Shown here: piece by piece, positions 1-50,991 of the stretch
How the letters are laid out: each line of letters begins with the position of its first letter
Numbering within the stretch: the first letter of the stretch is position 1
Virus record (IMG/VR): IMGVR_UViG_3300017971_000079
Coordinates: 1-50,991 of that record
Reading direction: 5' to 3' (one strand)
Source: a virus
Length of the DNA: 50,991 nucleotides
Notes under the pieces: model-generated
Told to the model about the DNA's origin: nothing
What the model saw: the letters and a program-made list of their open reading frames with translations, nothing else
Databases searched by the model: none
Position numbers and translations under genes: made by a program

Positions 1-123
1 AGCCAGCGCTGCCTTTTTTTCTTGAGCTCGCTTATGACATCAGCGAGGTCGCGGCTCTCGGCCCACGGCGTCTGGTCTTCCGGCTTATCTATCAGCCACC
101 TACGCCGCCCGCCGACAGGGGCG
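1..123. repeat. Terminal overlap, left copy
   Basis: Bases 1-123 are identical to 50869-50991, so the sequence closes into a circle of 50,868 bp. The repeat lies inside a coding region, and the reading frame runs through the junction without a break because 50,868 is divisible by three. This is most simply the overlap left when a circular or circularly permuted genome is assembled, not a biological terminal repeat. Confidence 0.95.
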
Positions 124-3100
124 AACATGATTAAGTATCTACCCTTTAATTTAGCGCCGTCAAGAAAAATTTCTACCGCGTGCCTTCTCGCAACGCCCAT
201 CTTGTACGTACCTTTGTCAAGGGCGAAAAATTTCGAGAACTTGTTCGCGGTCGACCCCGCTTCGCCCGGCGGCGACACGTACGGCTTGCCAACGCCTACC
301 TCGAGCCACTCCTTCGGTTGCTCCAGCTTCGGCGCGAGCTCGATATTGTCGCCCTCCTTCCAATCGATGAGCTTGTCCAGGTGCTCGAGCCTGCGGTTGT
401 CCTGCGTCCTCCCGAGGAACACCGCCCAACCCCAAAGCCCTTGGCCGTCGCTCAACCGAATGTCTCCGTGTACCGAGTGCCCGGTGTCCTTCATGAGCTG
501 CTCATCGCTGAGCTTCACCTCGTCTTCGTTGAGCCCGCGCCAGTGGTGTTGATACACGAACTCGCCCTCGCCGTCCTTCGGGAACGCCTTTATCCAATCC
601 TTCTCCCAGTGCTCGTAAGCCGCCGCCGCGCGCGTGCCACCTTCCTCACGAGGTTTCAACAACGGCTTCGGCGCCTGCTTTCGAATCTCCTGCCGGAACT
701 GCCGAAGCTTGCGCTGTACCTCACCCGAATCCCCAAAGCGACGCACCGCGCTCGGATGCGGCAACACAAGGTCGACCGTGCCCACTTCCGCAAGCGCACT
801 CTCCGCGGTACGCCCAAGCGCCACGACCTTCTCGGGCTTGTACTTCTCGAGCTCGCCCTTCAACCATTCGCGCCACTCCTTCATCTCCTCGACCGTCGGC
901 TCGCGCGTTCTGCCCTTTTCGTCTTCGAGCAACACCGGTACGACGTTGGTCAATAGCACTTCGGACCTGCGGATACCGAGCGGTTTCAAATACTTTTCGT
1001 TAAACACCTCGCCCCCGGGCCCCGCCATGGGCTCGCGTCGCGCCGCTTCTATCCTGCCGGGACTCGCTCCGATGAACGCCACCTTCGCGCCCTTCGGCCC
1101 CGCCGTCGGTACCTCGGGACGCAACGCCTTGATGACGTTCGCGGGCAAGTACTCGACCTCGCCTTTGTCGTCGACTTCCTTGACCCGCAACACGAGGTTC
1201 TTCGCCGCGCGCTTGACCACGGCGTCCACCGTGTCCGGCTCGCCCTCGTACTCCCCGAGTACCCGTGGAACCCACGCCGTCAAACGCACTCCCTCCGGCC
1301 CGATGATTTTGTTCACGGTCTCCGCTTCGATAAGCACGTTGTCCCCAGGCGTAAATTTCCTCCCCGTCGCGAACGTGTCTCCAACCGTGAGCAGCTCGCC
1401 GTTGTGCTTCACGCCGTACGTGTAAACCCAAACGCCGCCCTTCGTCCGCTTGCCCTTGATCACCTGCCCTCGAACTGTCGTCGCGTTGTGGAACTTCACC
1501 CACTCGTCTCCGGTCGCAAAGTCAAGGCGGTACGGCGAATCGATTTGCTTCGCGACCATACCCTCGGACCCAGGCTCTTTACGTAACTTCTCGGTGATGC
1601 GCTCGATGTCGTCGGGCGTCTTCGCCGACACCCCTTCGACTACCTTAAGCACGTCTCCGTCTTTGATTTGCTTGAGCACTTCGAGCCGCGTCCGGAGCGA
1701 CTTGCCGTGAATGTCCCCCTTCCAGTAAACCACATCGAAGGCGTTCGCTCTCAAGTGCGAATCGTCTGGCTCGGATTTGCTGGCCAAGTACCCGGCAACC
1801 GCCTCACGCGGCAAGTGCTTCTTTCCCTCCCACGCTTCTATCTCGACATCGAGCACCGCCTTGTTCGCTGCAATTTTTTTGATGTCCTCTACCAGAGTCG
1901 GAAATCGGTCGGTGTTGTCGTCGCCGTCCTCGGAAAAAATACGAACGGTCGACCCCACCTTGTGGATTTGATGCCTGGCTCCGTCGAACTTACGTTGAAC
2001 AATTGCCGGCAACCACTTGTCCGAGCGCTCGGTGTAGAACTCGACGAGGCGCTCGATGGTCTGCGGCTCTTCGGCGAACGCCGGCCGGGTCGGTTTCGGT
2101 TGGTAGAAAAACTCACCCGGCGTCAGCACGCCGTTTTTCTTCGCGCGCTCCGCTTGCGCGCGTTGCTCCGCGCTCGCGGCCCGGGCCTGCTTCTCGATGT
2201 CGAGGCTGTCCGCCCACTCTTGCCCAGGGTCTCCACCCCACAGCAGCCACGCTATCCACTGCGCGCTCGGGTTCTTCTCGTTCTCCCAGCCCTCGTCTCT
2301 CCGGTCGACCTGCGCGCCGTGCCTCGCGAAGAACGACCGCATGCGCCCGACCGTCTCCGCACTCAAGTCGCGACGGTTGCTCAAGTCACGAGCGCGCGCA
2401 ACGCCTACCTCCGTCCCGCCGCGATTGAACTTGTCGCGAAGCCGAAGGCCACGGCTCGCCACAAGCGCCGCCGACACCGGAGGTTTGAAGCCCTCGGCTT
2501 TGACCACCCGCTCTCTGTCCTCGTACTCGGGAGGACACGTCTCTACCTTGACCACATGAGGCTCGCGTCGTCGCGCAACCAAATCAAACATCGGTATGTA
2601 ATCGGTGAAGCTCCCCTGCGGTGCGTCCAACAATTGCACCTGCGGCCCGCGCTTGTTCGGCGAGAGGAACCTCCTCAACGCAACCCCGAGGCTCCGGCCG
2701 TCCACGCCGTACGTTCCTCTCCCCGCGTCGTACTCCGACCGAATTACCACGTCCACGTCCCCGGGTTTCTCTGCTACCGCCGCACTTCCCGCCACACTTA
2801 CCCAGTCCCGGCACAGCAGAATCTCGTCGGGTATCTTCTCAAGCCGTGCGCCGATGAACTTCGGCAACTCCCCCTTGACCCCCTTGACCGAATCTTTCCT
2901 CGCCTTGTGCGTCGCTTCGAGCTTCTCCACTTCCTTCACAAGCTCGGTGCGCTCTACCTTCCTACCGCGTCGCTCGCGCTCCTGCTTCGTCCACAACGCC
3001 GCGTTCACGATGTTCTCGACAGGCTGCCGTCTTCGCTTCGCGTTGCTAAACCATTGATGCAGCCTCAACCAGACCGCATCGAGGTCTTCGTTGCCGAGGT

Positions 3101-3287
3101 TCTTCAACGCCGCGGGTTTTATCTCGGCGAGCGCGAGCTTCTCGATGACGCTTGGCTCGTCAATACGATGCGCCGCACGCCCTCCCGCTCGCGCCCTCGC
3201 CCGCTGCATCAAGGTCGCGTAGAGCCAACCGGGAATGTCCTGCTTGAACTCGTTCAACATTTCTTCGAGATATTCTCTGCTCGCCAT
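1..3287 (-). CDS. Giant fusion protein, N-terminal 1,095 residues: nucleotidyltransferase + DNA ligase + UDG-like + 3'-phosphoesterase-like
   Basis: First part of a 1,277-residue ORF that continues across the circle junction into 50868-50322; I read every codon and found no stop. The start ATG at 3287 overlaps the MuF-like gene's stop (TAATG). Visible modules in order: helical N-terminus; nucleotidyltransferase-like motif G167-S168 followed by D177-V-D179; a motif near 314-362 with RMRSFF and WLLWGGDPG; an ATP-dependent DNA ligase with K433-F-D-G (motif I), LDVE ending at E482 (III), EGMVAK at 575-580 (IV) and W596-V-K598 (V), then an OB-like segment; a uracil-DNA-glycosylase-like domain with GASPGRIE from 740 and H844-P-S-A, lacking the Fe-S cysteines of family 4 enzymes; a LigD phosphoesterase-like domain with QHHWRG at 913-918 and H940-G-D942-I-R944. 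The C-terminus is a capsid protease. Domain assignments are from motifs; activity is inferred. Confidence 0.85.
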   Translation of the reverse strand, partial: MASREYLEEMLNEFKQDIPGWLYATLMQRARARAGGRAAHRIDEPSVIEKLALAEIKPAALKNLGNEDLDAVWLRLHQWFSNAKRRRQPVENIVNAALWTKQERERRGRKVERTELVKEVEKLEATHKARKDSVKGVKGELPKFIGARLEKIPDEILLCRDWVSVAGSAAVAEKPGDVDVVIRSEYDAGRGTYGVDGRSLGVALRRFLSPNKRGPQVQLLDAPQGSFTDYIPMFDLVARRREPHVVKVETCPPEYEDRERVVKAEGFKPPVSAALVASRGLRLRDKFNRGGTEVGVARARDLSNRRDLSAETVGRMRSFFARHGAQVDRRDEGWENEKNPSAQWIAWLLWGGDPGQEWADSLDIEKQARAASAEQRAQAERAKKNGVLTPGEFFYQPKPTRPAFAEEPQTIERLVEFYTERSDKWLPAIVQRKFDGARHQIHKVGSTVRIFSEDGDDNTDRFPTLVEDIKKIAANKAVLDVEIEAWEGKKHLPREAVAGYLASKSEPDDSHLRANAFDVVYWKGDIHGKSLRTRLEVLKQIKDGDVLKVVEGVSAKTPDDIERITEKLRKEPGSEGMVAKQIDSPYRLDFATGDEWVKFHNATTVRGQVIKGKRTKGGVWVYTYGVKHNGELLTVGDTFATGRKFTPGDNVLIEAETVNKIIGPEGVRLTAWVPRVLGEYEGEPDTVDAVVKRAAKNLVLRVKEVDDKGEVEYLPANVIKALRPEVPTAGPKGAKVAFIGASPGRIEAARREPMAGPGGEVFNEKYLKPLGIRRSEVLLTNVVPVLLEDEKGRTREPTVEEMKEWREWLKGELEKYKPEKVVALGRTAESALAEVGTVDLVLPHPSAVRRFGDSGEVQRKLRQFRQEIRKQAPKPLLKPREEGGTRAAAAYEHWEKDWIKAFPKDGEGEFVYQHHWRGLNEDEVKLSDEQLMKDTGHSVHGDIRLSDGQGLWGWAVFLGRTQDNRRLEHLDKLIDWKEGDNIELAPKLEQPKEWLEVGVGKPYVSPPGEAGSTANKFSKFFALDKGTYKMGVARRHAVEIFLDGAKLKGRYLIMFAPVGGRRRWLIDKPEDQTPWAESRDLADVISELKKKRQRW

Positions 3288-4342
3288 TACTCGACCCTTT
3301 CAAGCGTCTCTGTACAACCGCAATGCGGATGCGCTGACTCCCCCGGCATGTCTACGGCACCTATGTACGCGCTCTCGTACGGCTCGCCCAACTTCGCCGT
3401 CTTGCCGTCCAGCTCCAAACAAATCTCGCAAGGGTTGTCCGGGTTCCCCGTCGGCCCCGCCGTCAACCATCGCCTCCGTACCTCGGGCAGTTTTCCCGAA
3501 TCCTGCGCTATCTTCCACGCATCATTGCGCCCCTGCGCCTGCGCCGTTATCGTCTCGGTCCTCGCTATCATCTGCGCACGCTTGCCGAGCAGCTCCTCGC
3601 GATACGCATCCCCCTGCCGCCGCACCTCGTCCTCGTCGACGCCCGCCGCGCGCAACATCTCTTTTCTGTTCTGTACCGCTTTGCTCCACCTCGGAGTCAA
3701 CCCAACGTTCGCTTTTATCTCTCCGAAAATTTCCTCAGCTCGCAACCCCCGGGAGAACCCGTCGCTCAGAACGTCGGTCACAACCTCGCGTTGACTCCAC
3801 GTCAGCCCCTCCTCTATCAAGTGCGTCGCACGTTCCTCCATCCACTTTTTCGAGTAAGGGTTGATAGGTACCATCATCTCCTCGTCCGCTGCCCTTAAGC
3901 CTTCGCTAACTGCTTTCTCTATCGTCTCCTCGCCTCCACGGTCTTCGGCAGTCTCCAAACCAAATCGCATCCTCGTCTTGAACTTCGCGTTCATACGCTC
4001 CGTTGCGTCGTCGCCCGCCTCCTGCATCACTTGCGCGTACGCGCGCATGATACGCTCGCGGAACTTCTCCCAGACCTCCGACTCCGCCTCCTGCGCCACC
4101 GGTACCGCTTCGAGTACCTTGACCGCCGACCGCTCTCTAATCGCGCGCTTCACGTCACGCTCGGCCTTCGGCGTCCACATCGTTTTCAGCGCTTCCAAGA
4201 ACGCCCTCACGAACTGTCCCTCGTTCTTCCGAGCTATCTTGTACGCCTCCCTCCCCTCGGGCGTTCCAGGGTCGCGACGGTACCACGCCTTGCGCCGGCG
4301 CTTCTGTACGCGCACTAAATGGTACTGGTCAACAAACGACAA
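3287..4342 (-). CDS. MuF-like head morphogenesis protein
   Basis: 351-residue protein of the phage Mu gpF / SPP1 gp7 type, a minor head protein that normally sits next to the portal and helps procapsid assembly or DNA ejection. The C-terminal part carries the family hallmark: an ARTET-type stretch (IARTETITAQAQGR), then NPCEICLELDG and SAHPHCGCTETL, a Cys/His cluster typical of MuF. The N-terminal two thirds is strongly helical and charged. The likely start is TTG at 4342, since no ATG lies near and a GGAG sits 11 bases upstream; the gene begins 3 bases after the portal stop. The order terminase, portal, MuF, protease, scaffold, capsid matches Mu-like and PBSX-like head operons. Confidence 0.88.
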   Translation of the reverse strand: MSFVDQYHLVRVQKRRRKAWYRRDPGTPEGREAYKIARKNEGQFVRAFLEALKTMWTPKAERDVKRAIRERSAVKVLEAVPVAQEAESEVWEKFRERIMRAYAQVMQEAGDDATERMNAKFKTRMRFGLETAEDRGGEETIEKAVSEGLRAADEEMMVPINPYSKKWMEERATHLIEEGLTWSQREVVTDVLSDGFSRGLRAEEIFGEIKANVGLTPRWSKAVQNRKEMLRAAGVDEDEVRRQGDAYREELLGKRAQMIARTETITAQAQGRNDAWKIAQDSGKLPEVRRRWLTAGPTGNPDNPCEICLELDGKTAKLGEPYESAYIGAVDMPGESAHPHCGCTETLERVE

Positions 4343-4345
4343 CGG

Positions 4346-5779
4346 TCACGCGCTCCGCGGCAGAACGTTCCCGCAGCTCGGGCACTTCCTCGGGTTGCCT
4401 ACGTATCCTTCACCACACGTCGGACAATACCGAACCGGCGGCCGTCTTCCAGGCACCGCCCCCGGTATCACCTTCGCTATCTTCCCCTTCTGCACCTCGC
4501 CCTGCCCATCGTCTTCGGGCATCGGCAACCCCGCTACCTCGAGCAACTTGCGCCTCAGCGCCTCGTCACCCTCGGGCAGCATGTTGGTCACCGATAGCGC
4601 TTGCAGGTACTGCGCAAGCTCCGCCAAAGGCAAGCTTTCGATGTCGCCGTGTACCATCTTCGGCCAGAGCTCCCGCTTCACTCCGTTCGCCTCCATCAAT
4701 CGATGGATGCCGAACCGCGTGAACGTCGAAGCGATGTTCTTGAGGTATGCCCCAAGTGCTACACTGAACGTCTCGGTCTGAGAACTCGCAAGCGCCCAAC
4801 TCCCTACGCTCGCCATGCCGAGCTGCAGGAACTGCGCAAGCACGCTTTGAAAGATGGAGCTCTTGTAGTAGGTCTTGATTTTATCGGTGTCGAACTGCCG
4901 GTTCCCTCCACTGGTCATCAGCTTGAACTTGAACTGCGTCGGCTTACCCTCTTCATCGAGCTCGCTCGGAACAATCGCGTACTCGCGTTCATCGCGCTTC
5001 ACTTGCGCAAGCATCTTTTGTAGGTCGGAGAGCAACGCTTTGTCCTCGGAACTCGCATCCTCGCTCAACATCCGTACCGGTACTTCCATCACCGGCAACC
5101 CCGTCAGGTCGCGCTCCACGCCTATCGCCTCTATCTCCGAAATTCTCTTGAGATAGAACCAATCGATGACCGCGTTCCGGTACAGGCTCCGTCCCTGCGG
5201 GTTGCCCTTCGTCGTCGTGGTCCGAAACAGAATCGCTTTCTCTATCGGAATGTACGCGGTCTGCGCGCTCGATGGGTGCTGCTGATGCATCCCCCTCAAC
5301 CCCCCGTCGTCGTCGAACTCCCAGCGGTCTAGCGTGTTCTGCGCACGCAACGCGAACTTGCGCCAACCTACCTTTCCATCGTTGTACGCCGAGCGCTGCG
5401 CCGGGTCCTTGCCATCCATTCCTCGCCGCATCTTGTACACGACCTCGAACAGAGACCACCCGTAGGGAAACATACTCAAGACCTCGGAGATGAAATCCTC
5501 GAACGTGTGGCTCATGTCGATGACACACGAGCTCACGAACTCCGCTTGCTCTTTCGCCACCTCCCCGGGCTCGCTCGGCTCCACCCTCCATTCGACTTGT
5601 TGTACTAACGCCTCGAAGAGATACTGTATCGCGCCGATGGTCGAGCTGTTGTCCTTCATCTCTCGATAGACCTTCGGGCCGAAGTCGCCCCGCAACTTCG
5701 CGTGGAACTCCTCGTCTATCAGACCACCAAACTGCTTGAGACCCGAAAACCCCAGCGTCTTGAAATCCAGCTTCGCCAT
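4346..5779 (-). CDS. Portal protein, DUF935 type, with C-terminal zinc ribbon
   Basis: 477-residue portal of the Mu gp29 / DUF935 family, which forms the ring at the packaging vertex through which DNA enters and leaves. Family-like features are the early IGAIQYLFEALVQQVEW segment, the SHTFEDFISEVLSMFPYGWSLFEVVY-type region near 90-120, and SLYRNAVIDWFYLKR near 200. It follows the large terminase by 14 bases and has a GAAGGG site before its ATG. The odd feature is the last 30 residues, which form a treble-clef or zinc-ribbon motif (YCPTCGEGYVG then CPSCGNVLP, two CxxC pairs). I do not recall such a ribbon as a normal part of DUF935 portals; it may bind a partner or nucleic acid. Confidence 0.9.
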   Translation of the reverse strand: MAKLDFKTLGFSGLKQFGGLIDEEFHAKLRGDFGPKVYREMKDNSSTIGAIQYLFEALVQQVEWRVEPSEPGEVAKEQAEFVSSCVIDMSHTFEDFISEVLSMFPYGWSLFEVVYKMRRGMDGKDPAQRSAYNDGKVGWRKFALRAQNTLDRWEFDDDGGLRGMHQQHPSSAQTAYIPIEKAILFRTTTTKGNPQGRSLYRNAVIDWFYLKRISEIEAIGVERDLTGLPVMEVPVRMLSEDASSEDKALLSDLQKMLAQVKRDEREYAIVPSELDEEGKPTQFKFKLMTSGGNRQFDTDKIKTYYKSSIFQSVLAQFLQLGMASVGSWALASSQTETFSVALGAYLKNIASTFTRFGIHRLMEANGVKRELWPKMVHGDIESLPLAELAQYLQALSVTNMLPEGDEALRRKLLEVAGLPMPEDDGQGEVQKGKIAKVIPGAVPGRRPPVRYCPTCGEGYVGNPRKCPSCGNVLPRSA

Positions 5780-5793
5780 GATGAATAACCCTT

Positions 5794-7200
5794 CTACGCG
5801 CTCGCCCGCGCAAAGTCAGTGGGCCGCGTCCTCGACCCCGTGAGAGGAATTACTATGTTAGAGATTGACCGTCGCGACAATCGAGAAAGCGCTTGTGTCA
5901 TCGCGTCACATTGATCGTCGTTTTTCGCGTTTGGAAAGCTTACCACCTCTTCGACGAACTCCCTCACCCAAGGCTTGCCCTCGGGTAGATACACGTTGCC
6001 AGCTTCGAGCAGCCCCGACACGGCGAGCAGACGCGCCTCCTTGCTTCCTACCGGTCGCACACCTACCACACCGTCGAGCTCGTGCTTGAGCGTCGCGAGC
6101 ACCGCCTCGCCGTTGGCCGCGCGCTCCACCACCTTGTCACGCGCAAGAGGATGCTTCGAGCTCATCGCGCGAATCGCATCGAGCGTCCCCGGGAAATCGA
6201 CCTTCGCACGGAACTGGTCGACGAGGTAGAAGTTCGGTTTGGCGTATCCCCATACCTGCCCGACCACGTAGGACGTGCCCACGGTGAACGTGAGGTCCCA
6301 CGATTGAATGAGTTGAGAACAGCGCGGGAGCTCGCGATACCAACGGAACCACGCGCGCTTGATTGCCCCGCCCTCAGGCGGCGACGGGTGCTGTTGGTAC
6401 AGACCGTTGAAGAGCTGCGTACCTAGCCCCTCCCCGGGTGCGAGCTTGATGCGCTGTAGGTCGTCGGCGTCAAAACGCTCGGGACAAAGCGCCTCGCCTG
6501 GAGCGCGACCGAGCGGGTCGTTGTCTTCGGCGACGGCCGGCAACGCGACATGCTGCCAGTCATCCGCATGCTCGTCCACGAGGTATCCCGTGAGGTCCTC
6601 TTCATGCCAGCGCGTCATGACCACCACGATGGAGCCACCGGGCTCTAGACGGGTGTACAAGTCCGCGTTGAACCGCTCGATAATTTTTCGACGCACCGTC
6701 GGAGAGTTCGCTTCCTCCCAGTCCTTTACCGGGTCGTCGATGATGATGAGCGAAGCCCCGCGACCGGTAACGCCGCCTTGCGCGCCAGCGGTCTTCATCC
6801 CCCCTCCGTCCACCGTCTCCCAATCACTGGTCTCGCGCTTCGCGTCGCTCACGCGGGTGGAGAGTAGCTCGTTGCGCTGGAGCTCGTCACGCACCTTGCG
6901 TCCCCAATGCGCGGCGAACGTGTCCGAGTACGACGTGAGAATCACCCGCTGTTCGGGGAACCATTCGAGGAACCACGTCGGGAGCCAGTGAGAGAACGCC
7001 TCGCTCTTGCCGTGCCGCGGTGGAGCATTGATGATGATGCGCGCGCCGCCGCGCACGATGGCTGGCTGAATCACCGACAGCAACAAATCGAGCCAACGAA
7101 ACGGACGCCACTGTCCGCGGGAGGCGGTCTGCGCAAACGTGCTTATATTGAGGCGCCAGCGCTCCTCAACCATCGCTTGCGCGTCGAGCGCGGTGTTCAA
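5794..7200 (-). CDS. terL: Terminase large subunit
   Basis: 468-residue packaging motor protein with an N-terminal ATPase and C-terminal nuclease. The Walker A-like PPRHGKSE lies near residue 63, an adenine-motif region RVILTSYSD follows, and Walker B is LIIIDDP with the acidic pair. The nuclease domain starts at QSWDLTFTVG, whose Asp is the expected first metal ligand, and closes with NDDQCDAMTQAL. Length matches Mu gp28-like and related terminases. Start: TTG at 7200, overlapping the small-subunit stop as TTGA with a GGAG eight bases upstream; an alternative ATG lies at 7173. It is the second gene of the leftward virion operon, followed by the portal. Confidence 0.93.
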   Translation of the reverse strand: MNTALDAQAMVEERWRLNISTFAQTASRGQWRPFRWLDLLLSVIQPAIVRGGARIIINAPPRHGKSEAFSHWLPTWFLEWFPEQRVILTSYSDTFAAHWGRKVRDELQRNELLSTRVSDAKRETSDWETVDGGGMKTAGAQGGVTGRGASLIIIDDPVKDWEEANSPTVRRKIIERFNADLYTRLEPGGSIVVVMTRWHEEDLTGYLVDEHADDWQHVALPAVAEDNDPLGRAPGEALCPERFDADDLQRIKLAPGEGLGTQLFNGLYQQHPSPPEGGAIKRAWFRWYRELPRCSQLIQSWDLTFTVGTSYVVGQVWGYAKPNFYLVDQFRAKVDFPGTLDAIRAMSSKHPLARDKVVERAANGEAVLATLKHELDGVVGVRPVGSKEARLLAVSGLLEAGNVYLPEGKPWVREFVEEVVSFPNAKNDDQCDAMTQALSRLSRRSISNIVIPLTGSRTRPTDFARASA

Positions 7201-7700
7201 TTGGGTTTCTCCGCGTTGAGTGCGTTCGCGCGGTCGACCAACTGCCGCGCGGCCTGGAGCGCTTCCTCGTCTCCAAGCAGAGCACGCAACGCCTCGCGCC
7301 GGTCGGCGAACGTCACCTCGGTACGTCCCTCGACAATGCGCCGCTCGGTGAAGCTACCGTCGAGCCGACACATGAGCTCGATAGCCTTGAGCCGCTCGAG
7401 CTTCTTCGCGCCGGGGTCGGTAGCGATTTCGAACAGGATTTTTTCGCGTGCCCGGATGCCCATGCGGTACGGCGCACCGAGCCTTTCGCGTTCGTTTTCG
7501 ATGGCCTGTATCAATCGGGGGTGGCGGAGATTTTTCGAGGCGACGGACGAAAGCGCTCTATTGTCGCCGGAGTAGCCCGCGATTTTTGCAGATTTAGTGC
7601 CATCGCCGTTGGCCTCGCCGACGAAGGCCTTGACGAATTTGAATTGCCGTTCGGTGAGCCCGGTTTCGTTGGCCGGGGCGCTGCCTGACCCAGTGTTCAT
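7197..7700 (-). CDS. terS: Terminase small subunit
   Basis: 167-residue protein overlapping the large terminase by four bases. The N-terminal LTERQFKFVKAFVGE and AKIAGYSGDNRALSSVASKN form the helix-turn-helix DNA-recognition domain of small terminases (Terminase_2-like), followed by a helical oligomerisation region and a charged tail. It recognises the packaging site and regulates the large subunit. ATG 7700 is chosen because the upstream extension to 7766 is AT-rich non-coding-like sequence. It is the first gene of the leftward virion transcription unit; the GTAAC-box region immediately upstream is a candidate packaging or control site. Confidence 0.85.
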   Translation of the reverse strand: MNTGSGSAPANETGLTERQFKFVKAFVGEANGDGTKSAKIAGYSGDNRALSSVASKNLRHPRLIQAIENERERLGAPYRMGIRAREKILFEIATDPGAKKLERLKAIELMCRLDGSFTERRIVEGRTEVTFADRREALRALLGDEEALQAARQLVDRANALNAEKPN

Positions 7701-7806
7701 AATTCCACGGTAGGTGTGCGAGCACGAAAAAGTCAAGTATGAACACAACGATATAATATATGACAAAAGACAAAGCGTAGCATTTTGATACGTACAATAG
7801 ACGGGT

Positions 7807-7906
7807 GTAACAGCGTAACAAGAGCCTGTTACATCTCTCGTTACACTCCCGAGGCAATAGTGGCGGGGCGAAAAGGGCGTTCGTAACGCCGTAACAGGCT
7901 CTTATT
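7807..7906. repeat. GTAAC-box cluster with 16-bp inverted repeat
   Basis: The hexamer-like GTAACA/TGTTAC recurs: GTAACAGCGTAACA at 7807-7820, TGTTAC at 7827-7832, CGTTAC near 7839, CGTAACGCCGTAACA at 7883-7895. AACAAGAGCCTGTTAC (7817-7832) is matched in inverted orientation by GTAACAGGCTCTTATT (7891-7906), 15 of 16 positions. Further copies occur near 8065 and 8130. Iterated inverted boxes beside terS suggest a protein-binding control, origin or packaging site. Confidence 0.6.
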
Positions 7907-7920
7907 ATCCCCCCGGACAT

Positions 7921-7940
7921 GTGCGCCTACGCGGGCGCAC
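7921..7940. other. GC-rich hairpin
   Basis: GTGCGCC and GGCGCAC pair perfectly over 7 bp around a 6-base loop. It is not followed by a long T-run, so it is a structural element rather than a clear terminator. It may mark the 5' end of the leader RNA of the rightward arm. Confidence 0.5.
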
Positions 7941-8186
7941 GTCTTCTTTAGACGTTAGACCGCGCACGTCCATCAATCAGATATACTTACAGTCGAGACG
8001 ACGTGTCGTTATGGGACCTGCGACCGCGGCAACCCCTAGTAAAAAATATACGAAGTATAAAAAGCGTTACGTGTTACGCCTGCGGAGCTTTTTTTGGGGG
8101 GGCAAGAGCTTGACAGCTACCCGAGGAGGTGTTACTGCTTTTTTTCAATGGCGCGGAGAACACAGCAGCTCGATTTTTGACGGACA

Positions 8187-8260
8187 CCCTGCGGCGGGGA
8201 GTCGCCGACCTCTCCGGTCAGCCGTGCCATTCTCCCCGCCGCAGGGGCCGGCTTTTTTTT
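8187..8260 (+). terminator. Intrinsic terminator or attenuator upstream of primase-helicase
   Basis: A perfect 15-bp inverted repeat (8187-8201 with 8232-8246, core CTGCGGCGGGGAG) with a 30-base loop is followed, after GCCGGC, by eight T at 8253-8260. It reads as a rho-independent terminator on the plus strand, yet sits only 15 bases before the start codon of the first replication gene. It would end a short leader RNA unless read-through or antitermination occurs. Confidence 0.65.
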
Positions 8261-8275
8261 GCGGGAGGCTCTTGA

Positions 8276-10780
8276 GTGAGAAGCTTGGGCTTCACCTACT
8301 ACGTCACCGTGCATACCAATGAAGGCGAGTTGGTTACTCGTTCATGGTCGACTTGGATTGAAGTTTTAATCAAACATCAAATACGAAAAGACAAGGACGG
8401 TCCCGCGCTTGTTTTTGGTTTCATACCCTCTCATCTACCCAGGTCTAAGCGCAACACCCGGCACGCGAACGCTCTTGTACTTGACCTCGACAATGTTTCC
8501 GAGGAGATGCTAGGCGAAGTGCTCGAGCGCTTGGCTCCTTATGAGTTCGTGGCTCACTCGACACACTCGCACTTCGAGGCGGTTCAAAAAGGGCTTTGGA
8601 AACTTCGCATCATTGCCCCGCTGGCGGAGCCCGTCGCGCAAACGGACTTCCCGAAGGTCTGGAAGGCGTGGAACGAATTCACGTTACATTCGACCGACCC
8701 GGCGACTAAAGATATTTCCCGCCTCTACTACCTCCCTTCTTCTCCCGACCCTTCCGCCGTCGTCTACCTCCACAACAAAGGCGAATGGTTGCATGCGGAG
8801 AAGCATCTGCCTCTCGAAGCCACTATCCATTCTCTCGCCGATTCCGCGATGTCGGACCTGGAAGGTATTCGACGCGCGCTCAAACGCGCCGAGGGCGTCG
8901 AAGAAAAAGACCGTGAGACACTTCGAGCTCTTGCGGAAGGCCGGCCCTTCGCCGAACCCGACAGCGGAGAACGTCACGTCAATATGCGTACGTTGACATG
9001 GTGGCTCGCACGCCGCGACTCGATGCTGTCCCGCTTGGACGTAGAGGGGCTCTTCCGCGCGTCCTTGACGGCGATGCAAGAACAGTCGCCGGATGCGCCC
9101 ACGATGGACGCCACCTGGTCCGCCTACGAAACCGCCGTCGAAAAGCTCGCCGAAACCAGACACCAAAAAGCACTCAAGGCTCAACGAGAAAATACCGAAG
9201 GCCCCTACTCCCACGAAGATATGCTCCGCATCGCGGAGAAGCAGTGCTGGAAACCCGAGGAGCTCGCGAGGCGCTGGGTGGTACAAAAAGACGGTGCCGC
9301 GTGGTTCCTCGACCACAACGGAGAATACCAAGGTCCGTTCGGACGCGACGACCACCTCATGGCGTGCCTACGGTTTCTCCCACGCACCGAGGCGAGGCTG
9401 GTCGAGATAACAAAAAACGGAGTTCGCAACCGACCGCCGGCGACCGTGATAGCGGAAGTCGGAAGCCTCGCTCAAAAAACGGTCTGTGACTTGTCCGCGC
9501 AGTTTACGCGCTACGACCCGGAGACGAGCACCTTGTACGAGGCCGTGTCCCCGATACGGCGAGACCTCGTACCGACGTATCACGACACAGTGGACGATTG
9601 GCTACGCGCGATAGGCGGAAAGCACTACGAGAAATTGTGCGACTGGCTCGCGGTAGCTCCCGACCTCGACCAGATGCTTTGCGCGATTTACTTCGACGGG
9701 CCAAAGGGTGCGGGCAAATCGATGTTTGCTCACGGTGTTGCGGCGCTTTGGTCGGAGACGGCGACTCCCGGTGACATCGAGCTCTTTCTCGGTGCGTTCA
9801 ACGATACGGTTGCGATGTGCCCCCTTGTGTTCGCTGATGAGGACATGCCGAAGCATCAGACCAGGGACGTAACCGCGAAGTTGAGAGAGGAGCTCGCGAC
9901 GACCTCGAGAATTCTCAAGAGAAAATTTTTGAAACCGTCGGAGATGCGGGGCGCGATTCGGCTCTGTCTTGCGGCGAACAATGAGCTCTTGATTGCCGTG
10001 AAGAAAGCGATGACTCCCAACGACCTTGACGCCTTCGCAGAACGGTTTTTGTACATCCGCATTCCCGACAGCGCTCAGGATTATTTTTCGGAGACGGGAA
10101 GGGAGGACATCCGCAACATGCTCACTCGGGGGATAGCTGAGCATGCCCTACACCTACAAGCGACTCGCAAGATACAGAACTCCGGGAGCCGGTTCGCCGT
10201 CGGCGGCGACGTGCAAGAAATTCACCAGTTGTTTCTGACGAGCGGGCACTGGAACGGTTTGGTTTGCGAGTGGTTGGTCAAGTACCTCATGAACCCGTTG
10301 GCATACAATAACGAGAGCAACAATGCGGGTCTCGTGAGGTGTCTCTCTGACGAGGGAATGTTACTTGCGAACCCGCAAGGGCTCTCCGACAACTGGACCG
10401 CGTACATCAAAAGCGGTGTCCCGCCGTCAACTCCCGAGATTGCGACGGCGCTTCGGTCGCTGTCGGTGCCCGTGCGCGCGCAAGACGGCAGCGAGAAGCA
10501 GCAGGTGCAAAGACGCTGGCAAGGGCGCCATCACCGATACTCGGTGGTCAATATCAATGCGCTGCTCGCGTGGAGCCGTCGCAGTAATATCGGCGACCCG
10601 GCGAGCATGCTGTTCGCGCTCGGTGTCGAGGCGACGGAAGCGCAGCTCGGTCTCGGTGATGGCGACGTGCATGAGGACGGAGATGCGCCCGACAACGTGA
10701 CATTGATGCGGAGGCGCGCGCCCTCGCGCGTGCGCGAAGACGGCGGGTTAGACTACGGAGACAAGGAGGAAGAGAGATGA
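8276..10780 (+). CDS. Primase-helicase (AEP-like primase + SF3 helicase)
   Basis: 834-residue replication initiator. The N-terminal part has ANALVLDLDNVSEE near residue 65-78, whose D-x-D resembles the metal-binding motif of archaeo-eukaryotic primases, followed by the WKLRIIAPLAEPV and SRLYYLPS segments usual in phage and plasmid primases of this type. The C-terminal half is a superfamily 3 / D5-like helicase: Walker A GPKGAGKS near 475-482, Walker B LVFADEDM near 520, and a following Asn-containing sensor-like LCLAANNELL. The C-terminal tail is acidic. Start is GTG 8276 with GGGAGG seven bases upstream. Its stop overlaps the csf1-like start (ATGA), so the Csf genes are translated from the same message. 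Confidence 0.85.
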   Translation: MRSLGFTYYVTVHTNEGELVTRSWSTWIEVLIKHQIRKDKDGPALVFGFIPSHLPRSKRNTRHANALVLDLDNVSEEMLGEVLERLAPYEFVAHSTHSHFEAVQKGLWKLRIIAPLAEPVAQTDFPKVWKAWNEFTLHSTDPATKDISRLYYLPSSPDPSAVVYLHNKGEWLHAEKHLPLEATIHSLADSAMSDLEGIRRALKRAEGVEEKDRETLRALAEGRPFAEPDSGERHVNMRTLTWWLARRDSMLSRLDVEGLFRASLTAMQEQSPDAPTMDATWSAYETAVEKLAETRHQKALKAQRENTEGPYSHEDMLRIAEKQCWKPEELARRWVVQKDGAAWFLDHNGEYQGPFGRDDHLMACLRFLPRTEARLVEITKNGVRNRPPATVIAEVGSLAQKTVCDLSAQFTRYDPETSTLYEAVSPIRRDLVPTYHDTVDDWLRAIGGKHYEKLCDWLAVAPDLDQMLCAIYFDGPKGAGKSMFAHGVAALWSETATPGDIELFLGAFNDTVAMCPLVFADEDMPKHQTRDVTAKLREELATTSRILKRKFLKPSEMRGAIRLCLAANNELLIAVKKAMTPNDLDAFAERFLYIRIPDSAQDYFSETGREDIRNMLTRGIAEHALHLQATRKIQNSGSRFAVGGDVQEIHQLFLTSGHWNGLVCEWLVKYLMNPLAYNNESNNAGLVRCLSDEGMLLANPQGLSDNWTAYIKSGVPPSTPEIATALRSLSVPVRAQDGSEKQQVQRRWQGRHHRYSVVNINALLAWSRRSNIGDPASMLFALGVEATEAQLGLGDGDVHEDGDAPDNVTLMRRRAPSRVREDGGLDYGDKEEER

Positions 10781-11529
10781 GCTCATTTTCTCAGGCAGTT
10801 TGGAAGAGCGCGGGCTGTCCCACAGCTCCCGGCCGCGAACCGACTTCTGCCGCTGGAGCATGTGCGGTTTGCGGGGAAACGTGTGACGGAGGCTTGGTCC
10901 CCCGCAAGATCGCGCTGCCCGCGAGCTTCGCCAACTACGACATGTTGCGAGGGCCTTCGTCGGCGGGGGTCTGTGTCGCCTGCGCGTGGGCGATGGCGGG
11001 ACGTCCGCCCGACGGCTTGCGCATGTGGACGGTTGTAGCAGGCAAGGGGGCCGGAGAATGGAGCCGCGAGTACGTTGTCGGCCCGCAGCTCGGGCAAGAC
11101 GCCGTCGCTATTCACGGCAGCGACCACTCCCAGGTATTGCGGATGTTGCTCGACCCACCCGACGCTGAGTGGGGAGTTGCGCTTGCAGACAGCGGCAAGC
11201 TCCATGTCGTTCCGTGGGGTCGGTTGAACGCGACACAAGCACAGTGGACGGTTCGGCTCGAAGCGCTGGATGTCGTGGCGGAGGCCGGAAGATTTCGAGA
11301 GGTAGTGAGAGCCGCGGCGAAGTTACTGGCTGCGGGTTTTCTGCGGTCGCACATTGCGGAGTGCGATACCAGCCCTGCGTTGCTCAATAAGTGTGGGGCC
11401 GCGGTGTGGCGAGAGAACATCGAGACAATGAAAAAGTACGGCCGGGGGGGAGCAGGAAGACTGGCGTTGTTCTTACTCGGTCAATCGGCAAGGAAAAAAA
11501 CAAAGGAGGTCTGGAATGAGTGGTGTTGA
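10777..11529 (+). CDS. csf1: Csf1-like protein (type IV CRISPR large-subunit-like, zinc finger)
   Basis: 250 residues. Near the N-terminus is a four-cysteine zinc finger (ACAVCGETC, then GVCVACAW) spanning a SFANYDMLRGPSS segment. This matches the layout I know for Csf1, where a CxxC pair, a SFT(N/D)-type stretch and P-S-S-x-x-C-x-x-C occur in order. Further on, WGVALADSGKLHVVPWGRL and a C-terminal helical part (LLAAGFLRSHI, then SPALLNKCGAAVWREN) also fit Csf1. In type IV systems Csf1 caps the Csf2 backbone. The position directly before cas11-, csf2- and csf3-like genes is the strongest support. The assignment is from motif memory and synteny and needs a profile search. Confidence 0.68.
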   Translation: MSSFSQAVWKSAGCPTAPGREPTSAAGACAVCGETCDGGLVPRKIALPASFANYDMLRGPSSAGVCVACAWAMAGRPPDGLRMWTVVAGKGAGEWSREYVVGPQLGQDAVAIHGSDHSQVLRMLLDPPDAEWGVALADSGKLHVVPWGRLNATQAQWTVRLEALDVVAEAGRFREVVRAAAKLLAAGFLRSHIAECDTSPALLNKCGAAVWRENIETMKKYGRGGAGRLALFLLGQSARKKTKEVWNEWC

Positions 11530-11887
11530 GAACGACGCTGCTATCACCGACGTTGCGGTGGAATTCGCGGCGGAAATCATGGGAGCGGTCAACAAGGACG
11601 TGGTGAAGCCGCGGGACTGGTGGTCGAGATGCCGAGCTGCGCTCGAAGCGGCGGCGTCGGCGTCCGAGACGTGGGCGCAGTTCGTTTCGAGGTTCGGACA
11701 GAAGATGCAGATAGAGAGCATTCCCTCCGAGATCGCGACAGACGTGGCATTGCTCGAAGCGCATCTGATAGAAAACAAATGGTGGCCGCGGTTCCGCTAT
11801 CTCGTGCAACGAGATGCGTTGTACATCTCCGCGATGGCCCAAGTCCGGCGCAAAGAGCGCTTCGGGAAAAAAGCGAAGGGAGAGTGA
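11516..11887 (+). CDS. cas11: Cas11-like small helical subunit
   Basis: 123 residues, apparently all helical, with tryptophan-rich patches (PRDWWSRCRAALEAA, NKWWPRFRYLVQRD) and a basic C-terminus. It has no motif that defines it alone; the call rests on size, predicted helicity and position, because type IV-B loci carry a small subunit gene between csf1 and csf2. The start ATG 11516 lies inside the last codons of csf1 with AAAGGAGG just upstream, so the two are translationally coupled. It could equally be an unrelated small phage protein. Confidence 0.5.
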   Translation: MSGVENDAAITDVAVEFAAEIMGAVNKDVVKPRDWWSRCRAALEAAASASETWAQFVSRFGQKMQIESIPSEIATDVALLEAHLIENKWWPRFRYLVQRDALYISAMAQVRRKERFGKKAKGE

Positions 11888-11888
11888 C

Positions 11889-12746
11889 ATGGAATTTTCA
11901 ACGATAGAAGTACGAGCTAAAGCTCTCGACCCGATTCATCATGGCGCGGGCACGGCCGGGAACACGTCGCTTCTCAGGGTGCAAGAGGTGTTGTTGCCGG
12001 ATGGTGAAATGGCGAGGGTTCCGTTTGTCAGCGGAAACTCAATCAAGCATCGGCTACGAGAGGCGATGGTCCACCACGCTGTCAACGTGCTGGATGTGCC
12101 GGATCACTCGATTTCGACAGCAGTAGTCAACCTGCTCTATTCGGGTGGCGCGTTGACGGCGACAGGGGCGAACGTAGATCTGGCGCTCCATCGGGAATTT
12201 CAGCGGCTTTGGCCCGCTCTCGGGTTGTGCGGCTACGCGGCTGGCAACACGATGGTCCAGAGCAAGCTTGCGGTGTCGCACTGGCATCTGGTCTGCTCCG
12301 AGAACTTCTGGCGTCTGCCGACCGACCTTGCGGCGCACAAGATGTCCGAGATGAGCGCGGCGGCGTTGAGGAGCAGCGATTTCGGTACGCGAATGTCTGC
12401 GGCGACGCGTGCGGGAGTGCGAGGGAAGATCGTCGAAGGTGAAGAGCCTGGGGAGTCGGGACAGATGATTTACGACTTCGAAACCATCTCGGCGGGGGCG
12501 CTGCTCTACGGGTCGATTCGCATCACGAACGCGACCGAGATGGAGCGCGCGGCGCTGGCGGCGGGTATCGCGACGTTGCAGGCGAAAGAAAAACACGTCT
12601 GGCAGATAGCGGCAAAGACGAGTGTAGGGTTCGGGCGCTGTCGTGTGAAGCTGCGAGGGTTGCCGGTCGCGGACGTGGAAAATTACGAAGAGCATTTGCG
12701 GGCGAATCGGGACGCGGCGTTGGCAATTCTCGACAAGGTGATGTGA
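11889..12746 (+). CDS. csf2: Csf2-like Cas7 backbone protein
   Basis: 285 residues, RAMP/Cas7-like. The N-terminus has LDPIHHGAGTAGNTS, then a strand and ARVPFVSGNSIKHRLREAM, the Cas7-type segment that starts the thumb/palm region. The stretch LLYSGGALTATG, WPALGLCGYAAGN and KLAVSHWHLVCSEN reproduces the order I know from Csf2 (LFSGG..., P-L-L-G-x-x-x-GN, K-L-x-V, C-x-E). The C-terminal glycine-containing KTSVGFGRCRVKL matches the RAMP glycine loop. Csf2 polymerises along guide RNA in type IV effectors. ATG 11889 is preferred (GGGAGAG upstream); the frame is open further left to 11814 inside the preceding gene. Confidence 0.75.
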   Translation: MEFSTIEVRAKALDPIHHGAGTAGNTSLLRVQEVLLPDGEMARVPFVSGNSIKHRLREAMVHHAVNVLDVPDHSISTAVVNLLYSGGALTATGANVDLALHREFQRLWPALGLCGYAAGNTMVQSKLAVSHWHLVCSENFWRLPTDLAAHKMSEMSAAALRSSDFGTRMSAATRAGVRGKIVEGEEPGESGQMIYDFETISAGALLYGSIRITNATEMERAALAAGIATLQAKEKHVWQIAAKTSVGFGRCRVKLRGLPVADVENYEEHLRANRDAALAILDKVM

Positions 12747-13414
12747 TGGATGTCTTCGAGGTTGTCGCGACGATGGAGGAGCCCGTGTGTGTCGTCAATC
12801 CGGTAGTGCATCTCGATGGCGTGCTGGCGTTCGGGGCGTACTTGCAACTGGACGAGGAACGCAGGAGGGCGCTGCCTCCGATATCGTCGGAGTGGGCGGA
12901 AGATTTCGAGCTGCCGTTGGCGCGGTGGGAGCAGGAGGCGCGCGTACCGGAGCCGTTCGACGAGCGGTTATGTTCGCGGCCGGGGGTGGTGTGGGGGTGG
13001 AAGTGCTCGGCGGCGCGATTCGAGCAGGCGCTAGAGGGCGTCCACGAGGTGCGGAAGAAACCGGCACAAGCGGAGATGCTCAGGTATGCGGATGCAAAAA
13101 AGCTGAAGACCGGTGCGGGACCGGTGCGAGCGAGAGACCGGAAGTTCCCGACGGTGTTTGCAAGGGAGATTCGGTGGTGTGTCGAGGGAGACGCAGAGCG
13201 GGTGTTGGCGCTGGCTCGGGGTGTACCTGGTATCGGAAAACTCGTCGGTCATGGGATGGGACGCGTGGCGAGTTGGCGTGCGGAGGAAGCGAGAGAAGAT
13301 TGGAGCATGTGGAGGACGTTGCCGGATGCGGAGTCGCCGTTGTTGTACGGAATCAGGGCACCGTATCATCATCCGTCGCGGCAAGTGTTCGCGAAAGAGC
13401 CTGAGGGGCTTTGA
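12746..13414 (+). CDS. csf3: Csf3-like Cas5 protein
   Basis: 222 residues. The N-terminus EEPVCVVNPVVHLDGVLAF matches the Csf3/Cas5 opening (P-V-x...-P-L-H-L-D-G-x-L-A). FELPLARWEQ and VWGWKCSAARFE follow in the expected order. The C-terminal PGIGKLVGHGMGRVASW is the RAMP glycine-rich loop in the Csf3 form (I-G-K-x-x-G-x-G-x-V-x-x-W). In type IV complexes Csf3 binds the 5' handle of the guide. The start overlaps the csf2 stop (TGATG); a GTG at 12743 is the alternative. The gene ends in TGATG, overlapping the radical SAM gene, so csf1 to radical SAM forms one coupled block. Confidence 0.72.
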   Translation: MDVFEVVATMEEPVCVVNPVVHLDGVLAFGAYLQLDEERRRALPPISSEWAEDFELPLARWEQEARVPEPFDERLCSRPGVVWGWKCSAARFEQALEGVHEVRKKPAQAEMLRYADAKKLKTGAGPVRARDRKFPTVFAREIRWCVEGDAERVLALARGVPGIGKLVGHGMGRVASWRAEEAREDWSMWRTLPDAESPLLYGIRAPYHHPSRQVFAKEPEGL

Positions 13415-14643
13415 TGCGTGCATGCTTCGTTGAGGCGTGTGACGATAAAGATGCCGGATCTATCGGCGCGTATTACGTAGCGACGCATGCGAGGCGCGCT
13501 GGGCACCAGATCGATTTCAGCCGTACAACACAAAACGGGTACGATGTCGAATTGATTTCCGTGCATCATTGTATGGACTTTCTGCGATTAGCGCACCTGC
13601 CGAAGCGAGCGCCTTTGCGGATAGTGGGAGGCCACGCGATGCTGTCAAACCCGCGCCCGGTAATTCCGTTTGCCGATATCGTTTTTCGTGGCGAAGCTGA
13701 AAGCTGGATAGGCGGTGCGCTTGATGCCCTGGACGGTGAAAAAGATGCTGCGTGTTTGCAGGGGGTGCCGGGGGTTATCGTGACTAAAAATTGGATTAAG
13801 GGGGCTCATCTGCCGGACGTTGTTTTTGAAAGACCGTTGCCTTCAAATCCGCCCTATCTGAATTGGGCGGGGACGAAATCGGCGGCATGGTACTTGGAAA
13901 TAGCGAGGGGGTGCCCCTTTCGTTGTGCGTTTTGTGAGCTAGGCAACAGCACCCCCTTTCGCATTTATCCCAAAGAACACGTTTTCGAAGCGCTTAAAGG
14001 ATTAGACACAACCCTTGCACGTAAGATCAACTTGTTCGCGCCGGACGAAACTAGTCACCCTGCTTACACGGAGATATACGAGCACCTGGAACGAAAAGGG
14101 TATAGTGCCGCGTTTTCGTCGATGCGTATCGAATCCGTCATGAAGCGCCATCCGAAGCTCAAACCTAATGTACTAATTCGCGTGGGCATCGATGGGCTTT
14201 CAGAACGTGTGCGCACGGAAGTCAACAAGCCCATTACGGATGATCAGATAGTAGAGTACTTCAAAGAGTGGACCGAGAGAGGCCATGTCAATTTCAAAAC
14301 TTTTTTTATCTTTAGTTATCCTGGGGAAACCGAAGCTGATTTCCGAGGCTTCGAGATTTTGATGCGGAGAGTTTTCCAAATCCGATTGCGGAAAAACTGT
14401 TCGTTGCGGATCAAATGGACTCCATTTATCCCGCAACCATGCACGCCCCTTGGCTCCAGCCTGCCGCGCTACAATCGAGACATTGCCGCGCGTATCCGCA
14501 GGTGGCATGCGTTGCACAAGGAGCCCGTGCGCACCCCGGGATGGTGGGTGACATGTGACGGGATGATGTCTGAGAAAGCGCACGCGCTTCAGTGCCGATT
14601 GACGCATGGCGATGAGGAGACGCTGATAGATGCGCGTCCATAA
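13414..14643 (+). CDS. Radical SAM enzyme with B12-domain-like N-terminus
   Basis: 409 residues. About 110 N-terminal residues look like the Rossmann-type cobalamin-binding fold of class B radical SAM enzymes (PLRIVGGHAMLSNP, then ADIVFRGEAE), but no DxHxxG cobalamin motif is seen. The radical SAM core begins with ARGCPFRCAFCELGN, giving the CxxxCxxC that binds the 4Fe-4S cluster. Downstream HVNFKTFFIFSYPGETE fits the barrel. The substrate is unknown. The start ATG overlaps the csf3 stop, and a GAGGGG lies upstream. Base composition is visibly less GC-rich than in its neighbours, suggesting separate acquisition. Type IV-B loci often carry a CysH-like gene here; a radical SAM gene in that slot is unusual. 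Confidence 0.82.
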   Translation: MRACFVEACDDKDAGSIGAYYVATHARRAGHQIDFSRTTQNGYDVELISVHHCMDFLRLAHLPKRAPLRIVGGHAMLSNPRPVIPFADIVFRGEAESWIGGALDALDGEKDAACLQGVPGVIVTKNWIKGAHLPDVVFERPLPSNPPYLNWAGTKSAAWYLEIARGCPFRCAFCELGNSTPFRIYPKEHVFEALKGLDTTLARKINLFAPDETSHPAYTEIYEHLERKGYSAAFSSMRIESVMKRHPKLKPNVLIRVGIDGLSERVRTEVNKPITDDQIVEYFKEWTERGHVNFKTFFIFSYPGETEADFRGFEILMRRVFQIRLRKNCSLRIKWTPFIPQPCTPLGSSLPRYNRDIAARIRRWHALHKEPVRTPGWWVTCDGMMSEKAHALQCRLTHGDEETLIDARP

Positions 14644-15277
14644 CTATCCGCAGGAGGCGCTGACGACTGCCGCGCTCAGCGATTGCCTGGCGGTGCGACG
14701 TCTACGCTGGCTCGTGCGTGTGATGCACACCGAGGACCGACGCGTACTGTTTCTCGGAGCGGCGTCGCGGTTGCGGAGGAGAGATGAACTACGGAGATAC
14801 CACGACATCTGCGGAGAGTTACGGGCGGTCATCGATAGAGCGAGCACTCCGAGCGGCGTGGCGGCTGGTCGAGGCGCGGAGGCCGCTGCTGCTCCACGGC
14901 GAGCTGCTGCCGGGGGTGCCACGTCGGACGGTGGACAGGACGGTGGGTCGGCTGCTCCGGGCGGGGTGGCCGGTGGAGGTGAGCTACGACGACGAGGGCA
15001 GAGCGTGGGTATCGCTGGGCCGTGGTTTGTGGCGCCGCATGCGGTGAGGCAATACCAGGTGAGAGCGAGGAGACGGTACGGCTACGAGCGGGCATTAGGC
15101 GAGCTCGTGGCGATTGCACGGAGGGCGAGGAGGGTGAAGCCCCTGCCCACAGGTGCCGTGCTGTATCGGACGGGACGGCCGGATAGGTGGAGACTCGTAG
15201 TCAGGGAGGACGGTCCCGGCCTGCCTCAGCTCGTCACCGTACTCAGAGGACACGACAGCGCAAAATCTGCGGGGTAG
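14630..15277 (+). CDS. Hypothetical protein, long ORF with a nested gene
   Basis: 215-residue open frame starting at ATG 14630, overlapping the radical SAM gene's end, with GAGGAG about ten bases upstream. The first 70 residues (LRWLVRVMHTEDRRVLFLGA) and the last 90 (WFVAPHAVRQYQ, then AVLYRTGRPDRWRLVVRE and LPQLVTVL) look like real protein. The last part resembles a small phage protein I know as a separate gene, which could start at GTG 15005 behind GAGGG. The middle third is Ala/Gly/Arg-rich and looks like a shadow of the out-of-frame gene at 14784-15047. So this may be one fused ORF or two genes separated by the nested one. Function unknown. Confidence 0.5.
   Translation: MRVHNYPQEALTTAALSDCLAVRRLRWLVRVMHTEDRRVLFLGAASRLRRRDELRRYHDICGELRAVIDRASTPSGVAAGRGAEAAAAPRRAAAGGATSDGGQDGGSAAPGGVAGGGELRRRGQSVGIAGPWFVAPHAVRQYQVRARRRYGYERALGELVAIARRARRVKPLPTGAVLYRTGRPDRWRLVVREDGPGLPQLVTVLRGHDSAKSAG
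14784..15047 (+). CDS. Small winged-helix DNA-binding protein
   Basis: 87 residues with a helix-turn-helix pattern: RRTVDRTVGRLLRAGWPVEV followed by a strand DDEGRAWVSL, as in winged-helix regulators. GGAGGAG sits immediately before the ATG, a better ribosome site than that of the surrounding frame. It is nested out of frame inside the ORF at 14630-15277. The 16-bp palindrome at 15279-15294 just downstream is a possible operator for it. The regulator role is inferred. Confidence 0.6.
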   Translation: MNYGDTTTSAESYGRSSIERALRAAWRLVEARRPLLLHGELLPGVPRRTVDRTVGRLLRAGWPVEVSYDDEGRAWVSLGRGLWRRMR

Positions 15278-15278
15278 T

Positions 15279-15294
15279 ATGACATTGGTGTCAT
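15279..15294. promoter_or_regulatory. 16-bp palindromic operator candidate
   Basis: ATGACA-TTGG-TGTCAT is a perfect 6-bp inverted repeat with a 4-base spacer, located right after a coding end and directly upstream of a candidate promoter. This geometry suits a dimeric helix-turn-helix repressor; small regulator genes lie nearby at 14784 and 16860. Confidence 0.5.
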
Positions 15295-15295
15295 G

Positions 15296-15324
15296 TTGCT
15301 ACAAAAGTACGATATTGTTATTGT
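15296..15324 (+). promoter_or_regulatory. Candidate sigma-70 promoter
   Basis: TTGCTA (15296-15301) and TATTGT (15319-15324) are spaced by 17 bases, four of six matches each to the -35 and -10 consensus. The -35 adjoins the palindrome at 15279-15294, so a bound repressor would block it. Downstream is a GCTAGT direct repeat (15335-15355) and then the sigma-54 site. Confidence 0.35.
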
Positions 15325-15436
15325 TTCCGAGGCGTGCTAGTAGATAGCTAGTGATTCTAGGGATTTGCTATGAAATTTTTACGGGGCAGGGTTCGGAAGG
15401 TGCCGCGAAATCATTGAGAATTCCGGTCGTAGCAGG

Positions 15437-15453
15437 CTGGCACGGACGTTGCA
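15437..15453 (+). promoter_or_regulatory. Sigma-54 (RpoN) promoter
   Basis: CTGGCACGGACGTTGCA matches the -24/-12 consensus YTGGCACGRNNNTTGCW at every defined position, with the GG and GC elements ten bases apart. Transcription would start at about 15464, just before the HNH gene. Sigma-54 promoters require an ATP-driven enhancer-binding activator; none is encoded in this window, so control would come from the host. Confidence 0.65.
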
Positions 15454-15465
15454 TTGTTATAGGGC

Positions 15466-15876
15466 ATGGCACGCGGACAAAAAGAGAAGGACTGGCAAGG
15501 AATGAATTGGATTCGCCAGTCCTCCCGCCTGGCCGTCTATCTCCGCGACGGCCTGGCGTGCGCCTATTGCGGCGCCGCGGTCGAGGACGGGGCTACCCTG
15601 AGCCTCGACCACCTTGTTCCCCGGTCCCGCGGGGGGAACCATCGGGTCACCAATCTGGTGACCTGCTGCAAGCGATGCAACAGCTCACGCGGCAATCGCA
15701 GCGTGAGGGCGTTTTGCCGCGCCGTGGCCGAGTACCTCGGCCACGGAATCGTGGCGGGGGAAATAGAGCGCCACGTACGCGCATGTGCGCGGCGCTCGAT
15801 GACGGCACCGCGCCGCGAGGCGCGGGAACTGATTGCCCGCCGGGGCTCGGTGGCCCGGGTACTGGCGGCGATGTAA
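15466..15876 (+). CDS. HNH endonuclease
   Basis: 136 residues. It has a CAYCGAAV knuckle, then LSLDHLVPRSRGGNHRVTNLVT, whose His is the catalytic residue and Asn the second motif residue, then CCKRCNSSRG, the second cysteine pair. This is the McrA-like HNH with a zinc knuckle, common as free-standing homing endonucleases or packaging-associated nickases in phages. ATG 15466 is almost at the predicted sigma-54 transcription start; an internal ATG at 15502 (MNWIRQSS), with GAAGGA ten bases upstream, may be the true start and keeps the whole domain. Confidence 0.85.
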   Translation: MARGQKEKDWQGMNWIRQSSRLAVYLRDGLACAYCGAAVEDGATLSLDHLVPRSRGGNHRVTNLVTCCKRCNSSRGNRSVRAFCRAVAEYLGHGIVAGEIERHVRACARRSMTAPRREARELIARRGSVARVLAAM

Positions 15877-15915
15877 CAACGGGGCGGCCGACCCCGACCC
15901 CGACCACTGGCCGAA

Positions 15916-15956
15916 ACGGGGCTCCAGCCCCGTCGCCGCAGGGTGCCGCCTGCGGC
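15916..15956. other. Two tandem strong hairpins
   Basis: ACGGGGCT/AGCCCCGT (15916-15923 with 15926-15933) and GCCGCAGG/CCTGCGGC (15935-15942 with 15949-15956) are two adjacent perfect 8-bp stems. There is no T-run after them, so they are more likely an mRNA-stabilising or processing structure between the HNH gene and the next ORF than a terminator. Confidence 0.5.
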
Positions 15957-15987
15957 CTGATGAGGCAGGCAAAAAAAGGAGGACAAA

Positions 15988-16203
15988 ATGAAGGCACACG
16001 ACGTGGGAATCATTTGGGACGGAACAAACGAGGGGTGGTATCTGAGATACTCCACGGACGAGCAGAATGCTCTAGACTCCTCGATGCACATGCCTGACGA
16101 CGCACACCTGAGCGATGGCGAGCTGTACGCGGCCGCGCTCACGGAGGCGTGCTACTGCGGCATTGAGTTGCCGACCATCGAGGACATCAGCATCGAGCGA
16201 TAA
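15988..16203 (+). CDS. Small acidic hypothetical protein
   Basis: 71 residues, opening VGIIWDGTNEGWYLRYSTD and strongly acidic. AAAAGGAGG precedes the ATG. No known family is recognised. Its TAA stop forms the first bases of the tRNA-like element that follows. Confidence 0.6.
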   Translation: MKAHDVGIIWDGTNEGWYLRYSTDEQNALDSSMHMPDDAHLSDGELYAAALTEACYCGIELPTIEDISIER

Positions 16204-16246
16204 CCCCGACCGGTTTGCGCGGGTTCGACTCCCGCGCGGGGTCCCA
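16203..16246 (+). other. tRNA-like acceptor/T-arm minihelix with encoded CCA
   Basis: ACCCCG (16203-16208) pairs with CGGGGT (16237-16242). Between them, GCGGG-TTCGACT-CCCGC (16219-16235) is a perfect T-stem with a canonical seven-base T-loop. Base 16243 would be the discriminator and 16244-16246 is CCA. Only about ten bases lie where a D-arm and anticodon arm should be, so this is not a normal tRNA. It is either a remnant of a tRNA 3' end or a working tRNA mimic. It sits between a stop codon and the next gene's ribosome site. Confidence 0.55.
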
Positions 16247-16267
16247 AGGCAAACAACGGAGGCAAAA

Positions 16268-16867
16268 ATGTGCAACCCAGCAACATTCCTGATTACGCGG
16301 TCCCGTGTGTTGTGGTCTGTTGACCACGACTCGCACGAAGAACTCATTCGAGAGGCCGGGCTCAGCGACGGCCTGCGCGGCGGAGATTTCGTGCGGGCCG
16401 AGATTTCCCCGCCCGACAACGACTACTCGCTACCGCTGGGGCAGTGGGTGTATCGCACAGACCAGGACACCGTGCCCGACTGGTACGACGAGCGCGAGGC
16501 CGAGATCGCGGCCTGCGCCGAGCTGCCCGCATGGGCAGAGCACCATCTCGTCCGCGATGGCCAGGTCGAGGTGCGCGACGGGCAGAGCCGCGTGCTGCTC
16601 GGTGATGCGCGCGCCGAAGTTCACGGCGGCGTGGTGCGGTGCCACGGCGAGTCCCGCGCCGAGGTGCACGGCGGCTGGGTGGGCTGCTTCGGCCAATCCC
16701 GCGCCGAGGTGCACGGCGGCGAGGTGCGGTGCCACGGCGAGTCCCGCGCCGAGGTGCACGGCGGCGTGGTGGAGTGCTACGGCGAGTCCCACGCCGAGGT
16801 GCACGGCGGCGTGGTGCGGTGCGACGATCAGGCGACAATGGATGACAGGAGGCCCCCCAATGTGTAA
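16268..16867 (+). CDS. Protein with tandem 15-residue beta-type repeats
   Basis: 199 residues. The N-terminal 95 residues are acidic and of unknown fold (PLGQWVYRTDQDTVPDWYDE). From about residue 105 the chain is built of five 15-residue repeats of the form AEVHGGVVRCHGESR, likely stacking as a small beta-helix. Similar short repetitive proteins are common in tailed phages and have no assigned function. GGAGG lies upstream of the ATG. The last residues overlap the next gene. Confidence 0.65.
   Translation: MCNPATFLITRSRVLWSVDHDSHEELIREAGLSDGLRGGDFVRAEISPPDNDYSLPLGQWVYRTDQDTVPDWYDEREAEIAACAELPAWAEHHLVRDGQVEVRDGQSRVLLGDARAEVHGGVVRCHGESRAEVHGGWVGCFGQSRAEVHGGEVRCHGESRAEVHGGVVECYGESHAEVHGGVVRCDDQATMDDRRPPNV
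16613..16837 (+). repeat. Five tandem 45-bp coding repeats
   Basis: Units start at 16613, 16658, 16703, 16748 and 16793, each opening GCCGA(A/G)GT(T/G)CACGGCGGC. They stay in frame and encode the 15-residue repeats of the overlying gene. Copy number could vary by recombination. Confidence 0.85.
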
Positions 16868-17063
16868 CGAGGAATTCAACGCGGATTTGCGGGCCTGGAT
16901 GGCCCGCTACAAGGTGCCCGCGCAGGAGCTCGCGAGGCACCTCGGCATGAGCAGGTACACGCTGCACCGGCGGATGACCGGGGCGAGCGAGTGGCGCGAA
17001 CTGGAGCGCCGCGAGATTGCGCGCCTGCGGGCGGCGACGGAAACGTGTCGGAGAGTGCCGTGA
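16860..17063 (+). CDS. Small helix-turn-helix protein (Cro/XRE-like)
   Basis: 67 residues. VPAQELARHLGMSRYTLHRR is a standard helix-turn-helix, with the Gly-Met turn and a recognition helix starting at Ser. The ATG is preceded by AGGAGG seven bases upstream, and the stop overlaps the next gene's GTG. Probably a transcriptional regulator or an excisionase-type DNA binder; which promoter it acts on is unknown. Confidence 0.7.
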   Translation: MCNEEFNADLRAWMARYKVPAQELARHLGMSRYTLHRRMTGASEWRELERREIARLRAATETCRRVP

Positions 17064-17812
17064 ATATCTCTCCGACGCAGCTCGTCAAGTACCGGCAGTG
17101 CGCCCGGAAAATCGGCTACGAGTACGTCGAGGGGATCAAGGCGCCCTCGACGCCGAAGCAGGAGTTCGGCCGCGAGGTACACAAGCACCTCGAGCGCTGG
17201 CTGCGTGACGGCGTGCTCCCCGACAAGTCGCCGGCGGGGCTCGTCGCGAAGCAGGGCATCGGACGCTGGTTGCCTCCTCCGGGACCGGAGCTGCTCGTCG
17301 AGCACACGTGGTCGATACCGCTCGAGTGCGGCGTCGTGCTCTCCGGGATCGCTGATTGCGTCCAGCCCCCCCGCGGTGGCGAGCTGCCGCTCGTCATCGA
17401 CCACAAATCGACCTCGGGTCTCAAATGGGCGCTGACTCCCGAACAGCTCAAGACCGACGTACAGTCGCTTTTGTACGCGACGTGGGCGGGGCTCGAGTTC
17501 GGCGCGCGCGTGGTAGAGGTGCGCTGGATATACTACTCCGCCAGCAACCCGCGCAACGGAGGCCCGCGCAAGCCCACGGGCGTGAAGCCGGTGGGCGCGT
17601 CCATCGTGTTGCCCGACGCTGTGGCGCTCATGAGAGGCGTCCTACGTGACGTGAGGGAGATAGTGAGGATACGTGCCGAGCAGTACAGCGGAGCGCAGCT
17701 CCCCCCTTCCCCGGCGTCCTGCGACCTATACGAAGGATGCCAACATAGAGCACGCTGCGGCGACCTCGGGCAGTGGGCGCGAATCGCCGCCAAGATGGAC
17801 AAAAAATACTGA
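17060..17812 (+). CDS. Cas4/RecB-like PD-(D/E)XK nuclease with Fe-S cysteines
   Basis: 250 residues. It opens with ISPTQLVKYRQCARK (the S-x-S/T...Y-x-x-C start of RecB/Cas4-type nucleases), continues with FGREVHKHLERWL, SGIADCVQ (catalytic Asp) and LPLVIDHKSTSG, the D-x-K core, then the Q-x-x-x-Y-type KTDVQSLLYATWAG. Three cysteines near the C-terminus (CDLYEGCQHRARC), plus the N-terminal one, would bind a 4Fe-4S cluster as in Cas4 and AddB. It is probably a phage recombination exonuclease. A link with the Csf genes is possible but not shown: it lies 3.7 kb downstream and no cas1 is present. GTG 17060 overlaps the previous stop. Confidence 0.8.
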   Translation: MNISPTQLVKYRQCARKIGYEYVEGIKAPSTPKQEFGREVHKHLERWLRDGVLPDKSPAGLVAKQGIGRWLPPPGPELLVEHTWSIPLECGVVLSGIADCVQPPRGGELPLVIDHKSTSGLKWALTPEQLKTDVQSLLYATWAGLEFGARVVEVRWIYYSASNPRNGGPRKPTGVKPVGASIVLPDAVALMRGVLRDVREIVRIRAEQYSGAQLPPSPASCDLYEGCQHRARCGDLGQWARIAAKMDKKY

Positions 17813-17827
17813 AAGGAGAGTTGACAA

Positions 17828-18628
17828 ATGGATTTGCTCGAACACCTGAAAGCGAAAGCGGCCGAGACCGCGGAGAAAAAACCAGAACCGACCGAAGAGC
17901 TCGGCGGCGACCTGCTCGCGAAGATGGAGAACCCCGAGGCGAAACCCAAGGGCGGCTTCAGCTCCGAGGGCATCGCCGCGCGGATGGAGGGGGGCGACGG
18001 CGCGCCTCAATGCGACTGCGGGGCGCACATTGCGGGCGAGTGCCCCGAGTGCGACGGGTCGACGCCGCACAAACTCGGCCCGATGCCCGAGCCTCCGCCC
18101 GGAGACGGGGACAGACCGCAACAAAAGTCTCAGGACGGTACGAGAGAGGTTTGTCCGACGTGCGGAAAAGCGTTCAAGCACCTGGCGAAACACAAGTGCA
18201 AGGGTGCGGCACCGCAGGAGAAGCGCGAGACGCCCGCTCTGAACCCGCCGCCGGCGGTAGAGGTGTCAAGAGAGCCGGAGAAAAAGGAGGCGTCTGAGGA
18301 GCCTCCTGCGGAGCCGGAAGGAGCGAAGGGTTACGTGCTTCTCATCGATGCTCTATACGAGGCGGTCGAGGAGGATGTTGACATCGTGTACCTCGGGGAG
18401 CTGGTCGCGCCGTTGTGCTTGGAAGTCGCTCAGGAAAACCGCGTTGCCCACTGGCAGCTCGTCGAGTACGCCCGCGGCCCGGGGTTCTTGTCGGTGAAGC
18501 TGGAGCGGTACCTGGTCGAGACCGGGGTCGACGGCGCGGTGTACCTGGACTCGATGACCCCCGAGGGGAAGGCGTGCAAGGAGACATTGCGCCGGCACGC
18601 GCGCGCCGTGATTCAGGGAGTGCGGTGA
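17828..18628 (+). CDS. Hypothetical protein with zinc fingers and disordered linkers
   Basis: 266 residues. There are two cysteine-rich patches: CDCGAHIAGECPEC near 60-75, and a C2HC-type finger VCPTCGKAFKHLAKHKC near 110-125. Long Glu/Pro/Lys-rich linkers separate these from a folded C-terminal 100 residues (YVLLIDALYEAVEEDVDIVYL). It has an AAAGGAG ribosome site and its stop overlaps the next start. It lies between the Cas4-like nuclease and the SNF2-like helicase, so a DNA-processing accessory role is plausible. Confidence 0.65.
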   Translation: MDLLEHLKAKAAETAEKKPEPTEELGGDLLAKMENPEAKPKGGFSSEGIAARMEGGDGAPQCDCGAHIAGECPECDGSTPHKLGPMPEPPPGDGDRPQQKSQDGTREVCPTCGKAFKHLAKHKCKGAAPQEKRETPALNPPPAVEVSREPEKKEASEEPPAEPEGAKGYVLLIDALYEAVEEDVDIVYLGELVAPLCLEVAQENRVAHWQLVEYARGPGFLSVKLERYLVETGVDGAVYLDSMTPEGKACKETLRRHARAVIQGVR

Positions 18629-18912
18629 TGGGTCCCGAAGAAGTCATGACCATCAACCCTCTAGGAAACAAAGGGGTAATAACCGCCGACGACCTGCAAG
18701 TCAGTCTTGATGAGTGGTTCGAGAAAAAGATACGCGAACACCTGCCACTCGGCGTTATCATGCAACTCTCTGTAGTCACAACGAGTCCCGGTTGCGGAAA
18801 GGCGCTCGTGTACGTGGAAGAGTTAAGTGGCTGGAGACGCAAGGTCGCGGTCGGTTTGCTTCAGTGGTTGGAGCTGTTGAAGAAAGACTACAAGCGGCAG
18901 TACGGACGATGA
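18628..18912 (+). CDS. Small hypothetical protein
   Basis: 94 residues beginning at an ATG overlapping the previous stop (TGATG). No known domain is recognised. It contains DDLQVSLDEWFEKKIREHL and ends in a basic helix (LLKKDYKRQYGR). Coupled in series with its neighbours. Confidence 0.6.
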   Translation: MGPEEVMTINPLGNKGVITADDLQVSLDEWFEKKIREHLPLGVIMQLSVVTTSPGCGKALVYVEELSGWRRKVAVGLLQWLELLKKDYKRQYGR

Positions 18913-19031
18913 AACACCCGCTCGAAGAAAGGCGCGACCGTGAGGACACTTGCGCGACGGTCCTGATATGTGCGGTATGGTTCGTGATGCTTGTGGTCTG
19001 CGTCGTCGTCACTCGATGCATGGGAGGATGA
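18909..19031 (+). CDS. Small single-pass membrane protein
   Basis: 40 residues. After a charged N-terminus (HPLEERRDRED) comes one hydrophobic segment, CATVLICAVWFVMLVVCVVV, ending TRCMGG. The start overlaps the previous stop as ATGA. A regulatory or lysis-related role is possible; nothing specific can be said. Confidence 0.5.
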   Translation: MKHPLEERRDREDTCATVLICAVWFVMLVVCVVVTRCMGG

Positions 19032-19034
19032 AAA

Positions 19035-19160
19035 ATGGAGCAGGAAAACGAGCGGCTGAAAGAACGAGAGCGACTCGTCGGTAAGGTATCGCGCAATCCT
19101 AGCCGAGACCCCCGAGCGCGGGCACTGGACGCGGGAGCCACCAAAGGAGGGAGACGATGA
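19035..19160 (+). CDS. Very small ORF, possible decayed paralogue
   Basis: 41 residues starting MEQENERLKERERLVG, preceded by GGGAGGATG. Its 3' half carries a 52-bp sequence (19091-19142) that recurs at 21691-21742 inside the 166-residue gene at 21267, but here it is read in another frame. The original-frame reading (AILAETPERGHW) runs on to a TAG at about 19162. It looks like a truncated, frameshifted copy of that gene's 3' end. Confidence 0.4.
   Translation: MEQENERLKERERLVGKVSRNPSRDPRARALDAGATKGGRR
19091..19142 (+). repeat. 52-bp direct repeat, copy A
   Basis: Matches 21691-21742 at 48 of 52 positions, the last 32 bp being identical. Both copies end directly before a ribosome binding site. 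Confidence 0.85.
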
Positions 19161-19354
19161 GTAGAAATCTACGTTGTGAGATTTGCAACCGGTGCCGCCT
19201 GCCGCTCAAATTTGGGGTAGATGGCGTCTGCCCGGATTGTGGCACGGCGTTGTGCTGGGATTGTTGGCAAGAACACAAGACAAGATGTGCGTCCCAACTC
19301 GAGCGACTACCCGAGCCGCCGAAGGAAAAACCCCGATGCCCGACAACGGACTGA
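19157..19354 (+). CDS. Small zinc-ribbon protein
   Basis: 65 residues. It has four CxxC-type pairs: CEICNRC, CPDC, CWDCW and a later Cys, as in small zinc ribbons or B-box-like folds, plus HKTRC. AAAGGAGGG lies before the ATG. Likely a protein- or nucleic-acid-binding accessory; no family recognised. Confidence 0.65.
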   Translation: MSRNLRCEICNRCRLPLKFGVDGVCPDCGTALCWDCWQEHKTRCASQLERLPEPPKEKPRCPTTD

Positions 19355-19593
19355 AAGCGATGCTAGCGCAGCTCGAACGCCAGCTTGCCGAAACCGCCGC
19401 CGAACGCGACGGATTGCGGGAGGACCTTGTACGTCTCGTTGAAGAGCGCGAGCAAGCGTGCCGGCGCGCGGACTTGCTGCAAGCCGAAGCCGCTCGCCTC
19501 GAAGACCAGGCCGAGAAAATGCGCGAGATACTCGACCTCGAACGCGACGAGCTCGAAGCTCGCTTGGAAAAACTACAAGCCGCTAGAAAATGA
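19336..19593 (+). CDS. Coiled-coil protein
   Basis: 85 residues, almost wholly a heptad-pattern helix (LAQLERQLAETAAERDGLRE onward, ending EARLEKLQAARK). The start lies inside the previous gene and the stop overlaps the helicase start (ATGA). Probably an oligomerisation partner, perhaps of the helicase. Confidence 0.6.
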   Translation: MPDNGLKAMLAQLERQLAETAAERDGLREDLVRLVEEREQACRRADLLQAEAARLEDQAEKMREILDLERDELEARLEKLQAARK

Positions 19594-21254
19594 GCCTTCT
19601 CGAATCACTCATGAACCGCGTCGGAGATACTAAGGTCCCGAGGTACGCCCGCGAAACCGTCGGCTACCGGTCGCTTGTACAACGCACCTCGGAGCTCGCG
19701 CGCATCGAAGCGCTACCGCGCCGCGAATGGAGAGACACCGACTACACGACGATAATCAACGACGCGCTCGCCGTAGGCTCTCTTCGCCTATGGCCGATTC
19801 AGTGCGCGGCGCTTGCCGAGATTGCGCTTCATCGAGGCGCGTTCCTTCCTATCGGCGTCGGGCAGGGCAAGGCGTTCATCTCGTTACTTGCGCCCGTGGT
19901 TCTCGAAGCCGAGCGGCCGGTGCTGTTTGTCCCGGCCGCGCTCCGAGACCAGACCCGCGCGCACGTTCTTCCGCTCGCTCGAAAGCACTTCAAGCTTCAC
20001 CCGCGCTTGCGGGTTATCGGATACTCCGAGCTCTCGCTTGCCAAGAACGCCGAGATGCTCGAACGGTTGCAGCCCGATGTCATCGTGTTGGACGAGTGCC
20101 ATGAAGTAAAGGCAAAGACGGCCGGACGCACTAGGCGTCTCGTGAGGTACTTTCGCGAGCATCCGGAGACGGTCTGCGTTGCGATGAGCGGCACGGTGTC
20201 GAACCGTTCGCTCAAAGACTTTGCTCACATCTTGCAGTGGTGTCTCGAGGACCGGACTCCGTTGCCGAGGTCGTGGCGAGAGCTGAGCGTTTGGGCCGAC
20301 GCGATAGACGAGGGCGTGGAAGACGACGCCCGCGCGGCACCGGGGGCCTTGTCGGTGTTCTGCCGCGACGGAGAGAACGTGCGGCAAGGATTCCGCCGAC
20401 GGTTGGTCGAGACCCCGGCCGTGGTTGCGTCCAGGGAAGACGACCTCGGGGTGTCGCTGAGAATCCAAAGATATGAAATGTACGTGCCCGAGAACGTTCG
20501 CGCGGCGCTGTCGAAGTTGAGGGACACGTGGGAGACCCCGAACGGCGACATCGTGACCGAAGCGGTAGACCTCTGGCGGCACGCGCGCGAGCTGGCGCTT
20601 GGATTTTGGTATCGGTGGGAGCCTCCTGCGCCTCGGGAATGGATGGACGCGCGGCGCGAGTGGAAGCGGTACGTGCGTGAGACGTTGAAGAACAATCGAC
20701 GCGGGCTCGATACCGAACTCCAGGTGTGGAATGAGTGCGCGCGAGAAGGTACGTCGAAGGTCTGGAAAGATTGGCGCGACATCAAAGACGCCTTCAAGCC
20801 GAAGTCGATTGCCGAGTGGGTCAGCTACTTCGCGTTGAAATACTGCTCCGACTGGTTGCGAGAGGGAGGGATCGTCTGGACCGAGCATGTCGCGTTCGGC
20901 GAAGAGCTGGCGAAGCGTACTCCGTACACGTACTTTGGCGCGGGAGATTCGCGGATACTCGACACGACCGACCGCGCAATTATCGCCTCGATGTCGGCGC
21001 ACGGGCAAGGCAAGAACTTGCAGAGGTGGAATCGGAACCTGATTACCGCGCCGCCGTCGTCGGGCAAGGTCTGGGAGCAGTTGATTGGGCGCACACATCG
21101 ACAGGGACAGGAGGCGGACGAGGTGCCGGTGGACGTGATGCTCCACGCTCCGGAGCTCGAAGCGGCGTTTGCTCAAGCGCGGGCCGATGCGGTGTACCTG
21201 GAAGACGCGCTTGGTAATAGACAGAAACTCAACTACGCGGATGTCGTAGTGTAA
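19590..21254 (+). CDS. SNF2-like superfamily 2 helicase
   Basis: 554 residues. After a Q-tip-like LRLWPIQCAALAEI comes Walker A FLPIGVGQGKAFIS (residues about 88-101), motif II VIVLDECHEVKAKT, motif III VAMSGTVSNRS, and near the C-terminus motif V HGQGKNLQRWNRNLIT and motif VI WEQLIGRTHRQGQ. The order and spacing match phage SNF2/DEAD-like helicases that translocate on duplex DNA during replication or recombination. The lysine of motif I is present. The middle 200 residues are less typical. It overlaps the coiled-coil gene upstream and lies in the replication arm. Confidence 0.85.
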   Translation: MSLLESLMNRVGDTKVPRYARETVGYRSLVQRTSELARIEALPRREWRDTDYTTIINDALAVGSLRLWPIQCAALAEIALHRGAFLPIGVGQGKAFISLLAPVVLEAERPVLFVPAALRDQTRAHVLPLARKHFKLHPRLRVIGYSELSLAKNAEMLERLQPDVIVLDECHEVKAKTAGRTRRLVRYFREHPETVCVAMSGTVSNRSLKDFAHILQWCLEDRTPLPRSWRELSVWADAIDEGVEDDARAAPGALSVFCRDGENVRQGFRRRLVETPAVVASREDDLGVSLRIQRYEMYVPENVRAALSKLRDTWETPNGDIVTEAVDLWRHARELALGFWYRWEPPAPREWMDARREWKRYVRETLKNNRRGLDTELQVWNECAREGTSKVWKDWRDIKDAFKPKSIAEWVSYFALKYCSDWLREGGIVWTEHVAFGEELAKRTPYTYFGAGDSRILDTTDRAIIASMSAHGQGKNLQRWNRNLITAPPSSGKVWEQLIGRTHRQGQEADEVPVDVMLHAPELEAAFAQARADAVYLEDALGNRQKLNYADVVV

Positions 21255-21266
21255 AGGAGGAAGAAG

Positions 21267-21767
21267 ATGCATGAGACTAGCGCATCGGGGTTGGTACACA
21301 AGAAAATGTTTGATCAAGTAAAAGCCGAGCGCGATTCCCTACTCGACGAGGTAGAGCGGCTAACTGCAAGCATAGAACGTCAGGATGTAGTGTGGGAAGA
21401 GAGATTGCGCGTTGCCACACAAACAGCAAACGCCCGTGCGCTTGCCTTTGGGGAGCAGGCCCACAAGATAGCCGAAAAAGCAGCGGCCGGAATTCCTGCG
21501 CCTGTCATCAATCTGCATGGCGAGGATGCTGTCAACGCTGCGAAAACTCTGAGCGCCCGCGCGGAGTCGTACAAAGCGAAGCTTGATCGGGTGCGGAGCA
21601 TCATCGAGAAGCGCGCAATACCGGTCAAAGGGTTGTATCCCGGCTGTGTTGGTTGTGATCAATTGGATTTTTGCAACGGCGAAGCAATCCGCGCCATCCT
21701 AGCCGACGCACCCGAGCGCGGGCACTGGACGCGGGAGCCACCGGAGGAGAACGGCGGCGGCCGATGA
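21267..21767 (+). CDS. Hypothetical coiled-coil protein
   Basis: 166 residues. The N-terminal half is a long helix (VKAERDSLLDEVERLTASIE). The C-terminal part has PGCVGCDQLDFCNGEAI, a small cysteine cluster, and ends APERGHWTREPPEENGGGR. The DNA for that end is duplicated at 19091-19142. GGAGG lies before the ATG. No known family. Confidence 0.65.
   Translation: MHETSASGLVHKKMFDQVKAERDSLLDEVERLTASIERQDVVWEERLRVATQTANARALAFGEQAHKIAEKAAAGIPAPVINLHGEDAVNAAKTLSARAESYKAKLDRVRSIIEKRAIPVKGLYPGCVGCDQLDFCNGEAIRAILADAPERGHWTREPPEENGGGR
21691..21742 (+). repeat. 52-bp direct repeat, copy B
   Basis: Partner of 19091-19142 (48 of 52 identical). Here it is in frame within the gene at 21267-21767, so this copy is likely the parent. 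Confidence 0.85.
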
Positions 21768-22198
21768 CCGACCTTGAGCTCATACGTCTCTGGCATTCGT
21801 TCCCGCACTCACCCCGGCAGTGCCGGAGCTACCACATACCGACCGATACCCGGTGCGAAATCTATCCGACCCGCAGTACCTCCGAGGGCGTGTACTGCTA
21901 TTACCACTGGACGCGGTTGCCGAAGTGCGAGGAGTGCGGCCGGCCCGCTTCGGCGCGTCTGAGAAAAAAACGTATGTGCCGGCGCTGCATTGTTGGCGAG
22001 GACACGCCGGAAGTTTTCGAAGTGCAGCATCAATCAGCGTTGGGCTGGATTCAGCCCGGAAGGAGAAACCGTCATGACTCCCGTTCAACTCGCGATAGAA
22101 GCCGTCGCGGGAATGATCCGCGCGCTGGCGGAGTGGAGAAGAAGAAAACGCGAAGCCCGCTTCAAACGAAAGCGGGAGAAGGCGATGAAAGAGATTGA
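21764..22198 (+). CDS. Small zinc-finger hypothetical protein
   Basis: 144-residue open frame. The first 85 residues look real: a CRSY/CEIY segment, GVYCYYHWTRLPKCEECG and MCRRC, giving two CxxC pairs. After about residue 100 the chain becomes Arg-rich and low quality and overlaps the next gene by 125 bases, so the functional gene may be shorter or a frameshift may have removed the original stop. The start overlaps the previous stop (ATGA). Confidence 0.5.
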   Translation: MTDLELIRLWHSFPHSPRQCRSYHIPTDTRCEIYPTRSTSEGVYCYYHWTRLPKCEECGRPASARLRKKRMCRRCIVGEDTPEVFEVQHQSALGWIQPGRRNRHDSRSTRDRSRRGNDPRAGGVEKKKTRSPLQTKAGEGDERD

Positions 22199-22340
22199 GG
22201 TCGCGCTCAAGCGACGCGAAGCGAAACTGCGAGAGCTGAGAAACGAGCGACGGCGCGCCGAAAACCTCGAACGGTTGCGCGAGCGCGTAGGCCCCGCGCG
22301 TCCGCTTGACGGCAATCCCTACGACGGAGACCCGTCATGA
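22074..22340 (+). CDS. Basic helical protein
   Basis: 88 residues, a single long basic helix (REKAMKEIEVALKRREAKLR) after a short hydrophobic start. GGAAGGAG precedes the ATG. No family recognised; high charge suggests nucleic-acid or protein binding. Confidence 0.6.
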   Translation: MTPVQLAIEAVAGMIRALAEWRRRKREARFKRKREKAMKEIEVALKRREAKLRELRNERRRAENLERLRERVGPARPLDGNPYDGDPS

Positions 22341-22528
22341 AATGGATGGTAGCGATGCTCCAAGACGACAGCGGATTGCTCGACCGGAAGCGCGTTCAGG
22401 AGCTCGTGGTCTGGGACGATACCGAAGTCATCAAGGTCAAGAGCAAGCAAGGCGAAGTTTTGATAAAGCTCGTGAGGTCGGATTTGTTCTTGACAGATTT
22501 TGCCAAATCAGATAAACAGGGCAGATAA
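22337..22528 (+). CDS. Small hypothetical protein
   Basis: 63 residues, MKWMVAMLQDDSGLLDRKRV opening, mostly beta-like (VIKVKSKQGEVLIKLVRSD). The start overlaps the previous stop as ATGA. Unrecognised. Confidence 0.6.
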   Translation: MKWMVAMLQDDSGLLDRKRVQELVVWDDTEVIKVKSKQGEVLIKLVRSDLFLTDFAKSDKQGR

Positions 22529-22583
22529 ACCAAGCGCGCTTTCGAGCGCCAAGCGCCGCACGGCGGCGGAGAGGGAAACGAAA

Positions 22584-23171
22584 ATGAACAAACCAAACTG
22601 GCCATTCCCAAATCAAAGTGAAGACCCCCACGTGAGCATGCCGCAAGGGCAGGCACCCTACCCCGCGCAACCTTCGCAGGGAGGCGGCCGCGACCCCTTC
22701 CAGCGCACCGCCGAAGCCGACCCCAACCAGAGGAGCGTATACCCGGTGCCGGGGGTGTACCCCGCACTCATGGCCGACTCGCTCAAAATGATTCAGAGCC
22801 GCAAGGGCGAAGACCTGTTCGTCGCGGAGCTGGAGATACTCGACTCGCAGGTCGACGACCGCCCCGCCGGAACTCGGATGTCGTGGATTGTGAACTACAA
22901 GCACGACTCAGCACCCGGCAACGTCAAGGCGTTTTTCTGCGCGCTGATGAGCACGACCGAGGACCAGGTGACGGCCGATGCGCTTCGGTATGCCTGCGGA
23001 GTTCAGAACCCCTGTCAAGGGCGTCTTGTGAGACTCGAAGCGAGCAACACCAAGACGAGAGCGGGAGGGGACTTCACGCTTTGCAACTGGCAGGTGATAC
23101 CCGAGAACATGCAGGCGCAGGCGGGCGAGCTGCGCAAGCGCGCCGGGTTCGGCGCGGACATTCCGTTCTAG
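22584..23171 (+). CDS. Candidate single-stranded DNA-binding protein (DUF669-like)
   Basis: 195 residues. A Pro/Gln-rich N-terminus (about 50 residues) precedes a compact beta-rich core: YPALMADSLKMIQSRKGEDL, ELEILDSQ, TRMSWIVNYKHD, then VKAFFCALMSTTEDQ and RLVRLEASNTKTRAG. This resembles phage DUF669-type proteins that occupy the single-stranded DNA-binding slot next to the polymerase. The pairing with the following gene and polymerase supports that. Not proven by motif. Confidence 0.6.
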   Translation: MNKPNWPFPNQSEDPHVSMPQGQAPYPAQPSQGGGRDPFQRTAEADPNQRSVYPVPGVYPALMADSLKMIQSRKGEDLFVAELEILDSQVDDRPAGTRMSWIVNYKHDSAPGNVKAFFCALMSTTEDQVTADALRYACGVQNPCQGRLVRLEASNTKTRAGGDFTLCNWQVIPENMQAQAGELRKRAGFGADIPF

Positions 23172-23180
23172 GAGGTACAA

Positions 23181-23804
23181 ATGAAAATCAGAGGAACATT
23201 CAAGTGCGAAGTGCTCGGGACGGCAAGCGTCGACCCCGAGCTTCACGAGAAATTCATCGCAAGCAAGACCGCCGACAAAGAGAAGGTCAAAGAGGAACTG
23301 TCCGCGCTGCCGACCGAAGAAGCCATCGAGAACGCCGTGACCTGTTTTCCGCGTGGAGAAGAGGGTACGGACGGGCCGATTATGTTCGACTACCAGTTCA
23401 AGGGGTTTCTCAAAGAGGCCCTCGGTGTGCTGGTCGAGACGCAGAAGCGCGAGCTGAAGGGGCAGGGTGGAGGCAAGCTGTTGGTCAGTAAGTACACCCA
23501 CAAAAAAGTCGTCGACAACTACGTGTTCGTGTTTCCGCGAGAGATTCCCTTGGTGCTGCCCGAGGGCAAGGGAATCACGAAATGCACGCGGCCGTTGCGC
23601 GCGCAAACCATGCGGGGTGAGCGCGTGGCCCTGGCCACGTCCGAGCAGCTCCCGAGGGGCACGACGTTCGAACTGGAAATCAGACTCTTGCAAGAGTGCC
23701 TGGCTCCGTTGGTTGTTGAGTGTCTGAACTACGGCGCGCTCAAGGGGCTCGGCCAGTGGCGGAACAGTGGTAAGGGTAGGTTTGAATGGGAAGAGATTTT
23801 GTAG
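23181..23804 (+). CDS. Conserved phage protein, possible RAMP-like fold
   Basis: 207 residues. No named function is recognised. MFDYQFKGFLKEALG resembles the segment in Cas7/Csm3 proteins where a G-x-L-(K/R)-x-x-L helix begins, and the C-terminal ALKGLGQWRNSGKGRFEWE is a glycine-rich loop as in RAMP proteins. PLRAQTMRGERVALATSEQL lies between. I recall similar proteins beside ssDNA-binding and polymerase genes in other phages. A RAMP relation is a guess. GGAGG lies before the ATG and the gene follows the ssDNA-binding candidate by nine bases. Confidence 0.55.
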   Translation: MKIRGTFKCEVLGTASVDPELHEKFIASKTADKEKVKEELSALPTEEAIENAVTCFPRGEEGTDGPIMFDYQFKGFLKEALGVLVETQKRELKGQGGGKLLVSKYTHKKVVDNYVFVFPREIPLVLPEGKGITKCTRPLRAQTMRGERVALATSEQLPRGTTFELEIRLLQECLAPLVVECLNYGALKGLGQWRNSGKGRFEWEEIL

Positions 23805-24082
23805 ACGCGCGAAGGCTGGGCTTCGCAAGGCGACGTGTCGTTTCGCAAGGGCGAAGGCGGCGCTCTGCAGGGCGACGCGCTGTTTCGCACGGGCGAAGGT
23901 CTGCGCGGCAGAGGCGGCGCTACGTGTCGAATCGCACGGCCCAGCAACGGCGACGAGGGGCGAGGTGGAGTCCGGCTATGCTTCGCAAAGACCTCGGAGT
24001 AATCCGAGGTGCTGAGTTCTAAAACGAAAGGAGGGTCTTTCGCGGGTAACAGTTCCAAGGCCGGGGACCGGTCCCGGCCGAT
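23805..24082 (+). repeat. Non-coding stretch with degenerate short tandem repeats
   Basis: Between 23815 and 23945 variants of CGCAAGGGCGAAGGCGGCGC and TGCAGGGCGACG recur several times, e.g. TTTCGCAAGGGCGAAGG, TTTCGCACGGGCGAAGG. Open frames exist across it on both strands but have repetitive Arg/Ala or Ser/Pro composition, so I do not call a gene. A AAGGAGG at 24030 is followed by no good start. CTCGGAGTAATCCGAG near 23991 is a hairpin. Confidence 0.5.
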
Positions 24083-24169
24083 GGGCGCGGCCGTCACGGC
24101 ATGGAGCGGTCAGAAATTTTCTAAATTGTCGAAGAGCTGACCGCCAGGGTTCGAATCCCGACGCGCCCC
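24083..24169 (+). other. tRNA-like element, degenerate
   Basis: GGGCGCG (24083-24089) pairs perfectly with CGCGCCC (24162-24168), and GGG-TTCGAAT-CCC (24147-24159) has a canonical T-loop, so the ends look like a tRNA. The centre is wrong: a GCCG-TCA-CGGC hairpin replaces a D-arm, and GCGGTCAG/CTGACCGC (24106-24113, 24137-24144) is an 8-bp stem with a 23-base loop. The outer two T-stem pairs mismatch. A TTTCTAA loop could be read as an Arg (TCT) anticodon, but its stem is weak. It ends at the ribosome site of the polymerase gene. Confidence 0.5.
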
Positions 24170-24183
24170 CAAGGAGGAGTCGC

Positions 24184-26133
24184 TTGAAGCCCGTTCTCGT
24201 CATCGACACCGAGACGCACTTGTTCTCCCCTGGGAACATGGCGCCCAAAATCGTCTGCGCGTCGTACGCGTTCGGCGACCAGTCCGGTCTCCTGGTGACA
24301 CCCGGACAAATCGAAAACCTGTTCCGCGATGCTCTCACCGAAGCGAAGAACGGGACGCTTCTCATTGTGGGACATTACGTCGCTTATGACATGGCGTGCG
24401 TCTGCGCCAACTTCCCTGCGCTGCTCCCTCTCGTGTTCGAGGCATACGATGCGGACGGTATCACCGACACGGCGAACCGTGAGCGACTACTCGACATCGC
24501 CGAAGGGACGTTTCGGATTGCCGTCTCCGCCGATGGCGACACAACAAAAACAGAGTACTCACTTGCCGACTGCGTCAAGTACAAATTCGGCGAGCATCTG
24601 GAAAAGGAAAATACGTGGAGGCTACGATACGCCGAGCTCGACGGCGTGCCTCTCGACCAATGGCCCGAGGAGGCCAAGAGCTACGCCATCAAAGACGCGA
24701 CCTCGTGCTACCGGCTCTACCTCGCACAAGAGGAGAACAAGCGACGGCTGAACTACTACACTCCGACCGAGTTCGAAGAGTCGCGCGCGGACTTCGCGCT
24801 CAAGCTCATGACAAACCACGGCATCATCACCGACCAACCGCGCGTGCTTTCGTTTTGGAACGAAACGGTCGAGAGGATGGACGTACTCGCCGACCAACTT
24901 GTCGGATGCGGACTCGCTCGGCTGAACAAGAAAGGCAAGCAAACCACCTTGTTCAAAATCGACACGGTCGAGACCGACCGCGCGGAGCTGCCGGAAATCT
25001 CTCAAGACCTGAAACGCACCCGCCAGCTCGTGAAGGACACGTTCCCCGGCGACCCTCCGTTGACTCCGAAAGGTTCTATCTCGACCGCCGCCGAAGTGCT
25101 GAACCGGTGTCGGTCGAAAGACCTCCGCGCTTTGGTCGAGTACAAGGGTCACGAGAAAAACACCTCGACGTTTTTGTCAAAGCTCTTCCGCCCTCTCGTC
25201 CATGCCGACTTCCGAGGCATCGGCGCGGCGTCTGACCGGACGTCATGCTCGAAGCCAAATTTGCAGCAGCTCCCACGTGCGCCGGGGTTTCGCGAGTGTT
25301 TTGTGCCTCGACCGGGGAACGTGTTCTGCGCGTGCGACTTCGATACTCAAGAGATGCGGACGCTCGCGCAGTCGTGTCTCGACATCTGCGGTCGGTCGAA
25401 GTTGGCGGAGCGCTATCAAGCGGACGCATGGTTCGACCCTCACCTAGAATTCGCGGCGGGGCTTCTGGGGCTCGACGTTGCCGCCGCGAAGGCGCGCAAG
25501 GAAGTGGGGGACAAAGAGGTCAAGAACATGCGGCAGGCGGCTAAGGCCGCGAACTTCGGCTATCCCGGAGGGCTCGGACCGAACGGGTTCGTGAAGTACG
25601 CTTGCAACTCTTGGGGCCTCAAGATGTCAGAGCTTCGGGCAAAGGAACTGAAGGACGCATGGATGCATCAATGGCCCGAGATGTTCACGTACTTCGAGCA
25701 TGTGAGGAACATTGTCGGGTGGAAGCGGGAGTCGCTCGGAACGATTCAGATTCCTCAGTCCGGTTTCGTGCGGGGAGCGGTCAAGTACACCGACGCGTGC
25801 AACTCGTATTTTCAGACGTTGGCCGCGCACTGCTCGAAGCGGGCGTTGTGGGAAGTGACGAAGCGCTGTTTCGTGGAGGAGACTTCGGCACTGTACGGGT
25901 CGAGACCCGTGTGGTTTGTGCATGACGAAGTGGGGCTCGAAGTACCGGAAGAGCGGGGGTGGTTAGCGGCGATTGAAATGCCGGTGATTATGGTTGAAGC
26001 GATGAATGTGTACACGCCGCAGGTACCTAGCAACGCAAGCGCGGTGCTGATGGAGAGATGGTCAAAAGCGGCGGAAGCCGTGAAAGACGAGAAAGGGAGG
26101 TTGGTACCGTGGAGAGAAAAAACGAACTGCTAG
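24184..26133 (+). CDS. DNA polymerase, family A
   Basis: 649 residues. The 3'-5' exonuclease begins LVIDTET (Asp8, Glu10), with GHYVAYDMAC and YAIKDATSCYRLY as the later Exo motifs. The polymerase has motif A FCACDFDTQEMRTLAQ near 383-397, motif B NMRQAAKAANFGYPGG near 447-462, and motif C VHDEVGLEV near 578. The finger residue after NFG is Tyr-Pro-Gly-Gly rather than the usual (I/V)LYG, a local oddity. It is shorter than E. coli Pol I because there is no 5' nuclease. Start is TTG 24184 behind AAGGAGG, which overlaps the end of the tRNA-like element. It is the replicative polymerase. Confidence 0.92.
   Translation: MKPVLVIDTETHLFSPGNMAPKIVCASYAFGDQSGLLVTPGQIENLFRDALTEAKNGTLLIVGHYVAYDMACVCANFPALLPLVFEAYDADGITDTANRERLLDIAEGTFRIAVSADGDTTKTEYSLADCVKYKFGEHLEKENTWRLRYAELDGVPLDQWPEEAKSYAIKDATSCYRLYLAQEENKRRLNYYTPTEFEESRADFALKLMTNHGIITDQPRVLSFWNETVERMDVLADQLVGCGLARLNKKGKQTTLFKIDTVETDRAELPEISQDLKRTRQLVKDTFPGDPPLTPKGSISTAAEVLNRCRSKDLRALVEYKGHEKNTSTFLSKLFRPLVHADFRGIGAASDRTSCSKPNLQQLPRAPGFRECFVPRPGNVFCACDFDTQEMRTLAQSCLDICGRSKLAERYQADAWFDPHLEFAAGLLGLDVAAAKARKEVGDKEVKNMRQAAKAANFGYPGGLGPNGFVKYACNSWGLKMSELRAKELKDAWMHQWPEMFTYFEHVRNIVGWKRESLGTIQIPQSGFVRGAVKYTDACNSYFQTLAAHCSKRALWEVTKRCFVEETSALYGSRPVWFVHDEVGLEVPEERGWLAAIEMPVIMVEAMNVYTPQVPSNASAVLMERWSKAAEAVKDEKGRLVPWREKTNC
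26095..26113 (+). repeat. 19-bp direct repeat, left copy (flanks folE-dpdA)
   Basis: GGGAGGTTGGTACCGTGGA is identical to 27514-27532. Each copy holds the ribosome site and GTG start of the following gene. The two copies bracket the zinc-ribbon, folE and dpdA genes. Confidence 0.85.
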
Positions 26134-26399
26134 AAGCCGTGGCATGCCATCGTTGCGGCGAGAGAATCGAAGAGGTCGAAATGCCCTACACGAAGGAACG
26201 CCTCTGCAAACCCTGCTTCCGTAGAGGGCTTTACTGGCGGCCGGGCGCGCCTCCTTTGGGAAACTTTGTGCAATATCCGGGATTCTTTCGTCTCGAATGC
26301 GGCACCAAAGCAGTTGCCCCCAGTCTCTCAAAGACATGGTGGCAAGCAGGTTGTGACCCCTATCGCGATGGAGAACCTACGTATGGAAGGAGTGGTTAA
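26109..26399 (+). CDS. Small zinc-ribbon protein at cassette boundary
   Basis: 96 residues from GTG 26109, with GGGAGG eight bases upstream. ACHRCGERIEEV and LCKPCFRRG form a two-CxxC ribbon. The first half is GC-rich like the genome; the second half (after PPLGNF) is less GC-rich and looks like foreign 3' sequence, so the original ORF may have been truncated by insertion of the folE-dpdA cassette. Confidence 0.55.
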   Translation: MERKNELLEAVACHRCGERIEEVEMPYTKERLCKPCFRRGLYWRPGAPPLGNFVQYPGFFRLECGTKAVAPSLSKTWWQAGCDPYRDGEPTYGRSG

Positions 26400-26400
26400 C

Positions 26401-26892
26401 GTGAACAAGGAGAACATATTTCAGGAATTGCTAAGACATATCGAAGGACATCAATGTGACCACAAAACACCGCTCAGAGCTCACTTGGCATGGGAGTCTC
26501 TGTGTGCTGGATATGGACAAAATCCTGATGACTTTTTTGAGACAATGCCAGCGGAGGGAAATCAGACTATAGAAATTTCGGATCTCACTTTCTGCTCGAT
26601 CTGTGAACACCATCTTCTCCCCTTCTGGGGTATAGCATCGATTTCCTACAAACCACAGAAATTGATTCTGGGGTTGAGCAAGGCTGGCAGAGTTCTTGAA
26701 GTATTTGCGCGACGCATCCAGATACAGGAGCGAATCAACCAGCAAGTAGCTGAATATCTCTTTGAAAAGTTATCTCCGAAATGGGTCGAAGTTGTGACTG
26801 AGGCATTCCATCTATGCATGAGCTCCCGCGGAGTAATGCAAGTGTCGGCAAAAACAAAAGTGATTCAAAGAATAGCAAGAATAGCAAAATGA
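26401..26892 (+). CDS. folE: GTP cyclohydrolase I
   Basis: 163 residues. FCSICEHHLLPFWGIASISY contains the zinc ligands Cys and His and the active-site His of FolE, and LCMSSRGVMQ supplies the third zinc-binding Cys. LGLSKAGRVLEVFARRIQIQERI is the conserved GTP-binding helix region. The enzyme makes dihydroneopterin triphosphate, the first step of folate and of preQ0/queuosine synthesis. GTG 26401 is preferred (GGAG upstream; directly after the previous TAA); ATGs at 26368 and 26383 are alternatives. Base composition is clearly less GC-rich than the rest, so it was acquired separately. Coupled by ATGA overlap to dpdA. Confidence 0.93.
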   Translation: MNKENIFQELLRHIEGHQCDHKTPLRAHLAWESLCAGYGQNPDDFFETMPAEGNQTIEISDLTFCSICEHHLLPFWGIASISYKPQKLILGLSKAGRVLEVFARRIQIQERINQQVAEYLFEKLSPKWVEVVTEAFHLCMSSRGVMQVSAKTKVIQRIARIAK

Positions 26893-27509
26893 TAGCTTAC
26901 GCTTCTCGCACGGGAACAAAACGCAATTTGGCTGCATTGAAAGCGGCTGGATGGCGGTTGCTTGTGTCTGCCGCTGGCGTTTTGAGGACGGAAGGATTTA
27001 GATATGCATTAGACAATGGGGCATGGTCCGCATATACGCAGGGCCGTCCATTCGATGAACGACTGTTTGTTACAGCTCTACGGAGACTTGGGTCCGGAAG
27101 TGACTGGACCGTTTTGCCAGATATTGTCGCGGGAGGTCTTGCTTCGCTAGAGATGTCGTTGCGATGGATGCGGCAAGTACTGGACGAATCCGAACGAGCA
27201 TTATTGGCTGTTCAAGATGGCATGACACCAGAAGACATCAGGCCTTTTATTGGCCCACGTGTCGGGATATTCGTTGGTGGTTCTACTGAGTGGAAATTGG
27301 GCACCTTGTCGGATTGGTGTGCTTTGGGACGCGAGAAAGAATGCTGGGTTCATGTGGGGCGCGTGAATACAGTCAGACGTATTTTCTGCTGTTCAATGTA
27401 TGGTGTTACAAGTTTTGACGGAACGAGCGCGTCGCGGTACGCACTAACTCTTCCGAAACTAGACGCCGCAAATAGGCAGCTCCCATTAGTTTTTGAGGGA
27501 TTGAAATGA
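26889..27509 (+). CDS. dpdA: DpdA-like 7-deazaguanine DNA transglycosylase
   Basis: 206 residues, related to tRNA-guanine transglycosylases. The pattern YALDNGAWSAY, WTVLPDIVAGG, SLEMSLRWM, LAVQDGMT, VGIFVGGSTEWKLG, VHVGRVNTVRRI and TSFDGTSASRY is that of the short phage/bacterial DpdA-type proteins. These exchange guanine in DNA for preQ0 or a derivative. The Asp of DNGAW and the Asp of PDIV are candidates for the catalytic pair. Start overlaps the folE stop. With FolE alone, later precursor steps (QueD, QueE, QueC) must come from the host. Low GC like folE. The modification itself is inferred. Confidence 0.8.
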   Translation: MIAYASRTGTKRNLAALKAAGWRLLVSAAGVLRTEGFRYALDNGAWSAYTQGRPFDERLFVTALRRLGSGSDWTVLPDIVAGGLASLEMSLRWMRQVLDESERALLAVQDGMTPEDIRPFIGPRVGIFVGGSTEWKLGTLSDWCALGREKECWVHVGRVNTVRRIFCCSMYGVTSFDGTSASRYALTLPKLDAANRQLPLVFEGLK

Positions 27510-27513
27510 AAAC

Positions 27514-27532
27514 GGGAGGTTGGTACCGTGGA
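27514..27532 (+). repeat. 19-bp direct repeat, right copy
   Basis: Identical to 26095-26113. It provides the ribosome site and GTG start of the RuvC-like gene and marks the right edge of the low-GC folE-dpdA cassette. Confidence 0.85.
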
Positions 27533-27992
27533 AGGAATCCTGATAGCCGTCGACCCCGGCCGCGTGCTCGGCGTCGCCGTGTTCCGCAACTCGATATTGT
27601 TAGACGTGGGGCTGTTGTCCGCGCCGACAATTCGCGAGCTTCACTACGGTCTGTTTCAGTTGCTCGAAGCCCACAAGCCGAACCAAGGTATCGTGGAGGT
27701 TCCGCAGGTGTATCAGCAACGACGCTGGAAGGGCGACCCGAACGACCTTATCGATGTGGCCGTTATCGCGGGTGTCGCGGGCGCCGCGCTCGCTCCGTTC
27801 TGCGAGACGTTGTTCATCAAGCCCCACGTCTGGAAAGGGTCACGACCGAAGGCGGTTGACAACGAGTACACGCTATCGAAGCTCACCGAGATGGAGCGCG
27901 AGATAGTGGACGGCGCGGGGCTGACGAAGACCAAAAGCCACAACGCCATCGACGCCATCGGTATCGGGCTATGGGCGTTGGAGAGGAGATAG
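27528..27992 (+). CDS. RuvC-like Holliday junction resolvase
   Basis: 154 residues with an RNase H-like fold. IAVDPGRVLGVAVF carries the first catalytic Asp, IVEVPQVY the Glu, and SHNAIDAIGIGLWAL the C-terminal Asp pair. PHVWKGSRPK is typical of phage RuvC-like proteins before the last motif. It would resolve branched intermediates before packaging. GTG start behind GGGAGG; the next gene starts three bases after the stop. Confidence 0.82.
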   Translation: MEGILIAVDPGRVLGVAVFRNSILLDVGLLSAPTIRELHYGLFQLLEAHKPNQGIVEVPQVYQQRRWKGDPNDLIDVAVIAGVAGAALAPFCETLFIKPHVWKGSRPKAVDNEYTLSKLTEMEREIVDGAGLTKTKSHNAIDAIGIGLWALERR

Positions 27993-27994
27993 AG

Positions 27995-28183
27995 ATGTTG
28001 AGAGAAGAAGACCTCGACAAGCTCGTGAAGTATCTGGACCGGCCCCGGTCGGTCGAAGAAGTCATGGAAGAGTTTGAAATCTCCGAGAGGTCGGCGTACC
28101 GATACTTCAAGGTGCTCGAAGACCTAGGTAACCGCGTCGCAAGGTTCGGCACCTGCCCGACCCGATACCAGGTGATCCAGTGA
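27995..28183 (+). CDS. Small helix-turn-helix protein
   Basis: 62 residues. RSVEEVMEEFEISERSAYRYFKVLEDLG is a winged-helix/HTH pattern; the rest gives a short wing ending YQVIQ. ATG 27995 with GAGGAG upstream is chosen over the in-frame 27971 that lies inside the RuvC gene. Its stop overlaps the methyltransferase start. Confidence 0.7.
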   Translation: MLREEDLDKLVKYLDRPRSVEEVMEEFEISERSAYRYFKVLEDLGNRVARFGTCPTRYQVIQ

Positions 28184-28824
28184 TTGAACCCTACTATGCC
28201 GAAAAGGACATCGTCATTTTTCACGGTGATTGTCGCGATGTGTTGCCGGAACTTGAGCCGGTTGACTGTGTGATCACGGACCCGCCTTATGGAATGAACT
28301 GCGACACAGATAATAGCCGGTTTACAAACAGAAAAGGCAGCCAAGATTCCCCCGGCGTTGGCGCGGGCGTACCGATAGTTGGCGATGACAGACCCTTTGA
28401 CCCGTCGCCTTGGCTCGAATATCCGCGCGTGGTGCTCTTTGGCTGCAATCACTTCGCGGCACGTCTGCCCGTTGGGTCTACACTCGTATGGATAAAGCGG
28501 TTTGATCCCGCGTTCGGCTCGTTCCTGTCGGACGCGGAATTAGCATGGATGAAAGGCGGGCACGGTGTCTACTGTTTCCGCGACTTGTCCATGAATGGCG
28601 AGGCCAGGCACCGCAAACACCCGACACAAAAGCCGCTGCCCTTGATGCTATGGTGCATTGAAAAGGCGGGCGGCGACGGAACAATCCTCGATCCATTCAT
28701 GGGCAGCGGCACCACGCTAGTCGCTGCGAAGGAATTAGGCCGCCGCGCTATTGGGATCGAGATCGAAGAGAAATACTGCGAGATCGCAGTCAAGCGTTTG
28801 GCGCAGGAGGTGTTGCCGCTATGA
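28180..28824 (+). CDS. DNA methyltransferase (DPPY type)
   Basis: 214 residues. VDCVITDPPYGM is the catalytic motif IV of N6-adenine and N4-cytosine enzymes; ILDPFMGSGTTLVAAKELGR near the C-terminus is the AdoMet-binding motif I, so the order is catalytic first, as in the beta class. HRKHPTQKPLPLM precedes it, also typical. The middle (FGCNHFAARLPVGSTLVWIKR) fits. Target sequence unknown; most likely an orphan that shields the DNA from restriction. Overlaps neighbours by four bases at both ends. Confidence 0.88.
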   Translation: MIEPYYAEKDIVIFHGDCRDVLPELEPVDCVITDPPYGMNCDTDNSRFTNRKGSQDSPGVGAGVPIVGDDRPFDPSPWLEYPRVVLFGCNHFAARLPVGSTLVWIKRFDPAFGSFLSDAELAWMKGGHGVYCFRDLSMNGEARHRKHPTQKPLPLMLWCIEKAGGDGTILDPFMGSGTTLVAAKELGRRAIGIEIEEKYCEIAVKRLAQEVLPL

Positions 28825-29069
28825 ACCTCGGTCTACTGCTCATCTCGAAGCGGGTACTCATGCGGATGTACGCTTCAGAAAAATTCGCGTGCGAGGTAGG
28901 CCGCGCGCTACGGCAGCACGGACTTGACCAGGCTCCCCGAGCGGCGGCGCTGAAACACGGGGTTCGGCTTGTATCTCAGTTCGCGGAGTTCGGGGTGGTG
29001 ACACTTCACGACAAGAACGGCAACCCGAGAACGTCCGTCGTGCTCGATGACGAAGGATGCTTTTCGTGA
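28821..29069 (+). CDS. Small hypothetical protein
   Basis: 82 residues, starting by ATGA overlap with the methyltransferase. Helical first half (RMYASEKFACEVGRALRQHG) and a beta C-terminus (GVVTLHDKNGNPRTSVVLDD). No family recognised. Confidence 0.6.
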   Translation: MNLGLLLISKRVLMRMYASEKFACEVGRALRQHGLDQAPRAAALKHGVRLVSQFAEFGVVTLHDKNGNPRTSVVLDDEGCFS

Positions 29070-29090
29070 TCAAAAAAAGGAGAACCTAAA

Positions 29091-29723
29091 ATGAACATGC
29101 CCAAAGACATCGACGTTCAAGCGGCCGCGCAGCCCGCCGCCGAAGAGGCGTCGCAGGTCTCGAGCGAGTGCCTCAAGTTCGAGGTCAACTCGAACAAGGC
29201 GCTCGAAACCGCCGTGGTCTGGATTGCGATGATAAAGAACCACTCGAAGGTACTCGAAGAAAAACGCAAGAGCTTCACCGCTCCGCTTCGCGAAGCCCTC
29301 GACCGTATCAACGCTTTCTTCAAACCAGCTTCCGAAGCACTCGCTCTTGCCGAGATGACGCTCAAGAACAAGGTCTCGAAGTACTCCATCGACGCGGCGG
29401 TCGAACGCGACAAGGTGCTCGCCGCTGTCGACCCGAACGACGGTATCGACGCGAAGCAAGCCGCGCTCGTCAAGGCCGACTCGCTACAGGTGCCGAAGTT
29501 CCCGGGGTTCTCACTGCGCGAAACCTGGCAGGGCAAGGTCACTGACAACCGAGCCCTCGTCAAGTGGGCGGTCGAGAACGGCCGTCTCGACCTGCTTGTC
29601 GCCGAACACAAGCCTCTCATCGCGCAAGCCAAGAAAGACGACCGGGACCCTGGCGTTCCCGGGTTCAAAGCGTCGAAAGTCAGAACGGTTGTCATCACCC
29701 CTCAGAAAGTGGTATTGTCCTGA
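29091..29723 (+). CDS. Conserved phage helical protein
   Basis: 210 residues. Long helices (KNHSKVLEEKRKSFTAPLRE, INAFFKPASEALALAEMTLK) lead to a folded C-terminus with LRETWQGKVTDNRALVKWAVENG and the ending VPGFKASKVRTVVI. This layout (coiled coil plus a W-x-x-x-V-x-D...P-G-x-x domain) is widespread in phages beside recombination genes; function is not known to me. AAAAAGGAG lies before the ATG. Confidence 0.7.
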   Translation: MNMPKDIDVQAAAQPAAEEASQVSSECLKFEVNSNKALETAVVWIAMIKNHSKVLEEKRKSFTAPLREALDRINAFFKPASEALALAEMTLKNKVSKYSIDAAVERDKVLAAVDPNDGIDAKQAALVKADSLQVPKFPGFSLRETWQGKVTDNRALVKWAVENGRLDLLVAEHKPLIAQAKKDDRDPGVPGFKASKVRTVVITPQKVVLS

Positions 29724-29747
29724 AAACCTTCTCTCTTCTTCCTCCCT

Positions 29748-29787
29748 CCGCCCGCGAGGAGATCCCCTCTGTTCTTCTCGCGGGCGG
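29748..29787. other. Strong hairpin
   Basis: CCGCCCGCGAG (29748-29758) and CTCGCGGGCGG (29777-29787) pair over 11 bp around an 18-base loop. No T-run follows on either strand, so it is more likely an RNA structure ending or protecting the upstream message than an intrinsic terminator. Confidence 0.55.
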
Positions 29788-29889
29788 CGCTCCCCCCTCA
29801 AACTTGCGGCGCTCGCTTTGGTCGAGTACAATCGGAGCAGCTACACAAGCCCGTATCAGGGCAACCAATCCAAACAAAGGAGGACCGTT

Positions 29890-30537
29890 TTGCGAAACAA
29901 CTACAAGATTTATTGGGAGACCATCTTGACGCTGATGGCGTTCGTGTTCGCAACCATGTTGCTCTACTACTCTTGCTCGGAATCCCGAGCCGAAGCGAGC
30001 GAAACGCCGAACCCGGTAGAGCGCGCTATACTTCACGTCGTGACGGTTGGCTTGCCGAAGCACAAAATCAGCCCGTGTCCCGCGCACCCTATCGCCCACA
30101 ACAAATACACCCGCCTCGAACTAGTCGCCGCCATTGAAGACGCCAGCTCAGCTTACCGAATCGACCCTTACTTTCTCGTGGCGATAGGCTTTCGCGAGAA
30201 TCGCTTCTTGCCCGAAGAGGAAGGCGCGCTTGGCGAGCGCGGAGTTTTCCAGATGATTCCCGCAGTAGCGAAGCGCGTTCGAACCGAAATGGATAATCGC
30301 TGCACACTGGACACCGTAAGAGGGTCGGCCTTTTGTACTGCCGCTTGGCTTGACCACTGGCGCTCGAAGTGTAACGGATGCTTGAAGGGCGCATTCGTTG
30401 TCTATGCCTCCGGTCAACGAGTCTGCAAGCCTTACTCAAAAAAGTTACGATGGATGGTTCAAGACCGGTTCGGAATCGCGAAAAGACTCAGGCAGGTGAC
30501 AGCTCCGTCCACGGAAGTCCTGCAAGCTCGGCTTTGA
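29890..30537 (+). CDS. Membrane-anchored lytic transglycosylase (SLT fold)
   Basis: 215 residues from TTG 29890, with AAAGGAGG six bases upstream. One N-terminal transmembrane segment (TILTLMAFVFATMLLYYS) precedes an SLT-like domain: YRIDPYFLVAIGFRENRFLP holds the catalytic Glu, and GERGVFQMIPAVAKR is the second motif. The protein would cleave peptidoglycan glycan strands, during lysis or DNA entry. It is the last gene of the rightward arm and its 3' end overlaps the converging minus-strand gene by 50 bp. Confidence 0.82.
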   Translation: MRNNYKIYWETILTLMAFVFATMLLYYSCSESRAEASETPNPVERAILHVVTVGLPKHKISPCPAHPIAHNKYTRLELVAAIEDASSAYRIDPYFLVAIGFRENRFLPEEEGALGERGVFQMIPAVAKRVRTEMDNRCTLDTVRGSAFCTAAWLDHWRSKCNGCLKGAFVVYASGQRVCKPYSKKLRWMVQDRFGIAKRLRQVTAPSTEVLQARL

Positions 30538-30979
30538 TTTGAAGCTCGGACATGAGCGGAAACCGATACCGAAGGTGATTCTTCACCGCGCGCCCTCGCA
30601 TCTTCTTTATCCACTTCGGCCAAAGCTCCGAACCCGGGGCAACGAGCCAATACCCTCCCATCGTTCCCGCTTCGCCCCGGAACCTCACAACGTAGGGATT
30701 CCAAGCAGCATGGCCGGCCGTCTTGTGCGCGTCGACCTGGCAACGGTTCTTTCCCCAGCTCGCGAGGTCGTCGCGTAGCAGGTCCGCGAAACCGCCGTCC
30801 GTCCCCGGCCCGACGTTCGCGTGGTCGCGGTCTCGTACGTCATTCTCCGCCGCGAGACAGGCGTACAGAATCACGCGCACGTCTTCCGCGCAACTCACCG
30901 CCAGTCTCGCCGCCAGTTCGTACAGGTCCGACCGACGAAACCCGAACTGAATACCGTCCGGCCAACCGTGACCGAACAT
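30488..30979 (-). CDS. C-terminal part of a split late protein
   Basis: 163 residues: FGHGWPDGIQFGF, VRVILYACLAAEND, GTDGGFADLLRDDLASWGK, VDAHKTAGHAAWNPYVVRF, and WLVAPGSELWPKW. This is the latter part of a phage protein family I recall with one contiguous ORF (an HG-W/Y-x-x-G-x-Q stretch, then a C-S/L-x-G-type loop and H-T/K-T-A-G-H). The N-terminal part is encoded upstream in another frame (30840-31199). The frames meet at CTCAATGTTC near 30979. Either a one-base insertion split the gene or the two halves are made separately. Function unknown. Confidence 0.65.
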   Translation of the reverse strand: MFGHGWPDGIQFGFRRSDLYELAARLAVSCAEDVRVILYACLAAENDVRDRDHANVGPGTDGGFADLLRDDLASWGKNRCQVDAHKTAGHAAWNPYVVRFRGEAGTMGGYWLVAPGSELWPKWIKKMRGRAVKNHLRYRFPLMSELQIKAELAGLPWTELSPA

Positions 30980-31199
30980 TGAGACAGTCCAGAGGCTCGT
31001 TGCGGTTCGCCGTGTAGATGTGTTCGAGCGTTCGCTTGCGCCTGACCAACCGTGGCACGCCGGCGAGAGTCATCCCGACACACCGCTCCGCCGGGACGTT
31101 GTGAGTTCGAGCGAACGCGCGGGCCTCGGGGATGAACGCCCCGGTCGCGTCCGATTTGCCAGGAGAGTTTTTTTCGCTGTAGAGAACGAGGGTGTTCAT
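30840..31199 (-). pseudogene. N-terminal part of the same split gene
   Basis: 119-residue frame whose first 75 residues (TLVLYSEKNSPGKSDATGAF, then FARTHNVPAERCVGM and RTLEHIYTANRNEPLDCLN) look like the start of the family completed by 30488-30979. After that point the reading turns into Arg/Gly-rich shadow sequence. The ATG overlaps the preceding stop (ATGA). Skipping one base after the AAT codon would join the two into one protein of about 237 residues. Confidence 0.55.
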
Positions 31200-31555
31200 T
31201 TCTTTTTTTTCTTCTTGGACTTCGCCTCGTCCAACTCCGACACCTCGGACTCGACCGGCGGGTCGAGTATCTCCCAGACCTTCATCACGAGCACCGTGTT
31301 TGTGTAGCCGTCTCCGACCATCTCTTTGAGCTTGCTCACTTCGTCGGCGTCCAATCCCACCTCGTCGTTCTCGTAAATGCGCTCCGCGAGCTTGCCAAAC
31401 TTCATCTTCTGCTTCGGCGTGAAGTTCTTTTCCACGTCCACATTCGCGAGCGTGTTGATGAGGATGTCTCGCAGGGTCTGGAGCTGTCCGCGCTCGTCCT
31501 TGAACGGTGTCCCACTGAGAGAGAGCGGGCTTTGAGTGACGTCTATCTTGACCAT
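31196..31555 (-). CDS. Small hypothetical protein with poly-lysine tail
   Basis: 119 residues from ATG 31555, with AGGAGG nine bases upstream. Mostly helical (LQTLRDILINTLANVDVEKN, MKFGKLAERIYENDEVGLDA), ending in a run of six or more lysines. Proteins of this type occur beside tail genes in other phages; function unknown. Confidence 0.7.
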   Translation of the reverse strand: MVKIDVTQSPLSLSGTPFKDERGQLQTLRDILINTLANVDVEKNFTPKQKMKFGKLAERIYENDEVGLDADEVSKLKEMVGDGYTNTVLVMKVWEILDPPVESEVSELDEAKSKKKKKK

Positions 31556-31643
31556 CGGCTTGTTCCTCCTGTGCTGTCTTTTGAGTTTTCGGGAGTACCT
31601 TCCCATGATTCGGAAAGGTAGCGCAACTGGCGAACAGTGTCAA

Positions 31644-31907
31644 CTAGATAGGACCGGCAATTTTTTCCGTCTCGGCTTTGAGCGCCAGAGCTTCGGCTTT
31701 TTCGATGTCGGCTTGCAAGGCCAGTTGGTCGAAGTATCCGGCACTGACTACCACGTCGACCGCCTTGATACAGCGCACGACCACTCGCCCGCCCGCGAGC
31801 TTGTGGAGAGACACCTGTCCGTAGGGAACCATCGTCCCGGTCTCGGGCTCGTCGACGTGCCCGTCCGAAGTGTGAGGAATGATTCTCATGTTTTTGTCGA
31901 GTGACAT
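31644..31907 (-). CDS. Small hypothetical protein
   Basis: 87 residues, GAGGAG before ATG 31907. RIIPHTSDGHVDEPETG then a beta-rich GRVVVRCIKAVDVVVSAG and a helix. It lies just after the fibre gene; possibly a fibre chaperone or late accessory protein. Confidence 0.6.
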   Translation of the reverse strand: MSLDKNMRIIPHTSDGHVDEPETGTMVPYGQVSLHKLAGGRVVVRCIKAVDVVVSAGYFDQLALQADIEKAEALALKAETEKIAGPI

Positions 31908-31919
31908 TTGGTTCTCCTC

Positions 31920-34292
31920 TTAGGTCAATGCGGCGTAGTGCCAGCCGCTATTCGTATAGTAGTACGCGCGGTACGTGTTGTCGTTTGTGTTGTGCGCGAC
32001 GAAGTGCCCACCGTTCTGCAAGCTGGCGGGCGACGGCGCCGGAGGGCTCGCCCATGCAACCCCGTAGTCGGCCGAGTAGTGCGGGATGAGAAACACGGGC
32101 TCGCGGTACGACCCCGCGCCGTCGGTCTCCGCGATGAGACCGGCGAGCAACGTCGAGTCGATTTGCATCTGCCAGTCGAGCGCCGCCCCGGCCGCGCCGC
32201 CCGCGGTAACCGGGATGTCAAAATGAACCGCGCGCGCCACACCTGCGGCGCTCCCTGTCATGATGGTTGTGGTACCTGTGGTTATGCCGCCGCCCAAGGT
32301 GAAATCACCGGCGTTGTCGATGCGCAATCTTTCGACCGGCGTGGTAGCCCCGGCAGGCGCAGTCTCGAGAGTAAACCGCGTCGGGCAGTCCCCCGCAGCC
32401 CACAAGCCATCCGCTTGACATCGGAAAACCCCCGTGAGTCTATTCGCCGCGCCATCATGTCCATAGAATGAAAATGTCCCAAGGTTATCATTGTTTTGGA
32501 TCAAACCGCCGGCGCGATTTTTTTGTAAGTTGAAACTGGCGCCTATGCCATTGTTTTCATTTTGCGTGTAGTAGAGTCCGTCTTCGGGCCAAACCCGCAA
32601 GCAGTTGGTGCTGCCAGGGCCGTACGAATGAATGACTAATGCCGACTTGTCGTCACTGATCAACCGCAAACACCCGCCGCCGCTCCAGTTCGAGCCGTCG
32701 CATTCGATGGTCTGGATGTAGTTGGTGGTCGCGCCGCTTGGCGACTGCTTCAGGCTGACCAGCGAGGCCGTCTCATTCGTCGCCGACTCATGAACAATCC
32801 GCGCATCGCCGTTCAACGAAATCCCGACAACCGAGTTCAATGTTTTGTTGGTCAGCGTCTGCGAATCCGAGGTACCAACCACCGAACCCGTGACCCCGTG
32901 AGCGCTGGACGCTCCAATATGTGTATCAATTTGCGCGTGAGTATTCGAGCCTATCGAGCTCAAGCTCGTGTGGTCAACCGTTCCTCCGCCCGCCGCGTTC
33001 GAGTGGTCGTGGTTCGCGTTTGTGAAATCAGAAATTGACGGCGACACCGCGAACGTCGCCGCGCCGTCGAAGTACGCATGGTCATCGAACTCGCTCTTGC
33101 CGTTGACATAGAAGATAGGTGCATGGTCGGGCGTACCCCCCACTCCGATTTTGACTTCACCTACGTCGTTGATTCGCGCGCGTTCGGTATCCGATGTCTT
33201 GAAGATGATGTCCTTACCAAACAAGTTCAAGTCATTTACGGAATTCAGCTCAAGAAACAAATTGCCGATAATCTGCATGTCTTCGAGCTGAGACGTGACC
33301 GTGATTTTGTTGGAGTCACTTCGAGTCAGTCGGAAGTAATCGGTGCCATTGTTGATGAAGAACCCGTCCGCCGAACCCGTGCACGAGGCTAGGTCGACGA
33401 TGAAAGAGTTAGTACCTGAGAGTCCCCACTCCGCATCACCTGCGTCAACGGTCACGGTCTGCCCGCCCTCGTACGCTTGGTTGAGTGTGACCCCGTGGGG
33501 ATTTGCGTTGTCCCCGATATGGGTATCGATTTGTGCGTGAGTGTTCGAGCCTATCGAGCTCAAGCTCGTGTGGTCAACCGTTCCTCCTCCCGCCGCGTTC
33601 GAGTGGTCGTGGTTCGCGTTCGTGAAATCGCCAATCGTTGGAACGTTCAAGGTCTTGCTCGCAAGCGTTTGAGTCGCCGAAGCAAACACGAACTCGTCGT
33701 CTCCGCCGGGGTCATTGATGTTCAATGCACGCGCGCCCGCAGGATTCGCCCACGTCAAAATGTAATCGGCGGTCGACTGGTCGAGAGTGAGCTGCGTCTG
33801 CAAAATCGGAGAGACCAACGTCTTGCTCGATAACGATTGCGTCCCGCCCGTTCCGACGATATTTCCCGTGACCCCGTGGGCGCTCGAAGCCCCGATATGG
33901 GAATCGATTTGCGCGTGAGTGTTCGTCCCGGCGCCGCTCAGGTTTTGGTGAGCGATAACGTCGGACCCGCCCGATTCGTGTGATGCCGCATGTGCGTCCG
34001 GCGTCGCCACCATCCACGCGAGCTTCACCCCGGCGTCGCCATCGGTAACGGCTTGAAGCCGCTTGCCGATGTCGCCAACGGCCGCAGACGGAGGCGTGAA
34101 CGTCGCCCACGTCGGAGTCGTGTCAACGAGTCGCCAGAACGAACCGTCGTCGGTCTGTTTCGCGAGCTTGTCGACGTGCCTCGCTTCGAGGCTCGTGTCG
34201 GCTTTGCGCGCCGCTTGGTTCGCGTACACGATGTCGTGCGCGATATGAATCGAGCCGACGGTTTCGGTATCGTGGTATTGAGTTGTCGTCAT
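31920..34292 (-). CDS. Tail fibre / receptor-binding protein
   Basis: 790 residues. The N-terminal 100 residues are an attachment segment, followed by repeats built on [16 protein letters not shown] and [15 protein letters not shown] separated by beta-rich spacers, typical of trimeric fibres. The C-terminal 80 residues ([38 protein letters not shown]) are a globular tip likely to meet the host surface. It is the largest tail gene and last of the tail block, as expected for an adsorption protein. The DNA repeats inside it can recombine and alter length. Confidence 0.82.
32919..33030 (-). repeat. 112-bp repeat within fibre gene, copy 1
   Basis: Matches 33519-33630 with only about ten differences. 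A partial third copy of the left end lies at about 33869-33930. It encodes the HAQIDTHIG / [10 protein letters not shown] module. Confidence 0.85.
33519..33630 (-). repeat. 112-bp repeat within fibre gene, copy 2
   Basis: Partner of 32919-33030, exactly 600 bp away, preserving the frame. Deletion between copies would shorten the fibre shaft by 200 residues. Confidence 0.85.
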
Positions 34293-34483
34293 TAGTCAAA
34301 GCTCCTCGACAGCAGATACGCGCCCGTTGCGCGGTCTACTAACAAGAGGTTTGTGTTTCTGCTCATCAAGTACTCGTTCTCCGGTCGATACGGTTTCACG
34401 CCTCCGTCGATGAGCACCTCCTCGAACGCTTCGAGTCCGTCGATGACCAGCTCCTCGTAAGGAGGCGTGACGCGCTTGACCAT
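34292..34483 (-). CDS. Small tail-region protein
   Basis: 63 residues, overlapping the fibre start by one base. [20 protein letters not shown] then [19 protein letters not shown]. No family recognised; position suggests a baseplate or fibre connector. Confidence 0.55.
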
Positions 34484-34792
34484 CTATCCAAGCTCCGCTC
34501 GAACGTTGAGAGTCACCGAGTAGCGACGGGGGAGCGTCATCCCGTCCAGCTCGAACTCCGCCTCGTGCTCTCCGACCTTGAGGTCGCTACCGGTAAACGT
34601 GACGTGCCCGAGCTCCGGGTCGCCGCCCGCGTCCGGCACTACCGTTTTCGTCGCCGTGGTTCCGTCCGAGTACTTGATGTGCATCTCTCGCGTCGTGTAG
34701 TCGGCAAGGTCCAAACCCTCGAATCGAATCGGAAGCGGCGGCGCGATATCGTTCTGAACCAAGTCGACGATAACTTTTCTCGGCACGGCCAT
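34484..34792 (-). CDS. BppU-like baseplate protein
   Basis: 102 residues, one beta-sandwich: VDLVQNDIAPPLPIRFEGLD, then EMHIKYSDGTTATKTV and VGEHEAEFELDG. This resembles the N-terminal domain of lactococcal BppU and related baseplate proteins that hold receptor-binding proteins. Directly adjacent to the previous small gene and close to the fibre. Confidence 0.6.
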   Translation of the reverse strand: MAVPRKVIVDLVQNDIAPPLPIRFEGLDLADYTTREMHIKYSDGTTATKTVVPDAGGDPELGHVTFTGSDLKVGEHEAEFELDGMTLPRRYSVTLNVRAELG

Positions 34793-34797
34793 CGGAG

Positions 34798-35091
34798 CTA
34801 CCCTGTCCTAAGCTCGCGAAGCACCTCGACCACCTTGTCGATTTGCTCGCGCTCGGCTACGACCTGCTCGGCGAAAAAATCGCGGTGCTCGTTCAGCGTC
34901 TCTCGAAAGTCCGAGCGCTCTTCCGCAAGTGTCGTTTTGAAATCGGCGCGAGTCTGCGCCAGAGCTTCCTTGAAATCCTTCGCGAGACGCGGAATCGTAC
35001 GGGTGAACGTGTGGTACACGAGCCAAGTCACAACCCCAAACGTTCCGAGTCCACCTACCAGATTGAGAACTATCTCAGTGTTCCCGTCCAC
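34798..35091 (-). CDS. Candidate holin-like membrane protein
   Basis: 97 residues: one N-terminal membrane segment (IVLNLVGGLGTFGVVTWLVY) followed by a long charged coiled coil (DFKEALAQTRADFKTTLAEE). The layout is that of BhlA/XhlA-type small holins or haemolysin-like lysis accessories. It sits among tail-end genes, where some phages place lysis genes. No other holin was recognised. Confidence 0.5.
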   Translation of the reverse strand: MDGNTEIVLNLVGGLGTFGVVTWLVYHTFTRTIPRLAKDFKEALAQTRADFKTTLAEERSDFRETLNEHRDFFAEQVVAEREQIDKVVEVLRELRTG

Positions 35092-35371
35092 CGTCTCCTC
35101 CTTTCCGAATCACTCGCACCTTCGAGTCGCGGGGGTTCAGCCCCAGCTCGTATTTTTCCTCCGGTACTCCAAGCCGTTCTCGGATGTCCGCCACTACCTC
35201 GCCCATCTGCATCTCAAGGCTTTTGATTTGGTCCATCAGCCGCTCTTGCTTCAACGACAGGTTCTCGATTTTCAGAGCCTCGATTTCTTCGAGGTCGAAG
35301 GTACCAACTTTCGCGTCGACTTCTTGCGTGGCTTTCAGACGCGCAACGCTTTGTTCTGGGGATTCACTCAC
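35075..35371 (-). CDS. Coiled-coil protein
   Basis: 98 residues with a central helix (LEEIEALKIENLSLKQERLM) and a C-terminal region containing ERLGVPEEKYELGLNPRD. It overlaps the holin candidate by 17 bases. Related small proteins are found beside phage tail genes; function unknown. Confidence 0.6.
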   Translation of the reverse strand: MSESPEQSVARLKATQEVDAKVGTFDLEEIEALKIENLSLKQERLMDQIKSLEMQMGEVVADIRERLGVPEEKYELGLNPRDSKVRVIRKGGDGGREH

Positions 35372-35372
35372 C

Positions 35373-36182
35373 TTACACCTCCTCGTCTACTAGATGGAAT
35401 GAACAGACGGAATCTGTCGTCACAGTACTAGGGTTTGCCGGTGCTGCCGCAGATCGAGCCATGATTTCCCAGTAGTCGCCTGGCAACGACAGCCCCAACC
35501 AGCAGCCTGTAACAGTGAATGTCTGGGTCGCCGACGCCATGTAATGATACCAGGTCTGTACGACGGTCGACCCGTTCTTTCTCAGGTCGATAATCACGGT
35601 GTCAGGGCCGGGAGTTCTGCAAGTGACAACCAAAGAAAAGTTGAACTGGTACTTACCCTTCGTCGACAACGTGACTTGCTTACTAGTTTCGGTCGCGTTG
35701 TATGCGACCTTGTTCGCGTCGGGAGTCACGGCGACCGGGCCTGTATTGTCGATGGTCACCGCGCCCGAAGACAAGTCAGCCGCGTAGTAGCAGTTTTTGA
35801 GATGCTTGAGCGTATCGGTGTACACCTTCCCCCACTGCAAACCAGAGACTCCACAATCAGATTGCGTCGCAACTTTCGGAACGAGGTCATATCCGCTCGC
35901 CATCGCTACCCGCGCAGTACTCGACAGAATTTCGAACGCCGTCGCCGCATTCCCAGGATCGCGAAACGCTACGTCGTCTTTCGTCGCACCGTCGTAAAAC
36001 CTCTCGTCTATCCACTTGAGCCACTGCCCAACGAGGTTCGAGCGCCAGTTTTCGTAACTGCTCGGGGGGGTAACGTCGACCGCCCATCCGACATCCTTAT
36101 ACCCTTCTGCGGGCTCGGTGTTGTTCGTGAGGTCATCGTTCCATCGCGGAACCTTGGCCGGTTTCGTGTACGTCGCTGCCAT
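35373..36182 (-). CDS. Tail protein with C-terminal jelly-roll domain
   Basis: 269 residues. The N-terminal 70 residues (PPSSYENWRSNLVGQWLKWI) are a tail-attachment region. Residues about 150-265 form a beta domain of C1q/TNF-like appearance (GKYQFNFSLVV, DTVIIDLRKNGSTVVQTWYH, GDYWEIMARS), common at the tips of phage tail proteins. Probably a second adsorption or collar protein between the baseplate and main fibre. Confidence 0.65.
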   Translation of the reverse strand: MAATYTKPAKVPRWNDDLTNNTEPAEGYKDVGWAVDVTPPSSYENWRSNLVGQWLKWIDERFYDGATKDDVAFRDPGNAATAFEILSSTARVAMASGYDLVPKVATQSDCGVSGLQWGKVYTDTLKHLKNCYYAADLSSGAVTIDNTGPVAVTPDANKVAYNATETSKQVTLSTKGKYQFNFSLVVTCRTPGPDTVIIDLRKNGSTVVQTWYHYMASATQTFTVTGCWLGLSLPGDYWEIMARSAAAPANPSTVTTDSVCSFHLVDEEV

Positions 36183-36743
36183 CTAAATCGCTCCTGACCA
36201 TTTACCTTGGTCGTATCCGGGGCCGGAGTCGTACTGAAAGAGTTCGTCCTCTGGCGACAGTCCATATTGAAAGTGCGCTTTCACTCCCGCGGCCTTCCCC
36301 TCTTGCAACAGGTTTGCGAGGCGCTGCGCTTCGTCTTCGCTCGGAAGCTCGCTTCGAGACCGCGCAACCATCGCCGCAGGGAAGTACTCCGTCAGCTCCA
36401 CACCACCGTTGCAGTTCGAGCAGTTGAGCAAGCAAATCAAAGCCTCGGGTTGACCGCTCGAAAGGTTCAACAGAATCCGGCTCTCGATACCCACGCGATA
36501 ATCGGTGTCGCTTCGACCGTTGCGCGGCTCGCCTACGATGCCTCCAAGCCCATCGAGCTGCACGCCCTCCGCCGCGTCCGCCGGAAGCCTGTCCCCCAAG
36601 AGCTGGAAGTATGCGTCTTCCAAATCCTGAATCTGATTGATGTACGAAGTTATCAGCGCTTCGAATTTCGGTTTGCCCTTGAACTGCTCCAACAAATATT
36701 CAAGAGCTTCGGAAACATGGTCTATCGTTTTTGTCAACGTCAT
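36183..36743 (-). CDS. Baseplate protein (DUF2612-like)
   Basis: 186 residues: ALEYLLEQFKGKPKFEALIT, QIQDLEDAYFQLLGDR, AEGVQLDGLGGIVGEPRNG and DYRVGIESRILLNLSSG. This pattern follows the J-like protein in many myophages and corresponds to the P2 gpI / Mu gp48 position. It links wedge to fibres. It overlaps the J-like gene's stop. Confidence 0.75.
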   Translation of the reverse strand: MTLTKTIDHVSEALEYLLEQFKGKPKFEALITSYINQIQDLEDAYFQLLGDRLPADAAEGVQLDGLGGIVGEPRNGRSDTDYRVGIESRILLNLSSGQPEALICLLNCSNCNGGVELTEYFPAAMVARSRSELPSEDEAQRLANLLQEGKAAGVKAHFQYGLSPEDELFQYDSGPGYDQGKWSGAI

Positions 36744-38221
36744 GGCGTCACCGTCACGTCGATGTCGGCCGTATCAAACGTCGCTATCTCGTCACTGTCG
36801 ATAGTGATATTCGTCGTTCCTACCGGCGGGTCCACGTCGTCAATCTTGAACACCGTCACATCGATTACCCCCGCTATCTCTAGCGGGATGCATTTGAACG
36901 CCAATGCAATAACGTCCTCGGCAACTTCGAGTAACGCTCCATACGCCACAATCGCCGCTTTGATTTGCGCCGCACCGTCCGCCGGGAACTCCGCCGGGTC
37001 GGTCAATACCGTCAAGTCGATGTAAATCGGAACAGGGGTCGGACGCGAGAACTTGATAGTATGCGTGTACCCTTGGCTATCGGTAACCGTCTTCGAGATG
37101 GCCCCGTAGGTTTCGATGCCCGCGGGCTTCACGTCCCAAATCTTGTCGGCGATGTCCTGCTCGGCACCTCCAAGAACAATGACGTGAAACGACTTCGGAG
37201 GCAGCCCGGTCGCGGGGTCGGTGATAATGTCGACGTTCTCGAACGCCGACACGTGCGTCACGTCGGTCACCTCCCGTACTCCCGAAATAATCGCCTCCAA
37301 CGTCGCCGCGCCGGTGATTCGTAGGAGCTGCTCGCGCCGAAGTCGAAACGCCTCGTCGGTCTCGATGTTCGTCCCGGGTGTCGCGTCGCTTGCGTTGAAT
37401 CCCTTCACCTCGCTTGTCGAAAATCCTATCGCTCCGTTGGCCGTGCCTCCGGTTACCTGTACCGCCGACCCCGTGCCTTCGGTGTCGCTCTTGATTCGCA
37501 CCGACCCGTTCTGGTCGGAAGCCGAAAGCCCGGTGATGTCTGCGGCGATAACCGCCGCGACTTCGGCCGCAGTTGCGTTATTGATGTCGACAAAATCTCC
37601 AGTGTTGAACGTCGCGGTCTGCGCCGAACCCTGGTCGACCTTGATGGTCAACGTCCAGCCGTCCGTGAGATTGTAGGTCTCCGCGTTCCCGCTCGTGAGC
37701 TGCGCCGCCGCGCTCCATCCTGACACCGGGGTCTGAATCGTGCCGATAGTTTTTGCAAGACCGACTATCGGCCCGTCGTCTTCGGACTCCGCCGCAACCG
37801 AAAATGTCGAGTTGTAGCCAAGCGAGTTCGTCACGGCCGCGGTAGTCACGAACCGCGCGCCCTCGCTGCCAACCGATACAACCGACCCGGCCGGAACGGT
37901 CACACCGCTGTCGAGAAAGAGCTGGTCGAGAGTCACTTCCGAGGGCGTCGCCGCAAGCCGAATCGCTCCGGTTATCGAGCCGACATTGTCCAGCGCGTCG
38001 TCGCTTGCCGAGTCAGGGTACATCGCACGGTAGACCGCTTCGGCAATGTCCCATTGCTCGCGCAACTTGTCCGAGAAGATGCCGTTGAACTGGCCGATGA
38101 CCGACTCGGCAAGCTGATTCAAAGTCGGAGAAATCGTGTCGAGCTGGTCTTGCTTGATTTCGTTCTCGATAACGGTCTGCGTTTTCTTGACAAACCCTGT
38201 GCTGTCTACGCCGTAGCTCAT
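36740..38221 (-). CDS. Baseplate J-like wedge protein
   Basis: 493 residues. It has the baseplate J architecture: N-terminal QTVIENEIKQDQLDTISPTL, VYRAMYPDSASDDALDNVGS, then GATLEAIISGVREVTDVTHV and a C-terminal PVPIYIDLTVL ... INKAAIVAYGAL-like region. Inserted at about 190-275 is an extra module (LTIKVDQGSAQTATFNTGDF onward to QVTGGTANGAIGF) that also occurs in the decoration protein at 48394. The protein builds the baseplate wedge. Confidence 0.85.
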   Translation of the reverse strand: MSYGVDSTGFVKKTQTVIENEIKQDQLDTISPTLNQLAESVIGQFNGIFSDKLREQWDIAEAVYRAMYPDSASDDALDNVGSITGAIRLAATPSEVTLDQLFLDSGVTVPAGSVVSVGSEGARFVTTAAVTNSLGYNSTFSVAAESEDDGPIVGLAKTIGTIQTPVSGWSAAAQLTSGNAETYNLTDGWTLTIKVDQGSAQTATFNTGDFVDINNATAAEVAAVIAADITGLSASDQNGSVRIKSDTEGTGSAVQVTGGTANGAIGFSTSEVKGFNASDATPGTNIETDEAFRLRREQLLRITGAATLEAIISGVREVTDVTHVSAFENVDIITDPATGLPPKSFHVIVLGGAEQDIADKIWDVKPAGIETYGAISKTVTDSQGYTHTIKFSRPTPVPIYIDLTVLTDPAEFPADGAAQIKAAIVAYGALLEVAEDVIALAFKCIPLEIAGVIDVTVFKIDDVDPPVGTTNITIDSDEIATFDTADIDVTVTP

Positions 38222-38574
38222 ATGACGAACTCCTCTGAGTAGTCTATCGGGCCGTCTGTTGTCTGTCCACGAAAGTCTACCGACAACTCTCTAGTAGCGC
38301 CATCGAAATCAATGTTCAGGTCGGTGATGCTGAGCATCCCCGGGACTTTGAGAATCGCTTCGCGGTAGAGCTGCTCGAGCTCGCTCAGTCGCGGCTTCTG
38401 CCCGAGCACTCGCTCGAAGTAGGGGAACCCTACACGAGTGTCGAGAAACCACTCGCCTTGAAACGTCTTGAGAGAAATGGTCACGCTTTGCGCCACGGCG
38501 TCCACTCCGTCGATAAGAACGAGGTCATCGTTCTCAATCGCTATGTCGCCGTTACTGTCGAGCTTCAAATCCAT
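38218..38574 (-). CDS. gp25-like baseplate protein
   Basis: 118 residues of the gpW/gp25 family (T4 gp25, PBSX XkdS): NDDLVLIDGVDAVAQSVTIS, FQGEWFLDTRVGFPYFERVL and a C-terminal LSVDFRGQTTDG. It starts sheath assembly and lies next to the J-like gene as in contractile systems generally. Confidence 0.85.
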   Translation of the reverse strand: MDLKLDSNGDIAIENDDLVLIDGVDAVAQSVTISLKTFQGEWFLDTRVGFPYFERVLGQKPRLSELEQLYREAILKVPGMLSITDLNIDFDGATRELSVDFRGQTTDGPIDYSEEFVI

Positions 38575-38575
38575 C

Positions 38576-39253
38576 TCAGTCCGCTTTCAGATTGGTAGAA
38601 GCTATCATCGGCGCGGTCCACGGCACAGTCGGAGGGCTTGGCGTCCCCGTTCCCGCAGTGAGATGCGTGTGCGCGTTGAACGCCGTAACCAACAAATCGA
38701 CCACTGCCACAAACGTTCTTGCGGAAACCGCGCCTCCTGTCGTCACTTCTACCGCAGTGTTTCCCATCCTCACCTGCGCGCCCTTCTCCTTGCCCATCGC
38801 CGCGCCGCTGCCTAGCACCTCCTTCAACGCACCCGTCACCGTCGCAAGTCCCGGTATTGCAACCGCGTCGCTCAGATCGTGCTTTCTCAAGTCCTTCGGG
38901 TCGACCGCTACTTTTCCCGAACTGAAATTCCATTCGTCAATCGAGCGCTGACAGACGAGCAACAGAACCGGGTCTCCCGCCGCAAGCGGTAGATGGATAA
39001 AAAACTTTCCCGCCCGAGGCCAAACCACAGGCACCTCGGGAATAACCGGCAACACGTCGAGTCCTTCGCTCCCATCGCTGTTGACGTAAGGTATCTTGAC
39101 GGCCGGCTTCACGTCAGCGCGCTGCGTGCCCGAGTTGTATTTGACCACGGTACCCGGTAGAGCGACGTGGGTCTGAGCGAGACCTTGCGAGACTGCCGCT
39201 TTGATGAGTTCGGCAAGCGACGGACTCCGTGTCTGTCCTAAACGCTCGCTCAT
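38576..39253 (-). CDS. Baseplate spike / gp138-like assembly protein
   Basis: 225 residues. VALPGTVVKYNSGTQRADVK, VVWPRAGKFFIHLPLAAGDP and CQRSIDEWNFSSG match the N-terminal domain of gp138-type membrane-piercing spikes; the last 40 residues are an Ala/Thr/Pro-rich tail. It would sit at the tip of the tail tube. ATGA overlap with the next gene upstream. Confidence 0.8.
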   Translation of the reverse strand: MSERLGQTRSPSLAELIKAAVSQGLAQTHVALPGTVVKYNSGTQRADVKPAVKIPYVNSDGSEGLDVLPVIPEVPVVWPRAGKFFIHLPLAAGDPVLLLVCQRSIDEWNFSSGKVAVDPKDLRKHDLSDAVAIPGLATVTGALKEVLGSGAAMGKEKGAQVRMGNTAVEVTTGGAVSARTFVAVVDLLVTAFNAHTHLTAGTGTPSPPTVPWTAPMIASTNLKAD

Positions 39254-40113
39254 ACGGTTGCCGCCTTCCCTTCAAACTCGGTGTACCAGTCGCTTCCCCA
39301 AGTGTCCCCGACGTACTGAACGCGGCTTGTTTTGAAGATGCCACTTTTGTCCACCGACTTCGAAAAAATGTTTACTCTCCGCCCTGGCCGAATCGCGCCC
39401 GTCAACAACGCCCTCGCTGTAATGGTTCCGTCTTCTGCTTTTTCAGGTGCGCCAATAAGGCCAGTCGAGTCCGTCAAGTTCACCATCTCTTCTACCAGAG
39501 TTTCATCAGGGCTGAGCACTTGTAACTGCCCGTCTTGAATAGACCAGGTGTAGCCTGCGGCAGCAACGTACGAATCCAACATGTCGCTGACCCGGCCGTT
39601 CAGAACCAACCCCGTCTTGAACGCAGTCAATCCGCGACGGGGCGCGGCAAACTTGACCGCGCTGTTTCCCAGACCGAGCCCGGACTCCTGCGCGAGCTTC
39701 AGCAACACCGCTTGCAGCGTTGCGCCTGGACCGAACGCCAAGTTCACACGCTTCGAACCGAATTCAAAAGCTCCGTCTTGAACCTCAATGGTCGTCACCC
39801 AATCGCCACCGTCGCGATTGCTGTCCGCGTATTGGAGCTTGCCGAAAAACAGTCTGTCTTTTCGCGCAACGTATCCCGCGTCTACGGAAACAGGCATACC
39901 CTTTATCTGTACCGCGTTTCTCTTCTTCTGAGACAAGTTGTAGATTTCGAGGGTCCCCTTGTTCGGGGCGCTGTCCTCGGTCTTCTCAATCGAAAACACA
40001 ACCCGCAAAGAGGACGTGGCGCCCGCTGCCGCTGCTGATGGAGATACTCGGATAGGAATCACTACACCTCCTATCCGTATATCGCAGTCCCTATCGTAGA
40101 GCGGCCATCTCAT
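39250..40113 (-). CDS. Tail hub protein (gpD/gp44-like)
   Basis: 287 residues. SLRVVFSIEKTEDSAPNKGT and LEIYNLSQKKRNAVQIKG open a hub-type beta-barrel; TLQAVLLKLAQESGLGLGN and LDSYVAAAGYTWSIQDGQLQ follow as in XkdQ/gpD-like hubs. It forms the central baseplate hub between tube and spike. Small overlaps with both neighbours. Confidence 0.75.
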   Translation of the reverse strand: MRWPLYDRDCDIRIGGVVIPIRVSPSAAAAGATSSLRVVFSIEKTEDSAPNKGTLEIYNLSQKKRNAVQIKGMPVSVDAGYVARKDRLFFGKLQYADSNRDGGDWVTTIEVQDGAFEFGSKRVNLAFGPGATLQAVLLKLAQESGLGLGNSAVKFAAPRRGLTAFKTGLVLNGRVSDMLDSYVAAAGYTWSIQDGQLQVLSPDETLVEEMVNLTDSTGLIGAPEKAEDGTITARALLTGAIRPGRRVNIFSKSVDKSGIFKTSRVQYVGDTWGSDWYTEFEGKAATV

Positions 40114-40457
40114 TGGAAATTCCCTTCGGCATCTTCAGACGGAATATATACCATCCCGACTCTCTCGCCCAAATCCTCAAGCCCCGGATCGGCGGGCACT
40201 TCCCCTGCGTCCACAAAAACAATTTCTCCCGGAGGTCTGTTGCCGGTTCGGTCCAAGCGTATCAACGGCCAGTTGGCCACTACCTTCAACCCGGTACGGA
40301 TTGGGTTCCCGTCCAAGTCGAACAACGACATATACCAAAACCCCTCTCGCGAATTCCAACGAAAAGAACATTGGTAGTCGGTACCGTCTAGCTCTACCAA
40401 AAAGTAGAACGCCACCTTGTCCGCCGCATCCGAAATCGGTATTTCTTCCAAAGCCAC
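40110..40457 (-). CDS. Conserved tail-region protein
   Basis: 115 residues: VAFYFLVELDGTDYQCSFRW, GFWYMSLFDLDGNPIRTGLK and VVANWPLIRLDRTGNRPPGE. A small beta-barrel protein common between tape measure and hub genes in myophages (I recall it as DUF6983). Function not established; probably a baseplate component. Confidence 0.7.
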   Translation of the reverse strand: MALEEIPISDAADKVAFYFLVELDGTDYQCSFRWNSREGFWYMSLFDLDGNPIRTGLKVVANWPLIRLDRTGNRPPGEIVFVDAGEVPADPGLEDLGERVGMVYIPSEDAEGNFQ

Positions 40458-40463
40458 CTGTTT

Positions 40464-41102
40464 TTAGCCTCCGGTTAGAGCATTCCATCTATCTATGATA
40501 ACGCTCGTTTTTCTTTTTTTCTTATTCGAAGGCTCCTTCTTTTGTTTTTTTCCTTCATTGGTTTCTTCCGACGCATGCTTCTCGGGTTCCTTCGGAATCG
40601 GCACGTCTTGACTCAAAGCGAACGCGAGCAGTACCTCTCTAAACGTAACCACGATGTCGAGTATGTTTCCCGAAATCGCTTCTCGACGAGCAACAAGCGA
40701 CTCGATAGCCATGTTCGAATAAGTCCGTAGCGATGTCTCGACACGAGTCAGCGCACCCGCTTCCATTATCTCTCGAAGCTTTTCGTATGCCGCCGTTACG
40801 CGGTCGCTGGACGGCGTAGCCGCTCCGATGACCGGAGAGTTTTTCGGAGACAGCGCTTGCAAACTTGCCGCAAAAATAATCGGAGTGTTCGTCACGACTC
40901 CGCTGATTTCCAACGTTCGAGGCAACCGCCGGATGTGGTCCGAAACGTCGATGCCGGTCTCGACCGGGTGGCTCACTATCTCGGCCTGGTCATTGTGACC
41001 TTCGGATACGCTCGCGTCGAACTGCACTCCGCCCGGTACGGCTGGAAGCTGCGTAGTAATCTTGACCAGCTTCTTTCGAAACATGAGTTCGGTCAAGCCC
41101 AT
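40464..41102 (-). CDS. Dit-like tail protein
   Basis: 212 residues from ATG 41102 (five bases after the tape measure stop, GGAG upstream). Its N-terminal two thirds (FDASVSEGHNDQAEIVSHPV, GIDVSDHIRRLPRTLEISGV, NMAIESLVARREAISGNILD) is the Dit-like N-terminal domain of phage tail proteins. The C-terminus is highly basic and disordered (SNKKKRKTS). It joins tube end and hub. Confidence 0.75.
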   Translation of the reverse strand: MGLTELMFRKKLVKITTQLPAVPGGVQFDASVSEGHNDQAEIVSHPVETGIDVSDHIRRLPRTLEISGVVTNTPIIFAASLQALSPKNSPVIGAATPSSDRVTAAYEKLREIMEAGALTRVETSLRTYSNMAIESLVARREAISGNILDIVVTFREVLLAFALSQDVPIPKEPEKHASEETNEGKKQKKEPSNKKKRKTSVIIDRWNALTGG

Positions 41103-41106
41103 CGCC

Positions 41107-42783
41107 CTACACTCCTGGTACCGGCGTTGCCGCTTGTGGGACGAACGCTCCCATTGCGTCTCGGTTCGCGCGGTCCATCTGTTTTTTAACTTGCCGTCCG
41201 ACTTCGACCGCAAGTTGGCCCTCGTTCATTCCCGGAGAAGCGTTCACGTTCACGTCTATCTTGGTGTTCTGCGAAAGCGCTTGACTTCCCCCTCGTCCAG
41301 CCGGAGGCGAAGCTACTCGCGGAGGCGCAGCCGCTTCGGGACCTCCTCCTCCGAAGAACCCTGCTACCTTTCCGCCTAAATCTCCGAGCCATCCTGTGAC
41401 GTCTTTCACTCCCCCTATGATGTCGTCCCAAAGACCTTTGAACGCATTCGCTATCGGCGCGATGATGCTCTCCTCAAACCAAGTTACTATCCCCTCCCAC
41501 TGCGACTTGAGCCATTCCAACTCTTCCAGAATCGGCTCGCGGAACTTCTCCCACCATTCCCCCCAGATGCTCTTCATCATTTCGATGAACTGTAACCAAG
41601 CGGCCTCGGGATCGGACCAGACGTTAATCAAAAAATCGGCAACCGCCGTCACGGTCTCGACTATCGCGGCAAGCGTGTCGCTGAACGATATCCATATTTT
41701 CTCAACCCACGCCACAATGTCGATGTCTAACCACTCGTTGAGCTTTTCGATTATTCTCCCTATCGCCGAGTCCCCGCCCTCGCGCCAGACAATGAAGTCA
41801 TCAATGAGCAGTCCGATTATTGAAGCGAGCAGCAAGAACTTTCCGATAGGTCCCGCGCTTAACAGAACCCCTATCGCCACAATAGCTCCCTGGAGTCCGA
41901 GCATCCCTTTTTCTGTTTTCGACAATGACTCCCAAAAATCGACGACTCTTTTCACTACACCAGCTACAGCTTTGCCGAAGCTAGATACTATCGAACCTAC
42001 ACTTTTGAAAACCTCGCCTATGTCTTGTTTAATCCAATCTCCGTTTGCCTCCCACCACCTAGTGACACTCTCGGCGGCTTCGTTCATGAACGGAAGGAGC
42101 TCTTTCGCAATCGCCATTTTCGCCGAGCGTATCACCACATCCATCCGACGTTGGTTGTCAATCCAATCCGCACTCGCCTGAATAAGGTCTTCGTCCATTA
42201 CCGCATGGAGTTTGGACATCTCCTCGACCATCTCGCGGACTTTGTCTCCTCCCTCTTTAAACATCGGGATCAAGCGAGCACCCCCTCGACCCAGAAGCTT
42301 GGTAGCTGCTGCCGTCCTCTCCGTGTCACTACCCAAGTTCTTCATCCCGTCAGCGATTTCGTACATGAGCTGCGTTGTATCTTTAAAATCCCCGCTCGCG
42401 TCTTTGATGTCGACACCTAGACGGTCAAACTCTCGAGTGTACGTCTTCAACCCGAAACCCGCGTCTGCTTGTGCAGCCTGTAATCTTCGCAAGCCAGCTT
42501 CTACATCCCCAAGAGAAGCGCCAGAGAGTTCCGCCGCATGCTCCCATCCTTGTAGTTCCTTGGTTGCGATGCCTGTGCGCTTCGAGAGCTTGTCGAAGCG
42601 ATCCCCAACTTCCGCTATCTCTTGGGCAACTTGTTTTGCCCACTTCACCGCAGCTATGGCAGCTACCGCTACAGCCACGGCTTGGGCAGCAAGCTTGATT
42701 TTATCTAACCCGCCTTCAGCTTTATTCATGCTGGCGGTGTCGGACTTGACTCCGAGCAGGGCTACTAGTTCACGAACGACCAC
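41107..42783 (-). CDS. Tail tape measure protein
   Basis: 558 residues. Alanine-rich N-terminal helix (LAAQAVAVAVAAIAAVKWAK), long amphipathic helices, LGRGGARLIPMFKEGGDKVR typical of short tape measures, a hydrophobic stretch (LLLASIIGLLIDDFIVWREG) as in Mu-like tape measures, and a Trp-rich central region. It sets tail length and is ejected with the DNA; its length implies a fairly short tail. GTG start at 42783, GGAG upstream, overlapping the frameshifted chaperone end. Confidence 0.88.
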   Translation of the reverse strand: MVVRELVALLGVKSDTASMNKAEGGLDKIKLAAQAVAVAVAAIAAVKWAKQVAQEIAEVGDRFDKLSKRTGIATKELQGWEHAAELSGASLGDVEAGLRRLQAAQADAGFGLKTYTREFDRLGVDIKDASGDFKDTTQLMYEIADGMKNLGSDTERTAAATKLLGRGGARLIPMFKEGGDKVREMVEEMSKLHAVMDEDLIQASADWIDNQRRMDVVIRSAKMAIAKELLPFMNEAAESVTRWWEANGDWIKQDIGEVFKSVGSIVSSFGKAVAGVVKRVVDFWESLSKTEKGMLGLQGAIVAIGVLLSAGPIGKFLLLASIIGLLIDDFIVWREGGDSAIGRIIEKLNEWLDIDIVAWVEKIWISFSDTLAAIVETVTAVADFLINVWSDPEAAWLQFIEMMKSIWGEWWEKFREPILEELEWLKSQWEGIVTWFEESIIAPIANAFKGLWDDIIGGVKDVTGWLGDLGGKVAGFFGGGGPEAAAPPRVASPPAGRGGSQALSQNTKIDVNVNASPGMNEGQLAVEVGRQVKKQMDRANRDAMGAFVPQAATPVPGV

Positions 42784-43009
42784 TTGACTCCATCGCCTTT
42801 CGTTCCGCTTCGTCTTTCAGGTCGAGCGCTTCGTTCGCGTCGAAGACATCTATCAAATCATAGTAGGTCTCTACCTCATGCAACGTCGCGACCCGCTCGA
42901 CTACAAGCCGCCAAACTATCCAGTCTAGGTGCTCGGGGACGGGGACTCCAGCCCTGCCATCGCTCCGGCGCCTCGCTCTATTGCTCCTCTGAACAAGGCG
43001 CCTACCGAT
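42770..43009 (-). CDS. Tail chaperone frameshift extension (T part)
   Basis: 79 codons read after a -1 shift from the chaperone gene. The slippery heptamer G-GGA-AAA lies at 43015-43009 in the zero frame, matching the lambda G/GT type X-XXY-YYZ. The -1 frame stays open past the zero-frame TAG at 42925 and gives a plausible helical domain (EHLDWIVWRLVVERVATLHE, then YYDLIDVFDANEALDLKDEA). The long product would be about 213 residues. It lies immediately before the tape measure, the usual place. Confidence 0.75.
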   Translation of the reverse strand: MGRRLVQRSNRARRRSDGRAGVPVPEHLDWIVWRLVVERVATLHEVETYYDLIDVFDANEALDLKDEAERKAMESSGRS

Positions 43010-43410
43010 TTTCCCCACTGCACCTTCATGCCCCACGCAAGCCACTGGTACATCTCTTCGAGCTTGCCGAGAAAGTGCGCGTCAAATTGACCCCGGTCGA
43101 GCTTGCCTCGTCCCTCGACAACGGTCACTTCCTTGAACGCGGAGATAACCTCGTCGATGACTTTCTCATCGAGCTCTCCGAACAACGCGCCCGCGGCTTT
43201 GGTGAAAAACTCGCTCGGTACTTCCTGCTCCATCGCCTTCCCGCCTTGCGATTTCGCCGCGCTGAAGAACGTGTCGAAGACCGGACCGAGCGACGGCCCG
43301 ACCATCTTTATCACGCGCAAGAAAAGCCGGTGGCTCTGCATCGGAGGGAGCATGTGCATCGTGTACTCGAACTCGCCTATCTTGGTTTGGTGTGGCTCTG
43401 CCTGTGACAC
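42925..43410 (-). CDS. Tail assembly chaperone (G part)
   Basis: 161 residues from GTG 43410. FEYTMHMLPPMQSHRLFLRV and KMVGPSLGPVFDTFF resemble the T4-like/Mu-like chaperone-type proteins encoded between tube and tape measure. It binds the tape measure during tail assembly. A programmed -1 frameshift at 43009-43015 is predicted to make a minor extended form. Confidence 0.8.
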   Translation of the reverse strand: MSQAEPHQTKIGEFEYTMHMLPPMQSHRLFLRVIKMVGPSLGPVFDTFFSAAKSQGGKAMEQEVPSEFFTKAAGALFGELDEKVIDEVISAFKEVTVVEGRGKLDRGQFDAHFLGKLEEMYQWLAWGMKVQWGKSVGALFRGAIERGAGAMAGLESPSPST

Positions 43411-43853
43411 TAGTTACCTCCGATAAACGGGATTGCGTGATTCGTCTCGATGACCCACTCACGATTGGCGTCCGGCGCGCGGTTGTACCCGGTCGACGGA
43501 GGCTTGACTATCCACGACTTCTCCGCCGCGTGAATCGTCCTGCCGTTGTTGTCCTTGATGAGCAATGGGTTGATACCGTCGCCGTTTGGTGTCGCAATGT
43601 CTAGCGCCAAGATTGCCGAGAGCAGATCGTTCGTTGCACTGGTCTGCATGAGCATCGCCGTCATTCGCGCCGAGTTGTTATTGCTCTTGCCTCGCGCCGC
43701 TTCGCCGTCGACGCCCATGATGAGGTTGAAGAAGTCCTCGTTGTACTCGAAGTTCACGAACGTCCCGTCGGCAAAGCCTCCGAAGATTACCGGCCCGAAG
43801 ACAACGATAACCTCCTCAGGAGAGTATGTGTACAGTCTGTTGTTTACCGTCAT
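43410..43853 (-). CDS. Tail tube protein (DUF3277-like)
   Basis: 147 residues: TYSPEEVIVVFGPVIFGGFA, FVNFEYNEDFFNLIMGVDGE, ARMTAMLMQTSATNDLLSAI and the C-terminal ANREWVIETNHAIPFIGGN. This is the short tube protein that follows DUF3383 sheath genes in contractile phages. Overlaps the chaperone start by one base. Confidence 0.85.
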   Translation of the reverse strand: MTVNNRLYTYSPEEVIVVFGPVIFGGFADGTFVNFEYNEDFFNLIMGVDGEAARGKSNNNSARMTAMLMQTSATNDLLSAILALDIATPNGDGINPLLIKDNNGRTIHAAEKSWIVKPPSTGYNRAPDANREWVIETNHAIPFIGGN

Positions 43854-43865
43854 CGTCTTTCCTCC

Positions 43866-45179
43866 TTAGACCGAGATCACCCCGGAAATGGCCGCGGTAT
43901 GAATTGCTCCCGCAAGCGTCGCCGTGAATTCGACATCGGGCAAGAGACGGTCCGCCTTGTCCGCCGCGCTCACGTCCGCAACCTTCGGTACCGTCACCGT
44001 GGGCTCGGGGTCCGCCGCGTACAAGTCGTTGCCCACGCCTTCGAGCAACACCGCCTTGACGGTGGCCTGTATCACCCCCGCGCCCTTGTCGGTAAACGGA
44101 ATCTTTTTCGCGTTCGCCAGTGCGCCGAACACGTTCTCTTGCACTCGCACCTTCGTCCAGTCGATACCCCGCACCACGTCAATCCACTCGTCGTCGCTGA
44201 CCTTGCCGTCCTGCGTGATGCTGATACCGGCGAGACGGTTGTAGAAGTTGCAGACCTTCGCGCGCAGGTAGCCTATCTGCGTCGAGTTCAGCTCGGAGTA
44301 CGTGACGCCCGCTAGCGTCTTGTACTTCCAGGTGATGGACCCCGGGTCCTGCGGAAGTCCGACACCTGCCCACGCCGCACCAGCGAACTGGTCGTTCCTC
44401 GGATGCCACATGAGCGCCGTCCGTCCGTAGCTCGCCGCGCTCAATACGCTCGCAATGTCACTCGACCCGGTCACGAGAACGTCCTGGTCGGGTGTCGTCG
44501 CGAAGTAGATTTTCGTCTGCGCTTCCGCCCAAGCCGCCGCCGCCGTGATGACCGCCTTGCCCTGGTTCGTGGTGACGAGTCCGTACCAGTCATCATTCTC
44601 TATCTGGATGGCGGCGAGGTCGTTTGCGATACCCGGCGAACCGTCCGGCGTGATGTCGTTCAACCCGAGGTAGTTGAAGAACTGCGCGTAGAGCGTGAAC
44701 TGGTCGGCGACGGAATCCGCCTCGACATCGAGGTCGGTGCTGTTGTCCGTGGTCGTCACGTTCTCCCCGAGCGCATCAATAGCCGTCTTCAACCCCGCCG
44801 TAATTTCCGCAACCGTCGGCGTCGCGTCGCTTGTGTACTTCGCTTCGAGCCCGTTCAGGTACACGATGTAATCGGTGAGCGCAAGCGGCGACGCGTGCGG
44901 CGTGATTTTCATCTTCATCTTTTCGGTGTTCGCGCATCGACCGACGTAGATTTTCGTCGGGCTCGGGTTCTGCGAGAACGTCTTGTTTGCAGCCTTGTAG
45001 ACGAGGTCCGTGGTCGCGAACCCGTCGGAGACCATCGCCGCAAGCGACGTGTACGACCGCACGCGCTCCGGGAACACATCGGTGTACCCGGCAATCAACG
45101 GAAACCCGAACCCCGCTCGCGTCGGCGTCTTCGTCCCCGTCGTGATGACAACAGTTGCTACATCGTCTAAAACCGACAT
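43866..45179 (-). CDS. Tail sheath protein (DUF3383-like)
   Basis: 437 residues: VVITTGTKTPTRAGFGFPLI, FPERVRSYTSLAAMVSDGFA and KAANKTFSQNPSPTKIYVGR at the N-terminus; ALMWHPRNDQFAGAAWAGVG, then GVTYSELNSTQIGYLRAKVC and CNFYNRLAGISITQDGKV at the C-terminus. These mark DUF3383-type contractile sheath proteins and establish the phage as a myovirus. Confidence 0.92.
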   Translation of the reverse strand: MSVLDDVATVVITTGTKTPTRAGFGFPLIAGYTDVFPERVRSYTSLAAMVSDGFATTDLVYKAANKTFSQNPSPTKIYVGRCANTEKMKMKITPHASPLALTDYIVYLNGLEAKYTSDATPTVAEITAGLKTAIDALGENVTTTDNSTDLDVEADSVADQFTLYAQFFNYLGLNDITPDGSPGIANDLAAIQIENDDWYGLVTTNQGKAVITAAAAWAEAQTKIYFATTPDQDVLVTGSSDIASVLSAASYGRTALMWHPRNDQFAGAAWAGVGLPQDPGSITWKYKTLAGVTYSELNSTQIGYLRAKVCNFYNRLAGISITQDGKVSDDEWIDVVRGIDWTKVRVQENVFGALANAKKIPFTDKGAGVIQATVKAVLLEGVGNDLYAADPEPTVTVPKVADVSAADKADRLLPDVEFTATLAGAIHTAAISGVISV

Positions 45180-45191
45180 GGGCTTTTCCTC

Positions 45192-45767
45192 CTATACGTC
45201 ACCGACTATCTCGTCGATGCCAAGCGCGGCCGACTCGACCGCGACCTTTTTGATGTATCCCGCGAACTCACTCAAGTTCATGACACAGTTGAACTCGACA
45301 TCCATTCCCGCTCGCGAAACGAACCTTTCGTTCGTCAACGCCGAAATGTCCGTGACCGGGTTCGACCTGATAACGGAAATCTCGGCGGCGCCGAACAATG
45401 CAGCCTGCGACGGCAAGAACAAAGCCGCTCGCGCTTTGTTCAACAGAGCCCTCGCATTCAAGTCAGGCACGCTCGCGTCTTTTCCTTCGACATATGCTTG
45501 ACACGAAACCGAAAACGAACACGGCGCGCATACCGTCATCTCGACTTCATAGTTTTTTGGACGGTTGACATCCGAATCGTCGCGGAGCTCAAACGCTTCC
45601 GACAACGGGTTCGGCCCCGACATAATCAAAAGCGACCCGAACGGGTACTCGGGTTGCGGCGCGCTCTGATGTCTCCACACCGTTTCGAGCCCCGTCGACT
45701 CCGCGAACCAATTATGTACCACGTTCTCCACGGTCTCCATATCTATCGGTGCTTCAACCGCCGTCAT
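45192..45767 (-). CDS. Tail terminator / neck protein (LIC_12616-like)
   Basis: 191 residues: VVHNWFAESTGLETVWRHQS, QPEYPFGSLLIMSGPNPLSE and AGMDVEFNCVMNLSEFAGYI. The pattern fits the phage neck-terminator family next to sheath genes, which closes the tail tube at the neck. Overlaps the preceding gene by four bases. Confidence 0.78.
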   Translation of the reverse strand: MTAVEAPIDMETVENVVHNWFAESTGLETVWRHQSAPQPEYPFGSLLIMSGPNPLSEAFELRDDSDVNRPKNYEVEMTVCAPCSFSVSCQAYVEGKDASVPDLNARALLNKARAALFLPSQAALFGAAEISVIRSNPVTDISALTNERFVSRAGMDVEFNCVMNLSEFAGYIKKVAVESAALGIDEIVGDV

Positions 45768-46150
45768 TGTCCTACCTTCGACGCTATCGCTTTGTAGTAG
45801 CCGCCTACGTCGCCCCAGTTGGTGACCGAGTGCACCTCGTAATCAACATCCTCGAACTCGACAACATCCGGTTGCCAGCGCCCGTCTACGTCCGCCGTCC
45901 GTAGCTCGGTCTGCGTGAACAGCTTGATGTTCTCTCGCGTGCGGCGCCCCTCTTCCACGTCCTCCAAGTCCTTCGCCGTCGCGGGCTGAACCGAAGCGGT
46001 TATTGTCAACTCGTCTTTCCGCTGCTCTTGCCAACGGCCGTGTGCGTCGTACGTCCCCGCGCGCGAACGCCTGAGAGTAATCGCCGTCATGGTTCCGTCT
46101 TGTGGCAGACATGCAAACGCCCGCGCGATACAGTGGTCGAGTACCGTCAT
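45764..46150 (-). CDS. Head-tail joining protein (stopper-like)
   Basis: 128 residues from ATG 46150 (overlapping the previous stop as ATGA). ITLRRSRAGTYDAHGRWQEQ, ITASVQPATAKDLEDVEEGR and a C-terminal DYEVHSVTNWGDVGGYYKAI have the SPP1 gp16-like stopper look. It closes the connector after packaging. Confidence 0.65.
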   Translation of the reverse strand: MTVLDHCIARAFACLPQDGTMTAITLRRSRAGTYDAHGRWQEQRKDELTITASVQPATAKDLEDVEEGRRTRENIKLFTQTELRTADVDGRWQPDVVEFEDVDYEVHSVTNWGDVGGYYKAIASKVGQ

Positions 46151-46650
46151 CTCTCGACCTCGCTGGCGTTCACTACCTGAACACTGAACGAATTCCAAAG
46201 CTGACCGGTCACCTTCAACGGAGTGTCGCCGTAATCCTCGCGAGGCAGACCCGTGCTCGCCTTGCCTGCCAAAGTACTCTCGGCAAGTCCAGGGCCGACA
46301 CCTGCTTTGATTTTTCGGAGTATGTCCGCACGATAGCTCTCTCCGAGTAGCAGGAGTTCGCCGTCAGTGTCCGCCTCGCCTCCGAGAATCGCCTTCGCGC
46401 TTTTGGCCGATTGCCTTTCGTACTTCTGCAAGTTCTCGTCGAACGTCGAACGCATCGAAGGTCGCTCGGGTATCCTGCCATCTATCGTACCGAACTCATG
46501 CACCGCCGCGTTCTCCACGTTCGTCCAAGTCCCTTCGTAAGACGCTTCCGCTTCGTCGCCCTGAACACCGACTTTCGCAACTCTGCCTTTGCCCGTCCGC
46601 TTCAGTTCGGCTTTGATTTTCTCCCAGCCCTTATCAACCCACTTCGGCAA
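46147..46650 (-). CDS. HK97 gp10-like neck/tail-completion protein
   Basis: 167 residues. VAKVGVQGDEAEASYEGTWT, AAVHEFGTIDGRIPERPSMR and STLAGKASTGLPREDYGDTP LKVTGQL are diagnostic of the phage virion-morphogenesis/gp10 group. It takes part in head-tail joining or tail completion. Basic N-terminus. Confidence 0.82.
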   Translation of the reverse strand: MPKWVDKGWEKIKAELKRTGKGRVAKVGVQGDEAEASYEGTWTNVENAAVHEFGTIDGRIPERPSMRSTFDENLQKYERQSAKSAKAILGGEADTDGELLLLGESYRADILRKIKAGVGPGLAESTLAGKASTGLPREDYGDTPLKVTGQLWNSFSVQVVNASEVER

Positions 46651-46657
46651 GGCCCTC

Positions 46658-47125
46658 TCACCCCGTCCAATCCTCTTCGTCAGTGAACGTCACCACACCG
46701 TCGCTAGGTCCTCCGGAAATGTCGTTCATCCCACGAGAAAAGCTCGGCTGCACGGCGTCCGAATCCTCGCTCAAGGTCTCCTTCTCCGAGATGCTCAATC
46801 CCCCGAACCTCGGCAACACAATCGCTGCACCTTTGGTCAGACCGTTCGGGTCGAGCTCCTTCGCTCGTGCCGCGTACGCTTTCGACACGGCCGCGGCGTT
46901 GCTTGTCGACACGTCGCCCACTCTCACGCTCACCGCGCACTTCGCGTACTTCGCCGCGAGTGCTCGACAAACAAGCGCCGCCGCATGTCGGGTGTTTGAA
47001 AACTCCGTCAACGACCAAGCGATTTCCTCGTCGGTGGTCTGCGGGTCCGCAGAGTTTGTGTCACCGACGAGGTATCGCACGGCGTCCTTGTCAGAAGCCG
47101 AAGGGTCTGTGTAGCTCCACGTCAC
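46658..47125 (-). CDS. Head-tail connector (adaptor) protein
   Basis: 155 residues from GTG 47125. DKDAVRYLVGDTNSADPQTT, EEIAWSLTEFSNTRHAAALV and CRALAAKYAKCAVSVRVGDV are characteristic of the small helical adaptor that attaches under the portal (gp6/gp15-like). It overlaps the previous stop by one base. Confidence 0.8.
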   Translation of the reverse strand: MTWSYTDPSASDKDAVRYLVGDTNSADPQTTDEEIAWSLTEFSNTRHAAALVCRALAAKYAKCAVSVRVGDVSTSNAAAVSKAYAARAKELDPNGLTKGAAIVLPRFGGLSISEKETLSEDSDAVQPSFSRGMNDISGGPSDGVVTFTDEEDWTG

Positions 47126-47415
47126 TACTTGGCCTTCGTTTTCCTCTTCCTGGGAGCCTTCCGGGTTTTGGGTTTCGGCCGAGGTTTCGAATCATCAAGC
47201 GCCGGTTCAGGCTTGGCGACGACCACAGGCTCCTCAACCGGCCGAATGTTTTCGACCTTTGAACCCGGGTCGTCGTCTTTCCAGTAGACGAACTCTTCCG
47301 TCCGCGTCCACATGTCCTCCCATGTGTCCGCCTCGGGAACGTGCCCGTCTTTCTCAACCCAGACGTTCTTCCCGTTTCTCGAAACCGTCTGCCGTTTACT
47401 CGCGTACCACGGCAT
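47125..47415 (-). CDS. Small protein with basic tail
   Basis: 96 residues. The first 60 residues (YASKRQTVSRNGKNVWVEKD, WTRTEEFVYWKDDDPG) may fold; the last 35 are Pro/Lys/Arg-rich and disordered. It lies between capsid and adaptor genes, so a minor virion or DNA-contacting head protein is likely. Confidence 0.6.
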   Translation of the reverse strand: MPWYASKRQTVSRNGKNVWVEKDGHVPEADTWEDMWTRTEEFVYWKDDDPGSKVENIRPVEEPVVVAKPEPALDDSKPRPKPKTRKAPRKRKTKAK

Positions 47416-47418
47416 GGC

Positions 47419-48381
47419 TTACGACATCACGTTGTTGAAAAACACACCGAGGTCGCTTGCCACGAGCTTCAAATCGTAGGCCATCGTGCCCTCGATTCTG
47501 TCGCTCTCCAACTCCTCCATCCGGAACCGCTTGATGCGCGTGCCTTCCGCCGTCGCTCCGAGGTAGCCCTGCCACGAGAACGTGTACCCGGCGCTCGGCT
47601 GCATGATGGACGGCCTCGGCGCCGCGTAGCAAAGGAACGCGTCCTTCGAGTACAAGAACGACATCACCGGAGTCGCGCCCTCGGCCGCAGTGTTCTCCAC
47701 CGCGCTCGCAATCAGCACCCGGTCGAGCTCCAGAGCCGCCGCCACGAGGTCCAGCGTCACGATGCCCTTCTCGGTGTACTTGATGCGGTCGAGCAGCTCG
47801 GAGTGGTCCTGCAAGACCGTCCACACGTCTCTCGACAGAACCAACGTGTTTGGGCGATACCCCGTCTTTTTGTACACGGAATCAATTTGCGCACGGATGT
47901 TTTTGAACGGGTACGAGCTGCCCGCGTCCCACAACGGAGACGGGGTGATGTCGGTCCCGGTAGTGCTCCCCGTCCACTTGCCCGTGGTGAAGTACTCCGC
48001 CGCCCAGTCCTTCTCACGCCGGAGCGCGAGCTGGCGGGTGACGAACTCCGTCGCCTCGGAATCTAAGTTGATGGGAGCGTCCGCGTTGCTGCGAATCTGG
48101 TCGTCGACGTCCTTGTGCAAAGCCTTCGCCTTGCACGCGTAGTCGGCGGTCGTCAGTGTGTACCCGGACCCCGCGGACTCGGTACCCGGCGCGCGGTCTT
48201 GCGCGTCCGTCCGGAACCACTGCCCCTTCTCGTACACGAAGTACTGGTCGGATTTCTTCATGACGGGGATGTTCGGAAACACCTTCGTCGCGATGAAATC
48301 CTTCTGGTCCTGAAGGTACGCGATTGAGATATTGGTGAGCGGTCTGTTTACGTGGACCGCACTTGCTGTCGGTTGTGGCAT
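47419..48381 (-). CDS. Major capsid protein
   Basis: 320 residues. NRPLTNISIAYLQDQKDFIA, TKVFPNIPVMKKSDQYFVYE, RKDWAAEYF-like helix (LALRREKDWAAEYFTTGKWT), and PNTLVLSRDVWTVLQDHSEL followed by FLCYAAPRPSIMQPSAGYTF are typical of the HK97-fold capsid subfamily seen in Mu-like and related phages. Position after scaffold and decoration genes fits. GGAGG lies before the ATG. Confidence 0.9.
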   Translation of the reverse strand: MPQPTASAVHVNRPLTNISIAYLQDQKDFIATKVFPNIPVMKKSDQYFVYEKGQWFRTDAQDRAPGTESAGSGYTLTTADYACKAKALHKDVDDQIRSNADAPINLDSEATEFVTRQLALRREKDWAAEYFTTGKWTGSTTGTDITPSPLWDAGSSYPFKNIRAQIDSVYKKTGYRPNTLVLSRDVWTVLQDHSELLDRIKYTEKGIVTLDLVAAALELDRVLIASAVENTAAEGATPVMSFLYSKDAFLCYAAPRPSIMQPSAGYTFSWQGYLGATAEGTRIKRFRMEELESDRIEGTMAYDLKLVASDLGVFFNNVMS

Positions 48382-48393
48382 CGTTCTCCTCCT

Positions 48394-49392
48394 TTAACCG
48401 TTCAGCGTCGGTCCATCGAGAACCGCCGAAAAGATGTCCCCGCTGGTCGCGCTCTGAATCGCGCGCCCTCGCGAGTACGTGCCCGGATTGCTGCCCGTGA
48501 TGGTTTCGACCGAGAGCCCTGTCTTGGCGAGCGCGTTGCCCGAGATGAAATCGAGCTCGCTCGTGGTCCCCGTGGTCGGCGACGTAATCGTGAACGACCC
48601 GTCCGCGTTGACCGCGACTTCCGCCGTAGTGTCCGCTTCGATGACCGTCTCGATTTCCGCGGCCGTCACTTCGTCGATGTTCCCGACGTCACCCGTACCT
48701 GCGGTCGAGCTGCCCCACGTGAGGTTACCAGTACCCGCGCCGGTCGCAATGTCGAAGTCGGTGCCCTGTCCATCGGTCGTCAGAACCACCTGACCTCCGA
48801 CAACATTCGCCGACACACCTTTCGCCTGCGCGTTGATTCCCGCGGCCACATGCAAGGCCGTGGTCGTCGCGCCGGAGAACGTGACCGTCTGCACCTCACC
48901 GTCGTAGATGCCGCCGGTGATAGTGATGGTCATGGTCTTGGTGTCCTGGTCGGCCACCGGGTAGGAGGTCGTGTCGGTGATGGTCGCGCCCGCCGCGTCC
49001 CACGTCGCCGTCGCGTTGCCGACGTTGTCGACATCAATGACCATCGTGTCCCCGGCCGACAGGTTGAACGGACCGGCCGAACTGGTCTTGGTCGCTGCGG
49101 TCGGCGCGGCCGCGGCCGTCTTGGCCGTGCCTGTCGCCGTGGTCATGATGCGGTCGCCTGCGGTAATCGCTCCACCGGCGACGAGCTTGGTCACTCCTCC
49201 ATTAGCAAGAATGACCGCTTTGTCCGCGGCGTCGGGGTCGTTCTGAATCACGCCGTCGACGTACTCGCCTTCGGCCGTCGCCTGGACCACCTTGCCGCTA
49301 GTGTTGATTTTCCCGAACCGGAACTGAGCAGAACTGAGGTCGGCTCCTGCTACGAGTCCCGGCACGGTGCTCAACTTGCCTTCGTATGCCAT
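48394..49392 (-). CDS. Capsid decoration protein with inserted modules
   Basis: 332 residues. The first 110 residues (LVAGADLSSAQFRFGKINTS, DAADKAVILANGGVTKLVAG, AGDRIMTTATG) and the last 20 (AIQSATSGDIFSAVLDGP) make up a DUF2190-like head decoration protein. Between them sit about 210 residues of beta modules (TMTITITGGIYDGEVQTVTF, VGGQVVLTTDGQGTDFDIAT, EVAVNADGSFTITSPTTG) absent from the usual 110-120-residue family. The same module type occurs in the baseplate J-like protein. It probably decorates the capsid surface and may bind carbohydrate. Confidence 0.75.
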   Translation of the reverse strand: MAYEGKLSTVPGLVAGADLSSAQFRFGKINTSGKVVQATAEGEYVDGVIQNDPDAADKAVILANGGVTKLVAGGAITAGDRIMTTATGTAKTAAAAPTAATKTSSAGPFNLSAGDTMVIDVDNVGNATATWDAAGATITDTTSYPVADQDTKTMTITITGGIYDGEVQTVTFSGATTTALHVAAGINAQAKGVSANVVGGQVVLTTDGQGTDFDIATGAGTGNLTWGSSTAGTGDVGNIDEVTAAEIETVIEADTTAEVAVNADGSFTITSPTTGTTSELDFISGNALAKTGLSVETITGSNPGTYSRGRAIQSATSGDIFSAVLDGPTLNG

Positions 49393-49407
49393 CGTTCGTT
49401 CTCCTTC

Positions 49408-50325
49408 CTAGTTCTGTTCCGGATGCTCGTCGAGGTACTCCTGATAGAGCTTCGCACCCTCGGCGGTTTTGATGACCCGCGCGAACGCCTGCTCGGACGA
49501 AAGCTCCTCGGTCGATTTCTGCACGAGACCCGCGGCCATCTTCTCGAGCTTGGCCATCGCGCTGCCTTCGCTGCCTTCGCCGAATCGCGCGCCCGCCTCG
49601 GCGAACATCGCGCTCTTCTGCATGGCTTCCGAAGTCGCCTTCATCTGCGCGAACTGCGTCTCCGCCAACTTCGGGTCGACCTTCTCGAGCTTGAGCAGCA
49701 AGGCCGCCTGCTCCTCGGCCGTCGAGCCGGGACAGTACGCGAGCTCGTCCTTCGCCTTCGAGATGAGCTCCTGACGCCGGCGCTCTTCGCGCTCGGTGTC
49801 GAGGCTCTTGCGAATCTCCTCGTTCTGTTTCGTGAGGTTCGCGACCTGCTCGTCATAGGCCTTCCGGATTTCCTCGAACCTCTTCTCGACCTCGGTCAAC
49901 TCCGTCGGAGAGCCTTCGCCCTCATCCTTCTTGACCGGGGCTTTCGCCTTCTGTGGCTCGGGATACTTGTCCTTCATGTCCTCGTCCTCCTCTTTGGCTT
50001 TTGCCTTCGGCGCCGGGTACCCGATTGCCGAAGCCAGCTTGTCGAGGGCGTCCTTGGGAATCTCGTCCTTGAAGCCCGACATCAAGCGCAGCGCGCCCTT
50101 GACCGCAGCTTGAGCCTTGTCGCTCAGCTTGGCCTTGTCGAACCATTCGACGAGTTTGTCCTCTTCATCGATCTCGGTTTCGAGAACGGCTTTGAGAATT
50201 TCCTCGTGGTCCATGTCATTCTCCTGTTTGAAAATTGGGAACGGTTTCTTCTTGTTCGCGCCCTTGTCTACGAGAGACACTTCTTCGGGCGTGAGGTTGC
50301 TTAGTTCGGTCAGCGGCTTGCTCAT
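49408..50325 (-). CDS. Capsid scaffold protein
   Basis: 305 residues. It opens with LSNLTPEEVSLVDKGANKKK, a stretch common to XkdF/scaffold ORFs, then is mostly charged helix with long coiled coils (VEKRFEEIRKAYDEQVANLT, LDTEREERRRQELI) and an acidic middle. The C-terminal SSEQAFARVIKTAEGAKLYQ is the capsid-binding end. The start overlaps the protease stop (ATGA). An internal ATG (MDHEEI) with GGAG upstream might give a shorter form. Confidence 0.8.
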   Translation of the reverse strand: MSKPLTELSNLTPEEVSLVDKGANKKKPFPIFKQENDMDHEEILKAVLETEIDEEDKLVEWFDKAKLSDKAQAAVKGALRLMSGFKDEIPKDALDKLASAIGYPAPKAKAKEEDEDMKDKYPEPQKAKAPVKKDEGEGSPTELTEVEKRFEEIRKAYDEQVANLTKQNEEIRKSLDTEREERRRQELISKAKDELAYCPGSTAEEQAALLLKLEKVDPKLAETQFAQMKATSEAMQKSAMFAEAGARFGEGSEGSAMAKLEKMAAGLVQKSTEELSSEQAFARVIKTAEGAKLYQEYLDEHPEQN

Positions 50326-50991
50326 GCCGACGCCCTTTCAACGAGGTCGACAAAGGTCACGGAAGGCATCTCTTGACGAGACATACGGCGCCGCATCCCG
50401 AATCCTCCGGGGCTGAACGCCGTGATTTTTCCCGCCTTGTACAACTTCCACAAACCCTCGTCGAGCTTCACTCCGAGCAACCATGCCCCGGAATGAACTA
50501 CTTCGCTTCCAAACTTGCGCCGGTAAACGCGATGCGGCTCGCCTCGGCAAGCCTTCAAGTAGTCCTCTCTACTCGGATACTGCTCAACCGAGTTCTCGAC
50601 TACTTGCGCGTTCGTCTTGGCCTTGTGTTGAAGTCCGATAGTCCGAGAGTTCGTCATGAACCAATGCGCCGCGTTCTCCACTTCGTCCGGGGGGGTCCAG
50701 TCCTTGTGAGCGTCCGGCTCCGCGCCGTTCGCTCCATACGGGTCCATGACCACTCCGTACACAATCCTCTTAACGGGATCTGACTTGGCGATTGGAACTG
50801 ACTTACTGACGACTTTCCCCGACCGCACGTCAAACACTTGCGGCCGCTCTCCGGGCTTCGACCAATAAAGCCAGCGCTGCCTTTTTTTCTTGAGCTCGCT
50901 TATGACATCAGCGAGGTCGCGGCTCTCGGCCCACGGCGTCTGGTCTTCCGGCTTATCTATCAGCCACCTACGCCGCCCGCCGACAGGGGCG
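50322..50991 (-). CDS. Giant fusion protein, C-terminal part: XkdF-type capsid maturation protease
   Basis: End of the 1,277-residue fusion begun at 3287; bases 50869-50991 repeat 1-123. Residues about 1115-1277 match the XkdF-like putative serine protease family (Peptidase_S78_2): VPIAKSDPVKRIVYGVVMDP, VENAAHWFMTNSRTIGLQHK, AQVVENSVEQYP and HSGAWLLGVKLDEGLWKLYK ending ITAFSPGGFG. In other phages this is a separate gene in exactly this place, between MuF and scaffold. His and Ser candidates are in GLQHK and AFSPGG. A GTG at 50837 could start a protease-only product, but no good ribosome site precedes it. Confidence 0.82.
   Translation of the reverse strand, partial: APVGGRRRWLIDKPEDQTPWAESRDLADVISELKKKRQRWLYWSKPGERPQVFDVRSGKVVSKSVPIAKSDPVKRIVYGVVMDPYGANGAEPDAHKDWTPPDEVENAAHWFMTNSRTIGLQHKAKTNAQVVENSVEQYPSREDYLKACRGEPHRVYRRKFGSEVVHSGAWLLGVKLDEGLWKLYKAGKITAFSPGGFGMRRRMSRQEMPSVTFVDLVERASA
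50869..50991. repeat. Terminal overlap, right copy
   Basis: Identical to 1-123; see the left copy. It falls inside the phosphoesterase-like to protease linker of the fusion gene. Confidence 0.95.

Follow-up and report, generated by a model that had tools for sequence, protein, structure and literature searches.

Closest described systems

Polyvalent proteins, as set out in the main text of Iyer et al. (2017; PMC5512222), are large multidomain proteins encoded among the virion genes of portal-terminase phages; Pol-beta nucleotidyltransferases are found among their domains, the assemblin-like peptidase of a subset is always C-terminal and was proposed to act as processor during virion assembly, and transfer of these proteins into the host together with the genome was also proposed. 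On that text, the class of polyvalent proteins with a C-terminal assemblin-like peptidase has been known since 2017. The viral protein analysed here, in which a nucleotidyltransferase (NTase), a DNA ligase, a UDG-like domain and a 3'-phosphoesterase (PE) are fused to an XkdF-type head protease, has disparate enzymatic domains in one chain and is likewise encoded among the virion genes of a portal-terminase phage; it also has the C-terminal assemblin-like peptidase of the subset, if, as we read the survey, Peptidase_S78_2 is the peptidase so named there. It differs from the proteins described in that main text in that its peptidase sits in the head-protease slot, its cargo is for DNA end repair and has a near-fixed order, and fusion and scaffold share a candidate cut motif. 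The main text names no DNA glycosylase and no XkdF, and the ligases it mentions appear to be RNA ligases. A search of largely open-access literature returned no report of a ligase/UDG-protease fusion or of an XkdF cut motif; relative to the survey text and the literature found, what is new is the DNA-repair version built on the head protease, its spread, and the predicted cut rule.

Other systems share parts of this arrangement. The XkdF/Peptidase_S78_2 proteases of PBSX (XkdF), Lactococcus 98201 (gp34) and Pseudomonas PaP1 (gp048) belong to the same family and have the same place before the scaffold and major capsid protein (MCP), but lack DNA-repair domains. In the ANMV-1 virus, the “ATP-dependent DNA ligase” AJP62006 (KP703175) shares NTase-ligase-OB-PE with the fusion and is encoded directly after the portal, but no protease or UDG was detected in it, and by eye its C-terminus resembles a further copy of the PE. 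Bacterial LigD and archaeal 3'-phosphoesterases have the same PE fold and H/H/D/R residues, and LigD also carries ligase and PE in one chain; however, the order is ligase then PE in the fusion and PE then ligase in our LigD controls, and profile searches matched no POL domain in the fusion. In SPN3US, internal head proteins are cut by the prohead protease and many are thought to enter the cell (PMC10052503); there, as with T4 gp21, the substrates are separate genes with propeptides, whereas here the cargo is fused to the protease. Arthrobacter phage Mufasa8 has a portal-NUDIX-MuF protein, an enzyme domain in a head protein beside an XkdF protease, but the enzyme is fused to portal/MuF rather than to the protease, and DNA-repair domains are absent.

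We consider it probable that a head-protease gene has here been enlarged into a polyprotein whose cargo would be packaged, cut free at maturation, and delivered with the DNA.

The fusion gene and its place in the head operon

The window is the whole stretch of 50,991 nucleotides of virus record IMGVR_UViG_3300017971_000079. Its first and last 123 bases are an exact repeat, and these identical ends make the contig a circle of 50,868 bp. The fusion frame is open on the minus strand from 3287 to 1 and onward from 50868 to 50322, so that the uninterrupted frame of 1,277 codons (plus stop) in the original prediction is real and spans the ends of the circular contig:

1..3287, minus strand: fusion residues 1-1095 (N domain, NTase, phrog_2859 domain, ligase, OB, UDG-like, PE)
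50322..50868, minus strand: remainder of the fusion across the circular join (PE end, linker, XkdF protease, stop)
3287..4342, minus strand: MuF head protein
4346..5779, minus strand: portal protein, Mu type
5794..7200, minus strand: terminase large subunit
49408..50325, minus strand: likely scaffold, 305 aa, the next gene, with seven [VIL]xK[ASQ] motifs
48394..49392, minus strand: phrog_673 protein, decoration-like by eye, motif-free
47419..48381, minus strand: MCP, phrog_1005, motif-free
43866..45179, minus strand: tail sheath

A frame that runs across the contig join is what one would expect if faulty assembly or a frameshift had created the fusion at the contig ends. Many independent contigs, one of them an 8-kb close relative of the window, nevertheless have the fusion unbroken, and the PE-to-protease junction in particular, checked as a possible misassembly, is uninterrupted in L008, the nearest relative (76-87% identical per shared module), and in dozens of independent contigs; we therefore reject the artefact, which we regard as exceedingly improbable.

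The neighbouring head genes confirm that the fusion lies in the head operon, and the tail sheath gene makes this a contractile-tailed virus. In about 50 loci, each read as far as its contig extends, the order is TerL, portal, MuF, fusion, scaffold, decoration-like protein, MCP, tail terminator and sheath. The cultured phage PaP1 has terminase, portal, a bare XkdF protease, a 305-aa gene, a structural protein and MCP; as the fusion occupies the slot of the bare protease in PaP1, it replaces the plain protease gene.

Domain composition

The original prediction had named a ligase, a UDG-like domain, a 3'-phosphoesterase-like domain, a nucleotidyltransferase and a capsid protease, all of which are upheld by profile searches or signatures. 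An N-terminal helical domain and a phrog_2859 domain (at about 258-362) had been absent from it. The domains are as follows:

2868..3287, minus strand: N-terminal helical domain, residues about 1-140, common to many relatives
2553..2855, minus strand: Pol-beta-type nucleotidyltransferase, residues about 145-245, GS...DxD
2202..2489, minus strand: phrog_2859 domain, about 100 aa, residues about 267-362, variable cargo slot
1488..2096, minus strand: ATP-dependent DNA ligase adenylation domain, residues 398-600, K433
1203..1487, minus strand: ligase OB domain, residues 601-695
678..1112, minus strand: UDG-superfamily domain, residues 726-870, H844, degenerate motif A
3..635, minus strand: LigD-type 3'-phosphoesterase, residues 885-1095 and about three more past the join
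50391..50801, minus strand: XkdF-type head protease, residues 1119-1255, H1177, S1248

Pfam profile searches with curated cut-offs matched DNA_ligase_A_M at residues 428-599 (8e-25; 88 bits against a cut-off of 26.2), UDG at 729-852 (4e-19; 69.5 bits against 24.3) and Peptidase_S78_2 (PF14550) at 1122-1253 (3e-14; 53.4 bits against 24). The ligase domain has Foldseek matches to DNA ligases (E about 1e-18), the UDG domain matches 4zbx (2e-16), and the protease domain has structural matches to XkdF models. The NTase profile PF01909 matched in 7 of 34 members, the window copy not being among them, and a PDB profile search with the NTase gave no match. The PHROGs match to phrog_2859 covers residues 254-383; elsewhere this domain precedes the protease/MCP of Roseobacter phages, and Vibrio phages carry it in a head gene.

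An AlphaFold model of residues 1-1095 has a mean pLDDT of 79.5, with ligase, OB, UDG and PE confident and low confidence at 244-272, 310-369, 717-722 and 871-884, around linkers and the phrog_2859 domain. Among the matches listed for the whole model by Foldseek all were ligases, and the PE-protease part of L008 was therefore modelled separately. All seven significant PDB Foldseek matches of this L008 model are LigD PE structures (for 3p43, TM (target) 0.77, prob 1.00). Profile searches with the PE segment also matched LigD PE structures, and PF13298 matched weakly in 12 of 12 members tested (best 5.5e-5; 0.005, below the cut-off, in the window). On these profile and structural matches the domain is a LigD-type 3'-phosphoesterase, with predicted activity.

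A family of fusions with variable cargo

Other fusions of ligase with Peptidase_S78_2 proved to be numerous in viral contigs. A scan with the whole protein as single query returned nothing, and single-domain profiles were needed; the PE profile gave 66 loci, and ligase and protease profile scans added more. In all, 65 distinct viral ORFs (95% clusters) have an XkdF-type protease with PE and/or UDG: 59 have PE, 43 ligase and PE, and 30 ligase, UDG and PE, with the complete N-NTase-ligase-OB-UDG-PE-protease architecture detected by iterated local profiles in 29, besides many variants. The near-fixed order is N-NTase-[cargo slot]-ligase-OB-UDG-PE-protease; the protease is C-terminal in essentially all 65, and PE adjoins it in nearly all of the 59. 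Median identity among the protease domains is only 41%, which points to an old architecture. On the poorly resolved protease tree, the window falls in a well-supported set of 27 rows, all with PE, and UDG and ligase show about 11 and 15 changes, respectively. Since ligase or UDG is missing from some relatives, none of the cargo enzymes is indispensable by itself.

The cargo composition bears on what a packaged set might do. Rather than repairing lesions, it could be an end-joining kit that acts like parts of LigD and circularises the entering linear genome: ligase and the LigD-type PE are the commonest cargo, and a Pol-beta-type NTase could fill ends. The missing POL domain, the UDG-like domain and the relatives without ligase argue against such a kit, which we consider a rather doubtful reading.

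Further cargo lies between NTase and ligase, the slot held by phrog_2859 in the window, or at the N-terminus, and includes D12 adenine methyltransferases (L037, L244, L012, L178), a C5 cytosine methyltransferase (L009), class I methyltransferases (L028, L021, L197, L198), metallo-beta-lactamase-fold domains (L226, L201, L219) and a 2H phosphoesterase (L195).

None of 50,697 GenBank phage records had ligase, UDG or PE matched together with the protease; their matches cover single parts (protease, ligase, methyltransferase-like or phrog_2859). A Lactococcus phage match to query residues 992-1261 was rejected as a PE domain, since it enters another gene upstream of the protease. A strong PE match was found in 2 of 400 genomes from the phylum of a Dehalococcoides MAG, and our home-made PE profile also picks up, in Chloroflexota genomes, LigD proteins whose PE lies before the ligase; Chloroflexota hosts are suggested for some relatives, which is no proof for the window virus.

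Catalytic residues and selection

The residues singled out in the original prediction (ligase K433, K580 and K598, UDG-like H844, and PE H940, D942 and R944) are all present, and are conserved in aligned relatives. The ligase adenylation domain has the motif-I lysine and is followed by the OB domain, and its nick-sealing activity is predicted; in aligned rows K433 is kept in 49 of 51, K580 in 44 of 51 and K598 in 47 of 51. The NTase signature is likewise conserved (G 50/51, S 46/51, DxD 50-51/51), as are H915, H940 and D942 (62/62 each) and R944 (61/62) of the PE; by eye, we take H915, H940, D942 and R944 to be equivalent to LigD H42, H48, D50 and R52. H1177 (63/64) and S1248 (62/64) form the presumed active site of the protease.

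The UDG-like domain keeps H844 (41/44), E747 and mostly N781. Its motif A is GASPG, missing the acid of the family-4 GE-PG motif, and residues 722-880 have no cysteine at all, where family 4 uses four for its Fe-S cluster; lacking both, it is classed as a member of the UDG superfamily only, not of family 4. The proposed action on uracil is weakened by these two features and by the absence of UDG from some relatives.

Against L008, dN/dS is 0.10-0.19 per shared module, and the modules are under purifying selection. This bears on whether the added domains might be dead remnants, retained purely as structural or targeting elements of the procapsid core, a view for which the degenerate UDG motif A and the repeated module loss on the poorly resolved protease tree could be cited. 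We think this very unlikely, given the near-invariant catalytic residues of NTase, ligase and PE and their dN/dS of 0.10-0.17.

A candidate cut motif shared by linkers and scaffolds

The motif [VIL]-x-K-[ASQ] was noticed by reading the domain linkers. The narrower [VIL]xK[AS] occurs 92 times in linkers versus 20.4 ± 4.5 in shuffled sequence and is 4.5-fold denser than in domains, with z-scores that overstate independence because related linkers inherit the motif together. By junction, linkers with [VIL]xK[ASQ] number 28/32 for UDG-PE, 11/11 for NTase-ligase, 11/13 for ligase-PE and 19/28 for ligase-UDG; among in-domain control segments of equal length the share is 7%. Inside the tested span of PE-protease linkers the motif was found in just 19/47. 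Neither a T4-like [LI]xE (80 vs 75) nor the motif with R instead of K was enriched in linkers. The window has the motif in every inter-domain linker but the one between N domain and NTase:

2496..2507, minus strand: candidate cut site VVKA (residue 261), NTase/phrog_2859 linker
2187..2198, minus strand: candidate cut site IEKQ (364), phrog_2859/ligase linker
1125..1136, minus strand: candidate cut site VIKA (718), ligase/UDG linker
675..686, minus strand: candidate cut site IRKQ (868), UDG/PE linker
50799..50810, minus strand: candidate cut site VSKS (1116), PE/protease linker
50781..50792, minus strand: candidate cut site IAKS (1122), N-terminal edge of the protease

Three of the nine window motifs (537, 578 and 1238) lie in folded domains, one of them overlapping ligase K580.

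As the motif was discovered in linkers, other proteins provide the independent tests. Homologues of the neighbouring scaffold contain 310 [VIL]xK[ASQ] motifs versus 66 ± 7 expected, whereas replacing K by R (13 vs 24) or E (69 vs 71) gives no enrichment; coiled-coil periodicity was rejected as the source, since it would have raised the E and R versions too. In scaffolds, the preference for A, S and Q after K is confined to sites with V, I or L two positions ahead of the K. Enrichment extends to unrelated phages, in the scaffold tails of 33 XkdF proteins that carry neither PE nor UDG (201 vs 32 ± 6), and to PaP1 gp049 (12 motifs vs 1.6 expected; none in the PaP1 MCP); the psiM2 XkdF protein is an exception (1 vs 0.9). 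Within family loci, MuF (79 vs 33) and MCP (43 vs 22) are mildly enriched, and terminase, decoration, tail terminator and sheath proteins are not.

HK97 is cut at K103/S104 (PMC10275583). Because the head protease destroys the scaffold, a motif common to scaffold and linkers is best read as a cut site: [VIL]-x-K-[ASQ] is a predicted site of the protease, and the protease probably cuts the polyprotein into pieces at the linkers. The originally proposed freeing of the repair domains by the protease thus stands as a prediction, backed by the motif in five of six window linkers and seven copies in the scaffold.

Proposed packaging, release and delivery

The favoured model starts from what we observe: the architecture and synteny, conserved catalytic residues, purifying selection, and motif enrichment in linkers and scaffolds. 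The C-terminal XkdF-type protease would have to go into the procapsid along with the scaffold, carrying the N-terminal NTase, ligase, UDG-like domain and 3'-phosphoesterase in as cargo. Once activated at maturation, it would cut after the lysine of [VIL]-x-K-[ASQ], and the same cutting would digest the scaffold from the adjacent gene and split the linkers between cargo domains. Once free, the enzymes would remain with the packaged DNA, leave with it at infection, and there clean up, fill in and seal ends or nicks in the DNA ahead of viral gene expression.

In this sequence of events we infer that the motif is where the protease cuts, that the enzymes are encapsidated and injected, and which task they perform on DNA. 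The cutting step has statistical support from the motif counts; packaging and delivery are suggested by the operon position, the SPN3US analogy and the polyvalent-protein proposal.

The main rival places the cutting of the polyprotein in the infected cell itself, where its enzymes would act late, finishing DNA or repairing nicks before packaging, and would be neither packaged nor injected. The fusion is made with the late head genes, and the only ligase and UDG matches in the window genome are those within it, despite the virus encoding its own DNA polymerase A, so that these could be its replication enzymes. Yet it is the head protease, not replication genes, with which these domains are stably associated, a protease acting in the procapsid would be a poor supply route for cytosolic enzymes, and the linker cut motifs are the same as those of the scaffold; we consider late action in the cell unlikely.

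Packaging with later delivery, generalized, would mean that widespread uncultured viruses package a self-processing end-repair or end-joining set, and that the XkdF family cuts after Lys in [VIL]-x-K-[ASQ], digesting the scaffold and releasing injected enzymes. We advance this wider statement tentatively. If true, viruses bring DNA end-repair enzymes in the particle, one step before newly made proteins, and the capsid protease is a delivery and release device for enzymes; polyvalent-protein processing would gain a concrete, testable model, the whole head-protease family a predicted cut rule testable in cultured phages such as PaP1, and the loading of enzymes into capsids a natural tag.

The task on DNA may be to mend nicks or 3' ends as the genome enters, to circularise the linear genome, or to shield it from host defences. 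Counter-defence or circularisation fits as well as lesion repair, and relatives have DNA methyltransferases in the same polyprotein.

Methyltransferase domains within the polyprotein

DNA methyltransferase domains (D12 adenine or C5 cytosine) share one polyprotein with the ligase and the 3'-phosphoesterase (PE) in five relatives of the window's fusion, at the following positions of the respective loci:

L037:2257-3579, DNA methyltransferase domain in ligase/PE polyprotein
L244:5322-6578, DNA methyltransferase domain in ligase/PE polyprotein
L012:7011-8012, DNA methyltransferase domain in ligase/PE polyprotein
L178:5836-7722, DNA methyltransferase domain in ligase/PE polyprotein
L009:6909-8003, DNA methyltransferase domain in ligase/PE polyprotein

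Joined in this way to ligase and PE, these domains are possibly packaged anti-restriction enzymes. The label "DNA methyltransferase" is also frequent in GenBank on bare XkdF proteases, such as the 156-residue gp048 of Pseudomonas phage PaP1 (L260:3902-4372), and a search of Pfam with a bare XkdF protease from a Lactococcus phage locus (L003:4223-5272) gave no methyltransferase match; perhaps the name has spread from the fusion proteins.

The candidate cut motif, [VIL]xK[ASQ], is dense in the scaffold proteins of cultured XkdF phages, including PaP1 gp049 (L260:4369-5286), L003 and other XkdF loci. These scaffolds could serve as a test bed for a single cut rule across the whole protease family.

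Altered and decayed domain layouts

The ANMV-1 virus (KP703175), which is associated with an uncultured archaeon, encodes NTase, ligase, OB and PE in one gene immediately following the portal (L002:3200-5800); a second PE copy possibly follows the first, and the sole annotation of the gene is DNA ligase. A decayed copy is found in L247, a genome belonging to the phylum of the Dehalococcoides MAG, where one frame of NTase, ligase and PE is interrupted by two in-frame stops. Domain shuffling is seen in L234:2257-6087, the sole member in which the UDG precedes the ligase. An enzyme is built into another head protein in Arthrobacter phage Mufasa8, in which portal, NUDIX and MuF form a single 1,000-residue protein (L005:1021-4023) adjoining an XkdF protease.

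Other features of the window

Separate genes for an N6/N4 DNA methylase and a PD-(D/E)XK nuclease lie on the opposite strand, at 28180-28824 and 16991-17812. A weak match to Cas7-like DevR/Csa2, slightly below the cut-off, lies close to a radical-SAM protein (11814-12746 and 13411-14643). Four copies of a 45-bp tandem repeat (16599-16823) stand in register within an open frame, and a 116-bp repeat (32914-33029 and 33514-33629; 94% identity, spacing 600 bp) has both copies within a 790-residue ORF (31920-34292) amid the tail genes.
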